This document shows, piece after piece, positions 1 through 64,000 of a stretch of DNA of 64,000 nucleotides; positions within the stretch are counted from its first letter, which is position 1, and each line of letters begins with the position of its first letter. The stretch comes from Cephalotus follicularis (lineage: Eukaryota > Streptophyta > Magnoliopsida > Oxalidales > Cephalotaceae). The DNA lies in contig BDDD01000711.1 in the NCBI GenBank assembly GCA_001972305.1, positions 43,424-107,423 on the forward strand. The letters run 5' to 3'. The notes beneath the pieces were generated by a model, which saw nothing but the letters and a program-made list of their open reading frames with translations, searched no databases and was not told the origin of the DNA. A program made the translations under genes and the position numbers.

Positions 1-485
1 AGTTTCATTTAAGAAACAATAAAACACTACGATAATCCTCACTTGGAGAAATCATTTCAATAACACTAGGTTTTCTTTAAAACAGTAGTTGAAAACCTTA
101 AATTATGCATATGGCGTTCGATAATTGAAATCCTTGAAAGCACTTTAGAACAATGGTCTTTATGAAACACTTTGATAGATATACAATATCTATAACAATA
201 ACAATAGCAATATATAATTGCATAACAGTAACACTATCAGTTCAAGGATTCAGTAAGCAATAAAATCAAGCATAAACAAAATATAATATCCACTGGTCCA
301 GGATGGCGTTAACGTGTATTTTAGGTGTTAACGCGTATTTTAGGCGTTGACGTTTATATAGGCGTCGATGTTACGCTTAGGCGTCAACGTTACTCTTAGG
401 CGTCAACGCGTTAAGGTAGAAACCTTAAGTGCGAACACTTCTCTTTAGCGTCGACACGTTAAGGTAGGAACCTTATGCGTCAACT
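1..485 (-). mobile_element. Type B LTR fragment, reverse orientation
   Basis: Non-coding. Read on the minus strand, positions 1-300 match the stretch at 26840-27060 (the passage around 'ccttgaattgcat' followed by repeated 'caagtgttt' words) and also part of the solo LTR at 46490-46690, so this is a piece of the same LTR type. It ends near 485, where the sequence changes to a plus-strand LTR of another type. The exact junction is uncertain by some tens of bases. No LTR terminus is visible. Confidence 0.6.
305..406. repeat. GTYRAC-core array, 19-bp spacing
   Basis: Six units with a GTTAAC, GTTGAC, GTCGAT or GTCAAC core lie at about 308, 327, 346, 364, 383 and 402, giving spacings of 19, 19, 18, 19 and 19. 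Here the flanks (TTAGGCGT...ACG) are also shared, so this array is close to an ordinary tandem repeat. More units follow at 395-490 in looser order. Confidence 0.75.
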
Positions 486-894
486 AGAAATTGTTTTGAT
501 CATGATTTTAGAACCTGTTTTAAGAAGTATATTTTGCTGCCATTTTCAGTCATATGTCCATGTACCTATATGTTTAAACTATTAGGAATACAGTAGTCAC
601 AATGGTCATGTTTAATCATATGCATATCACCGTTTTATGATTTATGCAAAGAAGATTGGATTATAATTTATGATTTTGCAAACTGCTAATATATTAGAAA
701 ATATGTTTTCAAAGTTGTTAATATATGTAACTTGCATGTTGTATATGACCATGCATTGATATACTGATATTTACAAACTTATAAACCATGTTTCAGAGTC
801 TGCATATTGTTATTTATGACTTGTGTTTAATAGAATTTGGTTTTGATCATGGTTTTCCACTGGTTCAATACTGTATTTACACAATTTTGACCTA

Positions 895-1175
895 AAGCGT
901 CGACGCCTATCATAAGCGTCGACGCCTGTGTGTATAAAATGGTTTTAAAACATATGCATGGATTGCAAGCGTCGACTGTTTTGTTACCCATCGATGCTTA
1001 TACAAAAAACGTCAACGCGATACTTTGAGCGTCGACTCCTTCCTCTGGTTAATGCTACATTTGTGTTGACGCTTGCTAAGCACCTTGGTCTTTCATGCAT
1101 TGAAACCGTCGACGCCTCTAATTAAGAGTCGCCGCTTTTGACATGCACGTCGACGCCTTTGTCCAAAACATCAAC
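895..1175. repeat. GTCGAC-core array (AAGCGTCGACGCC type)
   Basis: Core positions, read by eye: 899, 918, 971, 990, 1011, 1031, 1065, 1108, 1128, 1149 and 1170. Spacings within runs are 19, 19, 21, 20, 20, 21 and 21. Most units read AGCGTCGACGCC or a one-base variant. Spacer bases are not repeated. Confidence 0.75.
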
Positions 1176-2120
1176 GCTTTCTCTAGCTGATTTGTTATTT
1201 TGTGTTTATATGTTATGGTAATGTTTGGATTGATCCATCTAGGTTTTGATAAACAATTGCGGTGGAGTTTAAGGTGATTCTAAGAGTGCTTTAGATTCAT
1301 TATGTGTTAGTTTAGGTTTGAGCGGCTAATGTACGGATAACTCTTTCTTTGATACCCTCCTGTTGATTTTATCAAAGAATAAATTACAGTCTTATTTTTG
1401 TGAAATAAATACGGATAATTCTCTTCTTGGACATCTGATTTTATTGAAATAAATTCAGTTTTTTATTTTTGGGATATTGTACGGATATTCTGCTCTTTGA
1501 TACTCTCCATTGGATTTTGTTAGAATATAAATTCAGTTGATTTTGTTGAACTAAATTCTGTTTTATTTTTAATATGTACGGTTTTTTTTTTCGGTCTTCG
1601 ATATTCCTTCGATTTTATGAAATTTGTTATGCTACGGATTTTGAAAATAAAGCCAGCTTTAAATATTTTTGTGAAAATGAATATTTCTGACTTTATAAAT
1701 TCAGTCATGATCTGTTTACGAAAATTTGTACGATCATCCATTTTGTTAAATGAGTTGATTTCTAATTGTGAAAATGTTCGAATTTCTTCATTTTTGTTGT
1801 ATTCCTTGGGTTTTTATTGAAATAATTTCAGATATGTTTTCCGTACGAATTCTTCGTTTGGATGTGATTTGAACAAAATTGGTTTTATTACTTTTTGAGT
1901 AAAGTTGAATATTACTGATTTTAAAAATTCTGTTATGAGCATGATTTTCAATTACGAAAGTATGCTGATTTTTGAATGGAATAAGTATGATTTTCAATTA
2001 CGAAAGTATACTAATTTTATGATCTGATATGTTTTGAATTGGTTTTGGAGTAAACCAATATTTAGAAATGATTTTCGATAAAGTCATTATTTTTGAAATA
2101 CTGAGAATATTTGTTTCCTA

Positions 2121-2320
2121 CCTATGGATGTACCATAGGCATGTCGTAGGCCTGGCACGGGGACATGACACTTCCGTAGCGGTGTGATTAGTCTACGACG
2201 TCTCTTAATATCTTGTGATAGGATATGGCCAACTGAGGCGTATGAGTTAACTCTAGTTTTTGTCATATTCAGAATTTAGATTTGGAATTGATTGTGTAGT
2301 GTCGTACACGTCTTTCCGTC
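2121..2320 (+). other. Conserved multi-hairpin block of type A LTR tails
   Basis: Consecutive inverted repeats: CCTATGG/CCATAGG, CATGTC/GACATG and CGTAG/CTACG, followed near 2285 by a partly decayed GGAATTGA stem that still has the inner GTGTA/TACAC pair. The block is the diverged counterpart of those at 25497, 39411, 48864 and 56328. It is probably an RNA or DNA structure in the LTR transcript; function unknown. Confidence 0.6.
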
Positions 2321-3039
2321 AAAGCATGTGGATTCTGCAGGATCCCTTGCATACATATATGTATTTAAACCGTTATTGCATCTCTCAGTATAAAACACAG
2401 ATTTGGAAAAGTTTGGAAACTGATATGCTCTGAAATATATTTTTGCCTTATACTGATTTGTGAATCAATATATATATACGATTTGACATGAGCATTATTT
2501 GAATTGCATATATTTAGTTTATTTATGAATTTTTCCGTTTTCGAAAAAGGTTTGTACGGTTCTGTTTCGTAACTATTTTGTTCTGTAAAATGTTCTGTTT
2601 GTTTCATTCTGTAAACTGTTTTATTATTCTATATCCGTACTGAGGTTTGCTCAACCTCGTTTTTGTTTTCCATGCGGCAGGTATTCAGGGGGCAGCATGG
2701 GCAAGTATGATGAGAGAGAGACCTTTGGTTTAAGGATTTCTTAGAGTTGATTTCTCTTAGTAATGTTATGATTTTCAGACTATGTTATGTTATTAGAATA
2801 TGTTTAGACCATCACGTGTTAACTTGGAGATTTAAACTGATTATAAGCAGAAATTGTTTTTTTTTTTTTTTTTGAAACCTGAGATTTTCTTTTATCAGAT
2901 TAAATTGGAGACTTTATTATGTTTTTGATGACTTAGATAAAGATTAAGATATTTCTGATATGTTTCTATTAGTTCAGTTTTGTGTGATACACCGATCCCT
3001 AATCGGGAGTGATCCCGGTTCCGAATCGGGGGTGTTACA

Positions 3040-3243
3040 GTTATGTTATATTTACATTTGCGACATGTAATACATAACTTGTTTTGTACTTGGTAAGCAT
3101 GTGGTATGGGCTATATGCGAATACTTTTAAATAATCTAGTATATTGAATGCTTCCGCAAAGTTTTAATTTTTGGATTATAGTAAATACTGGATTAATTGA
3201 TAACCATGTGTTGTTATATATAAACTGAAAACGGGGTGTGACA
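3040..3243 (+). mobile_element. LTR 3' end fragment, type B-like
   Basis: About 200 bp directly after the type A terminus, ending acggggtgtgaca at 3243. That is the same kind of terminus as the D element LTR (33931-33946, aacggggcgtgaca). It contains 'cttccgcaaag', a word also seen near the tails of B LTRs. No coding potential. Confidence 0.5.
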
Positions 3244-4696
3244 AAAATATAGGATGCTTCTCCCAAGACTTTCATGGAGAAAACTATGGATAACTGACCC
3301 TTGATGGCTGTTAACATTCCCATTTCATTCTCAATGAGTAGTATGTCATCCGCATACTAAGAACGTCATTGAGGTCCCATAGTCTGTCCACGTCATTTTC
3401 AATGAGTAATATGCATCCACATACTAAGAACGTCACTGAGTTCCCACAGTTTTTCCTGTAAGCATAATACTCATCCTCATTTTTTTTAAACCAAACTCTT
3501 TGAGTGTTTTATCAAAACAGATGTTCCATCTTCTAGAATTTTGTTTAAATCCATAAATAGATCGTTGTAGCTTGCACACTTTGTGGTCTTCACCACTAGA
3601 TATGAAACCTTCATGTTGGTTCATATAGATGTCTTCCTCTATGTTTCCATTGAGGAAGTCAGCCTTCATATCCATCTATCATATTTCATAATCGTAGTGT
3701 GCAACTATGGCAAGAAAAATCCTAATGGACTTCATCATGGCAATAAGAGAGAAAGTTTCTTCATAGTCAATCCCATGTCATTGCTTGTAGCCTTTGGCTA
3801 CTAACCTTGCTTTGAAGGTGTTAACCTTCTCATCTCCTCTAATATTTCTTTTAAAAATCCAATTGTACCATATGGGAACTATTCCCTCAAATGCATCTAC
3901 CAAGTGTCATACTTGGTTTGAGTACATGGAGTCTATCTTAGATTTCATGGCCGTTAGCCATTTTTGGGAATCCATATCTGATATGGCCTCTCCATAACTG
4001 GTTAGATTCTCATCCATAAGATATACATCCTGGGTACCTTCTAGGAGAAATTTCCCGTATCTTTCAGGTACTCTAAGTATTCTTGATGACCTACATAGAG
4101 GCTATGTAATAGGAGGTTTTACTGTCACTTTAGGTTCATGAGGCAGGTCAGTAGTTTTTGGTACTTGAGCTTCTTCATCAAGCTCAATCATACTCCCACT
4201 GCTTCCTTCTAAGAGAAATTCTCTTTCTAGGAAAACTGTATTTCTTGGGGAAAACACTTTGTTCTCAAGTGGGTACTAGAAATAATATCCCCTTGTTTCT
4301 CGGGAGTATCCTATAAACCTACACTTTAATGACCTTGCCTCCAACTATTTTGCATTTGGCTATTTTACATAAACAGTACACCCCCATATCCTAACATAGT
4401 TAAGACTGGTTTTCTTCTTATTCCATATCTCATATGGAGTTTTGGGCGCAACTTGTGTTGGAACTTTGTTGAACAGGTGAACTATGATATACAAGGCAAA
4501 ACCCCAGAAAGATGGTAGCAAATCAGTATGACTCATCATACTCCGTACCATATCTAATAGGGTACAATTTCTTCTTTCTAACACACCATTATGTTGTGGT
4601 GTTCCCGAAGGTTTCTACTGAGAGATTATTCCATTACCCTTCAGATAATCTAGAAACTCATTGAAAAGGTATTCACCTCCTAGATGTGATTGAATA
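3244..4696 (-). pseudogene. Ty1/copia pol remnant (integrase to reverse transcriptase)
   Basis: Read on the minus strand, 4584-4360 encodes the end of a copia integrase core (ERRNCTLLDMVRSMM, then SFWGFAL and TPYEIW). The part at 3675-3433 encodes reverse transcriptase (MKADFLNGNIEEDIYM, then LQRSIYGFKQ). Residues near 3380-3250 resemble the copia YVDD region and the 'KDLGEA' segment. Gene order (integrase before RT) is the copia order. Stops and frameshifts interrupt every segment. The catalytic DD part of integrase, Gag, protease and RNase H are absent. The remnant is cut at 4696 by the start of an LTR. On the plus strand the same region shows only mirror frames. Confidence 0.85.
3325..3450. 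repeat. 58-bp duplication inside copia RT
   Basis: Two near-identical copies, 3325-3383 and 3393-3450, each start 'tcattytcaatgagtartatg' and end 'gaacgtcaytgagktccca'. They cover the RT active-site region of the remnant, which is therefore present twice. They are separated by about 9 bases. Confidence 0.75.
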
Positions 4697-6051
4697 TGTA
4701 ACACCCCGAACCAACCCCTATTCGCTTTATCATATAATTGCATTCATGGCACGGTATTAACTGATTCTATGAAATTTATTGTGCATATGGATATGTATGG
4801 CATGGTAGTATTTCAATACTCATATGGATATATGGTATGTTGTTTACGGTATTTTATGCATGGAGGTAGAGTTAGCGAGAAACCTATATAGAGAAAGCCA
4901 ATACACATTTCCTCACAATTCCATTTCACTTCTCTTTATAGAATGTCATTTCTCTCACTCCTCTCTACAAAAACTCACCCAAATTGACTGTATGACACAC
5001 GGAATCAAAGGTGAAGGGTTATAGATCAATAGTAGACTTGTTTGACACAAGATTGGAGCTCTACAAGCCAGGAACTTGAGTTCTTACTCTTTGTTCTTAC
5101 TCTAGAGACCAAGACCAAGCTCCAATATTAGGCATAAACATTCTTTACCTAAATATGCTATGATTAACACATGTATGCACATGTATGAATGAATTGTATG
5201 AATTGTTTATGGATGAATTGAATGACATGGAAAGATAGGGTTTATGGGTTAATTGGGGTTTTAGACCTAAAATGGAAATAGACAGATTAAATGACTTGAA
5301 CCAAGTTTTTATTGCATAGAAATGGTTGATAGGACTAGTATGGAACTAGGATTGAATTGGTTTTAAGAAAAAAAAATGAATTGAAAACCCTATGTTTTAC
5401 AAGTCTAAGCGTCGACAGTCACGCTCTAAGCGTGGTTGCTTAGACTGTTTTACAAAATGGAAATGTTTACATACCAAATGCACTTTTTCTTTCCGGCAGC
5501 GCTTAGCCTAAGCATTGTTGCATGGTCCATAAGCGTCGTCGCTTAGTTTCTCCCATGAAAATTATTTCAACACTGTCTCCAACCGCAGATGCTTCAGGCT
5601 TAACTGACGACGCTTTAGTGCAAAGTGTCGCCGCTTAAGGCAAAGGCGTTGCCGCTTTATTTGACAGTTTTTCGAAAAATGTTTTCAAGGCATGATTTTC
5701 AAATTTTTTTCTCATGGTTCCTTTTCTAGGATCATGTATGGTATAGACTGGGCTTTATGCTCAGGTTTTAATGATGACAGGGTAAGGAAAAGGGAAGAGT
5801 ACAGTGTATAGATGTGTTCATCATAGAGTGAATTGTAACTCCTAGTTAGGTACATGGCATCGATCTACCGTCTACATGAGCCCTTTACTAGAGTTACAAT
5901 AGTACGTGATTGGTTGAGCTCCTATTGGTCTACCAATGGGCAACCAATTCTAGTTGAGCTCCTATCGGTCTATCGATCAGTGACTAGACGTATAAACCTT
6001 GGGCTTATGCCACATTCGGGGAAGTTTATACTTATGTATGGATAGGGTATG
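4697..6051 (+). mobile_element. Truncated LTR, unclassified
   Basis: Starts TGTAACACCCCGAACC at 4697, an LTR-like start that interrupts the copia remnant. It has a TATA-like cctatatagag near 4882 and a GTCGAC-type array at 5408-5655. A direct repeat of 'gttgagctcctat' with a following 'ggtcta' lies at about 5914 and 5953. No end motif is seen before another LTR start at 6052, so it is 3' truncated. The open frames at 4824-5024 and 5854-6045 have no recognisable product. Confidence 0.5.
5408..5655. repeat. GTCGAC-core array (AAGCGTCGTCGCTT type), partly 21-bp phased
   Basis: Degenerate units at about 411, 432, 514, 535, 606, 627 and 648 (add 5000), with 21-bp steps within the pairs and triplet. 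Cores vary (GTCGAC, GTGGTT, GTCGTC, GACGAC, GTCGCC, GTTGCC) but the GCTT flank is retained. Confidence 0.6.
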
Positions 6052-6306
6052 TGTAACATCCGTGCCCCAGTTAAAATAGTAAAGCGATTATCCTGATTAG
6101 TGGTTGTAGCTTATGGTTTTTAATTATGGGAATGAGACACGTATGTGGCACATGTATAATGTGCTAGGCGCATAAAAATAAAATAAGGAGAGATGGTATA
6201 GTGAGAAAATGGCATGCAAACGAAATTTTTTCAAAAAAGAAAATTCTTGTGCCTTCTAGAAGACTCTGCTGCCAAACAATAAAAGAAGAAAATGAGAGAC
6301 CCGGGC
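6052..6306 (+). mobile_element. Left part of a C-like LTR hit by the C element
   Basis: Starts TGTAACATCCGTGCCCC at 6052. It reads through an A-rich TATA-like stretch (cataaaaataaaataagg near 6170) to 'gagagacccgggc' at 6306. The sequence resumes with cgggcgcg at 15730. Joined, the two halves resemble the TATA-leader-hairpin order of the C LTR at 6660-6745. So this is the 5' part of an older LTR that took the C insertion. Confidence 0.6.
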
Positions 6307-6665
6307 TGTAACACCCGAGGTTTTCGCAAAATGTAAGATTTCGATTTTTTTTAAGTGATCTTATTATGGAATTATTAAGAATAGTGAAATTCTTGAATTT
6401 GATGATGTTTTCCATTTTGTGGGGTTGAATTTTGAAAGAGGAATGATAAGGAAATGTTCTAAGGTATTGCGCAATTAAAGCCGCAATTATGATGCTCGAA
6501 ACGGCTAATAAAATCTATTTTAATGCGCGACAGTAAGGCCCTATGTTCGCATTATTATTACGATTATTTTGGTTGTCGTTTGGATTATTTTGGTCGCAAA
6601 TTGCGGAATAATCGGGACTCAGGCTTTAGTATTTTGTCCGTAAAAACTAATGAAGAAGCATAAAT

Positions 6666-6673
6666 TATAAAGG
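6666..6673 (+). promoter_or_regulatory. TATA box of C LTR
   Basis: TATAAAGG about 360 bp into the LTR. The same word precedes the same hairpins in the sister LTR at 12609. The first hairpin starts 24 bp downstream, so the transcription start should fall in or next to it. Confidence 0.6.
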
Positions 6674-6689
6674 AAGGAAGGGGGAGAGA

Positions 6690-6744
6690 CACGGGCGCGT
6701 GTGCGCCCGTGCAAGAGAAAACGCAGGCGCTCTGTGCGCCTGCG
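6690..6744 (+). other. Two GC-rich hairpins at the start of the C LTR transcript
   Basis: Hairpin 1 (6690-6711): stem CACGGGCGC/GCGCCCGTG, loop GTGT. Hairpin 2 (6722-6744): stem CGCAGGCGC/GCGCCTGCG, loop TCTGT. The sister LTR at 12629-12684 has the same two stems with different loops. The C-like solo LTR at 27936 has the first stem with a third loop. Confidence 0.75.
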
Positions 6745-7461
6745 CCATAGAGAGAGAGAGAGGGAGATTGGGAGAGAGAACGGCAGAGAGGTCGGGAGAG
6801 GACGCCGGAGGCAGCTACCGGACCGGGAGAGCACGCCGGTCAACCCAGAGCCTCCAACCGACGGTAACCTCTTCTCCTTTCTTCTCTTTTTTCTTCTTTT
6901 CTTCTTCCTGCCCGCCACTGTCGCCGCTTCTCCCGGCGTTTCCCGGCGCCGTTAGCGTCGCGGGTGGCTTTGGTTTTGGTGTAGATGGCTAGCTCTTGCC
7001 ATTTCGACCACCGTTGTGGCGTTTCACGGCCGGGATCGGCCGGTATGTGTTCGCTGAGTCGACTCAGCGAGTCGACTCAAGGCCGCCTGAGACACGGCGT
7101 TTGGCGCCGAGTCTTGGCGAGTCAAGGGCAGGGATGTGTTGACCAGGTGATTGTGTGTCGTTTTTGGGTGTTGATCGGACCTGTCGAGGTCTGGCGAGTT
7201 GACTCAGTGAGTCACGACTCGCTGCCGGCCGTGGCACGGCGTTCGACGCCGATTCCCGGCGGGTTCTGAGCGGTTCTGTGTACGCCGTTCAATGTGTGAG
7301 TAATAATATTAGGTTTTAAATCTAAGCCAAGATTTTATGATATGAAATGGATCGTTAAATGGTTAAACGATTTGACGGTCAAAGTTACACCCACGTAACG
7401 CACCGATCTTCGGAGCTCGCTTTGAGCTTAAAGCGGACTCGGGACGGGGGCGCTACAGGAA

Positions 7462-7475
7462 TGGTATCAGAGAAT
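7462..7475 (+). other. Primer-binding site, initiator tRNA-Met type
   Basis: TGGTATCAGAGAAT begins 4 bp after the LTR end, complementary in type to the 3' end of plant initiator tRNA-Met, as is usual for chromoviruses. Confidence 0.8.
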
Positions 7476-8488
7476 TGATTTTGTTATATTAGAGAATATT
7501 AAAGAGTTTGATATTGTTATATCAGAGAGATTTTAGTGAATAGTACTGATTACAGTAATGGTATTAGAGAGATTTTATCAGAGAGTTTGATATTATTTTA
7601 TCAGAGAGTTGATTTTGTTATAATTGAGGATATGAATGGTATGGAAGTAATTGCTAATCCGATTTCTTTAGATTTCATTGAAGATTGCTGATCCGATTTC
7701 TTTAGATGTCATTAAAGATTGAGTCAGATCTTTTGGAGACAAGTATAAGATTTGATCACTAGGAATGAGGAACTTCGAGAAGAGAAGTAAATTTTAAGAA
7801 GGATCCTAGCGATGAGCCGAGATGAATTTCATACTCGCAGATGTCAAATGGAAGAAATGTATAAAGTGTAAGTTAGCAAGAAAGGATGAATGCTTTAGAG
7901 AAGCTAAATTAAGTATGAATATTCTTTGATGTGTCTATGGGGAGTGGATGGAATAGTTATACGAGGAGTTAAGGAAAACTTGCTAATAATGTTAAGGCAT
8001 ATCTGAGAAGAGATACCCGATGATGACGAGTCTAGCGATGATGACTAGAATAGTTATGAAAGAGCTATATGTAAGAAATGTATAGTGAATGCAAGATGTG
8101 TGTAAAAGGAGTGTAAGATGTGTAAGGGAAGTGTAAGATAAATAGAATGGTTAGTTCTTTGTAAGGTCTTGAGTAGAATTGTCTAAGGCTAAGGTTAACT
8201 CGTAAGTAGTAACAAGATGGCTGACGCGAGGAGAGACCGTAGCCAAGAAGGAACGGGAATGTACAAGAGGATAGGGAAGATGATTCTCTAAAGGCAGTAT
8301 TGAATAGTGGTTGGTCGAGATAGAACATGAATGGTCATTGTGAATGGATAGTGTGCGAATGGCCAGTGTATCGTCATCGATCATATCGAATCGTTTTTGA
8401 TCATATCGTATCGAATGGACCGTTTTTGAATGGTTAGTGATTGGATGGACTGATGTTGAATGGATAATGATCGAAAAGACCTTTATTA
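7476..8488 (+). pseudogene. C element leader and gag start remnant
   Basis: Aligns with 13998-15299. A possible gag start codon lies at 8217 (MADARRDRSQEGTGMYKR), the same start as at 14415 in the sister copy, but a stop follows within about 25 codons. Relative to the sister, about 730 bp containing the gag body is missing between two copies of the 9-mer gtattgaat; C1 keeps one copy at 8297-8305. From 8350 to 8488 the sequence is rich in 'atcgaatcgt' and 'gaatggtta' words with no coding sense. Confidence 0.65.
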
Positions 8489-8493
8489 AACGG

Positions 8494-9889
8494 TTAGTGA
8501 TAGTAATATAATAAGAACCAGAAAATAGATCAGTCAATTCTTTAAATTTTTCTAAAAATTGGGTCATAACATAACAAGTTGTCCAATCTGTATCAGATAT
8601 TTCAGAAAAAGAAGAAATGCAGTCATGTGCATACCTATGAATGCATTTATTGGTAATCTAAATTCATAAGCACGCAACAACATTTCATAAGTAGAATTCC
8701 ACCTATGTGTCACAGCATGTACCAAATTTTTATATTTCAAACCACATTCATTACAAAGTTTTTTAAATGTTTGTTTTCTTACACCCGATTGGGCTATAAA
8801 GGTAATAATACTTGTACTTTTTTGTACTTGTTCTCCAACAAAAAGTAAACCATCTTGAACAATCAAATTAATAATATGACATACACATCTAACATGAAAT
8901 AATTTACCATTTAATATGGGATCAAAAAAACCTCTTAATTGTCTAACAGCAGCATCATTATTAGTAGCATTATCAAAACTAATAGAAAATTTTTTTTCCT
9001 TAATTCCAAACTCACGAGTTGTTTCTATTATAGAGGTAGCTATATTATGACCGGTGTGAGAATAATCCAAATTTTTAAATGCAATAATTCTTTTTTGTAA
9101 TAACCAGTTTTCGTCAATATAATGTGTAGTTATACAAATAAAACTTTTTCTCCTGCTTGTGCTCCAAACATCAGACGTGAGAGAAAAAGTAGAAATATTT
9201 TTAAAAGAAGAAATTAATTTAGCCTTGTGTTCTTCATAAATAATAAGACAATCACTTTTAAAGGTAGTTCTTGAATATAATTTCACCTGAGGATTAAGTC
9301 CTTCATGTACTAGATCACAGAAAAAAACTGAATCAACATGGGAAAATGGTAATTCATTACCTATAATATAATAAACTAATTTTCTTCTATAATTTTCATC
9401 GGTAAATCTAAAAGTAAGTAATTTATTATCACCACTGACTTGGCTAAATTGGAGTTGGGTTTGGCCCGAACCTTTAACACCATGTTGTTCCAAGCATTTT
9501 ACTAAATGCCTCTTGTAAGTTCCCGTACCACCCCCACTTGTATAAGCATAATCCTTAGTCTTACATACCTTGCAAAAGACTCGTTTCTTCCCATTCTCGA
9601 CATCTCTAATCTCCATGTGCTTCCATATGCCAGATTTTTGTTTCCCCTCTTTGTTAGGATCGTTCTTCTCCGATTGTAGGGATGTTCCACCGATCGCAGC
9701 ATCCGATGGCGTATCTTCATCCAAGTCAAAAAATTTATCACCAGGTGGAGGAGGTTGTTGCATCATGTGGGCCATTTGGTCGTCGTCAGAAGGAAGTTCC
9801 ACATCCGCCAAGTCGAACGCGGTGGTGGATGTAGAACCCACCTTCTCGGTCCTCCTTGCTTGTTTCCTTGCTCTTGACATTGAATCCAT
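8494..9889 (-). pseudogene. hAT transposase with BED zinc finger, C-terminally truncated
   Basis: Would cut and paste the hAT element. Starts at the ATG at 9889, open for 441 residues to 8564. A basic N-terminus (RARKQARR) precedes a BED-type zinc finger at about residues 86-135 (C106, C109, H128, C132). The RNase-H-like core follows, with catalytic candidates D240 (in LTSDVWS) and D306 (in FDNATNND), then HVRCVCHIINLIV and THRWNSTYEML. Near 8610 a small frameshift moves the frame; the family-typical stretch FLEKFKELTDLFSG continues in the next frame to about 8494. The third catalytic acidic residue and the C-terminal dimerisation domain are absent, so it should be inactive. Related to the RICESLEEPER/Ac-Tam3 group. 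An intron explanation for the frame change is unlikely because it would be only 47 nt. Confidence 0.9.
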
Positions 9890-10060
9890 TATAATTGAAA
9901 TATGTAATTAACTAATAATTAAAAAATAAGTCAGATGATAAATTATAAAAGTTAATACACTATAAGGCAATGTAGTACAATAAAACTCTATAATTTTTAC
10001 AAAATTTGATTGCAATGTTGATTACTGTTGATTGTTGTTGTTCTTCAGTGATTCAACCTT

Positions 10061-10068
10061 TATTTATA
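10061..10068 (-). promoter_or_regulatory. TATA box of hAT transposase
   Basis: TATAAATA on the minus strand, about 170 bp upstream of the transposase ATG and just downstream (in transcription sense) of the GTTGAC array. Confidence 0.55.
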
Positions 10069-10177
10069 GCCTTCATATTGAATATAGTCGTTGGAATCAT
10101 CTTGTAGCCGTTGGAATCACTTTAGGAAAATGAAATCTCCACTAAAAACTAGCCGTTATTTTTGTCTGTTTCATTTC

Positions 10178-10465
10178 ACGTCGAAGCTTACTATTAGCGT
10201 TGACGTCAATGTCCTTGTGCGTTAACTCCAATGGTTCTTCGCGTTGACTCCATTAGCCGCTTTCTGATTTTTGCTTCATTCATGTCGACGCCTTTTAATA
10301 GCGTTGACTCCAATGTCATTTGTGTTGACTCAATTTGCCTTATGCGTTAACGTCCACAGCTATTGTTCGTTTTTTGCACCTTAGGCGTTGACGTCTAAAT
10401 ATTGGAGTTGACGTTTTCATATTGGAGTTGACGCCAAAAATACAATTCACAGCGCGTTGACGAGG
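10178..10465. repeat. Phased GTTGAC-core array in hAT promoter region
   Basis: Core positions by eye: 10180, 10199, 10221, 10243, 10284, 10303, 10324, 10346, 10387, 10407, 10427 and 10456. Spacings are 19, 22, 22, 41, 19, 21, 22, 41, 20, 20 and 29, so nearly all are one or two periods of about 20.5 bp. Typical units are GCGTTGACTCC, GAGTTGACG and ATGTCGACGCC. It lies between the subterminal repeats and the TATA box of the hAT element. Confidence 0.8.
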
Positions 10466-10514
10466 ATCATCCTGAATCAATTCATGTTGTAGCCCTCAAC
10501 GTTGACGCCAATAT

Positions 10515-10685
10515 CATGGTCCGGTCCGGGCCGGTTCAACGGTTCCTGATTCCCTTAACCGGACGTGACCGCATTGCCCAGACCGGTTTAACCATGAACC
10601 GGCCACGTGGCACACGGTCCGGGCCGGTTCAAGGCCCAGACAGGCCGGGCCGGTTCACGGTTTTAACCGGACCATTGCAACCCTA
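10515..10685 (-). repeat. hAT subterminal repeats and terminal repeat
   Basis: GC-rich block with at least three copies of CCGGGCCGGTTCA or a close variant, plus inverted partners (GAACCGGCC, TTAACCGG). Clustered short repeats next to a TIR are the usual transposase-binding arrangement in hAT elements. The block ends ttgcaacccta at 10685. Confidence 0.7.
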
Positions 10686-11118
10686 GTGGCGCGTAAACCA
10701 AATCAACAATCAGCGACTGAGAAAAATTTTGGAGATGCACAAAAATCGAATGAAAAAGCGAAAACGAATAAGAAAAAACAACTTAGACAACCCTGATGCA
10801 CAAAATCGGTAGGAAAAATAAATGAAATAAAGAGGATGCGGCACTATGTGAGGAATAAAGGTTGGTGGCATGAAAATATTAGAAATAAGGATTTGAGGTT
10901 ATAGGGTACGTTAAAAGAAAGAGAACAAATATTTTTGGGTTTTATTTATTACTATATACTTACAAATAAAATTCCCTAGGCCAATACTAATATCACATTA
11001 GCCTAATAAATACTAACTAAACGGACAGCCCACATTAAAACAGACGGAACGATCCAAATAAAGTATTATTTAATCTGGTATAATTACCTCGAAATAATAA
11101 TAATAGCTATTATTATTG
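10686..11118. other. Unassigned AT-rich spacer
   Basis: No coding frame, LTR terminus or repeat match that I can support. It starts just outside the hAT terminus and ends at the copia remnant. 'aataataataatagctattattattgtt' near 11094 is an imperfect AT palindrome. It could be the 3' LTR or untranslated end of the copia element. Confidence 0.4.
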
Positions 11119-12252
11119 TTACAACCAAATAAAATAACACACAAACATACGAGGTATTACAACATGTCTTTGTCTATACCCTTTCACGACCAATCGTGCT
11201 TTATATGTCTCAATCTTTCCATCAATACTAATCTTCTTTTTGAAGATCCACTTGCAACCAATACACGCTATGCCTTCGGGAGCTTCGACCAAGTTCAAAA
11301 CTTGGTTAGCATACATGGAATCCATCTCGAATTTCATGGATTCTAACCATGCCTCGGATTCAGTGCCTTGCACTGCTTCCTGATAGCTTACAGGCTCATC
11401 ATCTTTAATGATGTTGGGTTCGCCAATACCATTGATGAGAAAACCATATCTCTCGGGCGCTGTCGAAATCCTTTCTGATCTCCTCACCAGAGGAGTGCTT
11501 GACTGAGATCCAATCTCAGACTAAGATCTAACCCCAAGTGTGTCTATAGAGGGTCCAACCTTTAATTCCTCATCGTCCCGTGGTATTTCTCCCGATGGCA
11601 ACTCCCGAAGTTCCACTATGCTCCCACTTCTTCCTTCGAGAAAGAATTCGCTCTCTAGGAACACAGCATTGGGCGACATAAAAACCTTTTGTTCGCTGGG
11701 ATGCTAGAAATCGTATGCTCTCATTTCCTTAGGATACCCCACAAACCGGCAGCGATCCGATCACACCTCCAGCTTAGAAGGCTCCAACCTTGTCACGTAT
11801 ACTGGACAACCCCAAACCTTTAAGTGGCTTAGGCTAGGTTTCCTCCCTTTATACACTTCATATGGTGTGGAGGGGACGGATTTCGAAGGAATCAGATTTA
11901 GAATATACGTCGTTGTGTTCAGTGCATAACCCCAAAAGGAGGCAGGAAAATATGTGAAAGACATCATGGACCGAACCATATTCATCAAGGTTCGATTTCT
12001 CCCTTTAGACACACCATTATGCTGTGGTGTTCTAGTAGGTGTCCACTGAGAGAGAATCCCATTATCTTTAAGATAATCCTGGAATACGGAAGACAAGTAT
12101 TCGCTCCCTCGGTCTGACCAAAGTGTTTTAATAGACATACTCATTTGCTTCCTTACCTCATGTCTAAACTCCTTGAACCTTTCAAAGGAATCTGACTTGT
12201 GTCTCATCAAAAACACATACCCAAACCGAGAGAAATCGTTAGTAAAGGTAAT
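11119..12252 (-). pseudogene. Ty1/copia pol remnant (integrase core to RT start)
   Basis: Minus strand. 12216-11761 encodes the integrase core: WSDRGSEY holds the second catalytic Asp, then PTRTPQHNGVSKGRNRTL, where the family's catalytic Glu (usually in a GVAERRNRTL-like motif) reads Lys, then SFWGYAL, TPYEV and WGCPVYV. 11760-11488 reads as the usual integrase-RT linker in one frame with a few stops. 11487-11119 encodes the start of reverse transcriptase (RRSERIS, then YQEAV, GCKWIFKKK and YKARLVVKGY) and is broken before the RT catalytic motifs. The remnant is cut at 12252 by a C-type LTR. It is a different copy from the one at 3244-4696 and less decayed. Confidence 0.88.
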
Positions 12253-12608
12253 TGTAACACCCGAGTTTTTCGCAAAATGTAAGATTACGATTTTAATGTA
12301 ATCTTATTATGGAATTATTGAGAATAGTGAAATTCTCGAAATTGATGATGTTTTCCCTTTTATGGGGTTGAGTTTTGAAAGAGGAATAATAAGAAAATGT
12401 TCTAAGGCATTGCGCATTTAAAGTCGCAATTATGATGCTCGAAACGGCTAATAAAATCTATTTTAATGCGCGAAAGTAAGACCCTATGTTCGCATTATTA
12501 TTACGATTATTTTGGTTGTCGTTTGGATTATTTTGGTCGCAATTTGCGGAATAATCGGGACCCAGGCTTTAGTATTTTGTCCGTAAATACTAAAGTAGAA
12601 ACAAATGT

Positions 12609-12684
12609 TATAAAGGAAAGGAGACATACACGGGCGCATCACGCGCCCGTGCATGAAGAAAACGCAGGCGCACAAAGCGCCTGC
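12609..12684 (+). promoter_or_regulatory. TATA box and two leader hairpins of second C LTR
   Basis: TATAAAGG at 12609-12616. Hairpin 1 (12629-12651): stem CACGGGCGC/GCGCCCGTG, loop ATCAC. Hairpin 2 (12664-12684): stem GCAGGCGC/GCGCCTGC, loop ACAAA. Stems equal those at 6690-6744 and loops differ. Confidence 0.7.
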
Positions 12685-13640
12685 ATCTGGTGTGATGGCC
12701 AGAGAGAGAGAGAGAGAGATTGGGAGAGAGAACGACAGAGAGGTCGGGAGAGGAAGCCGGAGGCAGCTACCGGACCGGGAGAGCACGCCGGTCAACCCAG
12801 AGCCTCCAACCGACGGTAACCTCTTCTCCTTTCTTCTTTTTTTCTTCTTTTTCTTCTCCCGGGTCGTCACTGTGCGCGCCTCCTCCCGGTGTTTCCCGGC
12901 GCCGTTAGCGTCGCGGGTGGGGTGGGTTTTCATCTAGAGGACCTGCTCTTCCCATTTCGACCACCGGTGAGGCGTGATTCGGCCGAAAACGGCCGGAATC
13001 AGTTGAATGAGTCGACTCAGCGAGTCGACTCACTGTCGCCTGAGACACGGTGTTTGGCGCCGAGTCTTGGCGAGTCAAGGGCAAGGATGTGTTGACCAGG
13101 TGATTGTGTGCCGTTTTTGGGTGTTGATCGGACCTGTCGAGGTCCGGCGAGTTGACTCAGTGAGTCACGACTCGCTGCCGGCCGTGGCACGGCGTTCCGC
13201 GCCGATTCCTGGCAGGTTCTGAGCGGTTCTGTGTACGCCGTTCAATGCGGAACCCGTTGATGTGTGTTTCACAACCTGGTTGTGTCGGTAGAAATCCGGC
13301 CGGCGTGTCGACGACGGCAATGTCGGTTTTCGTGCGTCGATCGTAATGGAAATATATATTGTGTATGCAGTGAGCGAGTTGGTAAATTTGGTTCGACAAC
13401 GAAGGGAAGTGTTGATCGATAGTTGGCCGCAACTTGGGAACGTTCGGCAGTTGAACTTGCAGCTCGACTGTACTGTTGTTACTGCTTTAACGGGTAGGGA
13501 TTTTGATATGTTTCGAACTTATAACCGTATTATGTGTATTGATAGTTAATATGTAATTACATGCTAATTAGGATTGGATTTGAAATTTAGGTAAGCACGC
13601 TTGGTTTATGTGCTATTCCTGGAAATTTGCAAGAACTCCT

Positions 13641-13872
13641 TAAGCGCCGACGCTTAAGTTCCAACCGTCGACGCTTTGGTATGTAAATGGCGAGTTTTAA
13701 GGTTTAAAATGTCGAAGCCTTAGGCATAAACCGTCTACGCTTAATGCAAAGCGGCAACGCTTTATGTGTGAACTGTGATGATTGTTAAGGCTTTTACATA
13801 GCCGCTTAAGGTTAAAGGAATGGCGCTTAGACTCGAAATGGTCGACGCTTTCACTAAAATCGTTGACGCTTA
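13641..13872. repeat. Phased CGTCGACGCTT array in C LTR
   Basis: Cores near 13646, 13667, 13711, 13733, 13753, 13841 and 13862. Spacings are 21, 44, 22, 20, 88 and 21, i.e. one, two or four steps of about 21-22 bp. Units read AGCGCCGACGCTT, CCGTCGACGCTTT, ATGTCGAAGCC, CCGTCTACGCTT and similar. Confidence 0.7.
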
Positions 13873-13996
13873 AAAGTGCTGTCTTGGCTATGATGAATCA
13901 TGGAAGAGAAGGAGATTAAAACGAGGTAAGGATTCCTCAACTTTTCCTAAAAAGTATTTTACGTTGTAAGGACTCCTATTCTCTTTCTAAAAGTAT

Positions 13997-13997
13997 N
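13997..13997. other. Ambiguous base (n) at a structural junction
   Basis: The only n in the window. It lies exactly where LTR sequence jumps to internal sequence equivalent to about 7757 in the sister copy, so it may be a one-base gap placeholder rather than an uncertain base. Confidence 0.8.
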
Positions 13998-14414
13998 AAT
14001 CACTAGGAATGAGGAACTTCGAGAAGAGAAATAAATTTTAAGAAAGATCCTAGCGATGAGCCGAGATGAATTTCATTCTCGCATATGTCAAATGGAAGAA
14101 ATGTATAAGTGTAAGTTAGCAAGAAAGGATGAAAGCTTTAGAGAAGCTAAGTTAAGTATGAATATTCTTTGATGTGTCTATGGGGAACTTTCTAATGATG
14201 ATGAGGCGAGGTACCCGATGATGACGAGTCTAATGATGAAGACTAGAATAGTTATGAAGGAGCTACATGTAAGAAACGTATAGTGAATGCAAGATGTGTG
14301 TAAAAGGAGTGTAAGACGTGTAAAGGAAGTGTAAGATAAATAGAATTGTTAGTTCTTTGTAAGGTCTCGAGTAGAATTGTCTAAGGTTAAGGTTAAGTCG
14401 TAAGTAGTAACAAG

Positions 14415-15060
14415 ATGGCTGACGCGAAGAAAGATCGTAGTCAAGAAGGAACAGGAATGTACAAGAGGATGGAGTAGATGATTCTCTAAACGCAGTATTG
14501 AATCGATTAGCTCGAGTTATTACTGATAACAACGGTAATGACCATAACGCTTTGCCAGCAAGGCCTACTCTAGAGTAGTTCGTGAGATAGATTCGAAGAC
14601 CTTTTCGGGAACGGTAGGTCCTATGGAAGGGAAAGCATGGGTTCAAGGAAACAAAAAGATCTTCAGAACCTCGAATTGCACGGATCGTCAGAAAGAAGAG
14701 TTTTAGATCTATACGTTGAAAGGAGAAACAGATCAATGGTAGAACATAATCGAGAGGACGAAGACACGTCAGAAGTTAGAAGTGATGACGTGGGAAAGGT
14801 TTAAGGAAATATTTATGGACAAATATTTTCCTCAGATGATGAAGGACAAAATGGAAGAAGATTTCCATTCGATTGGAACAAGGTAAGTCAGAATCGATAG
14901 CTCGCTATGATGCGAATTTTAAGAGGTTGTCTCAATAAGCTACCACATGATATCAACGGGACAAAGAAGAGCAAATAGGCTTTACAAAGGTTTAAAACCC
15001 AACGTTAGAGGATTGTTGAGTAATTGTATTGTTGCGGATTAGAAGTGCCATTAATTGGTT
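14415..15060 (+). pseudogene. Ty3/gypsy gag remnant (C element)
   Basis: Start codon at 14415 (MADAKKDRSQEGTGMYKR). Across several frames it shows a retrotransposon gag core: LKGETDQW, then WERFKEIFMDKYFPQ, and later RGLLS after LKP, typical of the chromovirus capsid domain. Many stops and frameshifts; no open frame covers it. Followed at 15227 by the second copy of the 9-mer gtattgaat. Gag normally forms the capsid shell. Confidence 0.7.
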
Positions 15061-15299
15061 GGATTGGAGGTGATTGTGTTTAGGTGAATGACTGAGGTAT
15101 GATTGAACGAAGTGACAGTGAGGGCTATAAACTACATAGCGGCTAAGTGACCGACCGAGTAAGCCGAAATGGCTAAGCGATAGATCGAATGGATTGGGAG
15201 GCATAAGTGTTATATGAATAGCTTCCGTATTGAATAGTGATTGGTCGAGATAGAATATGAATGGTCATTGTGAATGGATAGTGTGTGAATGGCCAGTGT

Positions 15300-15729
15300 T
15301 ATGCTATGATGTTTGTATAAACGTTTCATAATGTAATAAGTCAAGGTTGTCTGCTGTGAAAGGATTTATAATAGACGAGGTTTAAATGTAAATGTATATG
15401 ATTATTTTATGATCTGATAAGTTTATGTTTTCCGCTGTGAAAGGTTATATGTTAAGTGATGTACCAATGTAAAGGTATTAAAAATGATCATGATAATGAG
15501 AATATGACAATTTGAAATTGATGTTTCAAAGATGTAAGTATACGCGATCCTGTGAAGTTATTGAATATGAGTAATAATATTAGGTTTTAAATCTAAGCCA
15601 AGATTTTATGATATGAAATGGATCGTTAAATGGTTAAACGATTTGACGGTCAAAGGTTACACCCACGTAACGCACCGATCTTTGGAGCTCGCTTTGAGCT
15701 TAAAGCGGACTCGGGACGGGGGCGCTACA
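15300..15729 (+). mobile_element. C-type LTR tail
   Basis: From 15566 it matches the end of the 5' LTR at 7290-7457, ending GGGACGGGGGCGCTACA at 15729. It is joined directly to internal sequence at about 15299, so the head of this LTR was deleted. The next 5 bp (CGGGC) repeat those before 6307. Confidence 0.7.
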
Positions 15730-17614
15730 CGGGCGCGTTTTGCTCCAGGGAAGGAAATAGAGAGGGAGAGCCGGGCGTCGAAAATGAAGAAGAGAAAGAG
15801 ACAGGCGCGCTGCTCCTGTCGACGTCGTCTTCGGCACCGTTCACCGACGGCGAAAGTGAGTTCCTCAAGCCCTCTTATTCTCCTTTTCGTCGTCTTTGTC
15901 TTTCTTTTTCATGGGGAAACCGAAGCTTGGAGCTTCGCATTTTCTCGGTGAATTCCCTTCACCGCCAGGATGATCGTCATAGGTGGAGCTTTATTAGCTT
16001 CACCTATCTCTATTTTACCCTAGAATCGCTAACGAATCAGCCAGAATTTGAAGACTGAGTCAACTCAATAGGCTTGACGGGGTGAAGCCTATGACACGGC
16101 GTTTTGCGCCGAGTCACTACGAGTCTCGGCCACCAATAGGTTGATCTCAAGTTTTGGAGGCCGGTTATGGCTTGGCCGGAGCTCAGGCGACTTGGCCGGA
16201 GCACCGGCAAGGCGATTTAGCGCTGAGTCTATGCGAGTTTCAGGTGTAGACACATAGAACCTAAAGTTTTGAGGCATTTTTGTGAAGCGACCGGAGTTGT
16301 TGAAGTCCGAGGAGTCAACTTAGTGAGTTGGACTCACTTCCCACGGTGACAGCGCGTTCTGTGCCGAGTCACGGTGGGTCTCCAGCAGTTATGTGTAGAT
16401 CATCCAGTTTGGGGGTTGTTTATGGAATGGCCGGAGCTCCGGCGTGTTGGTCAGAATATGGTCGGAGCTCCAGTGGTGACAGTGCTTTGATTCCTGTGTT
16501 GGAGTCATCGGAAATGTGCTTTTTATGCGAAGGAGGTGGCTAAGGATGGGGGAGTCTCCAAACAATGATGAGGATCCTATAGATGATCCAGAGCTTGAAG
16601 GGCTAGTCCGTGGTAGTAAATGGCACTGATATTGTGAGCGGAACGTCTCCTTCGTTTAACTTAATTATGATATGGCTTGTTGATATCCTGACTGGAAATT
16701 GGTTTTTATGTTTGATTTAAATTATCGTGAGTAGAACTTCTCTTTCCTTTATTCGCATTGATTTACTATCATTTCCTAGCTGCTATATGATGATTACATC
16801 TTCGTTTACTTGGAATCTTTGAATTGGGTATTCTTGATTGAATTTTCATATTGATATGACACATTGATTGACTGTATATTCACTTTGTCCCGTTGCTGTC
16901 ATATCCGCATTGGCTCCTGTGAACATATATTGTTTATGTTGTTGCTGTTATATCCGTTCGGCTCTTGTAGAGATATATCTGTTTTTATTGCTACTGCTAT
17001 ATTCATTATATCTCTGTATCGTCATACTTGAGCTTTGTTGTTGGTAACGTTGAGCAATTCTTATCCATTGTTAGAAATTGTTGTTATGAGAGCTATGTGC
17101 TTGTGAGTGGGACATTTCCTTGTTTTATTATATTCTCTTTGAGACTCGTGTTTGAAATTTGCCCTTTTATACTTGTGTTATGTGATGGTTCGATCAGGAT
17201 TTGAATCTCGCATGTGTTATGTTTAGCATGTTCTATGATTAAGATGTTGTTTCCAAGCATATGAATGCTCCGGCTCTGGGTGACAATGTCACCTTCCTAT
17301 TCTGGGTGACAATGTCACCTTCCTATTCTATGTGTTATCGTGATTGGTGATATCGTGCTTTGTACTCTGATGCTGGGTACCATGTGATCTGTGACATGTG
17401 TTATCGGTCGAGAGTGAGATGTACGTACGATGCCCAACTCTCCTTAACAGGCCCATTGTCTACGATGGGGTGTTATGTGGGACTGCCACAGGCTTCTATA
17501 GCTTGAATCTGTAGCATACCGTTGGTCTATGATGGTATGCTGAGTATAAGTGTAGCAGGGCTCCATTAATCACTTATTGGACCGTATTTGCTTATTTGAT
17601 GATATTGTGATCTT
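15730..17614 (+). mobile_element. Right part of the C-like LTR hit by the C element
   Basis: Non-coding LTR sequence: GA-rich leader, 'gacggcgaaagtgagttcc' near 15850 (donor-like GTGAGT), then 'tgagtcaactca' words and repeated gccgagtc/cggagtt passages as in the C LTR leader. Farther on it is T-rich with a 26-bp duplication at 17275. No terminus is found; it stops where a type B LTR begins at about 17615. Frames at 15613-16543 have no recognisable product. Confidence 0.55.
17275..17326. repeat. 26-bp tandem duplication with GGTGAC palindrome
   Basis: Two exact 26-bp copies (17275-17300 and 17301-17326), each holding the inverted repeat GGTGACaatGTCACC. Confidence 0.85.
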
Positions 17615-17770
17615 TGTTTAACGCTCAGAATTTCCATTTAATGTATTACTGGAAATTCCTTTATGACTAAATTATGAATTAATGAGAATTATGGATTTCA
17701 GCTCATGGAGTTGGATTTAGAATGGCAAGTGTTAAGGAATATGGTGTTGGAAAAGAACAAAGGGCGCTTG

Positions 17771-18818
17771 CAGGTCGACGCCAAGAGATGGCGTCGACGC
17801 CAAGGAACAATGAGACTCTTAAGACTTCTTGCCTTAAGGCATCAATGCCAACAGATGGTGTCAATTCCATCTTTTGGGGAAACAAGAAGGTGAGCATCAA
17901 GTAGTTTGCGGAACCTGTTAGCACCAAGGACGCGCATCGTGAACGTTGATGCCAAAACTGTCAGTAGTATAAGACAAAACACTGACAGAAGATGCGTAAC
18001 GGACAATAGGGAGATACTTTATCTCTTCCTTATGCTCGGTAGTGACATAGAGAGAAGGGAGAGTGGCTGGTGATGCCACATTAGCCAAGAAAAAGAAGGA
18101 GAGGGAAATAGAGGGAGAGCCACACTCTCCATGGTTGAACGGGTGTAAAAGCTCGAAGGCTAAGGAATCGGGAGCTCGAACTTGGAGTTGTGGTGACGGA
18201 CCCAGGAACGCGAAGCCACTGGTCAGTGGAACTCAAAGAGGTGGACTTCGATTCCTAACTTGGGATCTAAGGTAGGGATTATATACTTGTATTTTGAGTT
18301 CAAAAAGAGTGGATATTCATTTGGTGAACTACATGAGTGTTGGATTGTGACTGTGCATGTTAAGGTATTGTAATAACCTATATGCATGGCATGATTGGAG
18401 TGAAAATGGATTGATTGCATGTGTTGTATGCATGATACTTGCTGGATTTGGCACACTGGTGCGTTAAAATGTTGTTCTGGTTCGACAGACGTCGATGCCT
18501 AAGTGATTGATGTTAACGTCATGACTGGAAATAGTCGATGTTTTGCACTGTTGGGATGATTTACGTTGATGCCTACACACACGTTGAAGTCTATGATGCA
18601 CGTTAATGCCACACTGGATTAGTGAAGGTTGTTCTGTAGGGACTTTGACATGTTTTGAATATATAACATGCATATTGTGTAAAGTAGTGCATGCATTGCT
18701 TGCATTGGATTGTTGGATTCATGCTTGCTTGGGTTCAATGCATGATCAGGGTGATTGTTGCTGGAATTAATGCATGAACCCAGTATTCACGTTAACGCCT
18801 ATAGGATACACGTTAATG
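17771..18818. repeat. GTYRAC-core arrays in type B LTR
   Basis: Cores at 17774, 17793, 17841 and 17860 (two pairs, 19 bp each), then 18491, 18512, 18534, 18565, 18583, 18602, 18791 and 18812 (21, 22, 31, 18, 19, then 21). Units are GTCGACGCC, GTCGATGCC, GTTAACGCC and GTTAATG. The A1 insertion point lies 7 bp after the last unit. Confidence 0.65.
18228..18280 (+). promoter_or_regulatory. Conserved leader module ending in a donor-like AGGTAGGG
   Basis: 'gaactcaaagaggtggac' followed by 'ttcctaacttgg', six variable bases and AAGGTAGGG. The same module occurs at 32413-32466 (+), and on the minus strand at about 44191-44140, 57745-57685 and 62612-62555. In each, the bases before the AG vary but AGGTAG is kept, as for a 5' splice site of a leader intron. 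That role is inferred. Confidence 0.5.
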
Positions 18819-18819
18819 A

Positions 18820-18861
18820 TGTAACACCCCCGGACGGCGGGAGTCGTTACGGATTGTTACA
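18820..18861 (+). mobile_element. Collapsed 5' LTR made of an inverted LTR end
   Basis: Positions 18820-18850 are the exact reverse complement of the last 31 bp of this element's 3' LTR (26324-26354), with two more matching bases. Two bases follow, then TGTTACA, the last 7 bp of the LTR in normal orientation, directly before the primer-binding site. No other 5' LTR sequence is present, so no promoter remains. Confidence 0.85.
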
Positions 18862-18866
18862 GATTG

Positions 18867-18880
18867 TGGTATCAGAGAAT
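18867..18880 (+). other. Primer-binding site of A1
   Basis: TGGTATCAGAGAAT, 5 bases after the TTACA end. The same site occurs at 40347 and 49734. Confidence 0.8.
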
Positions 18881-19031
18881 TAGGTTTTGTTTCCTTAGAA
18901 GACCTAACTAGGTTTGACCCGTGAGATTGGGTAGACACCGGGTTAGGCTGTTTCGGTTATGATTTTATGATATGTTTTTTGTTTTGGTTTTGTTCCTTGT
19001 GATGTTTTATGTTTTGGGTGCCTTTTCGTAG

Positions 19032-19851
19032 ATGGCACGTACAAGGAACGCTTCTCGAAGGACTGCACCCGTGGAGGCTCAGGGAGTCAGAAATGAGCCA
19101 ACTACGGAGGAGCTTGTACGTCAGGCAGTCGCTCAGGAGGTACGACGAGTGTTGGGTGAACAGAATCAGGAACAAGGCCGTAGGGAACCAGTCATTGAGA
19201 AGGATGCTCCAGCTGATGTCCAGTTGGGAAGAGAAGCTGGGGGTATGACTGACACGCCTACTTATATTTGGCTAGAGCGATTCCAGAAGCAGAGGCCGCA
19301 GTCTTTCAGCTCAGCTGTGACTCTGGTGGAGGCTGAGCACTGGATTGCTCATATGGATAAGATCTTTGATGTGCTTGGTTGCAGTGATGAACATAAGATT
19401 AAGTTAGCTGTTTACAAACTTGAGGGTGATGCTCAGAAATGGTGGAAGGCTGTGATTTGGCTAAGGGTGGTAGCTATGCGGAGACTTTGACATGGTCCGA
19501 GTTTTGCGAGGTCTTTTATCAGCAGTACTTTCCCACTGCTGATAAGGAGGCTTACGCCAGAGAATTTATCAATACCATATAGAAGGATGGAGAGTCGGTC
19601 ATGGAGTTTCTAACTCGTTTCACTAGGCTTGCTGGTTTTGCTGGGTCCGTGGTGGGGACAGCACTGGAGCAGGCAGAAAAGTTCAAGTGGAAGTTACACT
19701 ATCAGCTCCGGGGTAAACTGATCAACACCAGGTTTGCTGATGTTTCTCAAGTAGCCAATGCGGCAAAGAACATAGAGCTGGAAAGGTTAGATTTCCAGGC
19801 AGCTCGTCAGGAAAGTGACAGGAAGAGAAACAGAGGAGATTCTCAAGGGTA
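19032..19851 (+). pseudogene. A1 gag
   Basis: Starts MARTRNASRRTAPVEAQ at 19032, like A2 at 40511. Capsid-domain residues WLERFQKQRP, HWIAHMDKIFDVLGC and LEGDAQKWWK are clear. A one-base deletion near 19459 shifts the frame; the protein continues as TWSEFCEVFYQQYFP, reaches a stop near 19579, then MEFLTRFTRLAGFAG to a stop at about 19850. The zinc knuckle lies downstream in the pol frame ([14 protein letters not shown], near 20033). Gag packages element RNA and, through the CCHC knuckle, binds nucleic acid. Confidence 0.88.
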
Positions 19852-20005
19852 AGGATCTGGACAGAATAATAAGAATAGAAATGGCAAGCGAGGAAGGAGG
19901 AATGATAACCGGGGACAGCAACAGCCCGGTAATGATCAAAGGCAGACACAGGGAGCTGCAGATGTCCAGATTGCCAAATGTGATGTATGTGGTAGACAGC
20001 ATCCA

Positions 20006-23000
20006 GTGGGGGTGTGCTACAAGGCTATTGGATCCTGTTTTGGGTGTGGTCAGAAAGGACATTTCGTGAAGGATTGTCCCAATCCTCATGCGAAGGAAAG
20101 GAAGGGGAACAATTTAGATCATGGGCAGCGCAATGTGGGAGGTCGTGTCTTTGCTGTCATGACACAGCAGGCTACTAATGCACCAGGTACTGTTTCGGGC
20201 TTTATTTATGTTGGTAACCATAGGGCTTATATTTTATATGATACTGGATCGACCCACTCGGTTGTAGCGAGGTCTTTTGTTCGACATCTTGGGATGTCTT
20301 CACAGTTGCTTGATCCAGCTTTGGTTCTTTCAACCCCTACGGGTTCTTCTGTTGTGATATCTGAGTGTTTTTATACTTGTGCTCTTGTTTTCGATGATCG
20401 GGTTCGTGATGCGGATCTTTTGCCTATCGACATGTATGACTTCGATATGATTCTGGGTATAAACTGGTTGGATCATCATCGGGCTACGATTGACTACTAT
20501 GCTCGGAGGGCTCTGTTTGGGGATGTTAACAGATCTGATTTTGTTTATCAGGGTTCACAGCCAAGGAAAGAAGTGAAGGATATATCAGCTCTGAAGGCTA
20601 TGAAGTTGGTGGCTAAGGGCGCAGAAGGTTTCTTAGCTGTTGTGAAGGATGTCTCAAAGGTTGAGCCTCGCCCTGAAGACTATCCTATGGTTAGAGAATT
20701 TTCTGATGTGTTTCCGGAGGGGTTACCGGGTTTGCCACCGCAATGGGAAGTGGAGTTTACCATCGAACTCATTCCTGGAGCGGCACCTTTATCTAAGGCA
20801 CCTTACAGAATGGCACCGTTGGAACTGCAAGAGTTGAAGGAACAGTTACAAGAGCTGTTGGATCGGGGTTTCATTCGGCCTAGTGTTTCGCCGTGGGGTG
20901 CTCCGGTTCTTTTTGTGAAGAAGAAAGACGGGTCTATGAGGCTATGCATAGACTACAGAGAGTTGAATCGGATTATTGTTCAAAATAAATACCCGCTACC
21001 TAGGATTGATGACTTGTTTGATCAACCCAGGGTGCTCGGTATTTCTCTAAGATCGATTTGAGATCGGGATATCATCAGCTTCGGATAAAGGATGAAGATG
21101 CGCCTAAAACTGCTTTCCGTAATCGGTATGGGCATTATGAGTTTTTGGTGATGCCTTTCAGACTCACTAATGCACCGGCGGTTTTCATGGATTTGATGAA
21201 TAGGGTGTTTCATGAGTACTTGGATCAGTTTGTTATTGTGTTCATAGACAATATTCTTGTATATTCCAAGTCGAAGGAAGAGCATGAAGAACAGCTTCGT
21301 ATTGTGCTGAGTATTCTGAGGGATAATCAGTTATACGCGAAGTTTTCAAAGTGTGAATTCTGGTTGGAACAGGTGGCGTTTTTGGGTCATGTGGTTACAG
21401 CTGAAGGTATCTGTGTGGATCCTGCTAAAGTTGAGGCTATTACTAAATGGCCGAGACCTACCACAGTGACGGAAGTTAGGAGCTTCTTAGGTTTGGCTGG
21501 ATATTATAGGCGGTTTGTGGAAGGATTTTCCTCTATAGCCTTACCACTAACTCGGCTTATGAGAAAAGGAGCTAAGTTTGAATGGAATGAGGAGCGAGAA
21601 GCAAGCTTCGAGAAACTGAAGAATGGTCTTGTGTCAGCACCGATTCTTCGTTTACCATCTGGGTCGGGTGGATACCAGATTTACAGCGATGCTTCTAAGA
21701 AAGGTTTGGGGTGTGTTCTGATGCAGCACGACCATGTGATAGCTTATGCTTCGAGACAGCTGAAGCCTTATGAGGTGAACTATCCTACGCATGATCTTGA
21801 GTCGTCTTTACTGATCATAAGAGTCTCAAGTACATCTTTACGTAGAAAGAGTTGAACATGCGTTAGAGAAGGTGGTTGGAACTTCTGAAAGACTATGATC
21901 TGAACATTCAGTACCATCCTGGTAAGGCAAATGTGGTAGCTGATGCTCTTAGTCAGAAGAGTTCTGGGAGTGTAGCGGCTTTGCTTACTCAGCCGCAGCT
22001 GATAGCTGATATGGAGCGGATGGATTTACATCTGCATGTTCGGGGTTTTGAAGGTTTTGTTGCTGCAATGAATGTTGAGCCTACTCTTATATCTCGGATT
22101 AAGACAGCTCAGAGTGATGATGGTGAGCTTTGGGCCTTAGTCCAGAATGTTGAAAAGGGTAAGCAATCGGAGTTTCGTATGGATGAGCATGGTGTGATAT
22201 GGCTGGGAAATCGGTTGTGTGTTCCATTAGATTCTTCTATCAGAGATGCTGTTTTGTCAGAGGCACACAGTTCTCCATTTTCTATACATCCGGGATCTAC
22301 GAAAATGTATAGAGACTTGAAGAAGAATTTCTGGTGGAATGGAATGAAAAGGGATGTAGCGGAGTACGTTGGGAAGTGTTTGATCTGCCAGCAGGTAAAG
22401 ATTGAGCACCAATGTGCTAGTGGTTTGTTACAGCCCTTAGAAGTACCAGTATGGAAATGGGAGAGCATTTCGATGGACTTTGTTACGGGTTTGCCGAAAA
22501 CTTTCAGGAGGAACGATGCTATCTGGGTAGTAGTGGATCGATTGACTAAATCGGCTCACTTCTTGGCTATCCGAGAAGACTTTTCGGTTGATCGTTTGGC
22601 TGAAGTGTTTCAGCAGGAGATAGTGAGACTGCATGGGACTCCGGTATCCATTGTTTCGGATAGGGATCCTCATTTCACTCCGCGGTTTTGGAAAGGGTTT
22701 CAGAAAGCTTGGGGTACTAGGCTCAGTTACAGTACAACTTTTCATCCACAAACAGATGGGCAGACTGAGAGAACCATCCAGACCTTAGAACATATGTTGA
22801 GGTCTTGTGCTTTGGAGGGGACTGGGAGCTGGGATGAGTATTTGAGCTTGGTGGAGTTTGCCTACAATAACGGTTGGCACGCTAGTATCGGTATGGCTCC
22901 GTTTGAAGCTTTGTATGGGAGGAAGTGTCGAGCTCCGACATGTTGGGATGAGGTTGGATAGCGAGTTATCGAGGGACCCGAGCTAGTGCAGGTCACTACG

Positions 23001-23513
23001 GAGAAAGTGGCTATAGCAAGGGAGAGATTGAAGGCAGCTCAATCTCGACAGAAAAGTTATGCGGACAGACATCGGAGGGACTTGGAGTTCAAGGTAGGTG
23101 AACATGTGTTCTTGAAAGTTTCACCTTGGAAAGGAGTCCGACGTTTTGGACTGAAAGGAAAGTTGAGTCCACGTTTTATCGGACCTTTCGAAGTTCTGGA
23201 GAGGATTGGCGCAGTTGCTTATCGGTTAGCTTTGCCTCCGCAATTAGCACACGTCCATAACGTGTTCCACGTGTCTTTGCTGAGAGGTTATCAGTATCAT
23301 CCCCTACATGTGGTTCACTATCCGTTGGACAGTATTCGGGAGGATTTATCTTGTGACGAGGAGGCTGAGACTATTCTGGATCGACAGGAACGGGTGACAC
23401 GTAGCAAGACCGTTTCTTTTGTGAAAGTGCTGTGGAGGAATCATCCCGAATGTGAGGCTACTTGGGAGCTCGATGAGCATATTCGGGAGCGATATCCGCA
23501 CTTGTTTGTTTGA
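20006..23513 (+). pseudogene. A1 pol: protease, RT, RNase H, integrase, chromodomain
   Basis: Domains in order: CCHC knuckle; aspartic protease ([11 protein letters not shown] near 20235); RT from about 20690 ([16 protein letters not shown]); a frameshift near 21030 where the '[14 protein letters not shown]' region is disturbed; RT catalytic box reading VFIDNIL near 21241, where the family has FIDD; RNase H ([13 protein letters not shown]) ending in a deletion of about 60 bp near 21800; integrase zinc region (HPGSTKMYRDL, CLICQQ), catalytic SMDF, SDRDPHF and QTDGQTERT. A stop at about 22960 precedes the C-terminal GPFEVL region and chromodomain-like end (VLWRNHPECEATWEL, then RYPHLFV at 23513). 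Non-functional. Confidence 0.9.
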
Positions 23514-23567
23514 GGTATGTGCATGTTTGTGATTTCGGGATGAAATCTTCTTTTTATGGGGGGTGGA
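23514..23567 (+). other. A1 3' untranslated end and polypurine tract
   Basis: Short stretch after the pol stop. The plus-strand primer site is ATGGGGGGTGGA at about 23556-23567, directly before the 3' LTR. Confidence 0.65.
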
Positions 23568-24720
23568 TTTAATACCCTGTCTGTTCGTAAATGTGTTTTA
23601 CGGACTTTTTATGTATTTGTTTTCGGACTTTTAATTTTGTTAATTTTTAAAAGTCCGGTTGCCCTATGTTTTGGGCTTATGTTATTTGGGCTGACTGATA
23701 TCAGTCCAAATTTTGGATATGTTATGCAATGTTGGGTTGGGTTTATTGTTATTTTATCAACATTTTTTTTATTAAAACAATTCATTCTTATTTTAAAAAT
23801 CCCTTTATTTCATTATTTTATTTATTTATTCCATTTTCTTTCTTTTCCTTTTCCTTTTCCTTCCTTTCTTTCTTTTTTCTTCTTTCTTTCCTATTCTTCC
23901 CTCCTTCTCCCGACACTCTCTCCCTCCCTCATTACTATCACACATCTTCAATCTCCCTTTTCCTTGTTCAAACGATTCTTGTCTCCTTTCTTCCTTATTC
24001 ATCCCTCAAATTACTCTTTCTATCATGTTTAAGAGTGTTTGGTCATTGCGAGTATGTCATCCGATTTTTCCATTGCCTGTCACTGCCAACATATGCTTGT
24101 GGAGTCTGTGTTAATCTGCTGTTGATTCATTACATCAGATTGTCAAGGCAATCTCAATTTCCTGTTGTCCTTTAGTTGGATTTCTTTGGTTGGTTTAAAG
24201 TTCTATACTTTTCTCTTGGTTTGGTTCTCTTTGGTCCCCTGTGTGAAGCCGGTTAACAAATTAATTGGAGTATTCTTGCTGTGTTTCTAGATTCTGGATA
24301 GTCATTGTAGGTTAGTAATCCTACCATAATGATTATTTCTCTTTGTCCTTAGTTTTGTTGCTAGCATCCTTAGTGTCCTTGGGTCTTGATTCCTGCCTGT
24401 ATGTGTTGTCATTGTGTTAATAAGCCTGTCAGCGTGTTTAAATGCCCTAAACTTGTCACAAATTGGTTCTAAAGGTCTGTATATGATAATGAACAGGAAT
24501 CTAAATATAATTGTATGCACATGTAAATGTTCTTCTTGTTTTCTCCTAAAAGTAAAACCACAGTATATCTGTTTCTATGTCAATTATGTATTCCTAAATC
24601 ACCTAAATGCCATATTATGTCATATGTTTATGTCCTTGTGCTTCTGGTTTAATGTGGTAATCATTTGAACCATTTTCTGTATTGAAATTGTCATGTTACT
24701 GCTGTTCTATCATCCAGAAC

Positions 24721-24926
24721 AGTCGGCTGTTCTTGTGGACAGTGGGCTGGATTGGATGAACAATCGACTGCCATATGAACACAGTCGACTGTCTTGGGTT
24801 GTGTAGTCGACTGGATCTATGAACCAGTCGACTGTCTGCATTCTGGTTTGAGTAGTCGACTGGCCCTTGTGATTAGTCGACTGCCAAGCTTCCCCAGTCG
24901 GCTGGTGCTCTGTAATAGTCGACTGT
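24721..24926. repeat. Phased CAGTCGACTG array, A1
   Basis: Core positions by eye: 24722, 24742, 24763, 24784, 24806, 24827, 24855, 24876, 24897 and 24918. Spacings are 20, 21, 21, 22, 21, 28, 21, 21 and 21. The 9-10 bp palindrome (AGTCGRCTG) is kept and the 11-12 bp spacers differ from unit to unit. Confidence 0.9.
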
Positions 24927-25496
24927 TTTGCCCAGAAAAGTACTGTTTTCAACTGTTTTGCTCCGTTTGTTCTCCGAATCGATCTGGGTCTTTTCCAAAC
25001 ACAGTAATGAGTCTGTATAATGTTTCTGATGTGTCTTAGACTCTTATATGTATGATTTTGGGTGTCTTTTGATTATTGTACTTCAAATGGAGTTTGTTGA
25101 ATCATCTATCCGTAAGTGCATTGTGAACGCATAAGGTACGGATTTCTATCGTTTCCTTGGCTATCTGATATTTCGAACTGAAAACAGTTTTGCTATGCTT
25201 CTTCGTTTATGAAATTGATAATGTTTTTGACATGTTTCGAAAATAAAGTTGGTTTGACCTTTTTAAATGATTCCGACTTTATACCTATGATATGAAATGA
25301 TACGATATGTTACGGTATGATCACCTCTTTATAGCGACATATACATGAGTTGATGATTTGGGTTATGAAATGTATGTTATGATACCGTTGTGAGCGGTTT
25401 CCAAATATGTTATGTGAAAGCATATTTTGTGTGATTTTAAATTGATTTTGATAAATCAATGTTTTTGAAATGACTGAATACTGAGTATTGTACCCA

Positions 25497-25736
25497 CCTA
25501 TGGGGCGTACCATAGGCATGTCGTAGGCCTGGCACGGGGACATGACACTTTCGTAGCGGTGTGATTAGTCTACGGCGTCTCTGAGTGTTATGAATAAATC
25601 CCATGAGGTGGATTTATGGATCCGCTATGTGATAGAGGCGTATGAATCGATTCTAGTGTATGATATGTGATCTGAGGTGTGATCAGATATGTGATATGTG
25701 AGAATTGACTTGTGTAGTGTCGTACACTTCAATTCT
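25497..25736 (+). other. Five-hairpin structured block of the type A LTR
   Basis: H1 25497-25516 CCTATGG/CCATAGG. H2 25517-25544 CATGTC/GACATG. H3 25552-25574 CGTAG/CTACG. H4 25594-25617 ATAAATCC/GGATTTAT. H5 25701-25736 AGAATTGA/TCAATTCT with inner GTGTA/TACAC. This is the best conserved non-coding part of the LTR across copies. Copies at 39411-39674, 48864-49120 and 56328-56574. Confidence 0.75.
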
Positions 25737-26402
25737 ATTGGGCATGTGGAATTAGCGCCTCCCTTGCAAAATTTATGTTATGTGATATGTATGTGGCTCA
25801 GTATGACCTATGACTCGTAAATAATTTTGTGAAATGTTTCTTAAATGTTTCGAAGGTTATATGGACTTTATAAAAGTACAAATGTGATTTTATGATTATT
25901 TAATTGTTTTAATTACTTAAGATTTCTGTTATGAACCTTACTGTTTTTAAACTTATCGTTTACTGTTTTATTTCCCTTATCCGTACTGAGGTTTGCTCAG
26001 CCGCGTTTTTGTTTTCCATGCGGCAGGTTATCAGGAGCAGCGGGGGAATGTGTGAAAGAGAGATGACCACCCTATGTGTTTGGATCCCTAGGAGTGTGAT
26101 CCCTATGTTATGTCTAGTGGTCATAAACTATGATACTTATGTTTTTATGATTTAAATTTGGAACTTGGATATGTTTAAGTCTTTCCGGAATTGATTAATT
26201 GCTAAGTTTTTAATGTTTCAGTTATGATAAGACCGCCACGTTTTTGGCTAATAGAGTAATGATTTTATTAGCTATGTTATGTATATGATCAGATATGTTA
26301 TGATAGGTTCTGTATTATAACCCGTAACGACTCCCGCCGTCCGGGGGTGTTACAAACGACATGTTGAAATGATCGATATTTTGGCCTGCTAGCGTTTGAT
26401 TC

Positions 26403-26860
26403 TCATCGATGCCAATAGTGACGTTGACGTGTAAGGTTCCTACCTTAATGTGTCGACGCTAAGGGGAAGTGTTAACGCTTAAGGTTCCTACCTTAGTGTG
26501 TGGGTGTCTAGCGGTAACGTTGACGCCAATGGTACACGTTGACGCATAAGGTTCCTACCTAACGCATCAACGCTAAAGTGATGTGTTAACACGTAAGGCT
26601 TCCATGCTACACGTCGACGACGTTGATATATGTTGACGCATAAAGGACTATTCTGAGTGATAAGCATGGTATGCGCATTGATGCTTGGAGATATTATTTT
26701 GCACGTCGATGACTAGGTTATGCATTGACACCACAAGGATTGTTTATACGTTAATGCCATATATGCACATTGACACGATGGCTGCACGTTGACGCCTTTT
26801 ATGCACGTCGATGCCTTTAGGTGTTGTTTATGCATAAGTGATTGTTTAATGATTGTTTAT
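26403..26860. repeat. GTTGAC-core array with 'aaggttcctacctta' inserts
   Basis: Cores at about 26405, 26423, 26452, 26471, 26519, 26538 and 26566, then looser units to 26860. Spacings are 18, 29, 19, 48, 19 and 28. The longer steps contain the word aaggttcctacc, so phasing is less regular than in the CAGTCGACTG arrays. Confidence 0.6.
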
Positions 26861-27228
26861 GATTGTTGATCCTTGAATTGCATATTGTTATCGTTATAGA
26901 TGTTTATATATATCAAGTATTCTCAAATACTAGTGTTTAAAGTGTTTTCAAGGATTTCAACAACTAAGTGCTGTAAGCACCATTTATTGTTAGTGTTACA
27001 AAGTATTTTACACATAAATACTATTGTTCAAGTGTTTTATCAAAAGTGTTCAAGTGTTTTCCCGAAAGGGCAAGTGAAAGTGTTTAATCGTTCAAGTGGT
27101 TCTCTGATAATGAGAACAAGCGATAAGTGATAAGTGAAAGTGTTTTTATGCCATTGAGCTAAAAGTGTTTTATTGTTTTCTCTACAAAGAGCAACTTGTT
27201 ACATTACATCATATATGTACTATTGATT

Positions 27229-27663
27229 GATTGATTCAGCGGTTGCTAAATGTTGAGCGGAAGTAACCGGGTCACTAAACGTTGTACGGAAGTGACAGGG
27301 TGTTAAACGTTGTGCGGAAGCATCCCTGAATGATTGATTGATTGAGTGAGTGGATTGTTGTCCTGTGTGACATGATTGATTCATCGGTTACTAAATGCTA
27401 TGCGGAAGTAACTGGGTCACTAAACACTGTGCAGAAGTGACAGGGTGTTAAACATTGTGCGGAAGCATCCCAGAATGAATGATTTATTGAGTGAGCGGAT
27501 TGTTGTCCTATGTGACATGATTGATTCAGCGGTTACTAAACGCTGTGCGGAAGTAACCGGGTCACTAAACGCTGTGCGGAAGTGACAGGGTGTTAAACGC
27601 TGTGCGGAAGCATCCCTGAATGATTGATTGATTGAGTGAGTGGATTGTTTTCCTACGTGACTT
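27229..27663 (+). repeat. 145-bp tandem repeat x3 with three hairpins per unit
   Basis: Units start at 27229, 27374 and 27519, each 145 bp. Every unit holds three sub-repeats sharing the loop 'aaacgctgtgcgga' with different stems: GGTTACT/AGTAACC, GTCACT/AGTGAC and a weaker GGGTG/CATCC. Related single hairpins occur in other B LTRs (minus strand near 43010-43080; plus strand near 33165-33230). Confidence 0.8.
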
Positions 27664-27913
27664 GACTGAGTGAGTGATTGATTGTTGTCTTTGTGAATTG
27701 AATGAGTGAGTGATTGTTGTTGTCCTTTGCGACGTGATTAAATGATCGTGGTCTTGGTGACATGATTGATTGAATGACTGTGGTCCTATGGGACATGATT
27801 GACTAGACTGATTGCTTATCCTTGTGACATGATTGATGGATGTAGCCACTTGGTATGGTTGCGTATCTATTGACCGATATACATATATATATATATGTGT
27901 GTAATATCTTGGA

Positions 27914-27957
27914 TATATATAATATATATAACAGAACGGGCGCATATATGCGCCCGT
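27914..27957 (+). promoter_or_regulatory. TATA-like run and leader hairpin
   Basis: An alternating TATA-rich run at 27914-27931, then hairpin ACGGGCGC/GCGCCCGT at 27936-27957 with loop ATATAT. The stem is identical to those at 6691 and 12630. Confidence 0.6.
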
Positions 27958-28858
27958 GTGAAGCAAATAAAGGGAGAGAGATATGAGAGAGCGCCAGAAC
28001 CAGAGAGAGCGGGAGAGAGATAGCTCGCCGGAGAAGACGACGCTGGGCGAGGAGCATGACGACCTGAAGCGTACGGCGCAGGTCCATCACCCATGGTAAC
28101 CCCTCTCCTTATCTCTTTTCTTTCTTCTCTCTTCTCCCCCAACGTTTTACCGTCACTGTCATTGCCTTGCATCGCTGATTACGTCACGGGTTAGGGTCGG
28201 ACTTTGCCTGGAAGACCAGCTCTACCCACCGTGATGACGATTTTGGCGATTTCTGACCAAAAACAGGCGAGAATGGTTGACTGAGTTAACCCACCGAGCT
28301 TGACTCGCTGCCTGCTGTGACCGCCAGTTCCTTGGCGAGTCACGGTGAGTCTCGGTCTCCAATGGACTGATTGAAGGATTTTAAGGTCGGTTATGGCATT
28401 TTTGGGTGGTGACCGAAGTTGTGGACGACCAGCGAGTCAACTCAGTGAGTTGAACTCACTGCCGGCCGTGACAGGGCGTTTCAGCGCCTATTCACTTCGA
28501 GTTACGGGTGGAGACACCTTAAGCCGACTGTTTTGTGACACTTTTGTGAATTGGCCAGAATTGTGGATGTCCGGCGAGTCAACTCAGTGAGTTGACTCAC
28601 TGTCGGCTGTGACTGCGCGATTCACGGCGAGTCGCGGTTATCAATGTGTAGATCGTAACGGAATGTGTGATTGTTATTGCAGCGATGCTGAAAGAGGATT
28701 AGAGGTCTGTTAACACCAGATGGAGCTGTGATCGTGATCGCGAGTGAAGCTTAGAGGAGGAGGCAGCTAGTCGATTCCACTGCAAGTCCTCCCAACTCGC
28801 AGCTCAGTTGGTAACAGGTAGGTATACATATGCTCCAACGGTACGTGCTCAGATGATT

Positions 28859-30632
28859 ATTGGCTTGATCCCATTTGTATACGCCGGTATGGGGCGGTGG
28901 TATATGAATGGTAGATCACTAGAGTACGGTTATACTACTTTACTTGCATTCATGCATTTTGAATGGATTGTATGGACATGACTGTTCATTGATGATTGTA
29001 TGCTTAATTGATTGTTATGGTTATGCATGATTACTGATTACATGGTTTAATGAACTGCATACGGGTATAATGGACTAAATGGAGAATTGAGAGAAGTTGA
29101 GCTTCTACCTTCTCTCAATTCAAGGGTTACGATATTGGAAATGGTTTATGGGTTATGGCTATTGTATGGATTGATCGATTATGTTGCATGAGACTAAATG
29201 AGATAACCCATTCATGACCCTCATATATGTCATGAAGGTCATGAATGTTAGACCACATCATATAATGTTTACCCCGCATTGTGGGAGGGCCGATATGGAT
29301 AATGTTACACCACATCGTGGGAGGACCAATATGGATAGTGCTTGCCCCACATCGTGGAAGGACTGATATGGACGGTATGGTATGCATGGACCTACAGTAT
29401 GCACGGTGTGGTCAGTGTTATCTCGACCCTATTCGTCTACGACACTAAGAGTGCGTAGATAATGGAATGGACCTTATGGATCGCTATTGAATGTATCGTC
29501 ATCGAATCATATCGTATCGTTATGGATCGTATCGATATTGTATCATTATGGATCGTATCGTTATCGAATCGTATCGTATCGTTATCGTGTCACATCGTTA
29601 TAGATCGTATTGGTATCGTTATCGGACCAGGACCTTCGGGAACTGGGTAATAGTATCGTTATCGGACATGGACCTTCGGGAACTGGGTAATCGTATCGTT
29701 ATCGGACCAGGTCCTTCGGGAACTGGGTAATCGTACCGTTATCAGACCAGGACCTTCGGGAACTGGGTAATCGTATCGTTATCGGACCAGGACCTTCGGG
29801 AACTGAGTAATCGTATCGAATCGTTATCGAATCGTATTGTATTGTTATAGATTGTATCGTATCGTTATCGAATCGTTATGAATCGAATCGTCATGAATTG
29901 CAACCGGTTATGGACCGTTATCGGACCAGGACCTTCGGGAACTGGGTAATCGTATCGTATCATTATCGAATCGTATTGTGTTGTTATAGATTGTATGGTA
30001 TAGTTATCAAATAGTTATGAATCGAATCGTCATGAATTGCAAACGGTTATGGACCGTTATCGGCAGGACCTTCGGGAACTGGGTAATCGTATCGTATCGT
30101 TATTGAATCGTATTGTATTGTTATAGATTTTATCGTATCGTTATCGAATCGTTATGAATCGAATCGTCATGGATTGTAAACGGTTATGGACCATTATCGG
30201 ATATGGACCCTAAACGGATATGAATTGCAAACGGTTATGGACCGTTATCGGCTATGGACCGTAAATGGATATGGACCGTAAACGGTTATGGTTAATGAGG
30301 GCAATGGTTATGGCTATGGATGGATACGATATGGTTATGGACCGTATCGTTATGGTTTGTGATGGTCCTGATTGTTATGGTATGGATATGATATGGTTAC
30401 GGTAGGACCATGGTATGTATCCCCAGATGGTTGTTGTTGATCCTATTTTTATACGCCGGTATGGGACGGTTGTATACGAATGGTAAATCACTAGTGTATG
30501 TGAATCTAGGGGAATGGTTGTAGTGGGCTAGAACCTTCGGGGTCTGGTGATTGGCCTGTTAAAGAGTGATGATTGATTTGATCCCATTCCTATGCACCGG
30601 TATGGGACGGTCGTATACGACTGGTAGATCAC
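28859..30632. repeat. Three dispersed copies of a ~58-bp repeat
   Basis: Copies near 28859-28921, 30434-30492 and 30577-30632. Each reads 'gatcc(c/t)att..tat(a/g)c(g/a)ccggtatggg(g/a)cgg', then 'gtata', then 'tggtaRatcac'. They lie in the 3.5-kb LTR on either side of the minisatellite. Confidence 0.7.
29621..29820 (+). repeat. 40-bp minisatellite x5 with CTTCGG loops
   Basis: Five units starting at 29621, 29661, 29701, 29741 and 29781. Each holds CCAGGACC-TTCG-GGGAACTGG, which folds as a stem with a TTCG (UUCG) loop, plus 'taatcgtatcgtt'. Two longer diverged units follow near 29920 and 30060 inside a wider 'atcgaatcgtat' field (29490-30300). Confidence 0.85.
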
Positions 30633-30790
30633 ATGTTCTATTGTTCTCTAGGTTATGGTGCATGACCTTTATATTATGAGCTATATTGCTATGAATTGGT
30701 ATTCATACATCTCTTGCCATGCATACATCTCACATATTGTACACATATCTGCTGCACTTCTATATGTTCATTGCATATATATATCCTACA

Positions 30791-31137
30791 CAACCTTCGG
30801 GTTGCTGACCCATTGCATTGTATTATAATGTAATGGGTCAGGTTCAGGTCTCGGTGACGCGCAGCAGTGACCAGCCAGGTTAAATCGCACGGTAAGGATC
30901 TACATCTCCTCCGACCTACTTCGTGTAAATGTGATATTGTAAAAGAACAAATACTGGAATATGGATGTATTTATGGTTATTGTATAAGAGACAAATCTAA
31001 AGATGAAGTAAAGATAAGTTTTATTTTAGCTATTGACCTGCCGGCTTGTGGCAGTGCTTGTTTAATATGTGTGTTGATGTAAAGGACATGGAATGGTCCA
31101 TACATTGTGATATACTGTTGTTTACTCCTTCGGGAGT
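30791..31137 (+). other. Two more UUCG-loop hairpins
   Basis: 30791-30804: CAACC-TTCG-GGTTG. 31124-31137: ACTCC-TTCG-GGAGT. Stems differ from each other and from the minisatellite stem; the CTTCGG loop is constant. Confidence 0.7.
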
Positions 31138-31399
31138 GTGGTTGCTGAGGGCTGAGCCCAAGATATAAATTGAGTTTTTCTTTACAGGGGGTTTAGTCCG
31201 ATAAACGAATACTTCATGCCAAAATTTCGGGAGATTTTAAAAGTTAGAATATATTCAATATGATTCTTTTGCTTGTATGACTTTGATTTAAAGCTTTATA
31301 TACTTATAGCACTTTTGAATATGGATATGAAATGACTGAATGGAAGGTATCTCACGCGTCGGATCATGGGGGTTTACTCTCGCAGTTCGGGGCGTGACA

Positions 31400-31618
31400 A
31401 TGCGTATAGTGATTTATCATGTGTTGCATCACGAATGCATTCATTACATGGCTTTTGCTGTATTTGACCCCAAGTGCATTTATATTTTCTCTACTTAGCC
31501 TGTGGTTTGGCTAACCCCTTACAATTTCAGATTGAAGTGAAGGATCGCACGAGCTGCTGAAGCTGTAACTTGGAGAGCTTCTATTTTGACTATGCTTGTT
31601 AAATGCATTGTGATGATC
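31400..31618 (+). mobile_element. Type B LTR, part 3
   Basis: Continuation of the LTR after the 3.5-kb solo LTR. It includes the hairpin TTAGCC/GGCTAA near 31497-31516 and 'acaatttcagattgaagtg', both shared with other B LTRs. It is cut at 31618 by the start of element D, before its expected terminus. Confidence 0.65.
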
Positions 31619-33946
31619 TGTAACGCCCGGTATTTTCATGATTGTAATATTTCGATTTAAGATGTAATCTTAAATTTGAAATAATGAAAATGTTTGAGAT
31701 TTCGAATCTCAAAGATGTTTCCAAACCCTAAATATTGATTAGGGAAAGAAATGTGTGAGTTAAACTTGAAAACGACGCAGTTTTGGAAGAAACGCGTCGA
31801 TGTCTTTGGAAAGACGTCGACGCCTATTGGATCCGGGGTACACGTGAATGCATGGGCATGCACGTCGATATGGAGAGAAGGCATCGACACCTTCTTACAA
31901 AAAGGGGGAAAAGACATCGACGTCTAAGGAAAGACGTCGACGCCTTTGTAAAGAACATCTGTCACGATTAACACTGACAAAATGACATGCAATGGGTAAT
32001 TTTGAGGCATTATCCAGACGCCTTGACATGCACAATGGGACGTGTTGATCATGCTGGGGTGTTGCCAGGCATGCTTCAAAATGTGTCCTTGACCTAGTGC
32101 ATGCAATAGGATATACTGTCCTCACCTGCAACCTGCAGAAGGGAAGGATAGGAGCCAAAACCAGAGAGTGAGAAGGGGAGCATGAGAGTGTGTGGTTATC
32201 TGTGAAGCAAAGAGAAAAGGGGAAGGTTCCGGCCATAATAAAACACCACCTCCTTCCTCTCTCTCTCGTTAAAACACTAAAGGAAAGAAAGGAAAGAAAA
32301 CCAGTGTGAGTGAGTGTGAGGGCCACCATTGTTGAGCTGTTGGAGCTAAAGACTTGGAGCTCGTGGGTAGCAGTTGCTAAGAGGATCTTGGAGCTGCTAT
32401 GGCCAGAACTTGGGAACTCAAAGAGGTGGACTTTCCAGTTCCTAACTTGGAACAACAAGGTAGCGGAAAGTGATAAATTTATACATGCATTTTGGGTTTT
32501 AAGTTAATGGATAACATGATGAACTGCATGTTAATGGTTGAATTTTGAATTTGGACTTGTTGTGGTGTTACTGTGATATACGGAGTTAACCGTGCATGTG
32601 CGATTACATGAATATGTGAATTGGTTGTATAGAGGATGGATCTGATAATGACTTGGTGTGTTAAAACTGTGGAGAAAACGTTCTGGGTTGGATAGACATC
32701 GACGTCTACATGAAGACGTCGATGCCTTCGTGTGAAAACGAGAAAGACATCGATGCTTGAGTAAAGACATCGATGCCTTTTCTGGGCTTTATATAACAGT
32801 AATGTTATGCCTTCGTGTGTAGATGCGAAAGACATCGATGTCTTTTGGGAGACATCGACGCCTTTTCTGGGCATTGCAGAACAGTAGTGTTTACTGTTGT
32901 TGGTGAACTGCCCTTGTGATTTCATGTTTATGCATGAATTGATGTTCTGGTTATATTCTCCATTAACCAGTAGCATGCCTTACGCGTTGAGAGAGTGAGA
33001 TTCATTTACATGAAGGATTAAAAGGTCGGATTGTACCCTCTAGAATCAAGATTCGTGAACTGATACTTCCTGGCAACTTGTGAACGGAGTAATATATTTT
33101 AAACAAATATATTTGATCAAGTAATTATATTTTATTGCTTGACTTGTACTGTGCAATGCTTGTGTCTGATGGCTACTCAGCCGCTGTGCTAGTAACTGCT
33201 GTTGGTTTAGCCGCCGTGCTAAGCAACTTACGGAGGACTTGCTCCAAACCCGTTCGCAAACAGGGATGGGGTAAGAGTGCTTGACGTTGGAGCCAGGAGG
33301 TGGCGGCGGTCAGGACGACTGGACTGTCTGGTTCCTTTTGGAACATATTTACTGCTTGTGTTGAGATAACTTATGAGTTATACTTGTACTGTGAGCATGC
33401 ATATATTTTTATATATGTATATACGGAGATATATTTCTGTGAAAACTACATGCCATACTGCATCATAATGCATTCATTCATGATACGCATTATCTTTGAC
33501 CTTAAACCGTGTTTATAAGTTATTCACTTAGCCGAGTAAGGACAAAGGCTAACCCCTACTGTAACAGATTGATGGAGTGGATATGATATGGAGCATGCAA
33601 GGAGGCTTATGGTGAAGACTGAGTTGCTCCTTTTATTTTTTGTACTGAATTAATGAATATTGATCATGTTATTTGGATTATTGTAACAAAGGATATTTTG
33701 TTATCTCGTACTGTATTTATCACGCTCCGTTTTGGGCGATCGACAATGACGTGGGTTTTATATTATAAACTTGTTGGGCATCACGTAGTATGGGATGCGT
33801 GATGTATGTTTAAATTTGGCTCATTTATGTTATTGCTTCCGCTACTGAAGGTTTTTGTTTATTCGTATTATCGCATGAGCTGAATTATATATGTTGATTG
33901 CCTTACCACTTTATATGTTTTCTTGTCGTGGAAACGGGGCGTGACA
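31619..33946 (+). mobile_element. D 5' LTR (2328 bp), type B
   Basis: Starts TGTAACGCCCGG and ends CGGGGCGTGACA. Contents: an AAGACGTCGACGCC array in two clusters, the leader module (32413-32466), and the TTAGCC/GGCTAA hairpin near 33531-33557 followed by 'ctactgtaacagattg'. The first 680 bp are nearly identical to 36832-37526. Short frames inside are not genes. Confidence 0.85.
31790..32865. repeat. Paired AAGACGTCGACG units in D LTR
   Basis: Core pairs: 31796/31816, 31864/31883, 31916/31936, 32698/32718, 32749/32769 and 32834/32854, spaced 19-20 bp within each pair. Units read AAGACRTCGAYGYC. The first cluster recurs in the 3' LTR at 37010-37155. Confidence 0.75.
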
Positions 33947-33949
33947 ACG

Positions 33950-33963
33950 TGGTATCAGAGCAT
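33950..33963 (+). other. Primer-binding site of D
   Basis: TGGTATCAGAGCAT, 3 bases after the LTR end; initiator tRNA-Met type. Confidence 0.8.
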
Positions 33964-34060
33964 ATTCCATATATTCTTAGCTAGGATACTTTCCTTGGCA
34001 ATTAATGAAAATGATTTCCTAAAGTCATGACTAATCGTCACTCTTCTTATAGGAAACAAT

Positions 34061-34705
34061 ATGGACAGAAGAGGAAAAGCTAGGGCTGTTGAGGGGAGTG
34101 CTCCTCAGGGCACAAATGATGGGAGAGATCCACTGGATCGAATGGCCGACTACTTTCAATAGCAGATGGCTGTGGATGCGGCCAACATAGAATACCTGCG
34201 GCAATGGTACATAGATCATGTAAATGACCATTTCCATCAACATGTGGTTGCTAATACAGCGCGCCTGGAAGAGATGCGGCAGCTGTGTATTGAAACCCAG
34301 CAAGTTAAGCGGACTAGACCAGCTCCGTCAGAATGGCAAGATGGTGACTCTTCAACCAAGTCATCAAGGAATAGTTCTCAGCAAATAGCCGCTCAAGGGA
34401 CTCCTAGTCCAGGGAGTAAGATGAGGTTGGGAAGTTGCGTTCATTGTGGCCGCAAGAGCCATCGACCAGAGTATTGTTGGTTTAAAAATAAGTTATGCGT
34501 GAAGTGTGGAGCCTCTGACTATTTACGGAAGGATTGTCCGAGGAGACAAGGAATAACACCTACTGGACCTATGGGTAATATCGGTGCGGCACCTGGACCT
34601 TCGCAGTGGGGAGGCAAGGGCAAGGGCATCATGGGAGGTAAGATTTTTACTCCTACTTGCATCATACTTGATCATAATGCCTTTAATTGGTTGACTATGT
34701 TATAG
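34061..34705 (+). pseudogene. D gag remnant with two zinc knuckles
   Basis: Starts MDRRGKARAVEGSAPQ at 34061. A stop at about residue 34 (DYFQ then TAG) is followed by an open frame from 34166. The capsid core (WW...F..YFP region) is missing. The C-terminal part has two knuckles: CVHCGRKSHRPEYC, intact CCHC spacing, and CVKCGASDYLRKDC, where the His is Tyr. A Gly-rich tail follows. It ends at 34705 in non-family residues. Confidence 0.75.
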
Positions 34706-34904
34706 GCATAGTTAAGTGACGTTTGTGGCCAACTAATGAGTAAGGGAATGATGATTCTCAGTACCATGTTAAGGGATGGTTATACATATGCGTAGACTAG
34801 TATGGGACCACATACATACTTAGTGGACTTCTAGGTCCCGGGCAACATAATCAAAGAACATGAATTGTAACGCTTGAATAGTGATTCATGGTAATGATTT
34901 GAGG
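34706..34904. other. Deletion scar between D gag and RT
   Basis: About 200 bp with no coding match, where protease and the RT fingers should be. Nothing else identified. Confidence 0.5.
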
Positions 34905-35743
34905 GTGTTTTCCAAGCTCGATTTGGAATCGAATATCATCAGTTGAGGGTGAGGGAAGGAGATATTGAGAAGACTGCTTTCCGGACAAGATACGGTCACT
35001 ATGAGTTCCTTGTGATGCCTTTTGGTGTTACCAATGCACCGGCTGCGTTCATGTCATTGATGAACGATGTGTTTCGACCGTACCTGGACCAGTTTGTCGT
35101 TGTGTTTATTGACGACGTACTTGTATACTCAAGGAGTGAGGAAGAGCATGCTTACCACCTGAGGTTGGCTCTACAGATTCTCCGAGAGCACCAACTGTAT
35201 GCCAAATTCAGTAAGTGTGAGTTTTGGCTTGACCGTGTGATCTTTCTTGGTCACATTGTATCTGGAGAAGGTTTAGCGGTGGATCCGTCAAAGACAGAGG
35301 TGGTACGAGATTGGCCACAGCCGAGGAATGTAACGGAGGTACGCAGTTTTCTTGGCTTGGCGGGGTATTACCGAAGGTTTATCCAGAATATCTCGAGAAT
35401 AGCTGAGCCCTTCAATAGACTGGCCCAGAAGGAGACCCTGTTTGTCTGGGATGATGATTGCGAAGCTAGTTTCCGTGAACTAAAGGATCGGTTGGTTTTC
35501 GCTCCTGTCTTGGAATTAACTGAGGGTAATGAGGGCTTTGCAGTCTATAGTGATGTATCGAGTAAGGGCTTGGGCTGCGTGCTGATGCAGCGAGGAAAGG
35601 TGATCGCTTATGCTTCTAGGAAGCTGAAGCTGTATGAAGGAAACTACCCGACTCATGACCTTGAACTTGTAGCTATTATCTTCGCCCTTCAGAAGTGGAG
35701 ACACTATCTTTATGGGGCGCAGTTTGATCTTTACCGATCATAA
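34905..35743 (+). pseudogene. D reverse transcriptase and RNase H
   Basis: Begins mid-RT (VFSKLDL, then a frameshift) and is open from 34943: [21 protein letters not shown], active-site box [10 protein letters not shown] (intact FIDD), [10 protein letters not shown], then RNase H ([22 protein letters not shown]). A 2-bp deletion near 35735 shifts the frame before [12 protein letters not shown] fingers, protease and upstream parts are missing. Confidence 0.88.
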
Positions 35744-36785
35744 GAGTTTGAGGTACCTGTTCTGTCAGGGCACACTGAACATGAGGCAGCGTAGGTGGGT
35801 TATTGTTGATAGACTCACCAAATCAGCACACTTCTTGCCTACACATGTCACTGATTCTGCAAGCAAGTTGGCTCGATTATATGTGAAGGAGATTATGGAA
35901 CTGTACGGTGTTCCGGTGAGCATCGTTTGCGATAGGGATTCGATCTTTACTTCCAACTTTTGGAAGAGATTCCAGACGGCCTTCGGAACAAGATTGAATC
36001 TCAGTACTGCTTTCCACCCTCAGACAGATGGACAATCAGAGCGTACCATCCAAACCTTGGAAGATATGCTTCGGGCTTCCGTGATCGATTTTGGCGGAAC
36101 CTGGGAAGACCATATCCCTCTGATAGAGTTTTCATACAATAACAGCTATCACTAGAGTATTGGTATGGCCCCATACGAGGCACTGTATGGGAGAAAGTGT
36201 AGGTCACCCGTCTGTTGGGACGAGGTTGGTTAACGACCATTGCTTGGGTCGGATTTGGTGGAGGAGACTTCAGAGAAAGTCAGCTTCATCAAAGAAAAGT
36301 TGCTAGCAGCACAGAATCGGCAGAAGAGCTATGTCGACAGTGTGAAGAGAAGGCCTTTAACCTTCAATGTTGGAGATTACGTGTTTTTGAAGGTATCTCC
36401 GTGGAAAGGGGTACAAAGATTCGGGAAGAAGGGCAAGTTAGCGCCACGCTATATTGGTCCTTCTGAGATTCTGGAAAGAGTTGGGGAGGTAGCTTATCAG
36501 CTAGCCTTGCCTCCTACATTGTCAAGTGTACATGATATCTTTCATGTATCGATGCTACGAGGTTATATCCGAGATCCATCACATGTCTTGGATTATGACT
36601 CGGTTACGGTAAGGGATGATCTTTCTTGCGAGGAGTCACCCATGAGAATCTTGGATTGGAAGACGCAAGTATTGAGGAACCAAACCATTCCGATGGTAAA
36701 GGTTCAGTGGCAATTTCATCGGCCGGATGAAGCGTCTTGGGAACGTGAGGATGATATCCAAGAACGTTACCCGCATTTGTTTTAA
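35712..36785 (+). pseudogene. D integrase C-terminal part with chromodomain-like end
   Basis: [10 protein letters not shown] and RQRRW (RNase H end) run straight into [14 protein letters not shown], so the integrase HHCC zinc domain and the first catalytic Asp are deleted. The second Asp (VCDRDSIF) and the Glu ([11 protein letters not shown]) remain. Stops near 36153 and 36231, then an open frame from 36240: GDYVFLKVSPWKGV, GPSEILERVG, HDIFHVSMLRGY, and a chromodomain-like tail ending ERYPHLF at 36785. Confidence 0.88.
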
Positions 36786-36818
36786 GTATTGTGTTAATTT
36801 CGAGGACGAAATTTCTTG

Positions 36819-36831
36819 AAGGAGGGGTGGA
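36819..36831 (+). other. D polypurine tract
   Basis: AAGGAGGGGTGGA directly before the 3' LTR. Confidence 0.75.
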
Positions 36832-37526
36832 TGTAACGCCCGGTATTTTCATGATTGTAATATTTCGATTTAAGATGTAATCTTAAATTTGAAATAATGA
36901 AAATGTTTGAGATTTTGAACCTCAAAGATGTCTCCAAATCCTAAATATTGATTAGGGAAAGAAATGTGTGAGTTAAACTTGAAAACGGCGCAGTTTTGGA
37001 AGAAACACGTCGATGACTTGGGAAAGACGTCGACGCCTATTGGATCCGGGGTACACGTGAATGCATGGGCATGCACGTCGATATGGAGAGAAGGCATCGA
37101 CACCTTCTTACAAAAAGGGGAAAAGACATCGACGTCTAAGGAAAGACGTCGACGCCTTTGTAAAGAACATCTGTCATGATTAACACTGACAGAATGACAT
37201 GCAATGGGCAATTTTGAGGCATTATCCAGACGCCTTGACATGCACAATGGGACGTGTTGATCATGCTGGGGTGTTGCCAGGCATGCTTCAAAACGTGTCC
37301 TTGACCTAGTGCATGCAATAGGATATACTGTCCTCACCTGCAACCTGCAGAAGGGAAGGATAGGAGCCAAAACCAGAGAGTGAGAAGGGGAGCACGAGAG
37401 TGTGTGGTTATCTGTGAAGCAAAGAGAAAAGGGGAAGGTTCCTGCCATAATAAAACACCACCTCCTTCCTCTCTCTCTCGTTAAAACACTAAAGGAAAGA
37501 AAGGAAAGAAAACCATTGAGTGTGAG
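36832..37526 (+). mobile_element. D 3' LTR, first 695 bp
   Basis: TGTAACGCCCGG start, nearly identical to 31619-32300, hence a relatively young insertion. It breaks at gtgag|TGTAATACC, where A2 begins. The rest of the LTR is not found downstream. Confidence 0.85.
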
Positions 37527-38685
37527 TGTAATACCCTGTATGTTCGTAAATGTGTTTTACTGACTTTTTATGTATTTGTTTTCGGACTTTTAATTCGGTT
37601 AATTTTAAAGTCCGGTTGCCCTGTGTTTTGGGCCTATGTGAATTGGACTGACTGATACCAGTCCGAAATTGGGTATGTTATGCTATGTTGGGTTTGGGTT
37701 TTATTTATTTTATAATCCAAAATTATTTTATTAAAAACAAATTATTTATCTTTTATTTTAAAATTCTTTTTATTATTAATTCCTTATTTTCCTTTTTCCT
37801 TATTTTTCTTATTTTCTTCCTTTTTCCTTTCTTTCCTATTTTCTTCTTCCTTCCTATTTCTTTCCCCTCCTTCACCCGAAGTCACTCTTCCTCATTACTT
37901 CCACACGGAAAAAATCCATTCTTTCGTTTCTAATTTCCCACAAATCCTCCTTTCTTCCATTTGTGGGCAGATTGTGTCTCCCTTTTTCCTTTTGTGAGTG
38001 ACATTGCCATTCTATAATTGCCTTCTTCTTTTTCTGCCTTGTGCCATAGCTGAATTCTGCCTGTAAGTGTGTGTTAATCTGCTGTGGATTCATTGCATCA
38101 GATTGTCAAGGTAATCTCGGATTCTGTTTGTCCTTTGGTTGGATTTCTAATTGATTTTAAAGCTTTATGCTTTTCTCTTGGTTTTTTTCTCCTTGGTCCC
38201 CTGTGTACAGCTGATTAAACAGTGAGATTGTGGTGTTATTGCTGTGTTTTCGTGTCCTTGATACGCACTGCAGGTTAGTTAAATTCGTTTCCTCCAGTGA
38301 TGGTTTTGTTCCAATGTCATAAATTCAGTTTTTATGCTCTTAATGTCACTTGGGTTCAATTCCTATGTTAATATGATCTGCCATTGTGTTGTTAAGTCTG
38401 TTAACATGTGTAATACAACTTAGACAGGTCATAATCTAGTTTTAAAGTCTGCAAATTGATAAGGGACAGAATCTGGACACACATGTATGCATGCCTTCTT
38501 GTTTCCTCTTGGAGGCTAAGCCACTGTCAAATTGTTTCCTATGTCAATTCTGTGTTTTTATGTCACCTAAAAGTCATACATGATCATATGTTTATGTTCG
38601 TGTGTCTCTGGTATTAATGTGGTAATCATTTGAACCATTTTCAGTATTGAATTGTCCAATTTCCCACTGTTCTGTCGTCCAGAAC

Positions 38686-38892
38686 AGTTGACTGTTCCTG
38701 TGGACAGTCGGCTGGAATGGATGAGTAGCCGACTGCCATATGAACACAGTCGACTGCCTTAGGTTGAGTAGTCGATTGGTTGTATGAACCAGTCGACTGC
38801 CTGCATTTTAGTTTGAGTAGTCGATTGGACCTTATGAATAGTCGACTGCCAAGCTTCCCCAGTCGGCTGGAGCTCTGTTATAGTCGACTGTT
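38686..38892. repeat. Phased CAGTCGACTG array, A2
   Basis: Cores at 38687, 38707, 38728, 38749, 38771, 38792, 38820, 38841, 38862 and 38883. Spacings are 20, 21, 21, 22, 21, 28, 21, 21 and 21, identical to A1, including the single 28-bp step. Confidence 0.9.
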
Positions 38893-39410
38893 TTGCCCAG
38901 AAATGTACTGTTTTCAACTGTTTTGCTCCGTTTGTTCCTCGAATCGATCCGGGTCTTTTCCAAACGCTGTTAAGAGTCTGTTTAATGCTTCTGATGTGTC
39001 TTAGACTCTTATACGTATGATTTTGTATGTCTTTTAGATTGATTGTGCCTCAAGTGGAATTGTTTTTTATCGCCTATTCGTAAGTACTTTGTGAGCGCAT
39101 AAGGTACGGATTTTCTGTTCCTTGGCTATCTGATGTTTTGAACTGAAAATAGTTTTGCAATGTTTCTTCGTTTATGAAATCGATAATGATTTATGGTTTT
39201 GACACATTTTGAATATAAAGTTGGTTTGACATTTTAAATGATTCCGACTTTATACATATGATATGAAATGATACGATATGTTATGAAATGTACGCTATGA
39301 TACCGTTGTGAGCGGTTTTTCGATATGTTTTGTGAAAACATATTTTATGTGATTTTAAATTGATTTCGATCAATCAATATTTTTGAAATGAATACTGAGT
39401 ATTGTACCCA

Positions 39411-39674
39411 CCTATGGGGTGTACCATAGGCACGTCGTGGGCCTGTCACGGGGACGTGACACTTCTGTAGCGGTGTGATTAGTCTACGACGTCTCTTAGT
39501 GTATGAATAAATCCCATGAGGTGGATTTATGGATCCGCTATGTATGATAGAGGCGAATGAATCGATTCTAGTTTATGATATGTGATCTAGTGAATGATCA
39601 AATATGTGATCAGATGGTTGATCTGATATATGATATGTGAGAATTGACTGTGTAGTGCCGTACACTTCAATTCT
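39411..39674 (+). other. Five-hairpin block, A2 copy
   Basis: As at 25497, but H2 reads CACGTC (39431-39436) paired with GACGTG (39453-39458) instead of CATGTC/GACATG: both partners changed and pairing is kept. Confidence 0.75.
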
Positions 39675-40346
39675 AGTGGGCATATGGAATTATCGCCTCC
39701 CTTGCCAAATTATGTTATGTGATATGTATGTGGCTCAGTATGATTTGTGATTTATGACTTATGATTCGCAAATGATTTTATGAAATGCATCGTAAATGTT
39801 TCGAAAGTTATCTGGATTTATGAAAGTACAAATATGATTTTACGATTATGTATCTGTTTTAACTGTTTAAGATTTCCGTTACAAAGTTTATTGAAATATT
39901 ACTGTTTTTAAATTTATCGTTTACTATTTTAATTCCCTTATCCGTACTGAGGTTTGCTCAGCCGCGTTTTTTTTTGTTTCCATGCGGCAGGTTTACAGGA
40001 GCAGCGGGGGAAAGTGTGATTGAGTGATGACCACCTATGTCCTTGGATCCCTAGGAGTGTGATCCCTTGTTTTATGTCTAGTGGTCATGAACACTTTTGA
40101 GATACATATGTTTATGTTTTAATTTCGAAACTGGGTTATGTTTTAAGTTTAAGTTTATTTTTCCGCAATTGTTAAAATTGTTAAGTTTTGAACAGTTTGT
40201 TTAAGTTTCAGATATGATATGACCACCAGGTTTTCAGCTGTTAAGTAATCATATGATTAGATATGTTATGTTTATGCTCAGATAAGTAATGTTATGCATG
40301 ATATGACCCTGTGACGACTCCCGCCGTCCGGGGGTGTTACAGATTT

Positions 40347-40360
40347 TGGTATCAGAGAAT
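40347..40360 (+). other. Primer-binding site of A2
   Basis: TGGTATCAGAGAAT, 5 bases after the LTR end. Confidence 0.8.
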
Positions 40361-40510
40361 AGGTTTTGTTTCCTTAGAAGACCTAACTAGGTTTGACCTG
40401 TGAGATTGGGTAGACACCAGGTTAGGTTGTTTCGGTTATGATTTTCTGATATGTTTTCTGTTTTGGTTTTGTTCCTTGTGATGTTTTATGTTTTGGATGC
40501 CTTTTCGTTT

Positions 40511-41056
40511 ATGGCACGTACAAGGAACGCTGCTCGGAGGACTGCACCCGTTGAGGCTCAGGAAGTTAGAAATGAGCCTACTATGGAGGAGCTTGTGCGT
40601 CAGGCAGTCGCTCAGGAGGTACGACACGCGTTGAATGAGCAGAATCAGAATCAGGGCCGTAGGGAGCCGGTTGTTGCTAACGATGCTCCAGCTGATGTTC
40701 AGTTGGGAAGAGATGCTGGGGACATGACTGATACGCCCACTTATATCTGGTTAGAGCGGTTCCAGAAGCAGAGACCGCAGTCTTTCAGCTCAGCCATGAC
40801 TCCTGTGGAGGTTAAGCACTGGATTGCTCATATGGATAAGATCTTTGATGTGCTTGGTTGCAGTGAAGAACAGAAGATTAAGTTAGATGTGTACAAGCTT
40901 GAGGGTGATGCTCAGAAATGGTGGAAAGTTGTGGTTTTGGCTGAGGGTGGTAATTATGTGGAGACTTTGACCTGGTCTGAGTTTTGCGAGGTCTTTTATC
41001 AGCAGTACTTTCCCACTGCAGCATGGAAAACAAAAATGCGACAAAACAAACCTTAG
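40511..41056 (+). pseudogene. A2 gag, open but truncated and fused to antisense LTR
   Basis: Starts MARTRNAARRTAPVEAQ at 40511, which I prefer over an upstream in-frame ATG because A1 and A3 share this start. Open through WLERFQKQRP, HWIAHMDKIFDVLGC, WWKVVVLAEGG and FCEVFYQQYFPTA. The last 11 or so codons (from about 41020) are antisense LTR sequence, not Gag. The rest of Gag and all of Pol are missing. The best preserved type A gag in the window. Confidence 0.85.
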
Positions 41057-41803
41057 TACGGATATAGAATAGCAAAACATTTTACGAACAAATTATGAGA
41101 GCAAAACAATTTATAAAACTAAAAAGCGGCAGTACAAAAAAGCTTTCAATGTCAAACATATACATATAGATTCAGTAACTTTCATAAAGTAGATATACGT
41201 TTTCGTTCATATCAAATTCCAAAATTTTTCCAAACCAGTGTTTCATACTGAGAGATGCATATAACTAATGTCGCATATGTGCCAAACCACTAGGCGATAA
41301 TGTATCGATACATACATATGCAAGGCATCTTTTAGAATCCACATGCCTAATGGAATGACGTGTACGGCACTACACAATCAATTCCCTAACATACATAACA
41401 TATATCCTGGGGTCGACCCATACGCCTCTATCATACATATATCACACTCAAGTGACAATCATAACCGAATCGAAATCCTCCACAGGATATCAAAGAGAGA
41501 CGTCGTAGACTGATCACACCGCTACGGATGGTGTCATGTCACTGTGCTAGAAAATATGCCTATGGTACCCCTATAGGTGGCTATATTCTCAGTATTCAAC
41601 GATTTCAAAATAATGATTTTATCAAAAATCATTTCAAAGATATAGGGTTTCCACATACTAACCAAAGTTTCTTAAAAATCGTATATCAAACGATAATAAC
41701 TTATCAAATAACAATTACATACTTGCTTAGTCAAACATACATATATATTCAAAATTATGCTCACTTAATCTTGCAAAACAGTTCGAAAAGAGATGACAGT
41801 AAA
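41017..41803 (-). mobile_element. Inverted mosaic LTR, tail part
   Basis: Reverse complement of a type A LTR tail: the 'gcatggaaaacaaaaa' block, the decayed hairpin block around 41360-41590 (minus-strand ccataggcat, gacatgacac, gtagcggtgtgat). It is truncated at 41017 by the joint with A2 gag and interrupted at 41803 by A3. It continues at 57179. Confidence 0.7.
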
Positions 41804-43473
41804 TGTAATACCATGTTTGTTCGTATGCAAGTTTTACGAACTTTTTAATCTGTTTGTTTTCGGGCTTTTTAATTTGTGTTGTTATGAAGTCCGTTTGCCC
41901 TGTGTTGAGCCTATGTATTTTTGGGCTGACTGATACCAGCCTGAATTTTGGGTAAGTGGGCATGAATATGCTTTTTTTGGATGGGCTTATGTTTATGTCA
42001 TTTCTAATAAATTTACAATTTTAAAATGTAGTAAAACAATTTTATTTCTTTTAAAATTCTACTTCCTTTTATTTTATTTTAAAATTTCTCTTTATTTCTA
42101 TTTCTTTCCTATTTTCCTATCTCTCTCCTATCTCTTCTCCCTCTCCCGTAGGACTCTCTCTCCCAATCTCTGTCTATCTCGAAAATCTCTCCCTCTCTTA
42201 ACTCCTTACGCGTTTTCTTTTCTCTTTTCCTTATCCAAATTGGTTTCCCGATTTACTCCCTTTTCTATTTAAGTTTGTAATGTCATCGTTTTCTACCATG
42301 TCACACCCCGTTTTATTGACAACATAAAGGTCATGGCAATTTAACATAATTATTCAGCTTATGCAAATACGGTAAATTTAAAACTTTAAATACCATTAAC
42401 ATCTTGCGGAAGCATTTAAACATAAGCCGAAAGTGAACCGAATCATGCATCCCATACCACATGATTCCATCATATAACATTTTAAGTCATTGTCAACTAC
42501 CCACTAACGGAACGTGATCAAAGTCGATTAACATTATTAAAACATTGGTACAGTAATCCAAGGTACATCAGGTCTCAAGTACATTGTTTCACATTTATTT
42601 AAGTAAATAAAACTCCGTCTCCCCTCTGGTTCGGCCACGTGCGGTCGATGTCCATATCACTGCATCAATCTGTAATAGTTGGGGGGGTTAGCCTTTGTCC
42701 TCACTCGGCTAAATCATAATTGAAATTTAGGGTCAATGATAATGAATGTCATGAAGTGAATGCATTCGTGATGCAATATACAATCTATCACTGTACATAT
42801 ATACATATATATATATCTATGCCAGTATGTGCAACCATGCCAAGTGGATACAACCATCAAATCATCCATCATGTCTCAAAGGACAATCAAATCAAATCAC
42901 ATCAATTCAAATAAAATCAACTGTACGAAGAGCGCCGCCATCTCCTGGCCCCGACGTCGTACTCTTACTTCGGCCCCTGACTCCCGAGTCACGAAGCAAA
43001 GCAACGAATCAGACTCATGATGCTCGCACTCTGTGTTCAGCAATCATGGTACCCCGTGTTACTTGCACTCAGTGTTTAGTAACATTGTATTTGGGCGTCC
43101 CTAGCCATCTCCTGGCCCCTAGGTGAACATCCCCGCCAGCAGCCATCGGCGACACTCCGTCACCCCAGCCAGTACGGCATCAATCACAATCAATAAATCA
43201 ATTCAAATCAAATCATTTCCAAGTAGTTTATAAAATACTGGAAATAATACATTTATTTTAAAATGTATTGCATCTTTGAAACCATGTTTCAATCCATCGA
43301 AAATATACATTTATCAAAGTATACATTTTCATATCAAATAATGATTTGTATAAAATCATGTACACATTTCTAAAATGAATAAAACACTATAGAATCATTC
43401 GCATTTCAATCATCAACTCATTTCATATCAAAACGCAATGCAAACATATGCTTAGAATGCAAGTCAGTCCCTC

Positions 43474-43965
43474 AACAGTCGGCTGCCCCTTCATGACAGC
43501 CAGCTGTTTCCTTATGACAATCAGTTGTTTCCTTTAAACAGTCGGCTGTCCCCGATTAGGCAGTCGGCTGCCTCCCTTAGTAGTCGACTGTCTCATACTT
43601 TATAGTCGGCTGCTCGCATAGCAGTCAGCTGTCTCCTCAAGACAGTAAGCTATTCCTTGAATAGTACGTATCTTCTACATCGTCACTCAACCCAGCATTG
43701 CCACCTCAGTGAATCCGGGCAGCGTGACACGTAGATAGTTGACTGTCATCCCAAACAGTCGGCTGTGCCATCAACCAGTCGGCTGCCTTCTCTTGGCAGT
43801 CAGCTAAGCACGCAGCAGGAGAAAATCTCCATTAAAAAGCATGAACAGTCGACTGACTCCTTAGCACAGTCGGCTGTTTCCTTTGAGCAGTCGGCTGTTC
43901 GCACTGAACAGTCGACTGGTAAGCTTGGGCAGTCGGCTGTCCTCCTTGGACAGTCAGCTGGTCCT
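43474..43965. repeat. Phased CAGTCGGCTG arrays, strict 21-bp period
   Basis: Block 1 cores: 43478, 43499, 43520, 43541, 43563, 43583, 43605, 43624 and 43645 (21, 21, 21, 22, 20, 22, 19, 21). Block 2: 43738, 43758, 43778 and 43799 (20, 20, 21), then 43848, 43869, 43890, 43911, 43932 and 43953 (21 five times). Spacers of about 11-12 bp are unrelated to each other. Because the period is mostly a multiple of three, part of block 2 reads as an open frame with repeating Gln-Ser peptides (43765-44088), which I do not regard as a gene. Confidence 0.92.
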
Positions 43966-44509
43966 ATGCGCAGTGCTCAAAAGCAACAGAAAATACATGC
44001 AACCATCAATCCAAATCATATCACAATAGAGCATTTATCATTAACAACACATTTCATGCTCATATCACAGTCCATTGCATGCATTTAATTCATAAAGTCC
44101 ATTATAACGAAACTTAAATCACAATTATGAAACTTCCCCTACCTTAGAACTCCAAGTTAGGAGTTGCAATCCACCTCTTTCAGTCCAATACGAGACTTTT
44201 GAACTCCCACAGCTCGTTCAGCAACTCTAGCAAGTTTAGTTCTTGCCACTGGTTCGAGTCTCCAAGTCCTCAGCTTAACACAAAGCACCTTGGATCAATA
44301 ACACACTCACTTTCTCCTCTTTCTATCCACTCTTTTGTTCTCTCTTTTCCTCTCTGCGAAAATGGTGAAGATTGGAGAGGAAAACGTGTGTTTTTATGGA
44401 GAGAACATCTCTCTCACTTCTTCCCACATAAACACAAAAACACTCCCCTTTCTATCACGCCAGGCCTGGCAGCACTTTATGATGTCTGACGCCTGGCATT
44501 CGACTACCC

Positions 44510-44632
44510 CAACATGGCAGTCGGCTGTCTCTGCCGACAATTTCTAGCCGACTGTTCCTCATAGCAGCTGGCTGGTTCCTTCCCTTAGGGTCCAGTCGAC
44601 TGGCTCCTTATGGCAGTCGGCTGCCCGCCTAT
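44510..44632. repeat. Further CAGTCGGCTG units in the same solo LTR
   Basis: Units near 44518 (AGTCGGCTG), 44548 (AGCCGACTG), 44566 (AGCTGGCTGG), 44593 (AGTCGACTGG) and 44616 (AGTCGGCTG), less regular in spacing. Confidence 0.65.
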
Positions 44633-45434
44633 TTTCAACACACCAACACATCTTTTCTTGCAACTTTTCAACACACAAAAGAGGAAAAATCATGGTTCTC
44701 ATTAATTCAAAGCGTAATTTACATTGGAAATACAATATTACACTTTAATGAAAATCCCGGGCGTTACATACTATCTCTTCCCTTTTGTTGATGGCTGCCG
44801 AATCTGCAATTGGGAATACATTGTGCTCTTTGTGCTTCTGTTTCATCAATCAGGTTTGTTTCTCTATGGTTAAGTTTAGGATTCGTTCATTTGATATGTA
44901 TAACAATGGCAAACTTTGAATTGGTTATCCTTTTTGTTTTTCCTCTGTGAACAACCATTGTTGTCCTCTGATTTTGGTGTCTCTGCAACTGGTTTTGATA
45001 TTAATCAGGTTGGTTTTCTGTGTACTTATGCTACGGTGTTTGGTCTTGGGTTATATGCCATCCGATTCTTGCATATAGGTTGCTAGAAATGAATTTATTT
45101 TGGATCCTGCCTTCCTTATGTTCTATCAAGTAAATTTGAGTTTGTTAGCAATCTGTATGCACCTAGAGTGAGTTATGTAACTTAGTTTAATATATGACAA
45201 TGGTAATTGGACATAAAATTGTTTAGAAATATGTACGCTTGTGTTTTGGAAATCTCTCTTTTCCTTGAGTTAGCCACTGGTCTCATAAGTTATGTTAATT
45301 ATGTGTTTTCCTACTGTCCAAATGTCATATAATGTCTTATGTATATGTTCATAGGCCTCTGGTATCGAGTTATTCATGTTGAGGCAAGTCTCTGCATATA
45401 AAATGTAAAGTTTCTGCTGTTATGTCGTCCAAAA

Positions 45435-45573
45435 CAGTCGGCTGTTATGGGTTATGTAGTCGGCTGCCTTATGAAACAATCGACTACTTTGCCTTGCACA
45501 GTCGACTGGACCCCTGTCACAGTCGAATGCCTACAGTCCAGTTTGTGTAGTCGACTGGCCCTGTTGATTAGTC
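45435..45573. repeat. Phased array of A3 5' LTR, first part
   Basis: CAGTCGGCTG-type units from 45436 to the insertion point. The unit at 45569 (TTAGTC|GACTG) is cut by the second solo LTR. The other half continues at 48274 with a regenerated TAGTCGACTG. Confidence 0.8.
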
Positions 45574-48273
45574 TGTCACACCCCGTTATTCCATTACATT
45601 TAGACAACATATGTGGTGATATCAGGAATAAGTAAATAATCCAGCATTCCAATTAACAAATCAAATATATAAGCGGAAGCATTCCAAAAGCCGGATTATA
45701 TAATAAAAGTCATCCGCACGCAGCCCATACTACGTGCTCGTACAATACAAGCAATTATCCTTTTACATAAGGAAAGTAAAACAACATCACGGAGTGCGAA
45801 TCGTTCATACAAAAACAAAACGACATAAGAATAACAACCTTAATAGAAATAACAACTCTCCAAAAGCTTCAGCAGCACTTCCCGTACGTCTTCGCTTAAT
45901 CTGAAATTGTAGGGGTTAGCCGTTGTCCTCACTTGGCTAAGTAGGAAATAATGCATGATAATTGAATCTATAGATGCAGCATGTATGACATTTTATATAT
46001 AAAATAGCATTTTTAAATATTCCAATAGATAAGCAATCATGCCAAGTAGCCATAGACCGTACAATGCAAGAATACCGCACAAGGGTACAATCAATCATTA
46101 CAGTGGTTTGGGTGTCACATGTCACTAGCTCCTAGCACCAACTGTGTACCACCTATCTATCACCCTTCACTCCGAAGATGATGAATCAGGTCAATTACTA
46201 CCGGCATTAGCGGGCAGTTTAACAATCAAGATATACATTGCAGACAGTTTGGGTGGATACTCTAGCCAACTCCTAGCATATAGGACCACCTCCGTAGCCA
46301 GTGATGTCTCCTATCACTCGACTAACAGCAATAACATAGACAATCAATTCAATCAATTCAGTAGTAATATTACATATATGAATAGTATACAATATAAAAG
46401 TTGTTTTCTTTAGAAACATTTAATAATTCAGTAATCGTACATCTCATAGGAGGAAAACGATATTCAATCCAGTAACAGTACCTCACATTGGAGGAAAAAC
46501 AGTAATCACTAGGTTTCATTTGAAAATGGTAGTTGAAATCATTAATTGTGCATATAGCACTTAGTTGATTCAATCCTTTGAAAGTAATGGAATAGTAGTG
46601 TTTATGACCCTCAACTAGTATGTAAAAAGTGTAACAGTAGCATATACAGCAGATTAATAAGGCACAATAGCAATTCGAGGATTCAATAAGGTCATTAGCA
46701 TACCATAGTCATTCTTGCACAATGTTCACAAGAAGTGCATTCGTTGTTTAATTTCTAAAATGTAGTTATATAAGGCCAGGATTGACTGTTACAGTCATCC
46801 CATATGGAGGCCAGGTTAATTACATTCAATTTAAGGCCTAAACAGAACCTATATCAGAATTTTGTCCCAGGACAGTCGGCTGGTTTGATTGAGTAGTCGG
46901 CTGTTTACTCTTAACAGTCGCCTGGTTCGATTGAGTAGTCGACTGCCATGAAGAACAGTCGACTGCTTTGCCCAAAAATTGGCAGGCAGCAACAGGGTAT
47001 GTATATTCAATGTCCCAATACTAACTCAATCAACACATGCAATCAAACAGAAAATTAATCATACATGATATGCATATTATATCTTCAAAAACATGTCATT
47101 ACCCATACCTTAAACGCTATCCCAAAATCAATTTGGATTGATTTCTCTCTTTAATGTCCAAAGCTCTTTCATCAACTTAACCTTCCAATCTCAGCAGAAT
47201 TGATCTATAACAATGCATGATTGAAGGTTCAGACATTTAATCAGTAAGTTTAACTAATTATCTAGTTACAATTACTACTCCAACAGTAGTTCATCAATGA
47301 TTCATTAAGCCTCCATTTTTACATTTAACAACATCTCTCCACTATTCAACTCCAATTTCAGCAAGTACTATGTTTGCATGTTACAGAAGGTATGTATAGA
47401 TGGTGATTAGTATACATATACCTATTGACAACCATAACAGCAACTATAGTTCGAATTAGAGGCTTGCAATTTCAACTCTTATTTAAACCATTTACCCATT
47501 CCATCTCAATTCCAGAAATTATTAATCTTAATCATGTTAACAGAAGATATGGATATCTAATCCTAGTCCGTTTTCTAGATATTAACCATAAAAACATTAA
47601 GGAATTCGAATTGGTGACTTACCAGGAAGATTCAAGCTTTAAAACTACTTTGAACTCCAACTTTCTACATGCAAGCTCCAAGATAATCTTTCCTTTGATT
47701 TCTTCTCCTCAATGTTTTATAACACTCAATCAGCTCTTCACAGCTGATATAAAGGTTTTAGAGTCTTATTATTCGTTAGGATCCCATTAACTCAACCTTC
47801 CCTCTTTTCCTTCTCTCTCTCACATGCACCTCTCCTCACTCTTTTCTCTTCTGTTTTTGCAGGTTGCAGGTCTGCAAATCTTGCAGAAGGAATAGAGGAC
47901 ATGCAAGGCACTCCTCTTGCTCGTTATGGCAGTTGGTGACACGCATCCCTCATGCATGCCACGATTAGAACACTTGTCATCACTGTCTCTGCGCATGCCA
48001 GACGCCTGTTTTGTGTCACTCCAGTCGACTGTCGTCCTGTGACAGTCGACTGTCTTTTCCACGAATCAACCAGTCAACTGTTACCCTGTGACAGTCGGCT
48101 GTTTGAGCTGGTTTTAGGGTTCCTTAAGTTTGTTTTACCAATTTTGTATCTCAACCAACCCAAGCATTCACTAATCATAATTACTATGATATTTGGGCAA
48201 ATGATCCCAATTAAAATGTATATTTTATTTAAAATTGGAGCAATATACATTAATTGAAAATGCAATTATTACA
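45574..48273 (-). mobile_element. Type B solo LTR (2700 bp), perfect TSD TAGTC
   Basis: Minus strand, from TGTAATAATTGC (48273) to AACGGGGTGTGACA (45574). TAGTC lies at 45569-45573 and 48274-48278. It carries the TTAGCC/GGCTAA hairpin near 45914-45938, sequence matching window positions 1-300 (46490-46690), and CAGTCGACTG units at 46868-46965 and 48018-48105. No coding region. Confidence 0.9.
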
Positions 48274-48863
48274 TAGTCGACTGCCAAGCTTCCACAGTCG
48301 ACTAGAGCTCTGTAACAGACAGTTGTATTGTCCATGAAATTCCTGTTTTCAATTTTCTTGGTCCGTTTGCATTTCTGGTTGATCAGGGTCTATCTTAAAC
48401 ACTGTTATAAATCTGTTTTATGTCCTTAATGTTTTCAGACCCTTATATGTATAGTTTTATATCTTTTAGATTGTTGTGCATCAAAGGACAGTTAAAAATT
48501 AATCAGTCTTTTCGTAAGTCTTTCTGTAAGCTCATAAGGTACAGATATTATGCTCTTTCTAACTCTTTTCGATAAATTCAGTAACATTTTTATGAAACAT
48601 TCCCTCGGTTTTATGAATTCGGCTATGTTTTGTGATTTTAATATGTTTTGAAAATAAAGTCGGTTTTGACATTTTGCGAATTGAATGTTCCTGACTTTAT
48701 ACTTATACTATGGTATGTTATGAACTATGTTATGTTCATCTCTTTATAGTGGAAATAAATGAGTTGATGTTATGTTTCGAAAAAGGCATGTTTGCATGGA
48801 TTTTGAATTGATTATGATTAATCAATGTTTTCAGAATGATAAAATACTGAGTATTTGTACCCA

Positions 48864-49120
48864 CCTATGGGGCGTACCATAGGCATGTCGTAGGCCTGGC
48901 ACGGGGACATGACACTTCTGTAGCTATGTGATTAGTCTACGACGTCTCTTTATGTTATGAATAAATCCCATGAGGTGGATTTATGGATCCGTTATGTATG
49001 ATAGAGGCGTATGAATCGATTCTAGTATATGGCATACATGATGATTTATACAATATGTGATATGATATGATATGATATGATATGAGAATTGACCTATGTA
49101 GTGTCGTACACTTCAATTCT
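48864..49120 (+). other. Five-hairpin block, A3 5' LTR copy
   Basis: Same order of stems as at 25497; H3 is weakened (TGTAG/CTACG). Confidence 0.7.
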
Positions 49121-49733
49121 AATGGACATGTGGAATTAGCGCCTCCCTTGCCAAATTTGTGTTGTGATATGTTATGTGGCTCAGTATGATTGTATGACTT
49201 TATGAATTTATGTTTTGAAATGTTTCGTATGTATTTCGAAAGTCATGGGTTTGACTTCAAAGAATGTTTAAACTGATTTATTGCTTAAGATTTCTGTTTT
49301 GAGATAACTTTTGAAATCTTACTGCTTTTAAATTACCGTTTATTGTATTTACATTCTATATCTGTATTGAGGTTTGCTCAACCGCGTTTTTGTTTCTATG
49401 TAGCAGGTTATCAGGAGCAACGAGGGAAAGTTTGATTTGAGAGATGACTACCATATGTCCAGGATCCTCTAGCATCCCAATATTTTATCTGTTAGGTGTG
49501 GTCATGCACAATAAGTTACTTTTGGTTTATGTTTTAATAATTGACCCTTGGAACATGTTTAAGTTTTCAGTTTATGATCAGTTTTCAGTATGTTATCCAG
49601 ATGTGTTATGTTTTGACCGCCACGTTTTTAGCTAACAAAGTTATGTTTATGTTCCGTTAAGTTATGCTATGTTATATTAGGTTCTGTATTATGACCTGTG
49701 ATGACTCCCTCTGTCCAGGGGTGTTACAGATTG

Positions 49734-49747
49734 TGGTATCAGAGAAA
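49734..49747 (+). other. Primer-binding site of A3
   Basis: TGGTATCAGAGAAA, 5 bases after the LTR end. Confidence 0.75.
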
Positions 49748-49900
49748 TAGGTTTTGTTTCCTTAGAATACCTGACTAGGTTTGACCTGTGAGATTGGGTG
49801 GACTCTGGGTTAGGCTTTTCTGTTATGATCAGTTTGTTATGTCTTCTGTTTTGGTTTTTGTTCCTTTGTGACGTTTCATGTTTGAAGTATCTTTTCGTAG

Positions 49901-50950
49901 ATGGTACGTACAAGGAACGCTTCTCAAAGAACTTCCCCAGCTCAGGCTCGAGAAGTCAGGAATGAGCGTTATATGGAAGAGTTGGTACGACAGGCAGTTG
50001 CTCAGGACGTACGTCGAGTGATGGGTCAGTAGATTTTGGGATGAGACCGTAGGGAGCAAGTTGCTGAAGATGATGCTCTAGTTGATGTTCAGATTGGTGG
50101 GGGAAACTGGGGACTGAACTGACACACCTGTTTATATCTGGCTTGAGCTGTTCAAAAAATAGAGGCCGCAGTCTTTCAGCTCAGCCGTGACTCCGGTGGA
50201 AGCTAAGCATTGGATTGCGCATATGGATAAGATCTTTGATGTGCTGGGTTGTGGCGACAAGCAGAAGGTTAGGCTGGCTACTTATAAGCTTGAGGGTGAT
50301 GCTCATAAGTGGTGGAAGACTTTGGGGCTGGCAAAAGGAAGAGAATATATTGACGCGTTTACTTGGTCAGAGTTTTGTGAAGTCTTCTATCAGCAGTATT
50401 TTTCAGCTGCTGATAAGGAGGCTTATTCCAGGGAGTTCATTAATACAAGTCAGAAAGATGGAGAATCGGTTATGGAGTTTCTGACTCGTTTTACGAGGCT
50501 TGCTTGTTTCGCTGGGTCGCAGCGGGGACAACACTAGAGCAAGCTGAGAAATTCAAGTGGAAGTTGCACTATCAGCTCTGAGGTAAGTTGATCAATACCA
50601 GGTTTACTGATGTTTCTGAGGCAGCCAATGCGGCAAAGAACATAGAAATTGAAAGGTTAGACTTCCAGGCAGCTCGGCAGGAAAATGAGAAGAAGAGGAA
50701 CAGGGGAGATTCTCAGGGGCAAGGTTCTGGACAACATGGTAAAGGCAGAAATGGCAAACAGAGAAGGAAGAATAATAACCAGGGACAACAACATCCCGGT
50801 AATTATCAGAGGCAGACAGAGGGAGCTGCAGATGTTCAGATTGTCCGATGTGATACTTACGGTAGACAGCATCCAGTGGGAGTTTGCTATAAGGCCATCA
50901 GAGCCTGTTTTGTATGTGGTTAGAAGGGGCACTTTGTGAAAGATTGTCGT
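49901..50950 (+). pseudogene. A3 gag
   Basis: Starts MVRTRNASQRTSPAQAR at 49901, with a stop at 50030 (CAG to TAG compared with A2), then a frameshifted stretch. Recognisable capsid from 50187 (HWIAHMDKIFDVLGC, EGDAHKWWK, FCEVFYQQYF, MEFLTRFTRLACFAG). A stop at about 50581 (CGG to TGA), then the basic linker (ERLDFQAARQENEKKRNRG) and a zinc knuckle interrupted by TAG at 50921 (C..C then stop, then KGHFVKDC). Confidence 0.88.
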
Positions 50951-51002
50951 GATCCTAGAGCGAAGGATAGGAGGGGAAACAGTTCAGATTCTGGACAGCG
51001 CA

Positions 51003-54000
51003 ATGTGGGAGGTCGTGTTTTTGCCATCACGACATAGCAAGCTGCTTATGCACCAGGTACGGTCTCAGGTTTTGTTTTTGTTGGTAACCGTAGGGCTTAT
51101 GTTTTGTATGATACTGGATCGACCCATTCGGTTGTAGCGAGGTCTTTTGTTTGGCATCTTAGTATGCCTTCACAGTTTCTTGATCCGGCTTTGGTCCTTT
51201 CGACCCCTACGGGGACATCTGCTGTGATATTTGAGTGTTTTTATGCTTGCCCTCTTGTTTTTGATGATCGGATTCGTGATGCGGATCTTCTGCCTATTGA
51301 TATGTATGACTTTGATGTGATTCTGGGGATGAACTGGTTGCATCGCCATCGAGCTATGATTACTGTCACGCTCGGAGGATTTTGTTTGGGGATGTGGATA
51401 GACCTGATTTTATTTATCAGGGTTCACAGCCGAGAAAAGAAGTGAAGGTTATTTTTGCTCTGAAGGCTCAGAAGTTGGTGGCTAAGGTAGCTGAGAGTTT
51501 CTTAGCTGTTGTGAAGGATGTCTCTAAGGTTGAGCCTCACTTTGAAGACTATCCTGTGGTTCGAGAGTTTACAGATGTGTTTCCGGAGAAGTTACCAGGT
51601 TTGCCACCGCAACGGGAAGTGGAGTTTACCATCGAGCTCATTCCTGGAGCGGCACCTATATCTAAGGCACCATATAGGATGGCACCACTTGAATTGCAAG
51701 AACTGAAGGAGCAATTGCAAGAAATGTTGGATCGAGGTTTCATCCGGCCTAGTGTTTTGCCGTGGGGTGCTCCGGTTCTTTTTGTGAAGAAGAAAGATGG
51801 GTCTATGAGGCTATGCATAGACTACAGAGAGTTGAATCGAATTACTGTTCGGAATAAATACCCTTTGCCTAGGATTGATGACTTGTTTGATCAACTCCAA
51901 GGTGCTCGATATTTCTCTAAGATCGATTTGAGATCGGGATATCATCGGCTATGGATAAAGAATGAAGATGTGCCTAAAACTGCTTTCCGTACTCGGTATG
52001 GGCATTATGAGTTTCTGGTGATGCCGTTCGGACTTACTAATGCACCGACAGTTTTCATGGATCTGATGAATCAGGTGTTTCATGAGTACTTGGATCAGTT
52101 TGTGATTGTGTTCATAGATGACATCGTTGTGTATTCTAAGTCGAAGGAAGAACATGAACAACAACTTCGTATAGTTCTGGGTATTATGAGGAAGAATCAG
52201 CTATACGCAAAGTTTTCAAAATGTGAGTATTGGTTCGAACAGGTGGCGTTTTTGGGTCATGTGGTTACAGCTGAAGGTATCTATGTGGATCCTACTAAAG
52301 TTGAGGCTATTACTAAATGGCCGAGACCTACCACAGTGACGGAGGTTAGGAGCTTCTTGGGTTTGGCTGGATACTATAGGCGGTTTGTGGAAGGCTTTTC
52401 CTCCATAGCCTTACCATTGACTCAACTTATGAGAAAGGGAGCTAAGTTTGAGTGGAATGAAGAACGGGAAGCAAGCTTTGAGAAACTGAAGAATGGTATT
52501 GTGTCAGCATCGATTCTTCGTTTGCCATCTGGGTCGGGTGGATACTAGATTTACAGTGATGCTTCTAAAAAGGGTTTGGGGTGTGTTCTAATGCAGCACG
52601 GTCATGTGATAGCTTATGCTTCGAGACAGTTGAAGCCTTATGAAGTGAACTATCCTACACATGATCTTGAGATGGCAGTTGTGGTATTTGCTTTGAAGAT
52701 CTGGAGGCACTATCTGTACGGAGAAACTTGTGACGTCTTCACCAATCATAAGAGTCTCAAGCACATCTTTACGCAGAAAGAGTTGAATATGCATCAGAGG
52801 CGATGGTTAGAGCTTCTGAAGGATTATGATCTGAATATTCAGTACCACCCTTGTAAAGCAAATGTGGTAGCTGATGCTCTTAGTCAGAAGAGTTCTGGGA
52901 GTGTAGTGGCTTTGCTTACGCAACCATAGTTGATAGCTGATATGGAACGGTTGGATTTGAATCTGTATGTTCGGGGTTCTAGAGGTTATGCTGCTACAAT
53001 GAATGTAGAGCCTACTCTTATATCTAGGATTAAGACAGCTCAGAGTGATGATGGTGAGCTTTGGGCCTTAGTCCAGAATTTTGAAAAGGGTAAGCAATCA
53101 GAGTTTCATGTGGATGAGCATGGTGTGTTATGGTTGGGTAGTCGGTTGTGTGTTCCGGCAGATGCTTCTATCAGAAATGATGTTCTGTTAGAGGCACACA
53201 GTTCTCCATTTTCTATACATCCGGGTTCTACGAAAATGTGTAGAGACTTGAAGAAGAACGTCTGGTGGAATGGAATGAAAAGGGATGTAGCAGAGTTCGT
53301 TGGGAGGTGTTTGGTCTATCAGCAAGTAAAGATTGAACACTAGCGTGCTAGTGGTTTGTTACAACCCTTGGAGGTTCCAGTTTGGAAATGGGAGAGCATA
53401 TCGATGGACTTTTTTACGGGTTTGCCAAGGACTTTCAGGATGAACAACATTATCTGGGTAGTAGTGGATCGATCGACTAAATCGGCTCACTTCTTGGCTA
53501 TCCAATATGACTTTTCTGTGAATCGTTTGGCAGAAGTGTTTCAGCAGGAGATAGTGAGACTTCATGGGACTCCGGTATCCATTGTTTCGGATAAAGATCC
53601 TCGTTTCACTTCGCGGTTTTGGAAATAGTTCCAGAAGGCTTGGGGTACTAGACTCAGTTATAGTACAGCCTTCCATCCACAGACATATGGGCAGACTGAG
53701 AGGACCATCCAGACCTTAGAGGATATGTTGAGGTCTTGTGTTTTGGAGTGGAATGGGATCTGGGATGAGTATTTTAGCTTAGTGGAGTTTGCCTACTATA
53801 ATAGCTGGCACGCTAGCATTCGTATGGCTCCGTTCGAGGCTTTATATGGGAGGAAGTGTCGAGCTCCGACATGTTGGGATGAGGTTGCAGAGCGAGTTAT
53901 CGAGGGACCCGAGCTAGTGCAGATCACTACTGAAAAAGTGGCAATAGCAAGGGAGAGATTGAAGGCAGCTCAGTCTCGATGAAAAAGTTATGCGGACAGA

Positions 54001-54444
54001 CATCGGAGCGATTTAGAGTTCAAAGTAGGTGAACATGTGTTCTTGAAAGTCTCACCTTGGAAAGGAGTCCGACGTTTTGGGTTGAAAGGAAAGCTAAGTC
54101 CACGGTATATTGGACCTTTTGAAGTTCTAGAAAACGTGGCTGCGGTTGCATATCGGTTAGCTTTGCCTCCGCAGTTAGCACATGTCCATAATGTGTTCCA
54201 CGTGTCTTTGTGGAGGGGTTATCAGTATCATCCCCTACATGTGGTCCATTATCCTCTGGACAGTATTCGGGAGGACCTATCTTGTGACGAGGAGGCCGAG
54301 GCTATTATGGATCGACAGGAGTGGGTGACACGTAGCAAGACTGTTCCTTTTGTGAAAGTTTTGTGGGGGAACCATCCCAAACGTGAGGCTACTTGGGAGT
54401 TCGAGGAGCACATTCGGGAGCAATACCCTCGATTGTTTGCTTAA
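51003..54444 (+). pseudogene. A3 pol: protease, RT, RNase H, integrase, chromodomain
   Basis: Protease [10 protein letters not shown] near 51107, frameshift near 51370, RT open from 51382 with [16 protein letters not shown] and an intact box [11 protein letters not shown]. Stop at 52546, RNase H ([37 protein letters not shown]), stop at 52927, integrase zinc region (HPGSTKMCRDL; the first Cys of the CX2C pair now Tyr, CLVYQQ), stop at 53341, catalytic SMDF and SDKDPRF, stop near 53626, HPQTYGQTERT (Asp changed to Tyr beside the catalytic Glu), stop near 53980, then the chromodomain-like end (VLWGNHPKREATWEF, RYPRLFA-like) to 54444. Longest surviving RT of the window, but dead. Confidence 0.9.
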
Positions 54445-54484
54445 GGTATGTATGTGTTTGTGATTTTGGGACGAAATCCTTTTT

Positions 54485-54497
54485 AAGGGGGGGTGAA
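54485..54497 (+). other. A3 polypurine tract
   Basis: AAGGGGGGGTGAA directly before the 3' LTR. Confidence 0.75.
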
Positions 54498-55583
54498 TGT
54501 AATACCCTGTTTGTTCGTATGCAAGTTTTACGGACTTTTTAATCTGTTTGTTTTCGGGTTTTTAATTTGTGTTGTTATGAAGTCCGTTTGCCCTGTGTTG
54601 AGCCTATGTATTTTTGGGCTGACTGATACCAGCTTGAACTTTGGGTAAGTGGGTATGAATATGCTTTTTTTGGATGGGCTTATGTTTATGTCATTTCTGA
54701 TAAATTTACAATTTTAAAACGTATTAAAACAATTTTATTTCTTTTAAAATTCTATTTCCTTTTATTTTATTTTAAAATTTCTCTTTATTTATATTTCTTT
54801 CCTATTTTCCTATCCCTTCTCCCTCTCCCATAGGACTCTCTCTCCCAGACTCTATCTTTCCCGGAAATCTCTCCCTCTCTTAACTCCTTACGCGTTTTCT
54901 TTTCTCTTTTCCTTATACCATCTCTTCCCTTTTGTTGGTGGCTGCCGAATCTGCAATTGGGAATACATTGTGCTCTTTGTGCTTCTGTTTCATCAATCAG
55001 GTTTGTTTCTCTATGGTTAAGTGTAGAATTCGTTCATTTGATATGTATAACAATGGAAAACTTTGAATTGGTTGTCCTTTTCGTTTTTCCTCTGTGAACA
55101 GCCATTGTTGTCCTCTGATTTTGGTATCTCTGCAACTGGTTTTGATATTAATCAGGTTGGTTTTCTGTGTACTTATGCTACGGTGTTTGGTCTTGGGTTA
55201 TATGCCATCCGATTCTTGCATATAGGTTGCTAGATATGAATTTATTTTGGTTCCTACCTTCCTTATGTTCTGTCAAGTAAATGCTGCATTTGTTAGCAAT
55301 CTATAGGCACCTAGTGTGAGTTATGCAACTGAGTTTAATATATGACAATGGTAATTGGACATAAAATTGTTTAGAAATATGTATGCTTGTGTTTAGGAAA
55401 TCTCTCTTTTCCTTGAGTTAGCCACTGGTCTCATAAGTTATGTTAATTCTGTGTTTTCCTACTGTCTAAATGCCATATAATGTCTTATGTATATGTTCAT
55501 AGGCCTCTGGTATCGAGTTATTCATGTTTAGGCAAGTTTCTGCATATAAAATGTTAAGTTTCTACTGTTCTGTCGTCTAGAAC

Positions 55584-55790
55584 AGTCGGCTATTCTTATG
55601 GATAGTCAGCTGTTATGGGTTATGTAGTCGGCTGCCTTATGAAACAATCGACTACTTTGCCTTGCACAGTCGATTGGATCCCTGTCACAGTCGACTGCCT
55701 GCAGTCCAGTTTGTGTAGTCGACTGACCATGTTTATTAGTCGACTGCCAAGCTTCCACAGTCGACTGGAGCTCTATAACAGTCAGCTGTT
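55584..55790. repeat. Phased CAGTCGACTG array, A3 3' LTR
   Basis: Cores at 55585, 55605, 55627, 55647, 55669, 55690, 55718, 55739, 55760 and 55781. Spacings are 20, 22, 20, 22, 21, 28, 21, 21 and 21. The 28-bp step sits at the same place as in A1 and A2. Confidence 0.9.
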
Positions 55791-56327
55791 TTGTCCATGA
55801 AATTTTTGTTTTCAATTTTCTTGGTTCGTTTGCATTTCTGGTTGATCGGGGTTTGTCTTAAACACTGTTATAAATCTGTTTTATGTCCTTAATGTTTTCA
55901 GACCCTTATATGTATGGTTTTATGTCTTTTAGATTGTTGTGCATCAAAGGATAGTTAAAAATTAATCAGTCTTTTCTTAAGTCTTTTCTGTAAGCTCATA
56001 AGGTATGGATATTCTGTTCTTTGGAACTCTTTTCGATAAATTCTGTAACATTTTTATGAAACATTCCCTTGGTTTTATGAATTCGGTTATATTTTGTGAT
56101 TTTAATATGTTCTGAACATAAAGTCGATTTTGACATTTTACGAATTGAATGGTCCTGACTTTATACTTATGCTATGGTATGTTATGAACTATGTTGTGTT
56201 CATCTCTTTATAGTGGAAATAAATGAGTTGATGTTATGTTTCGAAAAAGGCATGTTTGCATGGATTTTAAATTGATTATGATTAATCAATGTTTTCATAA
56301 TGATAAAATGCTGAGTATTTGTACCCA

Positions 56328-56574
56328 CCTATGGGGCGTACCATATGCATGTAGTAGGCTTTGCACGAGGACATGACACTTCCGTAGCGGTGTGATTAGT
56401 CTACGGCGTCTCTTTATGTTATGAATAAATCCCATGAGGTGGATTTATGGATCCGTTATGTATGATAGAGGTGTATGAATCGATTATAGTATATGGAATA
56501 CATGATGAGTTATGCAATATGTGATATGATATGATATGAGAATTGACCTGTGTAGTGCAGTACACTTCAATTCT
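56328..56574 (+). other. Five-hairpin block, A3 3' LTR copy
   Basis: H1 is damaged on one side (ccatatg), H2 partly (catgta), H3-H5 retained, so this copy is decaying independently of the 5' one. Confidence 0.65.
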
Positions 56575-57173
56575 AATGGGCATGTGGAATTAGCGCCTCC
56601 CTTGCCAAATTTCTGTTGTGATATGTTATGTGGCTCAGTATGATTGTATGACTTTATGAATTTATGTTTTGAAATCTTTCGTATGTATTTCGGAAGTTAT
56701 GGGTTTGATTTCAAAGAATATTTAAACTGATTTACTGCTTAAGATTTCTGTCTCGAGATAACTTTTGAAATCTTACTGCTTTTAAATTACCGTTTATTGT
56801 ATTTACATTCTATATCCGTACTGAGGTTTGCTCAGCCACGTTTTTGTTTCCATGCGGCAAGTTATCATGAGCAACGGGGGAAAGTGTGATTTGAGAGATG
56901 ACTACCATATGTCCAGGATCCTCTAGGACGGTGATCCCAATATGTTATCTGTTAGGAGTGGTCATGAACAATAAGTTACTTTTGGTTTATGTTTTAATAA
57001 TTGACCCTTAGAACATGTTTAAGTTTTCAGTTTATGATCAGTTTTCAGTATATTACCCAGATATGTTATGTTTTGACTAATAAAGTTATGTTTATGTTCC
57101 GTTAAGTTATTCTATGTTATATTAGGTTCTGTATTATGACTCGTGACGACTCCCGCCGTCCGGGGGTGTTACA

Positions 57174-58495
57174 GTAAAAAAAATTCATATTTTGTTCATA
57201 AACGTAAAATTGGATTTTTACTCTAATAAAATCAATATGAGGTATCCAAGAACGAAAAATCCGTACCTTATGCAATCACCAAAATAACCTCGAGAGTAGA
57301 TCGATATATCCTTAGACCGTATCTCGGTTGTTGAAATTATCTAAAAGAAATAAAATCGTTCTTATAAGGACTTGAAATAAAATCAGACATCGACTCATGG
57401 GTCACTGTACACTGATCATGACCATATAAGATAAGGACATGTTTGACAAGTCCAATTTGCAGTCTGATGATTCCTTAATGATATAATCCTTGCACACTAT
57501 TTCTTGATCATCCCTAGAATGCAAGATCACCTGATTGATGACTGGGGATTTATGATTAGGGCCACAGGGAGTTCGACACCGAATTATGCAAAAAGGTATT
57601 AGCTTAGTGATACACATTCTTAAGTCAACGTTATGCATTTCATCAATCAACTCTTATTATAACCGAACTCAAAGAGACAGTTATATGATCCCTACCTCTG
57701 ATTCCAAGTTAGGAATCGAAGTCCACCTCTTCAAGCTTTACCGACCAGTAGCTTTTGAGCTCCAAGGTTCGGCATGACAGCTCCAAGTTCGAGCTTCCAC
57801 TTTCCAAGTTCAAGATTTCCAAGCTTCCAGGTTCAGCAATGGAGGATACTTCTCTTTTTTCTCACTGTTTTCTTTCTCTTTCGGTGGAGATAGAAGAAGA
57901 TGAAGATGAGAGGTGTGTTTTATGGAGGGTTTCTCTCCCTCTCTCTTTCCCCCGCAAGCAAGGCGCCATGTGTCTCTCTCTCTCCTTCTTCTCTCTGCCG
58001 ACATGACACCCATCAAGCACTTCTTCTTCACTTTATGTCACTGCAGAGCATGGGGAAGAGATAAATTGTCTTACACATGCTCTTCACGCGCCTTTTGTCA
58101 GCGTTTTAACCTATCCTCCTGACAGATTTAGGCGTAGATGTCAACCCTAAGCGTTGACGCGTTGACCTTCTTCTTGGCGCTAACAGGCTCCCCGAACTAC
58201 GTTAACACCCACTCCTTTTTTATCTCCATCAATGGACGTCGACGCCATAACTTGGCGTCAATGCCTTAAGGTAAGAAGCCTTAAGCGCGCACCATTGTTC
58301 CTTGCCGTCAACGTCATCTCTTGGCGTCGACGCTCAAGCGCCCTTTTCCTTTGCATTTCTCATTTCAATGCCACTCCTTAACACTTTCCATTCAAAATTC
58401 AAGATTAAGCTGAAAACACATAATTCTCATTAATTCATCATTTAATTTTCAATGAGAAATACAATAATACATAAATGAAAAATTCGGGTGTTACA
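57174..58495 (-). mobile_element. Inverted mosaic LTR, head part (type B head)
   Basis: After the GTAAA duplication (57174-57178) the minus-strand LTR continues to its start TGTAACACCCGAATTTT at 58495. Its head (58495-57690) matches the type B LTR at 17615-18280, including the leader module and GTCGAC units, while the part at 57179-57300 and 41017-41803 is type A tail ('ataaggtacggatt'). Confidence 0.7.
58130..58340. repeat. GTCGAC-core units in the mosaic LTR
   Basis: Units GCGTTGACGCG, GACGTCGACGCC, GGCGTCAATGCC, CCGTCAACGTC and GGCGTCGACGC; pairs at 58238/58257 and 58307/58326 are 19 bp apart. Confidence 0.65.
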
Positions 58496-58531
58496 TCTTT
58501 CATCAACCCCCACATTTTCCCGCACATTTTC
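58496..58531. other. 36-bp spacer between two inverted LTRs
   Basis: Short C/T-rich stretch outside both LTR ends. Nothing identified. Confidence 0.4.
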
Positions 58532-59839
58532 TGTCGTGCCCCGATTTCAGGTAAACACACATAAAGTGGTAAAGACAGTTAATATTAAGATTCGGCTCAT
58601 GTAAATACCATAAAATTTAAACCTTTCAAATAAGATATCAATTGCGGAAGCATTAAACTCATAAGCTGAAAGACATGTAACGTGCATCCTATACTGCACG
58701 CTACTCAATACAAATCTGTCATTGTTAAAAGCCCATAAGCGGAGCATGATCCATAATACATTAATCAGTACACCCAAAAGTTTAGTAACTAGAAAAATAC
58801 AATACACAACACACAAAGGGACATAATCCCTGAAGAAAACATTATTAAAAAAAACTTGTACTTCATCCATGCTGATTCCCAAGCTGATCCACTGCATCAA
58901 TCTGTAAAGTAGGGGGTTAGCCTTTGTCCTCACTCGGCTAAGTCATAAAAGTAGTTTGGGATCAACATTACATGCATGTCATGAAATGTATGCGTAGATG
59001 ATGCAGTGCAGTAGAAAATACCAGTTTGTATATATATGAAAAAATATATATAAGTTAGCAGTACAGTAAAATAATAGTAGGAACATATATATGAAAATAT
59101 ATGTATGCAACAATAGTACAGTAGTAACCGGGCCAGGGCTACATTAACAGGCACAGAAATGTCCAAGAAGGGCTAGTAGGCAGAACAGTAAGTCCACAAA
59201 GGAACTAACAAACAGGCAAATAGTATGTGCAATGCTGCCAACTCCTGGCCCCACGTTACACTCCCACTTTGGTCCCTTCTCCAGGCAACCAAGCAAGACA
59301 ACGGTATAGTACAGTGAGTTACCCAGCCAACTCCTGGCCCCTAGGCCAACCCTGCCACTAGCCAACGCTGGCAATCCCTGCCACGTAACTAGTGACTCAA
59401 GCACAAACACAAAAAACTCACTGAACAAACAGCGAATAGTCATAGTAAACAGTGCAACAAATAGTACAGTAATGATTGTTAGAGCAACAATAGGCAGTTC
59501 ATTTTAAACTATTTTCGAAAGTCATAAACATTTGAAATATGTATTTCCAATAGATAGAAAATACTTTAAATCGTTTTAGTAGTGGAAATTACTTTCCCAG
59601 TATGTTCGAAAATATAACAATACTCATTTTATATTTCGTACACAAACATAGTAGTTTTCAAACTCATATGTGTATTCCTAAATCAATATAATGATTTAGA
59701 AATCATAGTAATTCATAAACGATTATCATACAGGCAGTAAACAGTACATATGCAATTCATACAAATTCTCTAATGCATCCTAACCGAAATCGGGATCGTT
59801 TCGTATCATTAAGTAAGAAAACTTCCAAACAGTACAAGA

Positions 59840-60012
59840 AGGCGTCGATGTCTATCATTAGGCGTCGATGTCTTTATCCCGTAAGCATCGACGCTCAAGT
59901 CCATAGCGTCAACGCTTTCCACTGTTCGAAGACGTCGATGTCCAATTTATACACATTGACGTTCAAGGTATGGAACCTTAAACATTATCGTATTGCTTAA
60001 GGCGTCGATGCG
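59840..60012. repeat. GGCGTCGATG array, 20-23 bp steps
   Basis: Cores at 59844, 59864, 59887, 59908, 59934, 59955 and 60004. Steps are 20, 23, 21, 26, 21 and 49. Confidence 0.65.
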
Positions 60013-60114
60013 TTAAGGTAGGTGTAATGACCCGAATTTCTATTAAATATATTAATTATGGAAAGATGATTGCTATTGTGTAAATTGGCAAATAGTTCAA
60101 GGGACCCGTGGTAT

Positions 60115-60185
60115 GACCCTACGCTCGGGGGGTTCGGGGGTTCCGCTCCTCGGTGAGCGGGTAGGGGCTCGGGGGCAGCGCCCCC
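60115..60185 (+). other. G-run block with GC hairpins
   Basis: Five G runs of 4-6 bases within about 55 bp (possible G-quadruplex) plus hairpins CCGCTC/GAGCGG and GGGGGC/GCCCCC. About 90 bp into the solo LTR, in an otherwise AT-rich setting. Confidence 0.6.
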
Positions 60186-60234
60186 GGAAGAAAATTTAAA
60201 TTGGTTATTGCTTTGGACTGGAAATTCTGGCTTA

Positions 60235-60460
60235 AGCGCCAGCGGTTCCAGGTAAAGAGTCGACGCTTTGGAGGCAACCGACGATGCTCTATTTGTAAAC
60301 GTCAACGTGTTGAAGTCAAGTGTGTTAGTTGACCTGGAAAAGACTTAAAGCAGCGATGCTTTGTAAGAAAGTGTCAGCGCTTTAGTCGGGATAGAAGTTG
60401 GAGAACTCAGGACAAGCACGTGACCGACGACGCTTAGGGAGAAAGTGACGACGCTTTGAG
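60235..60460. repeat. Phased GTCGACGCTT array in C-like solo LTR
   Basis: Cores near 60238, 60259, 60280 and 60301 (21-bp steps), 60328, 60352 and 60373, then 60426 and 60447 (21). Units are degenerate (GCCAGC, GTCGAC, GACGAT, GTCAAC, GACGAC) but keep GCTTT/GCTC flanks. Confidence 0.7.
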
Positions 60461-63416
60461 CTACAGACAAATTGTAAAATCTGACTTTTTGGAATTTTTT
60501 GAGTAAAAATATTTAATTTTGGACACGTGGTAGGCCAGGGGAGGATGATTTTATATGTTATCAGATGATCTAACAAGTGTCATCACTTGGAGTGGCTGAA
60601 TTTGAGCACATGGGCTGCTAAGAGAGAGAGTTGAGTTATGTGAGAGAGGGAGAAGACTTGCCTACCAAGTAACCATTCTATTTAATGACAAAGAAGGCTG
60701 AACTCAGTCATTTTGGCTGAGGATAGGAAGTGGTTTCTGCTGGGAATAAGTGGAGATTTCAGTGAAGCAAAGAGAGAAAGAAATTCTAAAGCAAAGTAAG
60801 GAAATTCTATACCCATTTATGTCAAAGCTTCCTCTGTTTTGATTCAAAATTATGCAGCAGATTGTTCTATTGATATCTTGGTCAATTCTTGAAGAATTTT
60901 TGAATGGTTGAATGTTTTAGAAACGTTAGGATGTCCTCTTTAACTGTTATGCTTTGAATGTTTCAAGATTCTATCGAATTCTTGACAAAAATCCATGTTT
61001 TAAATTGCTGTTTGGGTACTATTTTATTCCTGGATTATGCCGTAACGTCTTTAAATCATATCTTTCTCGTTTCTTGACAAAAAATTAAATGGTTGGATGT
61101 TTTGAAAACCTTAAGATGTAATCTTTAACTGTTATGTTTTATGTATCTCGAAATTCTATTGAATTCGTGATGAGAATCAATGTTTCATTTTATTGCTCAT
61201 GCCCTATTTTCATATGGAACCAGCCACTTTCAAAAACTCATAACGAATTCAATTCTCAACCAATTGTTATGATCTTGAGCTTTATGAATTCCTAAATATG
61301 TCTAGTTTAATGTTTATGTTTTACGTTTTCTCTAAAAATGCATATTTCTATATGAATTATCAGTTTTAGCAAAACTATGTAAAACTGTTTTTATGAACTC
61401 ATTTGAGTTAATTACTCAAATGAAGAGAAATGTTTATGAATTGTGAAAGAAATGTTATGAAATGATTTTTATGAATACTTTGAGCTGATCACTCAAGGTA
61501 AATGATGAATGAACCGTCCTTGGATTGTGATCCAAGGGGAATGGAGCGAAATGCTCAATGTTAATGGAGCGTAAAGTGCTCGCGAACATGCATGTGATGT
61601 AAGGATAGTAGTCGGGGAATGCACAAAGCCCCGGTGAAGCGGTGTAAAGGGTTCAATAAGGTTTTTATGACTTTCATGTTTACGAAATGATCTAGTTATG
61701 ATTTTAACTAGAAAAGTGATATGTTTTATGAAATGTTTTAGTCATATATGTTGACTAGAAAAAGGTTACGATGAAATGTGTTTACAGTAAAAATACCTTA
61801 CTGAGCTATTTTGAGCTCATTCCTTTCAATGTTTGTTTTCAAATAAAATGTTTTCAGGAAAGGATTAAGAGGATAATGTGAGCTTAGAGGGATCTCTTAA
61901 GAAGGAGTTTTTATGAAAGAAAGGCTATGCAATAATGTTTGCATAAATGTTTTGATATGTAATAAGAACGATGTTTTTCCGCTGTATTGTATATTATGTT
62001 AAAGGATGATCCTGTGTAATTGTAGACCAACGATATGGTTGTGACATCTTTACATAAGATAATTATGTGTAAAGTTTGAATTTAAGATTATGTATTATGT
62101 TGCAAGACATGAGTTATGATGTAATGTACTTTTAGAGAAGAGTACCAAAGGATGTAACGTTTCACACCCAACGTAATGCAACCGATCCTCGAGGTTCACT
62201 TTGAGATATTAGCGGACTCTGGTCGGGGGCGTTACAGTAGGAACCTTAGGCATCGACGTATAATACATCAATATCCAAGCAGATATCCAAAAGGCGTCGA
62301 TGCTCCTCAAAGGTGTCGACGTGTTTCGAGCACCAGTCGTCTTCCTCCTCATGACGTGACAAACAGTAATCAACACAGTCCATATACATGCAAGACAACA
62401 TGTAATCAAGCCAGAAAACCAACTTGCAGATATATATCACATACCCAGCATAACATAGCATTGATCCAGTGATCAAAACAGTTCAATAATCATGGAAACT
62501 ATGCATAAAAACCATTGTCTAGGCATGAATATTAGGCTCGAGAATACGATTATGGCTTCCCCTACCTCTGGCCTCAAGTTAGAAGCTGAAAGTCCTCCTC
62601 TTTTAGTATCTAGACGGTAAATTTGAGCTCCCAGGTACTGCTTGAAAGCTCCCTGGTTCATCCCCACAGCTGTTGTCCAACTCCAAGCTTCCACTTGCTC
62701 AACAATGGTGGTTTGAGCTTTCTCTCCCTAACCTTCTCTCACTGGTTTCTCTTGAAACTCACTGGTTTCACACCTTTTTCTTTTCACAAGTGTTTCAGCA
62801 AGAGAGAGGTGAAGGAGAAGGTGATTTTAAGCTGATGGTTCCCTTCTATTTCTTCCTCCCTGCCTTGAATGCACTCTCATACTCAGACACCTGTTCTCTT
62901 CCCTTTCCCATTTTTGTTCTCTTCTTCCTCTGCGTTTTTTTTTGCAGGTCACATGTGTCTAGGACACTTCCCACCCTTGCATGCAATAGCTGAGCTCGTT
63001 TCTCAGCCCTTGTCTCAGCTCTCACGCCAAACAACGCTACACTCCCTCTAATCATCCATTGCATGCACACATGTCCCTCTCCTCTTTGCACTTGTTGCAT
63101 GCTATCACATGTGTCACCCTTACCCTCACAACTTCAGTCATGCAGGTCACGAAGCTATATGCATGCTCAACACGTCCCATTTCGTGCCTCAAGGAGCCTG
63201 CAAAAGGGCCCTAAATCGTTTCCCTTTGCACGTTATTCTGTCAGCAGAATAACGTGCCCAACATTCGATGTTACGCATCGACATCTGTTGACTTTTAGTC
63301 TCAATCCTAAGTTTTAATGATTACAAATTTGCATTTAACTTTGCTACTTTATGTGCAAGAAACCTCATGTGCAAGAAAAGATATAAGCAAAACAAAGAAG
63401 AACAAAAACAGTGCAA

Positions 63417-63680
63417 AGCGTCGACTCTTTGATCAAAGCGTCTGCTCTTTAAGGCACAAAGCGTCTGCTCTTTGTGCAAAGCGTCTACCTTCTAAGGCAG
63501 AGAACAAAATGGCAATTACAAAATGGCTAAAGCGTCGACTCTTTAGGTAAAGCGTCGACTCTTTAGGTCTGACAGCAGACTCCAACATGTTGACGCCTGC
63601 GCTTTGAGCTGAAGATTCAAATTGGGAGCCCCAACGGTCACATGACCGTCGACGCTTTAGGCTACTCCGTCGACGCTTTG
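63417..63680. repeat. AAAGCGTCGACTCTTT array in copia-like LTR
   Basis: Cores at 63420, 63440, 63463, 63483, 63533, 63553, 63589, 63648 and 63669. Steps are 20, 23, 20, 50, 20, 36, 59 and 21. It lies about 125-375 bp upstream of the TATA box, the same relative place as the array in the hAT element. Confidence 0.75.
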
Positions 63681-63793
63681 GACTGCTGGAACAACATCAA
63701 AACTTGTTTTTAAGAGCCATTCTTTATGCAACAACTTCCAACACTTCTCCAACGGATCTATTGCTTCACCAACGGCTATAAACTGAAGAATGC

Positions 63794-63801
63794 TATAAAT
63801 A
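63794..63801 (+). promoter_or_regulatory. TATA box of copia-like LTR
   Basis: TATAAATA in 'atgctataaatacaagcc', downstream of the array and followed by an A-rich leader. Confidence 0.6.
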
Positions 63802-64000
63802 CAAGCCAAGAAACAAGATCAAAACAACTTGGAACAAGTTTTGATCATCCAATCTAAAAGAGAGACTTTGAACATCCAAGCAAAACTTGCATATCTACAA
63901 AAGAACATCAAGCTAGAGTTTTACACTTTCATACCCAAAGCTTGTAACTAGCTATCACTTTCACATCCAACCTATTGAGAGGTTATTGTAAACACAACAC

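Follow-up and report, generated by a model that had tools for sequence, protein, structure and literature searches.

Palindrome arrays with a preferred 21-bp step in several groups of plant LTRs suggest a putative multimeric binding platform

A solo LTR in the window (the whole stretch of DNA analysed here, 64,000 nucleotides) carries two arrays of CAGYCGRCTG-type palindromes, which we refer to as class A; a sister motif, GCGTYRACGC, is referred to as class B. Class A arrays follow a spacing rule with a sharp 21-bp step, they occur in LTR groups that do not match one another, and between diverged copies the palindromes are better conserved than the spacers. A multimeric binding platform, suggested for the main array by the initial annotation, is the best, though putative, reading of the arrays. 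Judged from sequence, they may be cis-regulatory docking rows in LTRs that a dimeric factor of the host would read, to which we assign a probability of roughly 0.55. The solo LTR comprises:

42299-44768, minus strand: solo LTR, source of the finding; its U3 end at 44768 is TGTAACGCCCGGG
42294-42298: left target site duplication, TACCA
44769-44773: right target site duplication, TACTA, one mismatch to the left copy
43476-43960, minus strand: main palindrome array, 17 sites with at most two mismatches to CAGYCGRCTG, 19 with two three-mismatch sites in register
44497-44623, minus strand: distal palindrome array, six sites with steps of 21, 27, 20, 28 and 21 bp

The element had been taken for a solo LTR, and its boundaries bear this out: the minus-strand sequence 42299-44768 has TG...CA ends and a 5-bp target site duplication in which four of five bases are identical. 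Del and Tekay are one lineage of elements. The LTR starts on the minus strand with TGTAACGCCC, which is of the TGTAACRCCC type seen in Del/Tekay-type Ty3 chromovirus LTRs, and is 68.7% identical over 715 bp to the LTR of a Ty3 element at locus L024. It contains no open reading frame longer than 107 amino acids. The solo LTR sits inside an older LTR that belongs to a different group. A copy of this older LTR that lacks the insertion lies at 54493-57173, and the adjoining bases 42235-42298 are without counterpart there. A TATA-like box lies at position 370 of the solo LTR, preceded by the distal and followed by the main array; no such box was found in the related L024 LTR. The main array may sit downstream of the box, unlike an upstream enhancer.

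The nineteen sites of the main array were recovered, 15 of them with at most one and 17 with at most two mismatches, together with three-mismatch copies at 43518 and 43643 that lie in register. In 1000 dinucleotide shuffles of 43474-43965 a mean of 0.09 sites (maximum 2) is found at up to one mismatch and of 1.04 (maximum 5) at up to two. Five consecutive steps measure exactly 21 bp, as the sites lie at 43846, 43867, 43888, 43909, 43930 and 43951. Steps of 19, 20 and 22 bp, which had been reported as well, are present, but the array also has one step of 49 bp and one gap of 114 bp (93 bp counting the site at 43643). The distal array, in the same LTR as the main array, was absent from the initial annotation.

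The spacing was then followed through the window's own genome (1.577 Gb), scanned for exact matches with related copies included. The predicted genome-wide peak at 21 bp is present: exact CAGTCGRCTG pairs at this distance number 111,360 (55,829 + 55,531), a count that is inflated, as are the other genome-wide pair counts, because copies within one family are not independent, while the backwards control gives 325 (160 + 165). All distances from 23 to 26 bp together account for 972 pairs (486 + 486) in the whole genome. Distances of 10-19 bp account for 3,987 (1,986 + 2,001), and 94 of the first 100 listed are at 19 bp. Between 22 and 50 bp there are 78,368 + 80,187 pairs, the first 100 listed falling at 22 bp (5), 27-28 bp (17), 40-43 bp (56) and 46-50 bp (22), with none at 23-26 or 29-39 bp. 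The exact pair pattern occurs in 7 stretches of 2.9 million viral contigs, which served as a background control. The further expectation that the peak be limited to LTRs was checked on the stretches that were read; the genome-wide counts give the peak alone.

A sample of 200 kb, consisting of 20 stretches taken not at random but from every 35th contig, always at the same offset, contains 107 class A sites with at most one mismatch. Their nearest steps are 20 bp (11 cases), 21 bp (41), 22 bp (6) and 28-29 bp (8), and no step below 20 bp occurs among these 107 sites. Four of five scrambled control palindromes show no step within 130 bp in the same sample and the fifth shows one step of 13 bp. 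At least one class A site is present in 9 of the 20 stretches, and at least seven in 6. Extrapolation from 107 sites per 200 kb gives some hundreds of thousands of class A sites in the genome. In an open 6-mer scan of 264 kb, simple repeats lead in the raw number of 19-22-bp steps; when 6-mers with at least six such steps are ranked by the ratio of these steps to distances of other lengths, the top ten are all of the GTYRAC or GCCGAC type.

Besides the solo LTR, the window holds six further class A arrays that were absent from the initial annotation, one of which is interrupted by a nested solo LTR. They lie in LTRs of two groups, F1 and F3:

45574-48273, minus strand as judged from the LTR ends: second solo LTR, group F3, target site duplication TAGTC, arrays at 46873-46965 and 48022-48101
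23567-26354, plus strand: F1 LTR, Ty3 chromovirus-like copy, array at 24720-24925, left boundary approximate
37529-40341, plus strand: F1 LTR, array at 38685-38890, left boundary approximate
54493-57173, plus strand: F1 LTR, array at 55583-55788, copy of the older LTR minus both nested solo LTRs, left boundary approximate
45435-45557, plus strand: left part of an F1 array interrupted by solo LTR 45574-48273 and resuming at 48274-48304

Both solo LTRs, 42299-44768 and 45574-48273, are inside one older LTR. The second one (45569-48278 with its target site duplication) landed within a palindrome of the older array, and its TAGTC duplication is perfect.

The LTRs with class A arrays fall into three groups: F1 with the window copies, L029 and L034; F2 with the solo LTR 42299-44768, L024, L029 and L039; and F3 with the solo LTR 45574-48273 and L033. 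No blastn match of at least 80 bp was found between F1, F2 and F3. Arrays L034b and L038 match L033 in part. The element at L024 has two LTRs with arrays in both, at LTR positions matching those of the solo LTR 42299-44768, and encodes Retrotrans_gag, RVP_2 (protease), RVT_1 (reverse transcriptase), RNase H and Integrase_H2C2 (zinc domain), i.e. it is of the Ty3 type. Its chromodomain match is weak (E 2e-4, below the Pfam cut-off), and 45 bp separate the chromodomain-like frame from the 3' LTR. The F1 element in the window has matches to zinc knuckle, protease, reverse transcriptase, RNase H, integrase and SH3 and again a weak chromodomain match (E 7e-5, below the Pfam cut-off). On these domain matches, F1 and F2 appear to have Ty3 chromovirus-like coding parts; F3 is known here from solo LTRs and flanks alone, without a coding part. 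Of the ten reverse transcriptase matches with the highest scores, nine come from Tanacetum (Asteraceae) and one from Hibiscus. Frames within LTRs or on antisense strands reach 219 amino acids (L024) and 162 amino acids (F1); five frames in or near LTRs (115-219 amino acids, three antisense) were scanned with Pfam and gave no match. Among the F1 and L024 elements no gene for a putative regulator was recognised with Pfam.

Distal arrays in different LTR groups alternate between 21 and 27-29 bp, which gives a super-period of 49-50 bp. Their positions within the LTRs are:

145-262: solo LTR 42299-44768
146-267: L024
274-393: L033

The earlier conclusion that all sites lie on one face of the DNA helix is not borne out in that form: LTRs of all three groups (F1, F2 and F3) repeatedly show steps of 27-29 bp, which amount to 2.6-2.8 turns. 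A ruler of 7-7.25 bp fits the adjacent steps with a resultant of 0.80-0.82, and one of 10.5 bp with 0.74. Strict helical phasing is not established, since the 27-29-bp steps do not fit it and multiples of 7 bp fit at least as well as 10.5 bp. Runs of 21-bp steps are in phase, and whole arrays are out of phase. The steps are not those of a reading frame, as had been noted: steps of 19, 20, 22 and 28 bp break any frame, and coding periodicity was discarded on these grounds.

Class B, which shares the GTYRAC core with class A and was absent from the initial annotation, forms arrays of its own in the window:

63418-63690, plus strand: class B array with AAAGCGTCGACTCTTT and CGTCGACGCTTTA, in a Sirevirus-like LTR starting at about 63286, TATAAA at about 63777 and 63794
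10187-10545, minus strand: class B array, 9 of 16 weak-threshold sites with the core GTCAAC, TATAAA about 120 bp past the last site on the same strand
306-490: class B-like array of GGCGTYRACG, first five steps 18-19 bp
26402-26815: class B-like array, steps mainly 19 and 28 bp

Class B pairs at 10-40 bp number 10,820 genome-wide, against 8 for the control; among the first 50 listed, 36 are at 19-22 bp and none is below 19 bp. The nearest class B steps in the 264-kb sample likewise peak at 19-22 bp. At locus L032 the class B array lies between the polypurine/LTR junction and a TATAAA box, about 130-570 bp past the LTR start. We take this junction to be of the Sirevirus type, and the class B LTRs are called Sirevirus-like by LTR start, polypurine tract and TATA box. 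Class B is less palindromic than class A because many of its cores are GTCAAC in one direction (of the weak-threshold sites, 12 of 20 at L032 and 9 of 16 in the array at 10187-10545).

To describe the class A motif, 254 sites were reduced to 131 dissimilar contexts; the 254-site set includes two loci, L006 and L008, that have about 0.9 kb in common. The resulting motif reads CAGTCGACTG, with a purine-rich 5' side, a pyrimidine-rich 3' side and weak flank preferences. Flank avoidance is symmetric, with T at -1 and A at +10 each in 5% of the 131 contexts. The core is GTCGAC or GTCGGC, and most class A sites contain GTCGAC or GCCGAC. Half-sites vary in that GCC replaces GTC in one half, seldom in both. 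Beside a fixed neighbour, the genome contains 51,792 sites with no such C, 25,812 and 14,647 with one, and 674 with two, where about 7,300 double-C sites are expected. This speaks against independent halves (odds ratio 0.092 genome-wide) but is suggestive only, as the effect is weak on non-redundant sites. The 145 exact sites of the sample comprise 74 no-C, 67 one-C and 4 double-C sites (9.7 expected, p=0.014), and the 68 non-redundant exact sites 34, 32 and 2 (4.8 expected, p=0.085). Because the deficit is weak among the latter, shared ancestry may explain part of it genome-wide.

The spacers had been described as unrelated to one another, which is nearly right: in the main array the pairwise identity of the 11-bp spacers is 0.345 compared with 0.269 +/- 0.011 after shuffling, a slight excess, while that of the palindromes is 0.857. 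Conservation thus falls mainly on the palindrome, in line with the original description, and a plain tandem repeat is rejected as the whole story. A related alternative is an old minisatellite, i.e. a decayed 21-bp tandem repeat without function in which the conservation of the palindromes is only apparent. It can draw on the spacer excess just given, on the central 7 spacer bases of the whole solo LTR 42299-44768 (0.325 compared with 0.283 in shuffles, p=0.004), on 11-bp spacers that exceed shuffles in 8 of 14 arrays (p<0.05), on one F1 copy that is shorter by about one 20-bp unit, and on the shared orientation of 22 of the 23 asymmetric sites in F2/F3 LTRs. However, in 13 of the 14 arrays, several of which are related copies, the middle 7 bases of the spacers show background identity, the one exception being the solo LTR 42299-44768 itself. 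Motif and step are moreover common to F1, F2 and F3, which lack mutual blastn matches, and the interval of 23-26 bp is nearly empty genome-wide, so that we regard this explanation as highly improbable. In diverged F1 copies (four of six copy pairs) palindromes are 82-85% and spacers 66-70% identical; the two closest pairs, with 92 versus 85% and 94 versus 94%, show little or no excess. The 11-bp spacer excess fits flank preferences plus some old duplication. Tandem duplication probably built part of the arrays, because of the weak spacer similarity, the spacer excess in 8 of 14 arrays and the same-way asymmetric sites.

Hairpins in LTR transcripts could feed or resist small-RNA silencing, as proposed for the palindromes of maize Sireviruses. 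The arrays do fold better than shuffles on both strands (z of -5.8 sense and -11.5 antisense for the main array, -8.3 sense for an F1 copy), and palindrome-rich parts of Sirevirus LTRs are small-RNA hotspots according to the available portions of PMC5311732 and PMC10760457. But the G-U-compatible form is sense in F1 (6 of 8 asymmetric sites, including L034a) and antisense in F2/F3 (22 of 23), the sense strand folds less well than the antisense strand in both solo LTRs but better in three F1 copies, and pairing offers no reason for an exact 21-bp step. RNA structure is the weaker explanation compared with a cis-regulatory array, and we think it distinctly unlikely. It is also unlikely that the arrays serve as a host silencing dock, where a plant repressor or methylation-guiding factor reads sites that the elements cannot shed. 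Each CAGTCGACTG site offers one CG and two CHG methylation contexts and the CpG-decay-like form CAGCTGACTG makes up 14 of the 254 sites, because of which the arrays may be methylated; sites that purely invite silencing should, however, vanish from active lineages, and several LTR groups retain them. Stress factors of the DREB/CBF (AP2/ERF) type, whose DRE/CRT core is RYCGAC, could read GTCGAC or GCCGAC, neither of which is present in the rare double-C form GCCGGC. Most class A sites contain this core, the double-C count (674 versus about 7,300) is as such a reader would predict, and a machine-learning study names DREB1D sites as one of the features linked with plant LTRs (PMC11656987, available part). 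Against this, a monomeric AP2 site has no need of both palindrome ends, yet conservation extends to the outer bases of either half, the match is limited to the class A core since class B has GTTGAC and GTTAAC instead, and a full-text literature search returned no paper joining GTCGAC with DREB and CBF; such factors are thus a rather unlikely answer. A reader encoded by the elements themselves (Gag, integrase or an unrecognised protein) would resemble VANC of VANDAL transposons. There is a precedent for a transposon protein that binds motif arrays in noncoding transposon parts (PMC5735166, in the portion available), and some frames within the LTRs or close to them are unassigned. Yet Pfam returned only gag, protease, reverse transcriptase, RNase H, integrase, SH3 and chromodomain parts in F1 and L024, and related cores occur in Ty1- and Ty3-type elements despite their different proteins, which makes an element-encoded reader very unlikely.

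For the preferred reading, docking rows for a host dimer, the following mechanism seems the most likely. Each palindrome, CAGTCGACTG and its variants, would be the probable binding site of a homodimeric DNA-binding protein encoded by the host. Adjacent dimers could come no nearer than about 19-20 bp; 21 bp would be the favoured distance and 27-29 bp a second permitted one. We infer that a row of dimers binds cooperatively, and this joint binding could increase transcription from the LTR or keep the LTR accessible, so that the row would act as an LTR switch or an anti-silencing platform. The GTYRAC core would be used in this way by two Ty3 chromovirus-like LTR groups, by a third group and, in the form of the sister motif, by Sirevirus-like Ty1 LTRs. 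As a more tentative extension, it is possible that a single host protein family of GTYRAC-core dimers with a 21-bp (and 28-bp) ruler is involved, and that Ty3 Del/Tekay and Ty1 Sirevirus elements converged on this shared switch, the flanks CA...TG and GC...GC being read by paralogues.

The closest known kind of sequence are the RM boxes of Sireviruses, described in the available parts of Bousios et al. 2010 (PMC2829016) as high-copy palindromes with dyad symmetry that cluster in LTRs in at least eight copies and whose motif varies between elements. The same parts call RM boxes Sirevirus-specific, with a CGG-CCG core except in one element, place them upstream of the TATA box with clusters that border a CpG island, and contain no step rule, unlike the sharp 21-bp step found here. 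The Vitis RM, CGGTCGACCG, has a GTCGAC core like our arrays (PMC2829016, same parts). The sites in the solo LTR resemble RM boxes in being palindromic and in numbering at least eight (17 in the main and 6 in the distal array), and the class B array of L032 is similarly placed, ahead of the TATA box of a Sirevirus-like LTR. The sites in the solo LTR differ from RM boxes in that the core is GTCGAC or GTCGGC instead of CGG-CCG and in that they are found in Ty3 Del/Tekay-like LTRs instead of Ty1/copia Sireviruses.

VANDALs are Mutator-like DNA transposons. Their anti-silencing by VANC involves dense short motifs in noncoding parts of the elements, in repeat arrays and varying between related families, as far as the available text of Hosaka et al. 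2017 (PMC5735166) and of PMC10398659 goes; the terms "palindrom", "spac", "interval" and "period" are absent from PMC5735166. VANC targets may be seen as the closest functional analogy, and the arrays likewise consist of dense short motifs in noncoding parts of transposable elements. In contrast to VANDALs, where the transposon encodes VANC, the present elements are LTR retrotransposons, and the Pfam matches of F1 and L024 include no VANC-type domain. In Tnt1, repeated enhancer boxes, host-factor sites in the LTR, drive transcription. To our knowledge no genome-wide palindrome ruler is known for Tnt1 or ONSEN. Repeated host-factor sites in the LTR, as proposed for our arrays, would be a feature in common with the Tnt1 boxes and with the heat-shock elements in the LTR of ONSEN, which is named in the part of PMC11656987 available. 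In sorghum and maize, the U3 att that Del carries most often is TGTAACACCC (PMC4029996, accessible part), and the LTR start TGTAACGCCC resembles it; the words "palindrom", "tandem repeat" and "gtcgac" are absent from PMC4029996.

A full-text literature search, covering titles and abstract openings with subscription papers mostly outside, returned no Ty3 array of palindromes 21 bp apart. Palindromic boxes in Sirevirus LTRs are already known; what appears to be new is the sharp spacing, the Ty3 hosts and a core common to Ty1 and Ty3. The arrays bear on the open question of why the genome of a plant becomes filled by a few LTR lineages. That a strictly spaced cis-signal is kept amid diverging sequence, with a core common to Ty1- and Ty3-type LTRs, points to one host pathway on which the elements may depend. 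The array is a ready bait for isolating the factor and, if the factor is found, the geometry of about 19 bp as minimum, 21 bp as optimum and 28 bp as second mode constitutes a direct structural prediction.

Other features were seen in and next to the window. At 31619-37529 lies an LTR element from a different family, in which GACGTCGACGCC sites occur only here and there and class A arrays are absent, and L040, which adjoins the right end of the window, is a long run of N. Compound tandem repeats of ATCGTATCG-like units extend over 29476-30399; among them a unit of 139 bp is present about three times. Palindromes of the GTYRAC type (GAGTCGACTC and the like) also occur as 13-bp pairs at 7058-7080, 13011-13033 and 28578-28600, a step unlike that of classes A and B.
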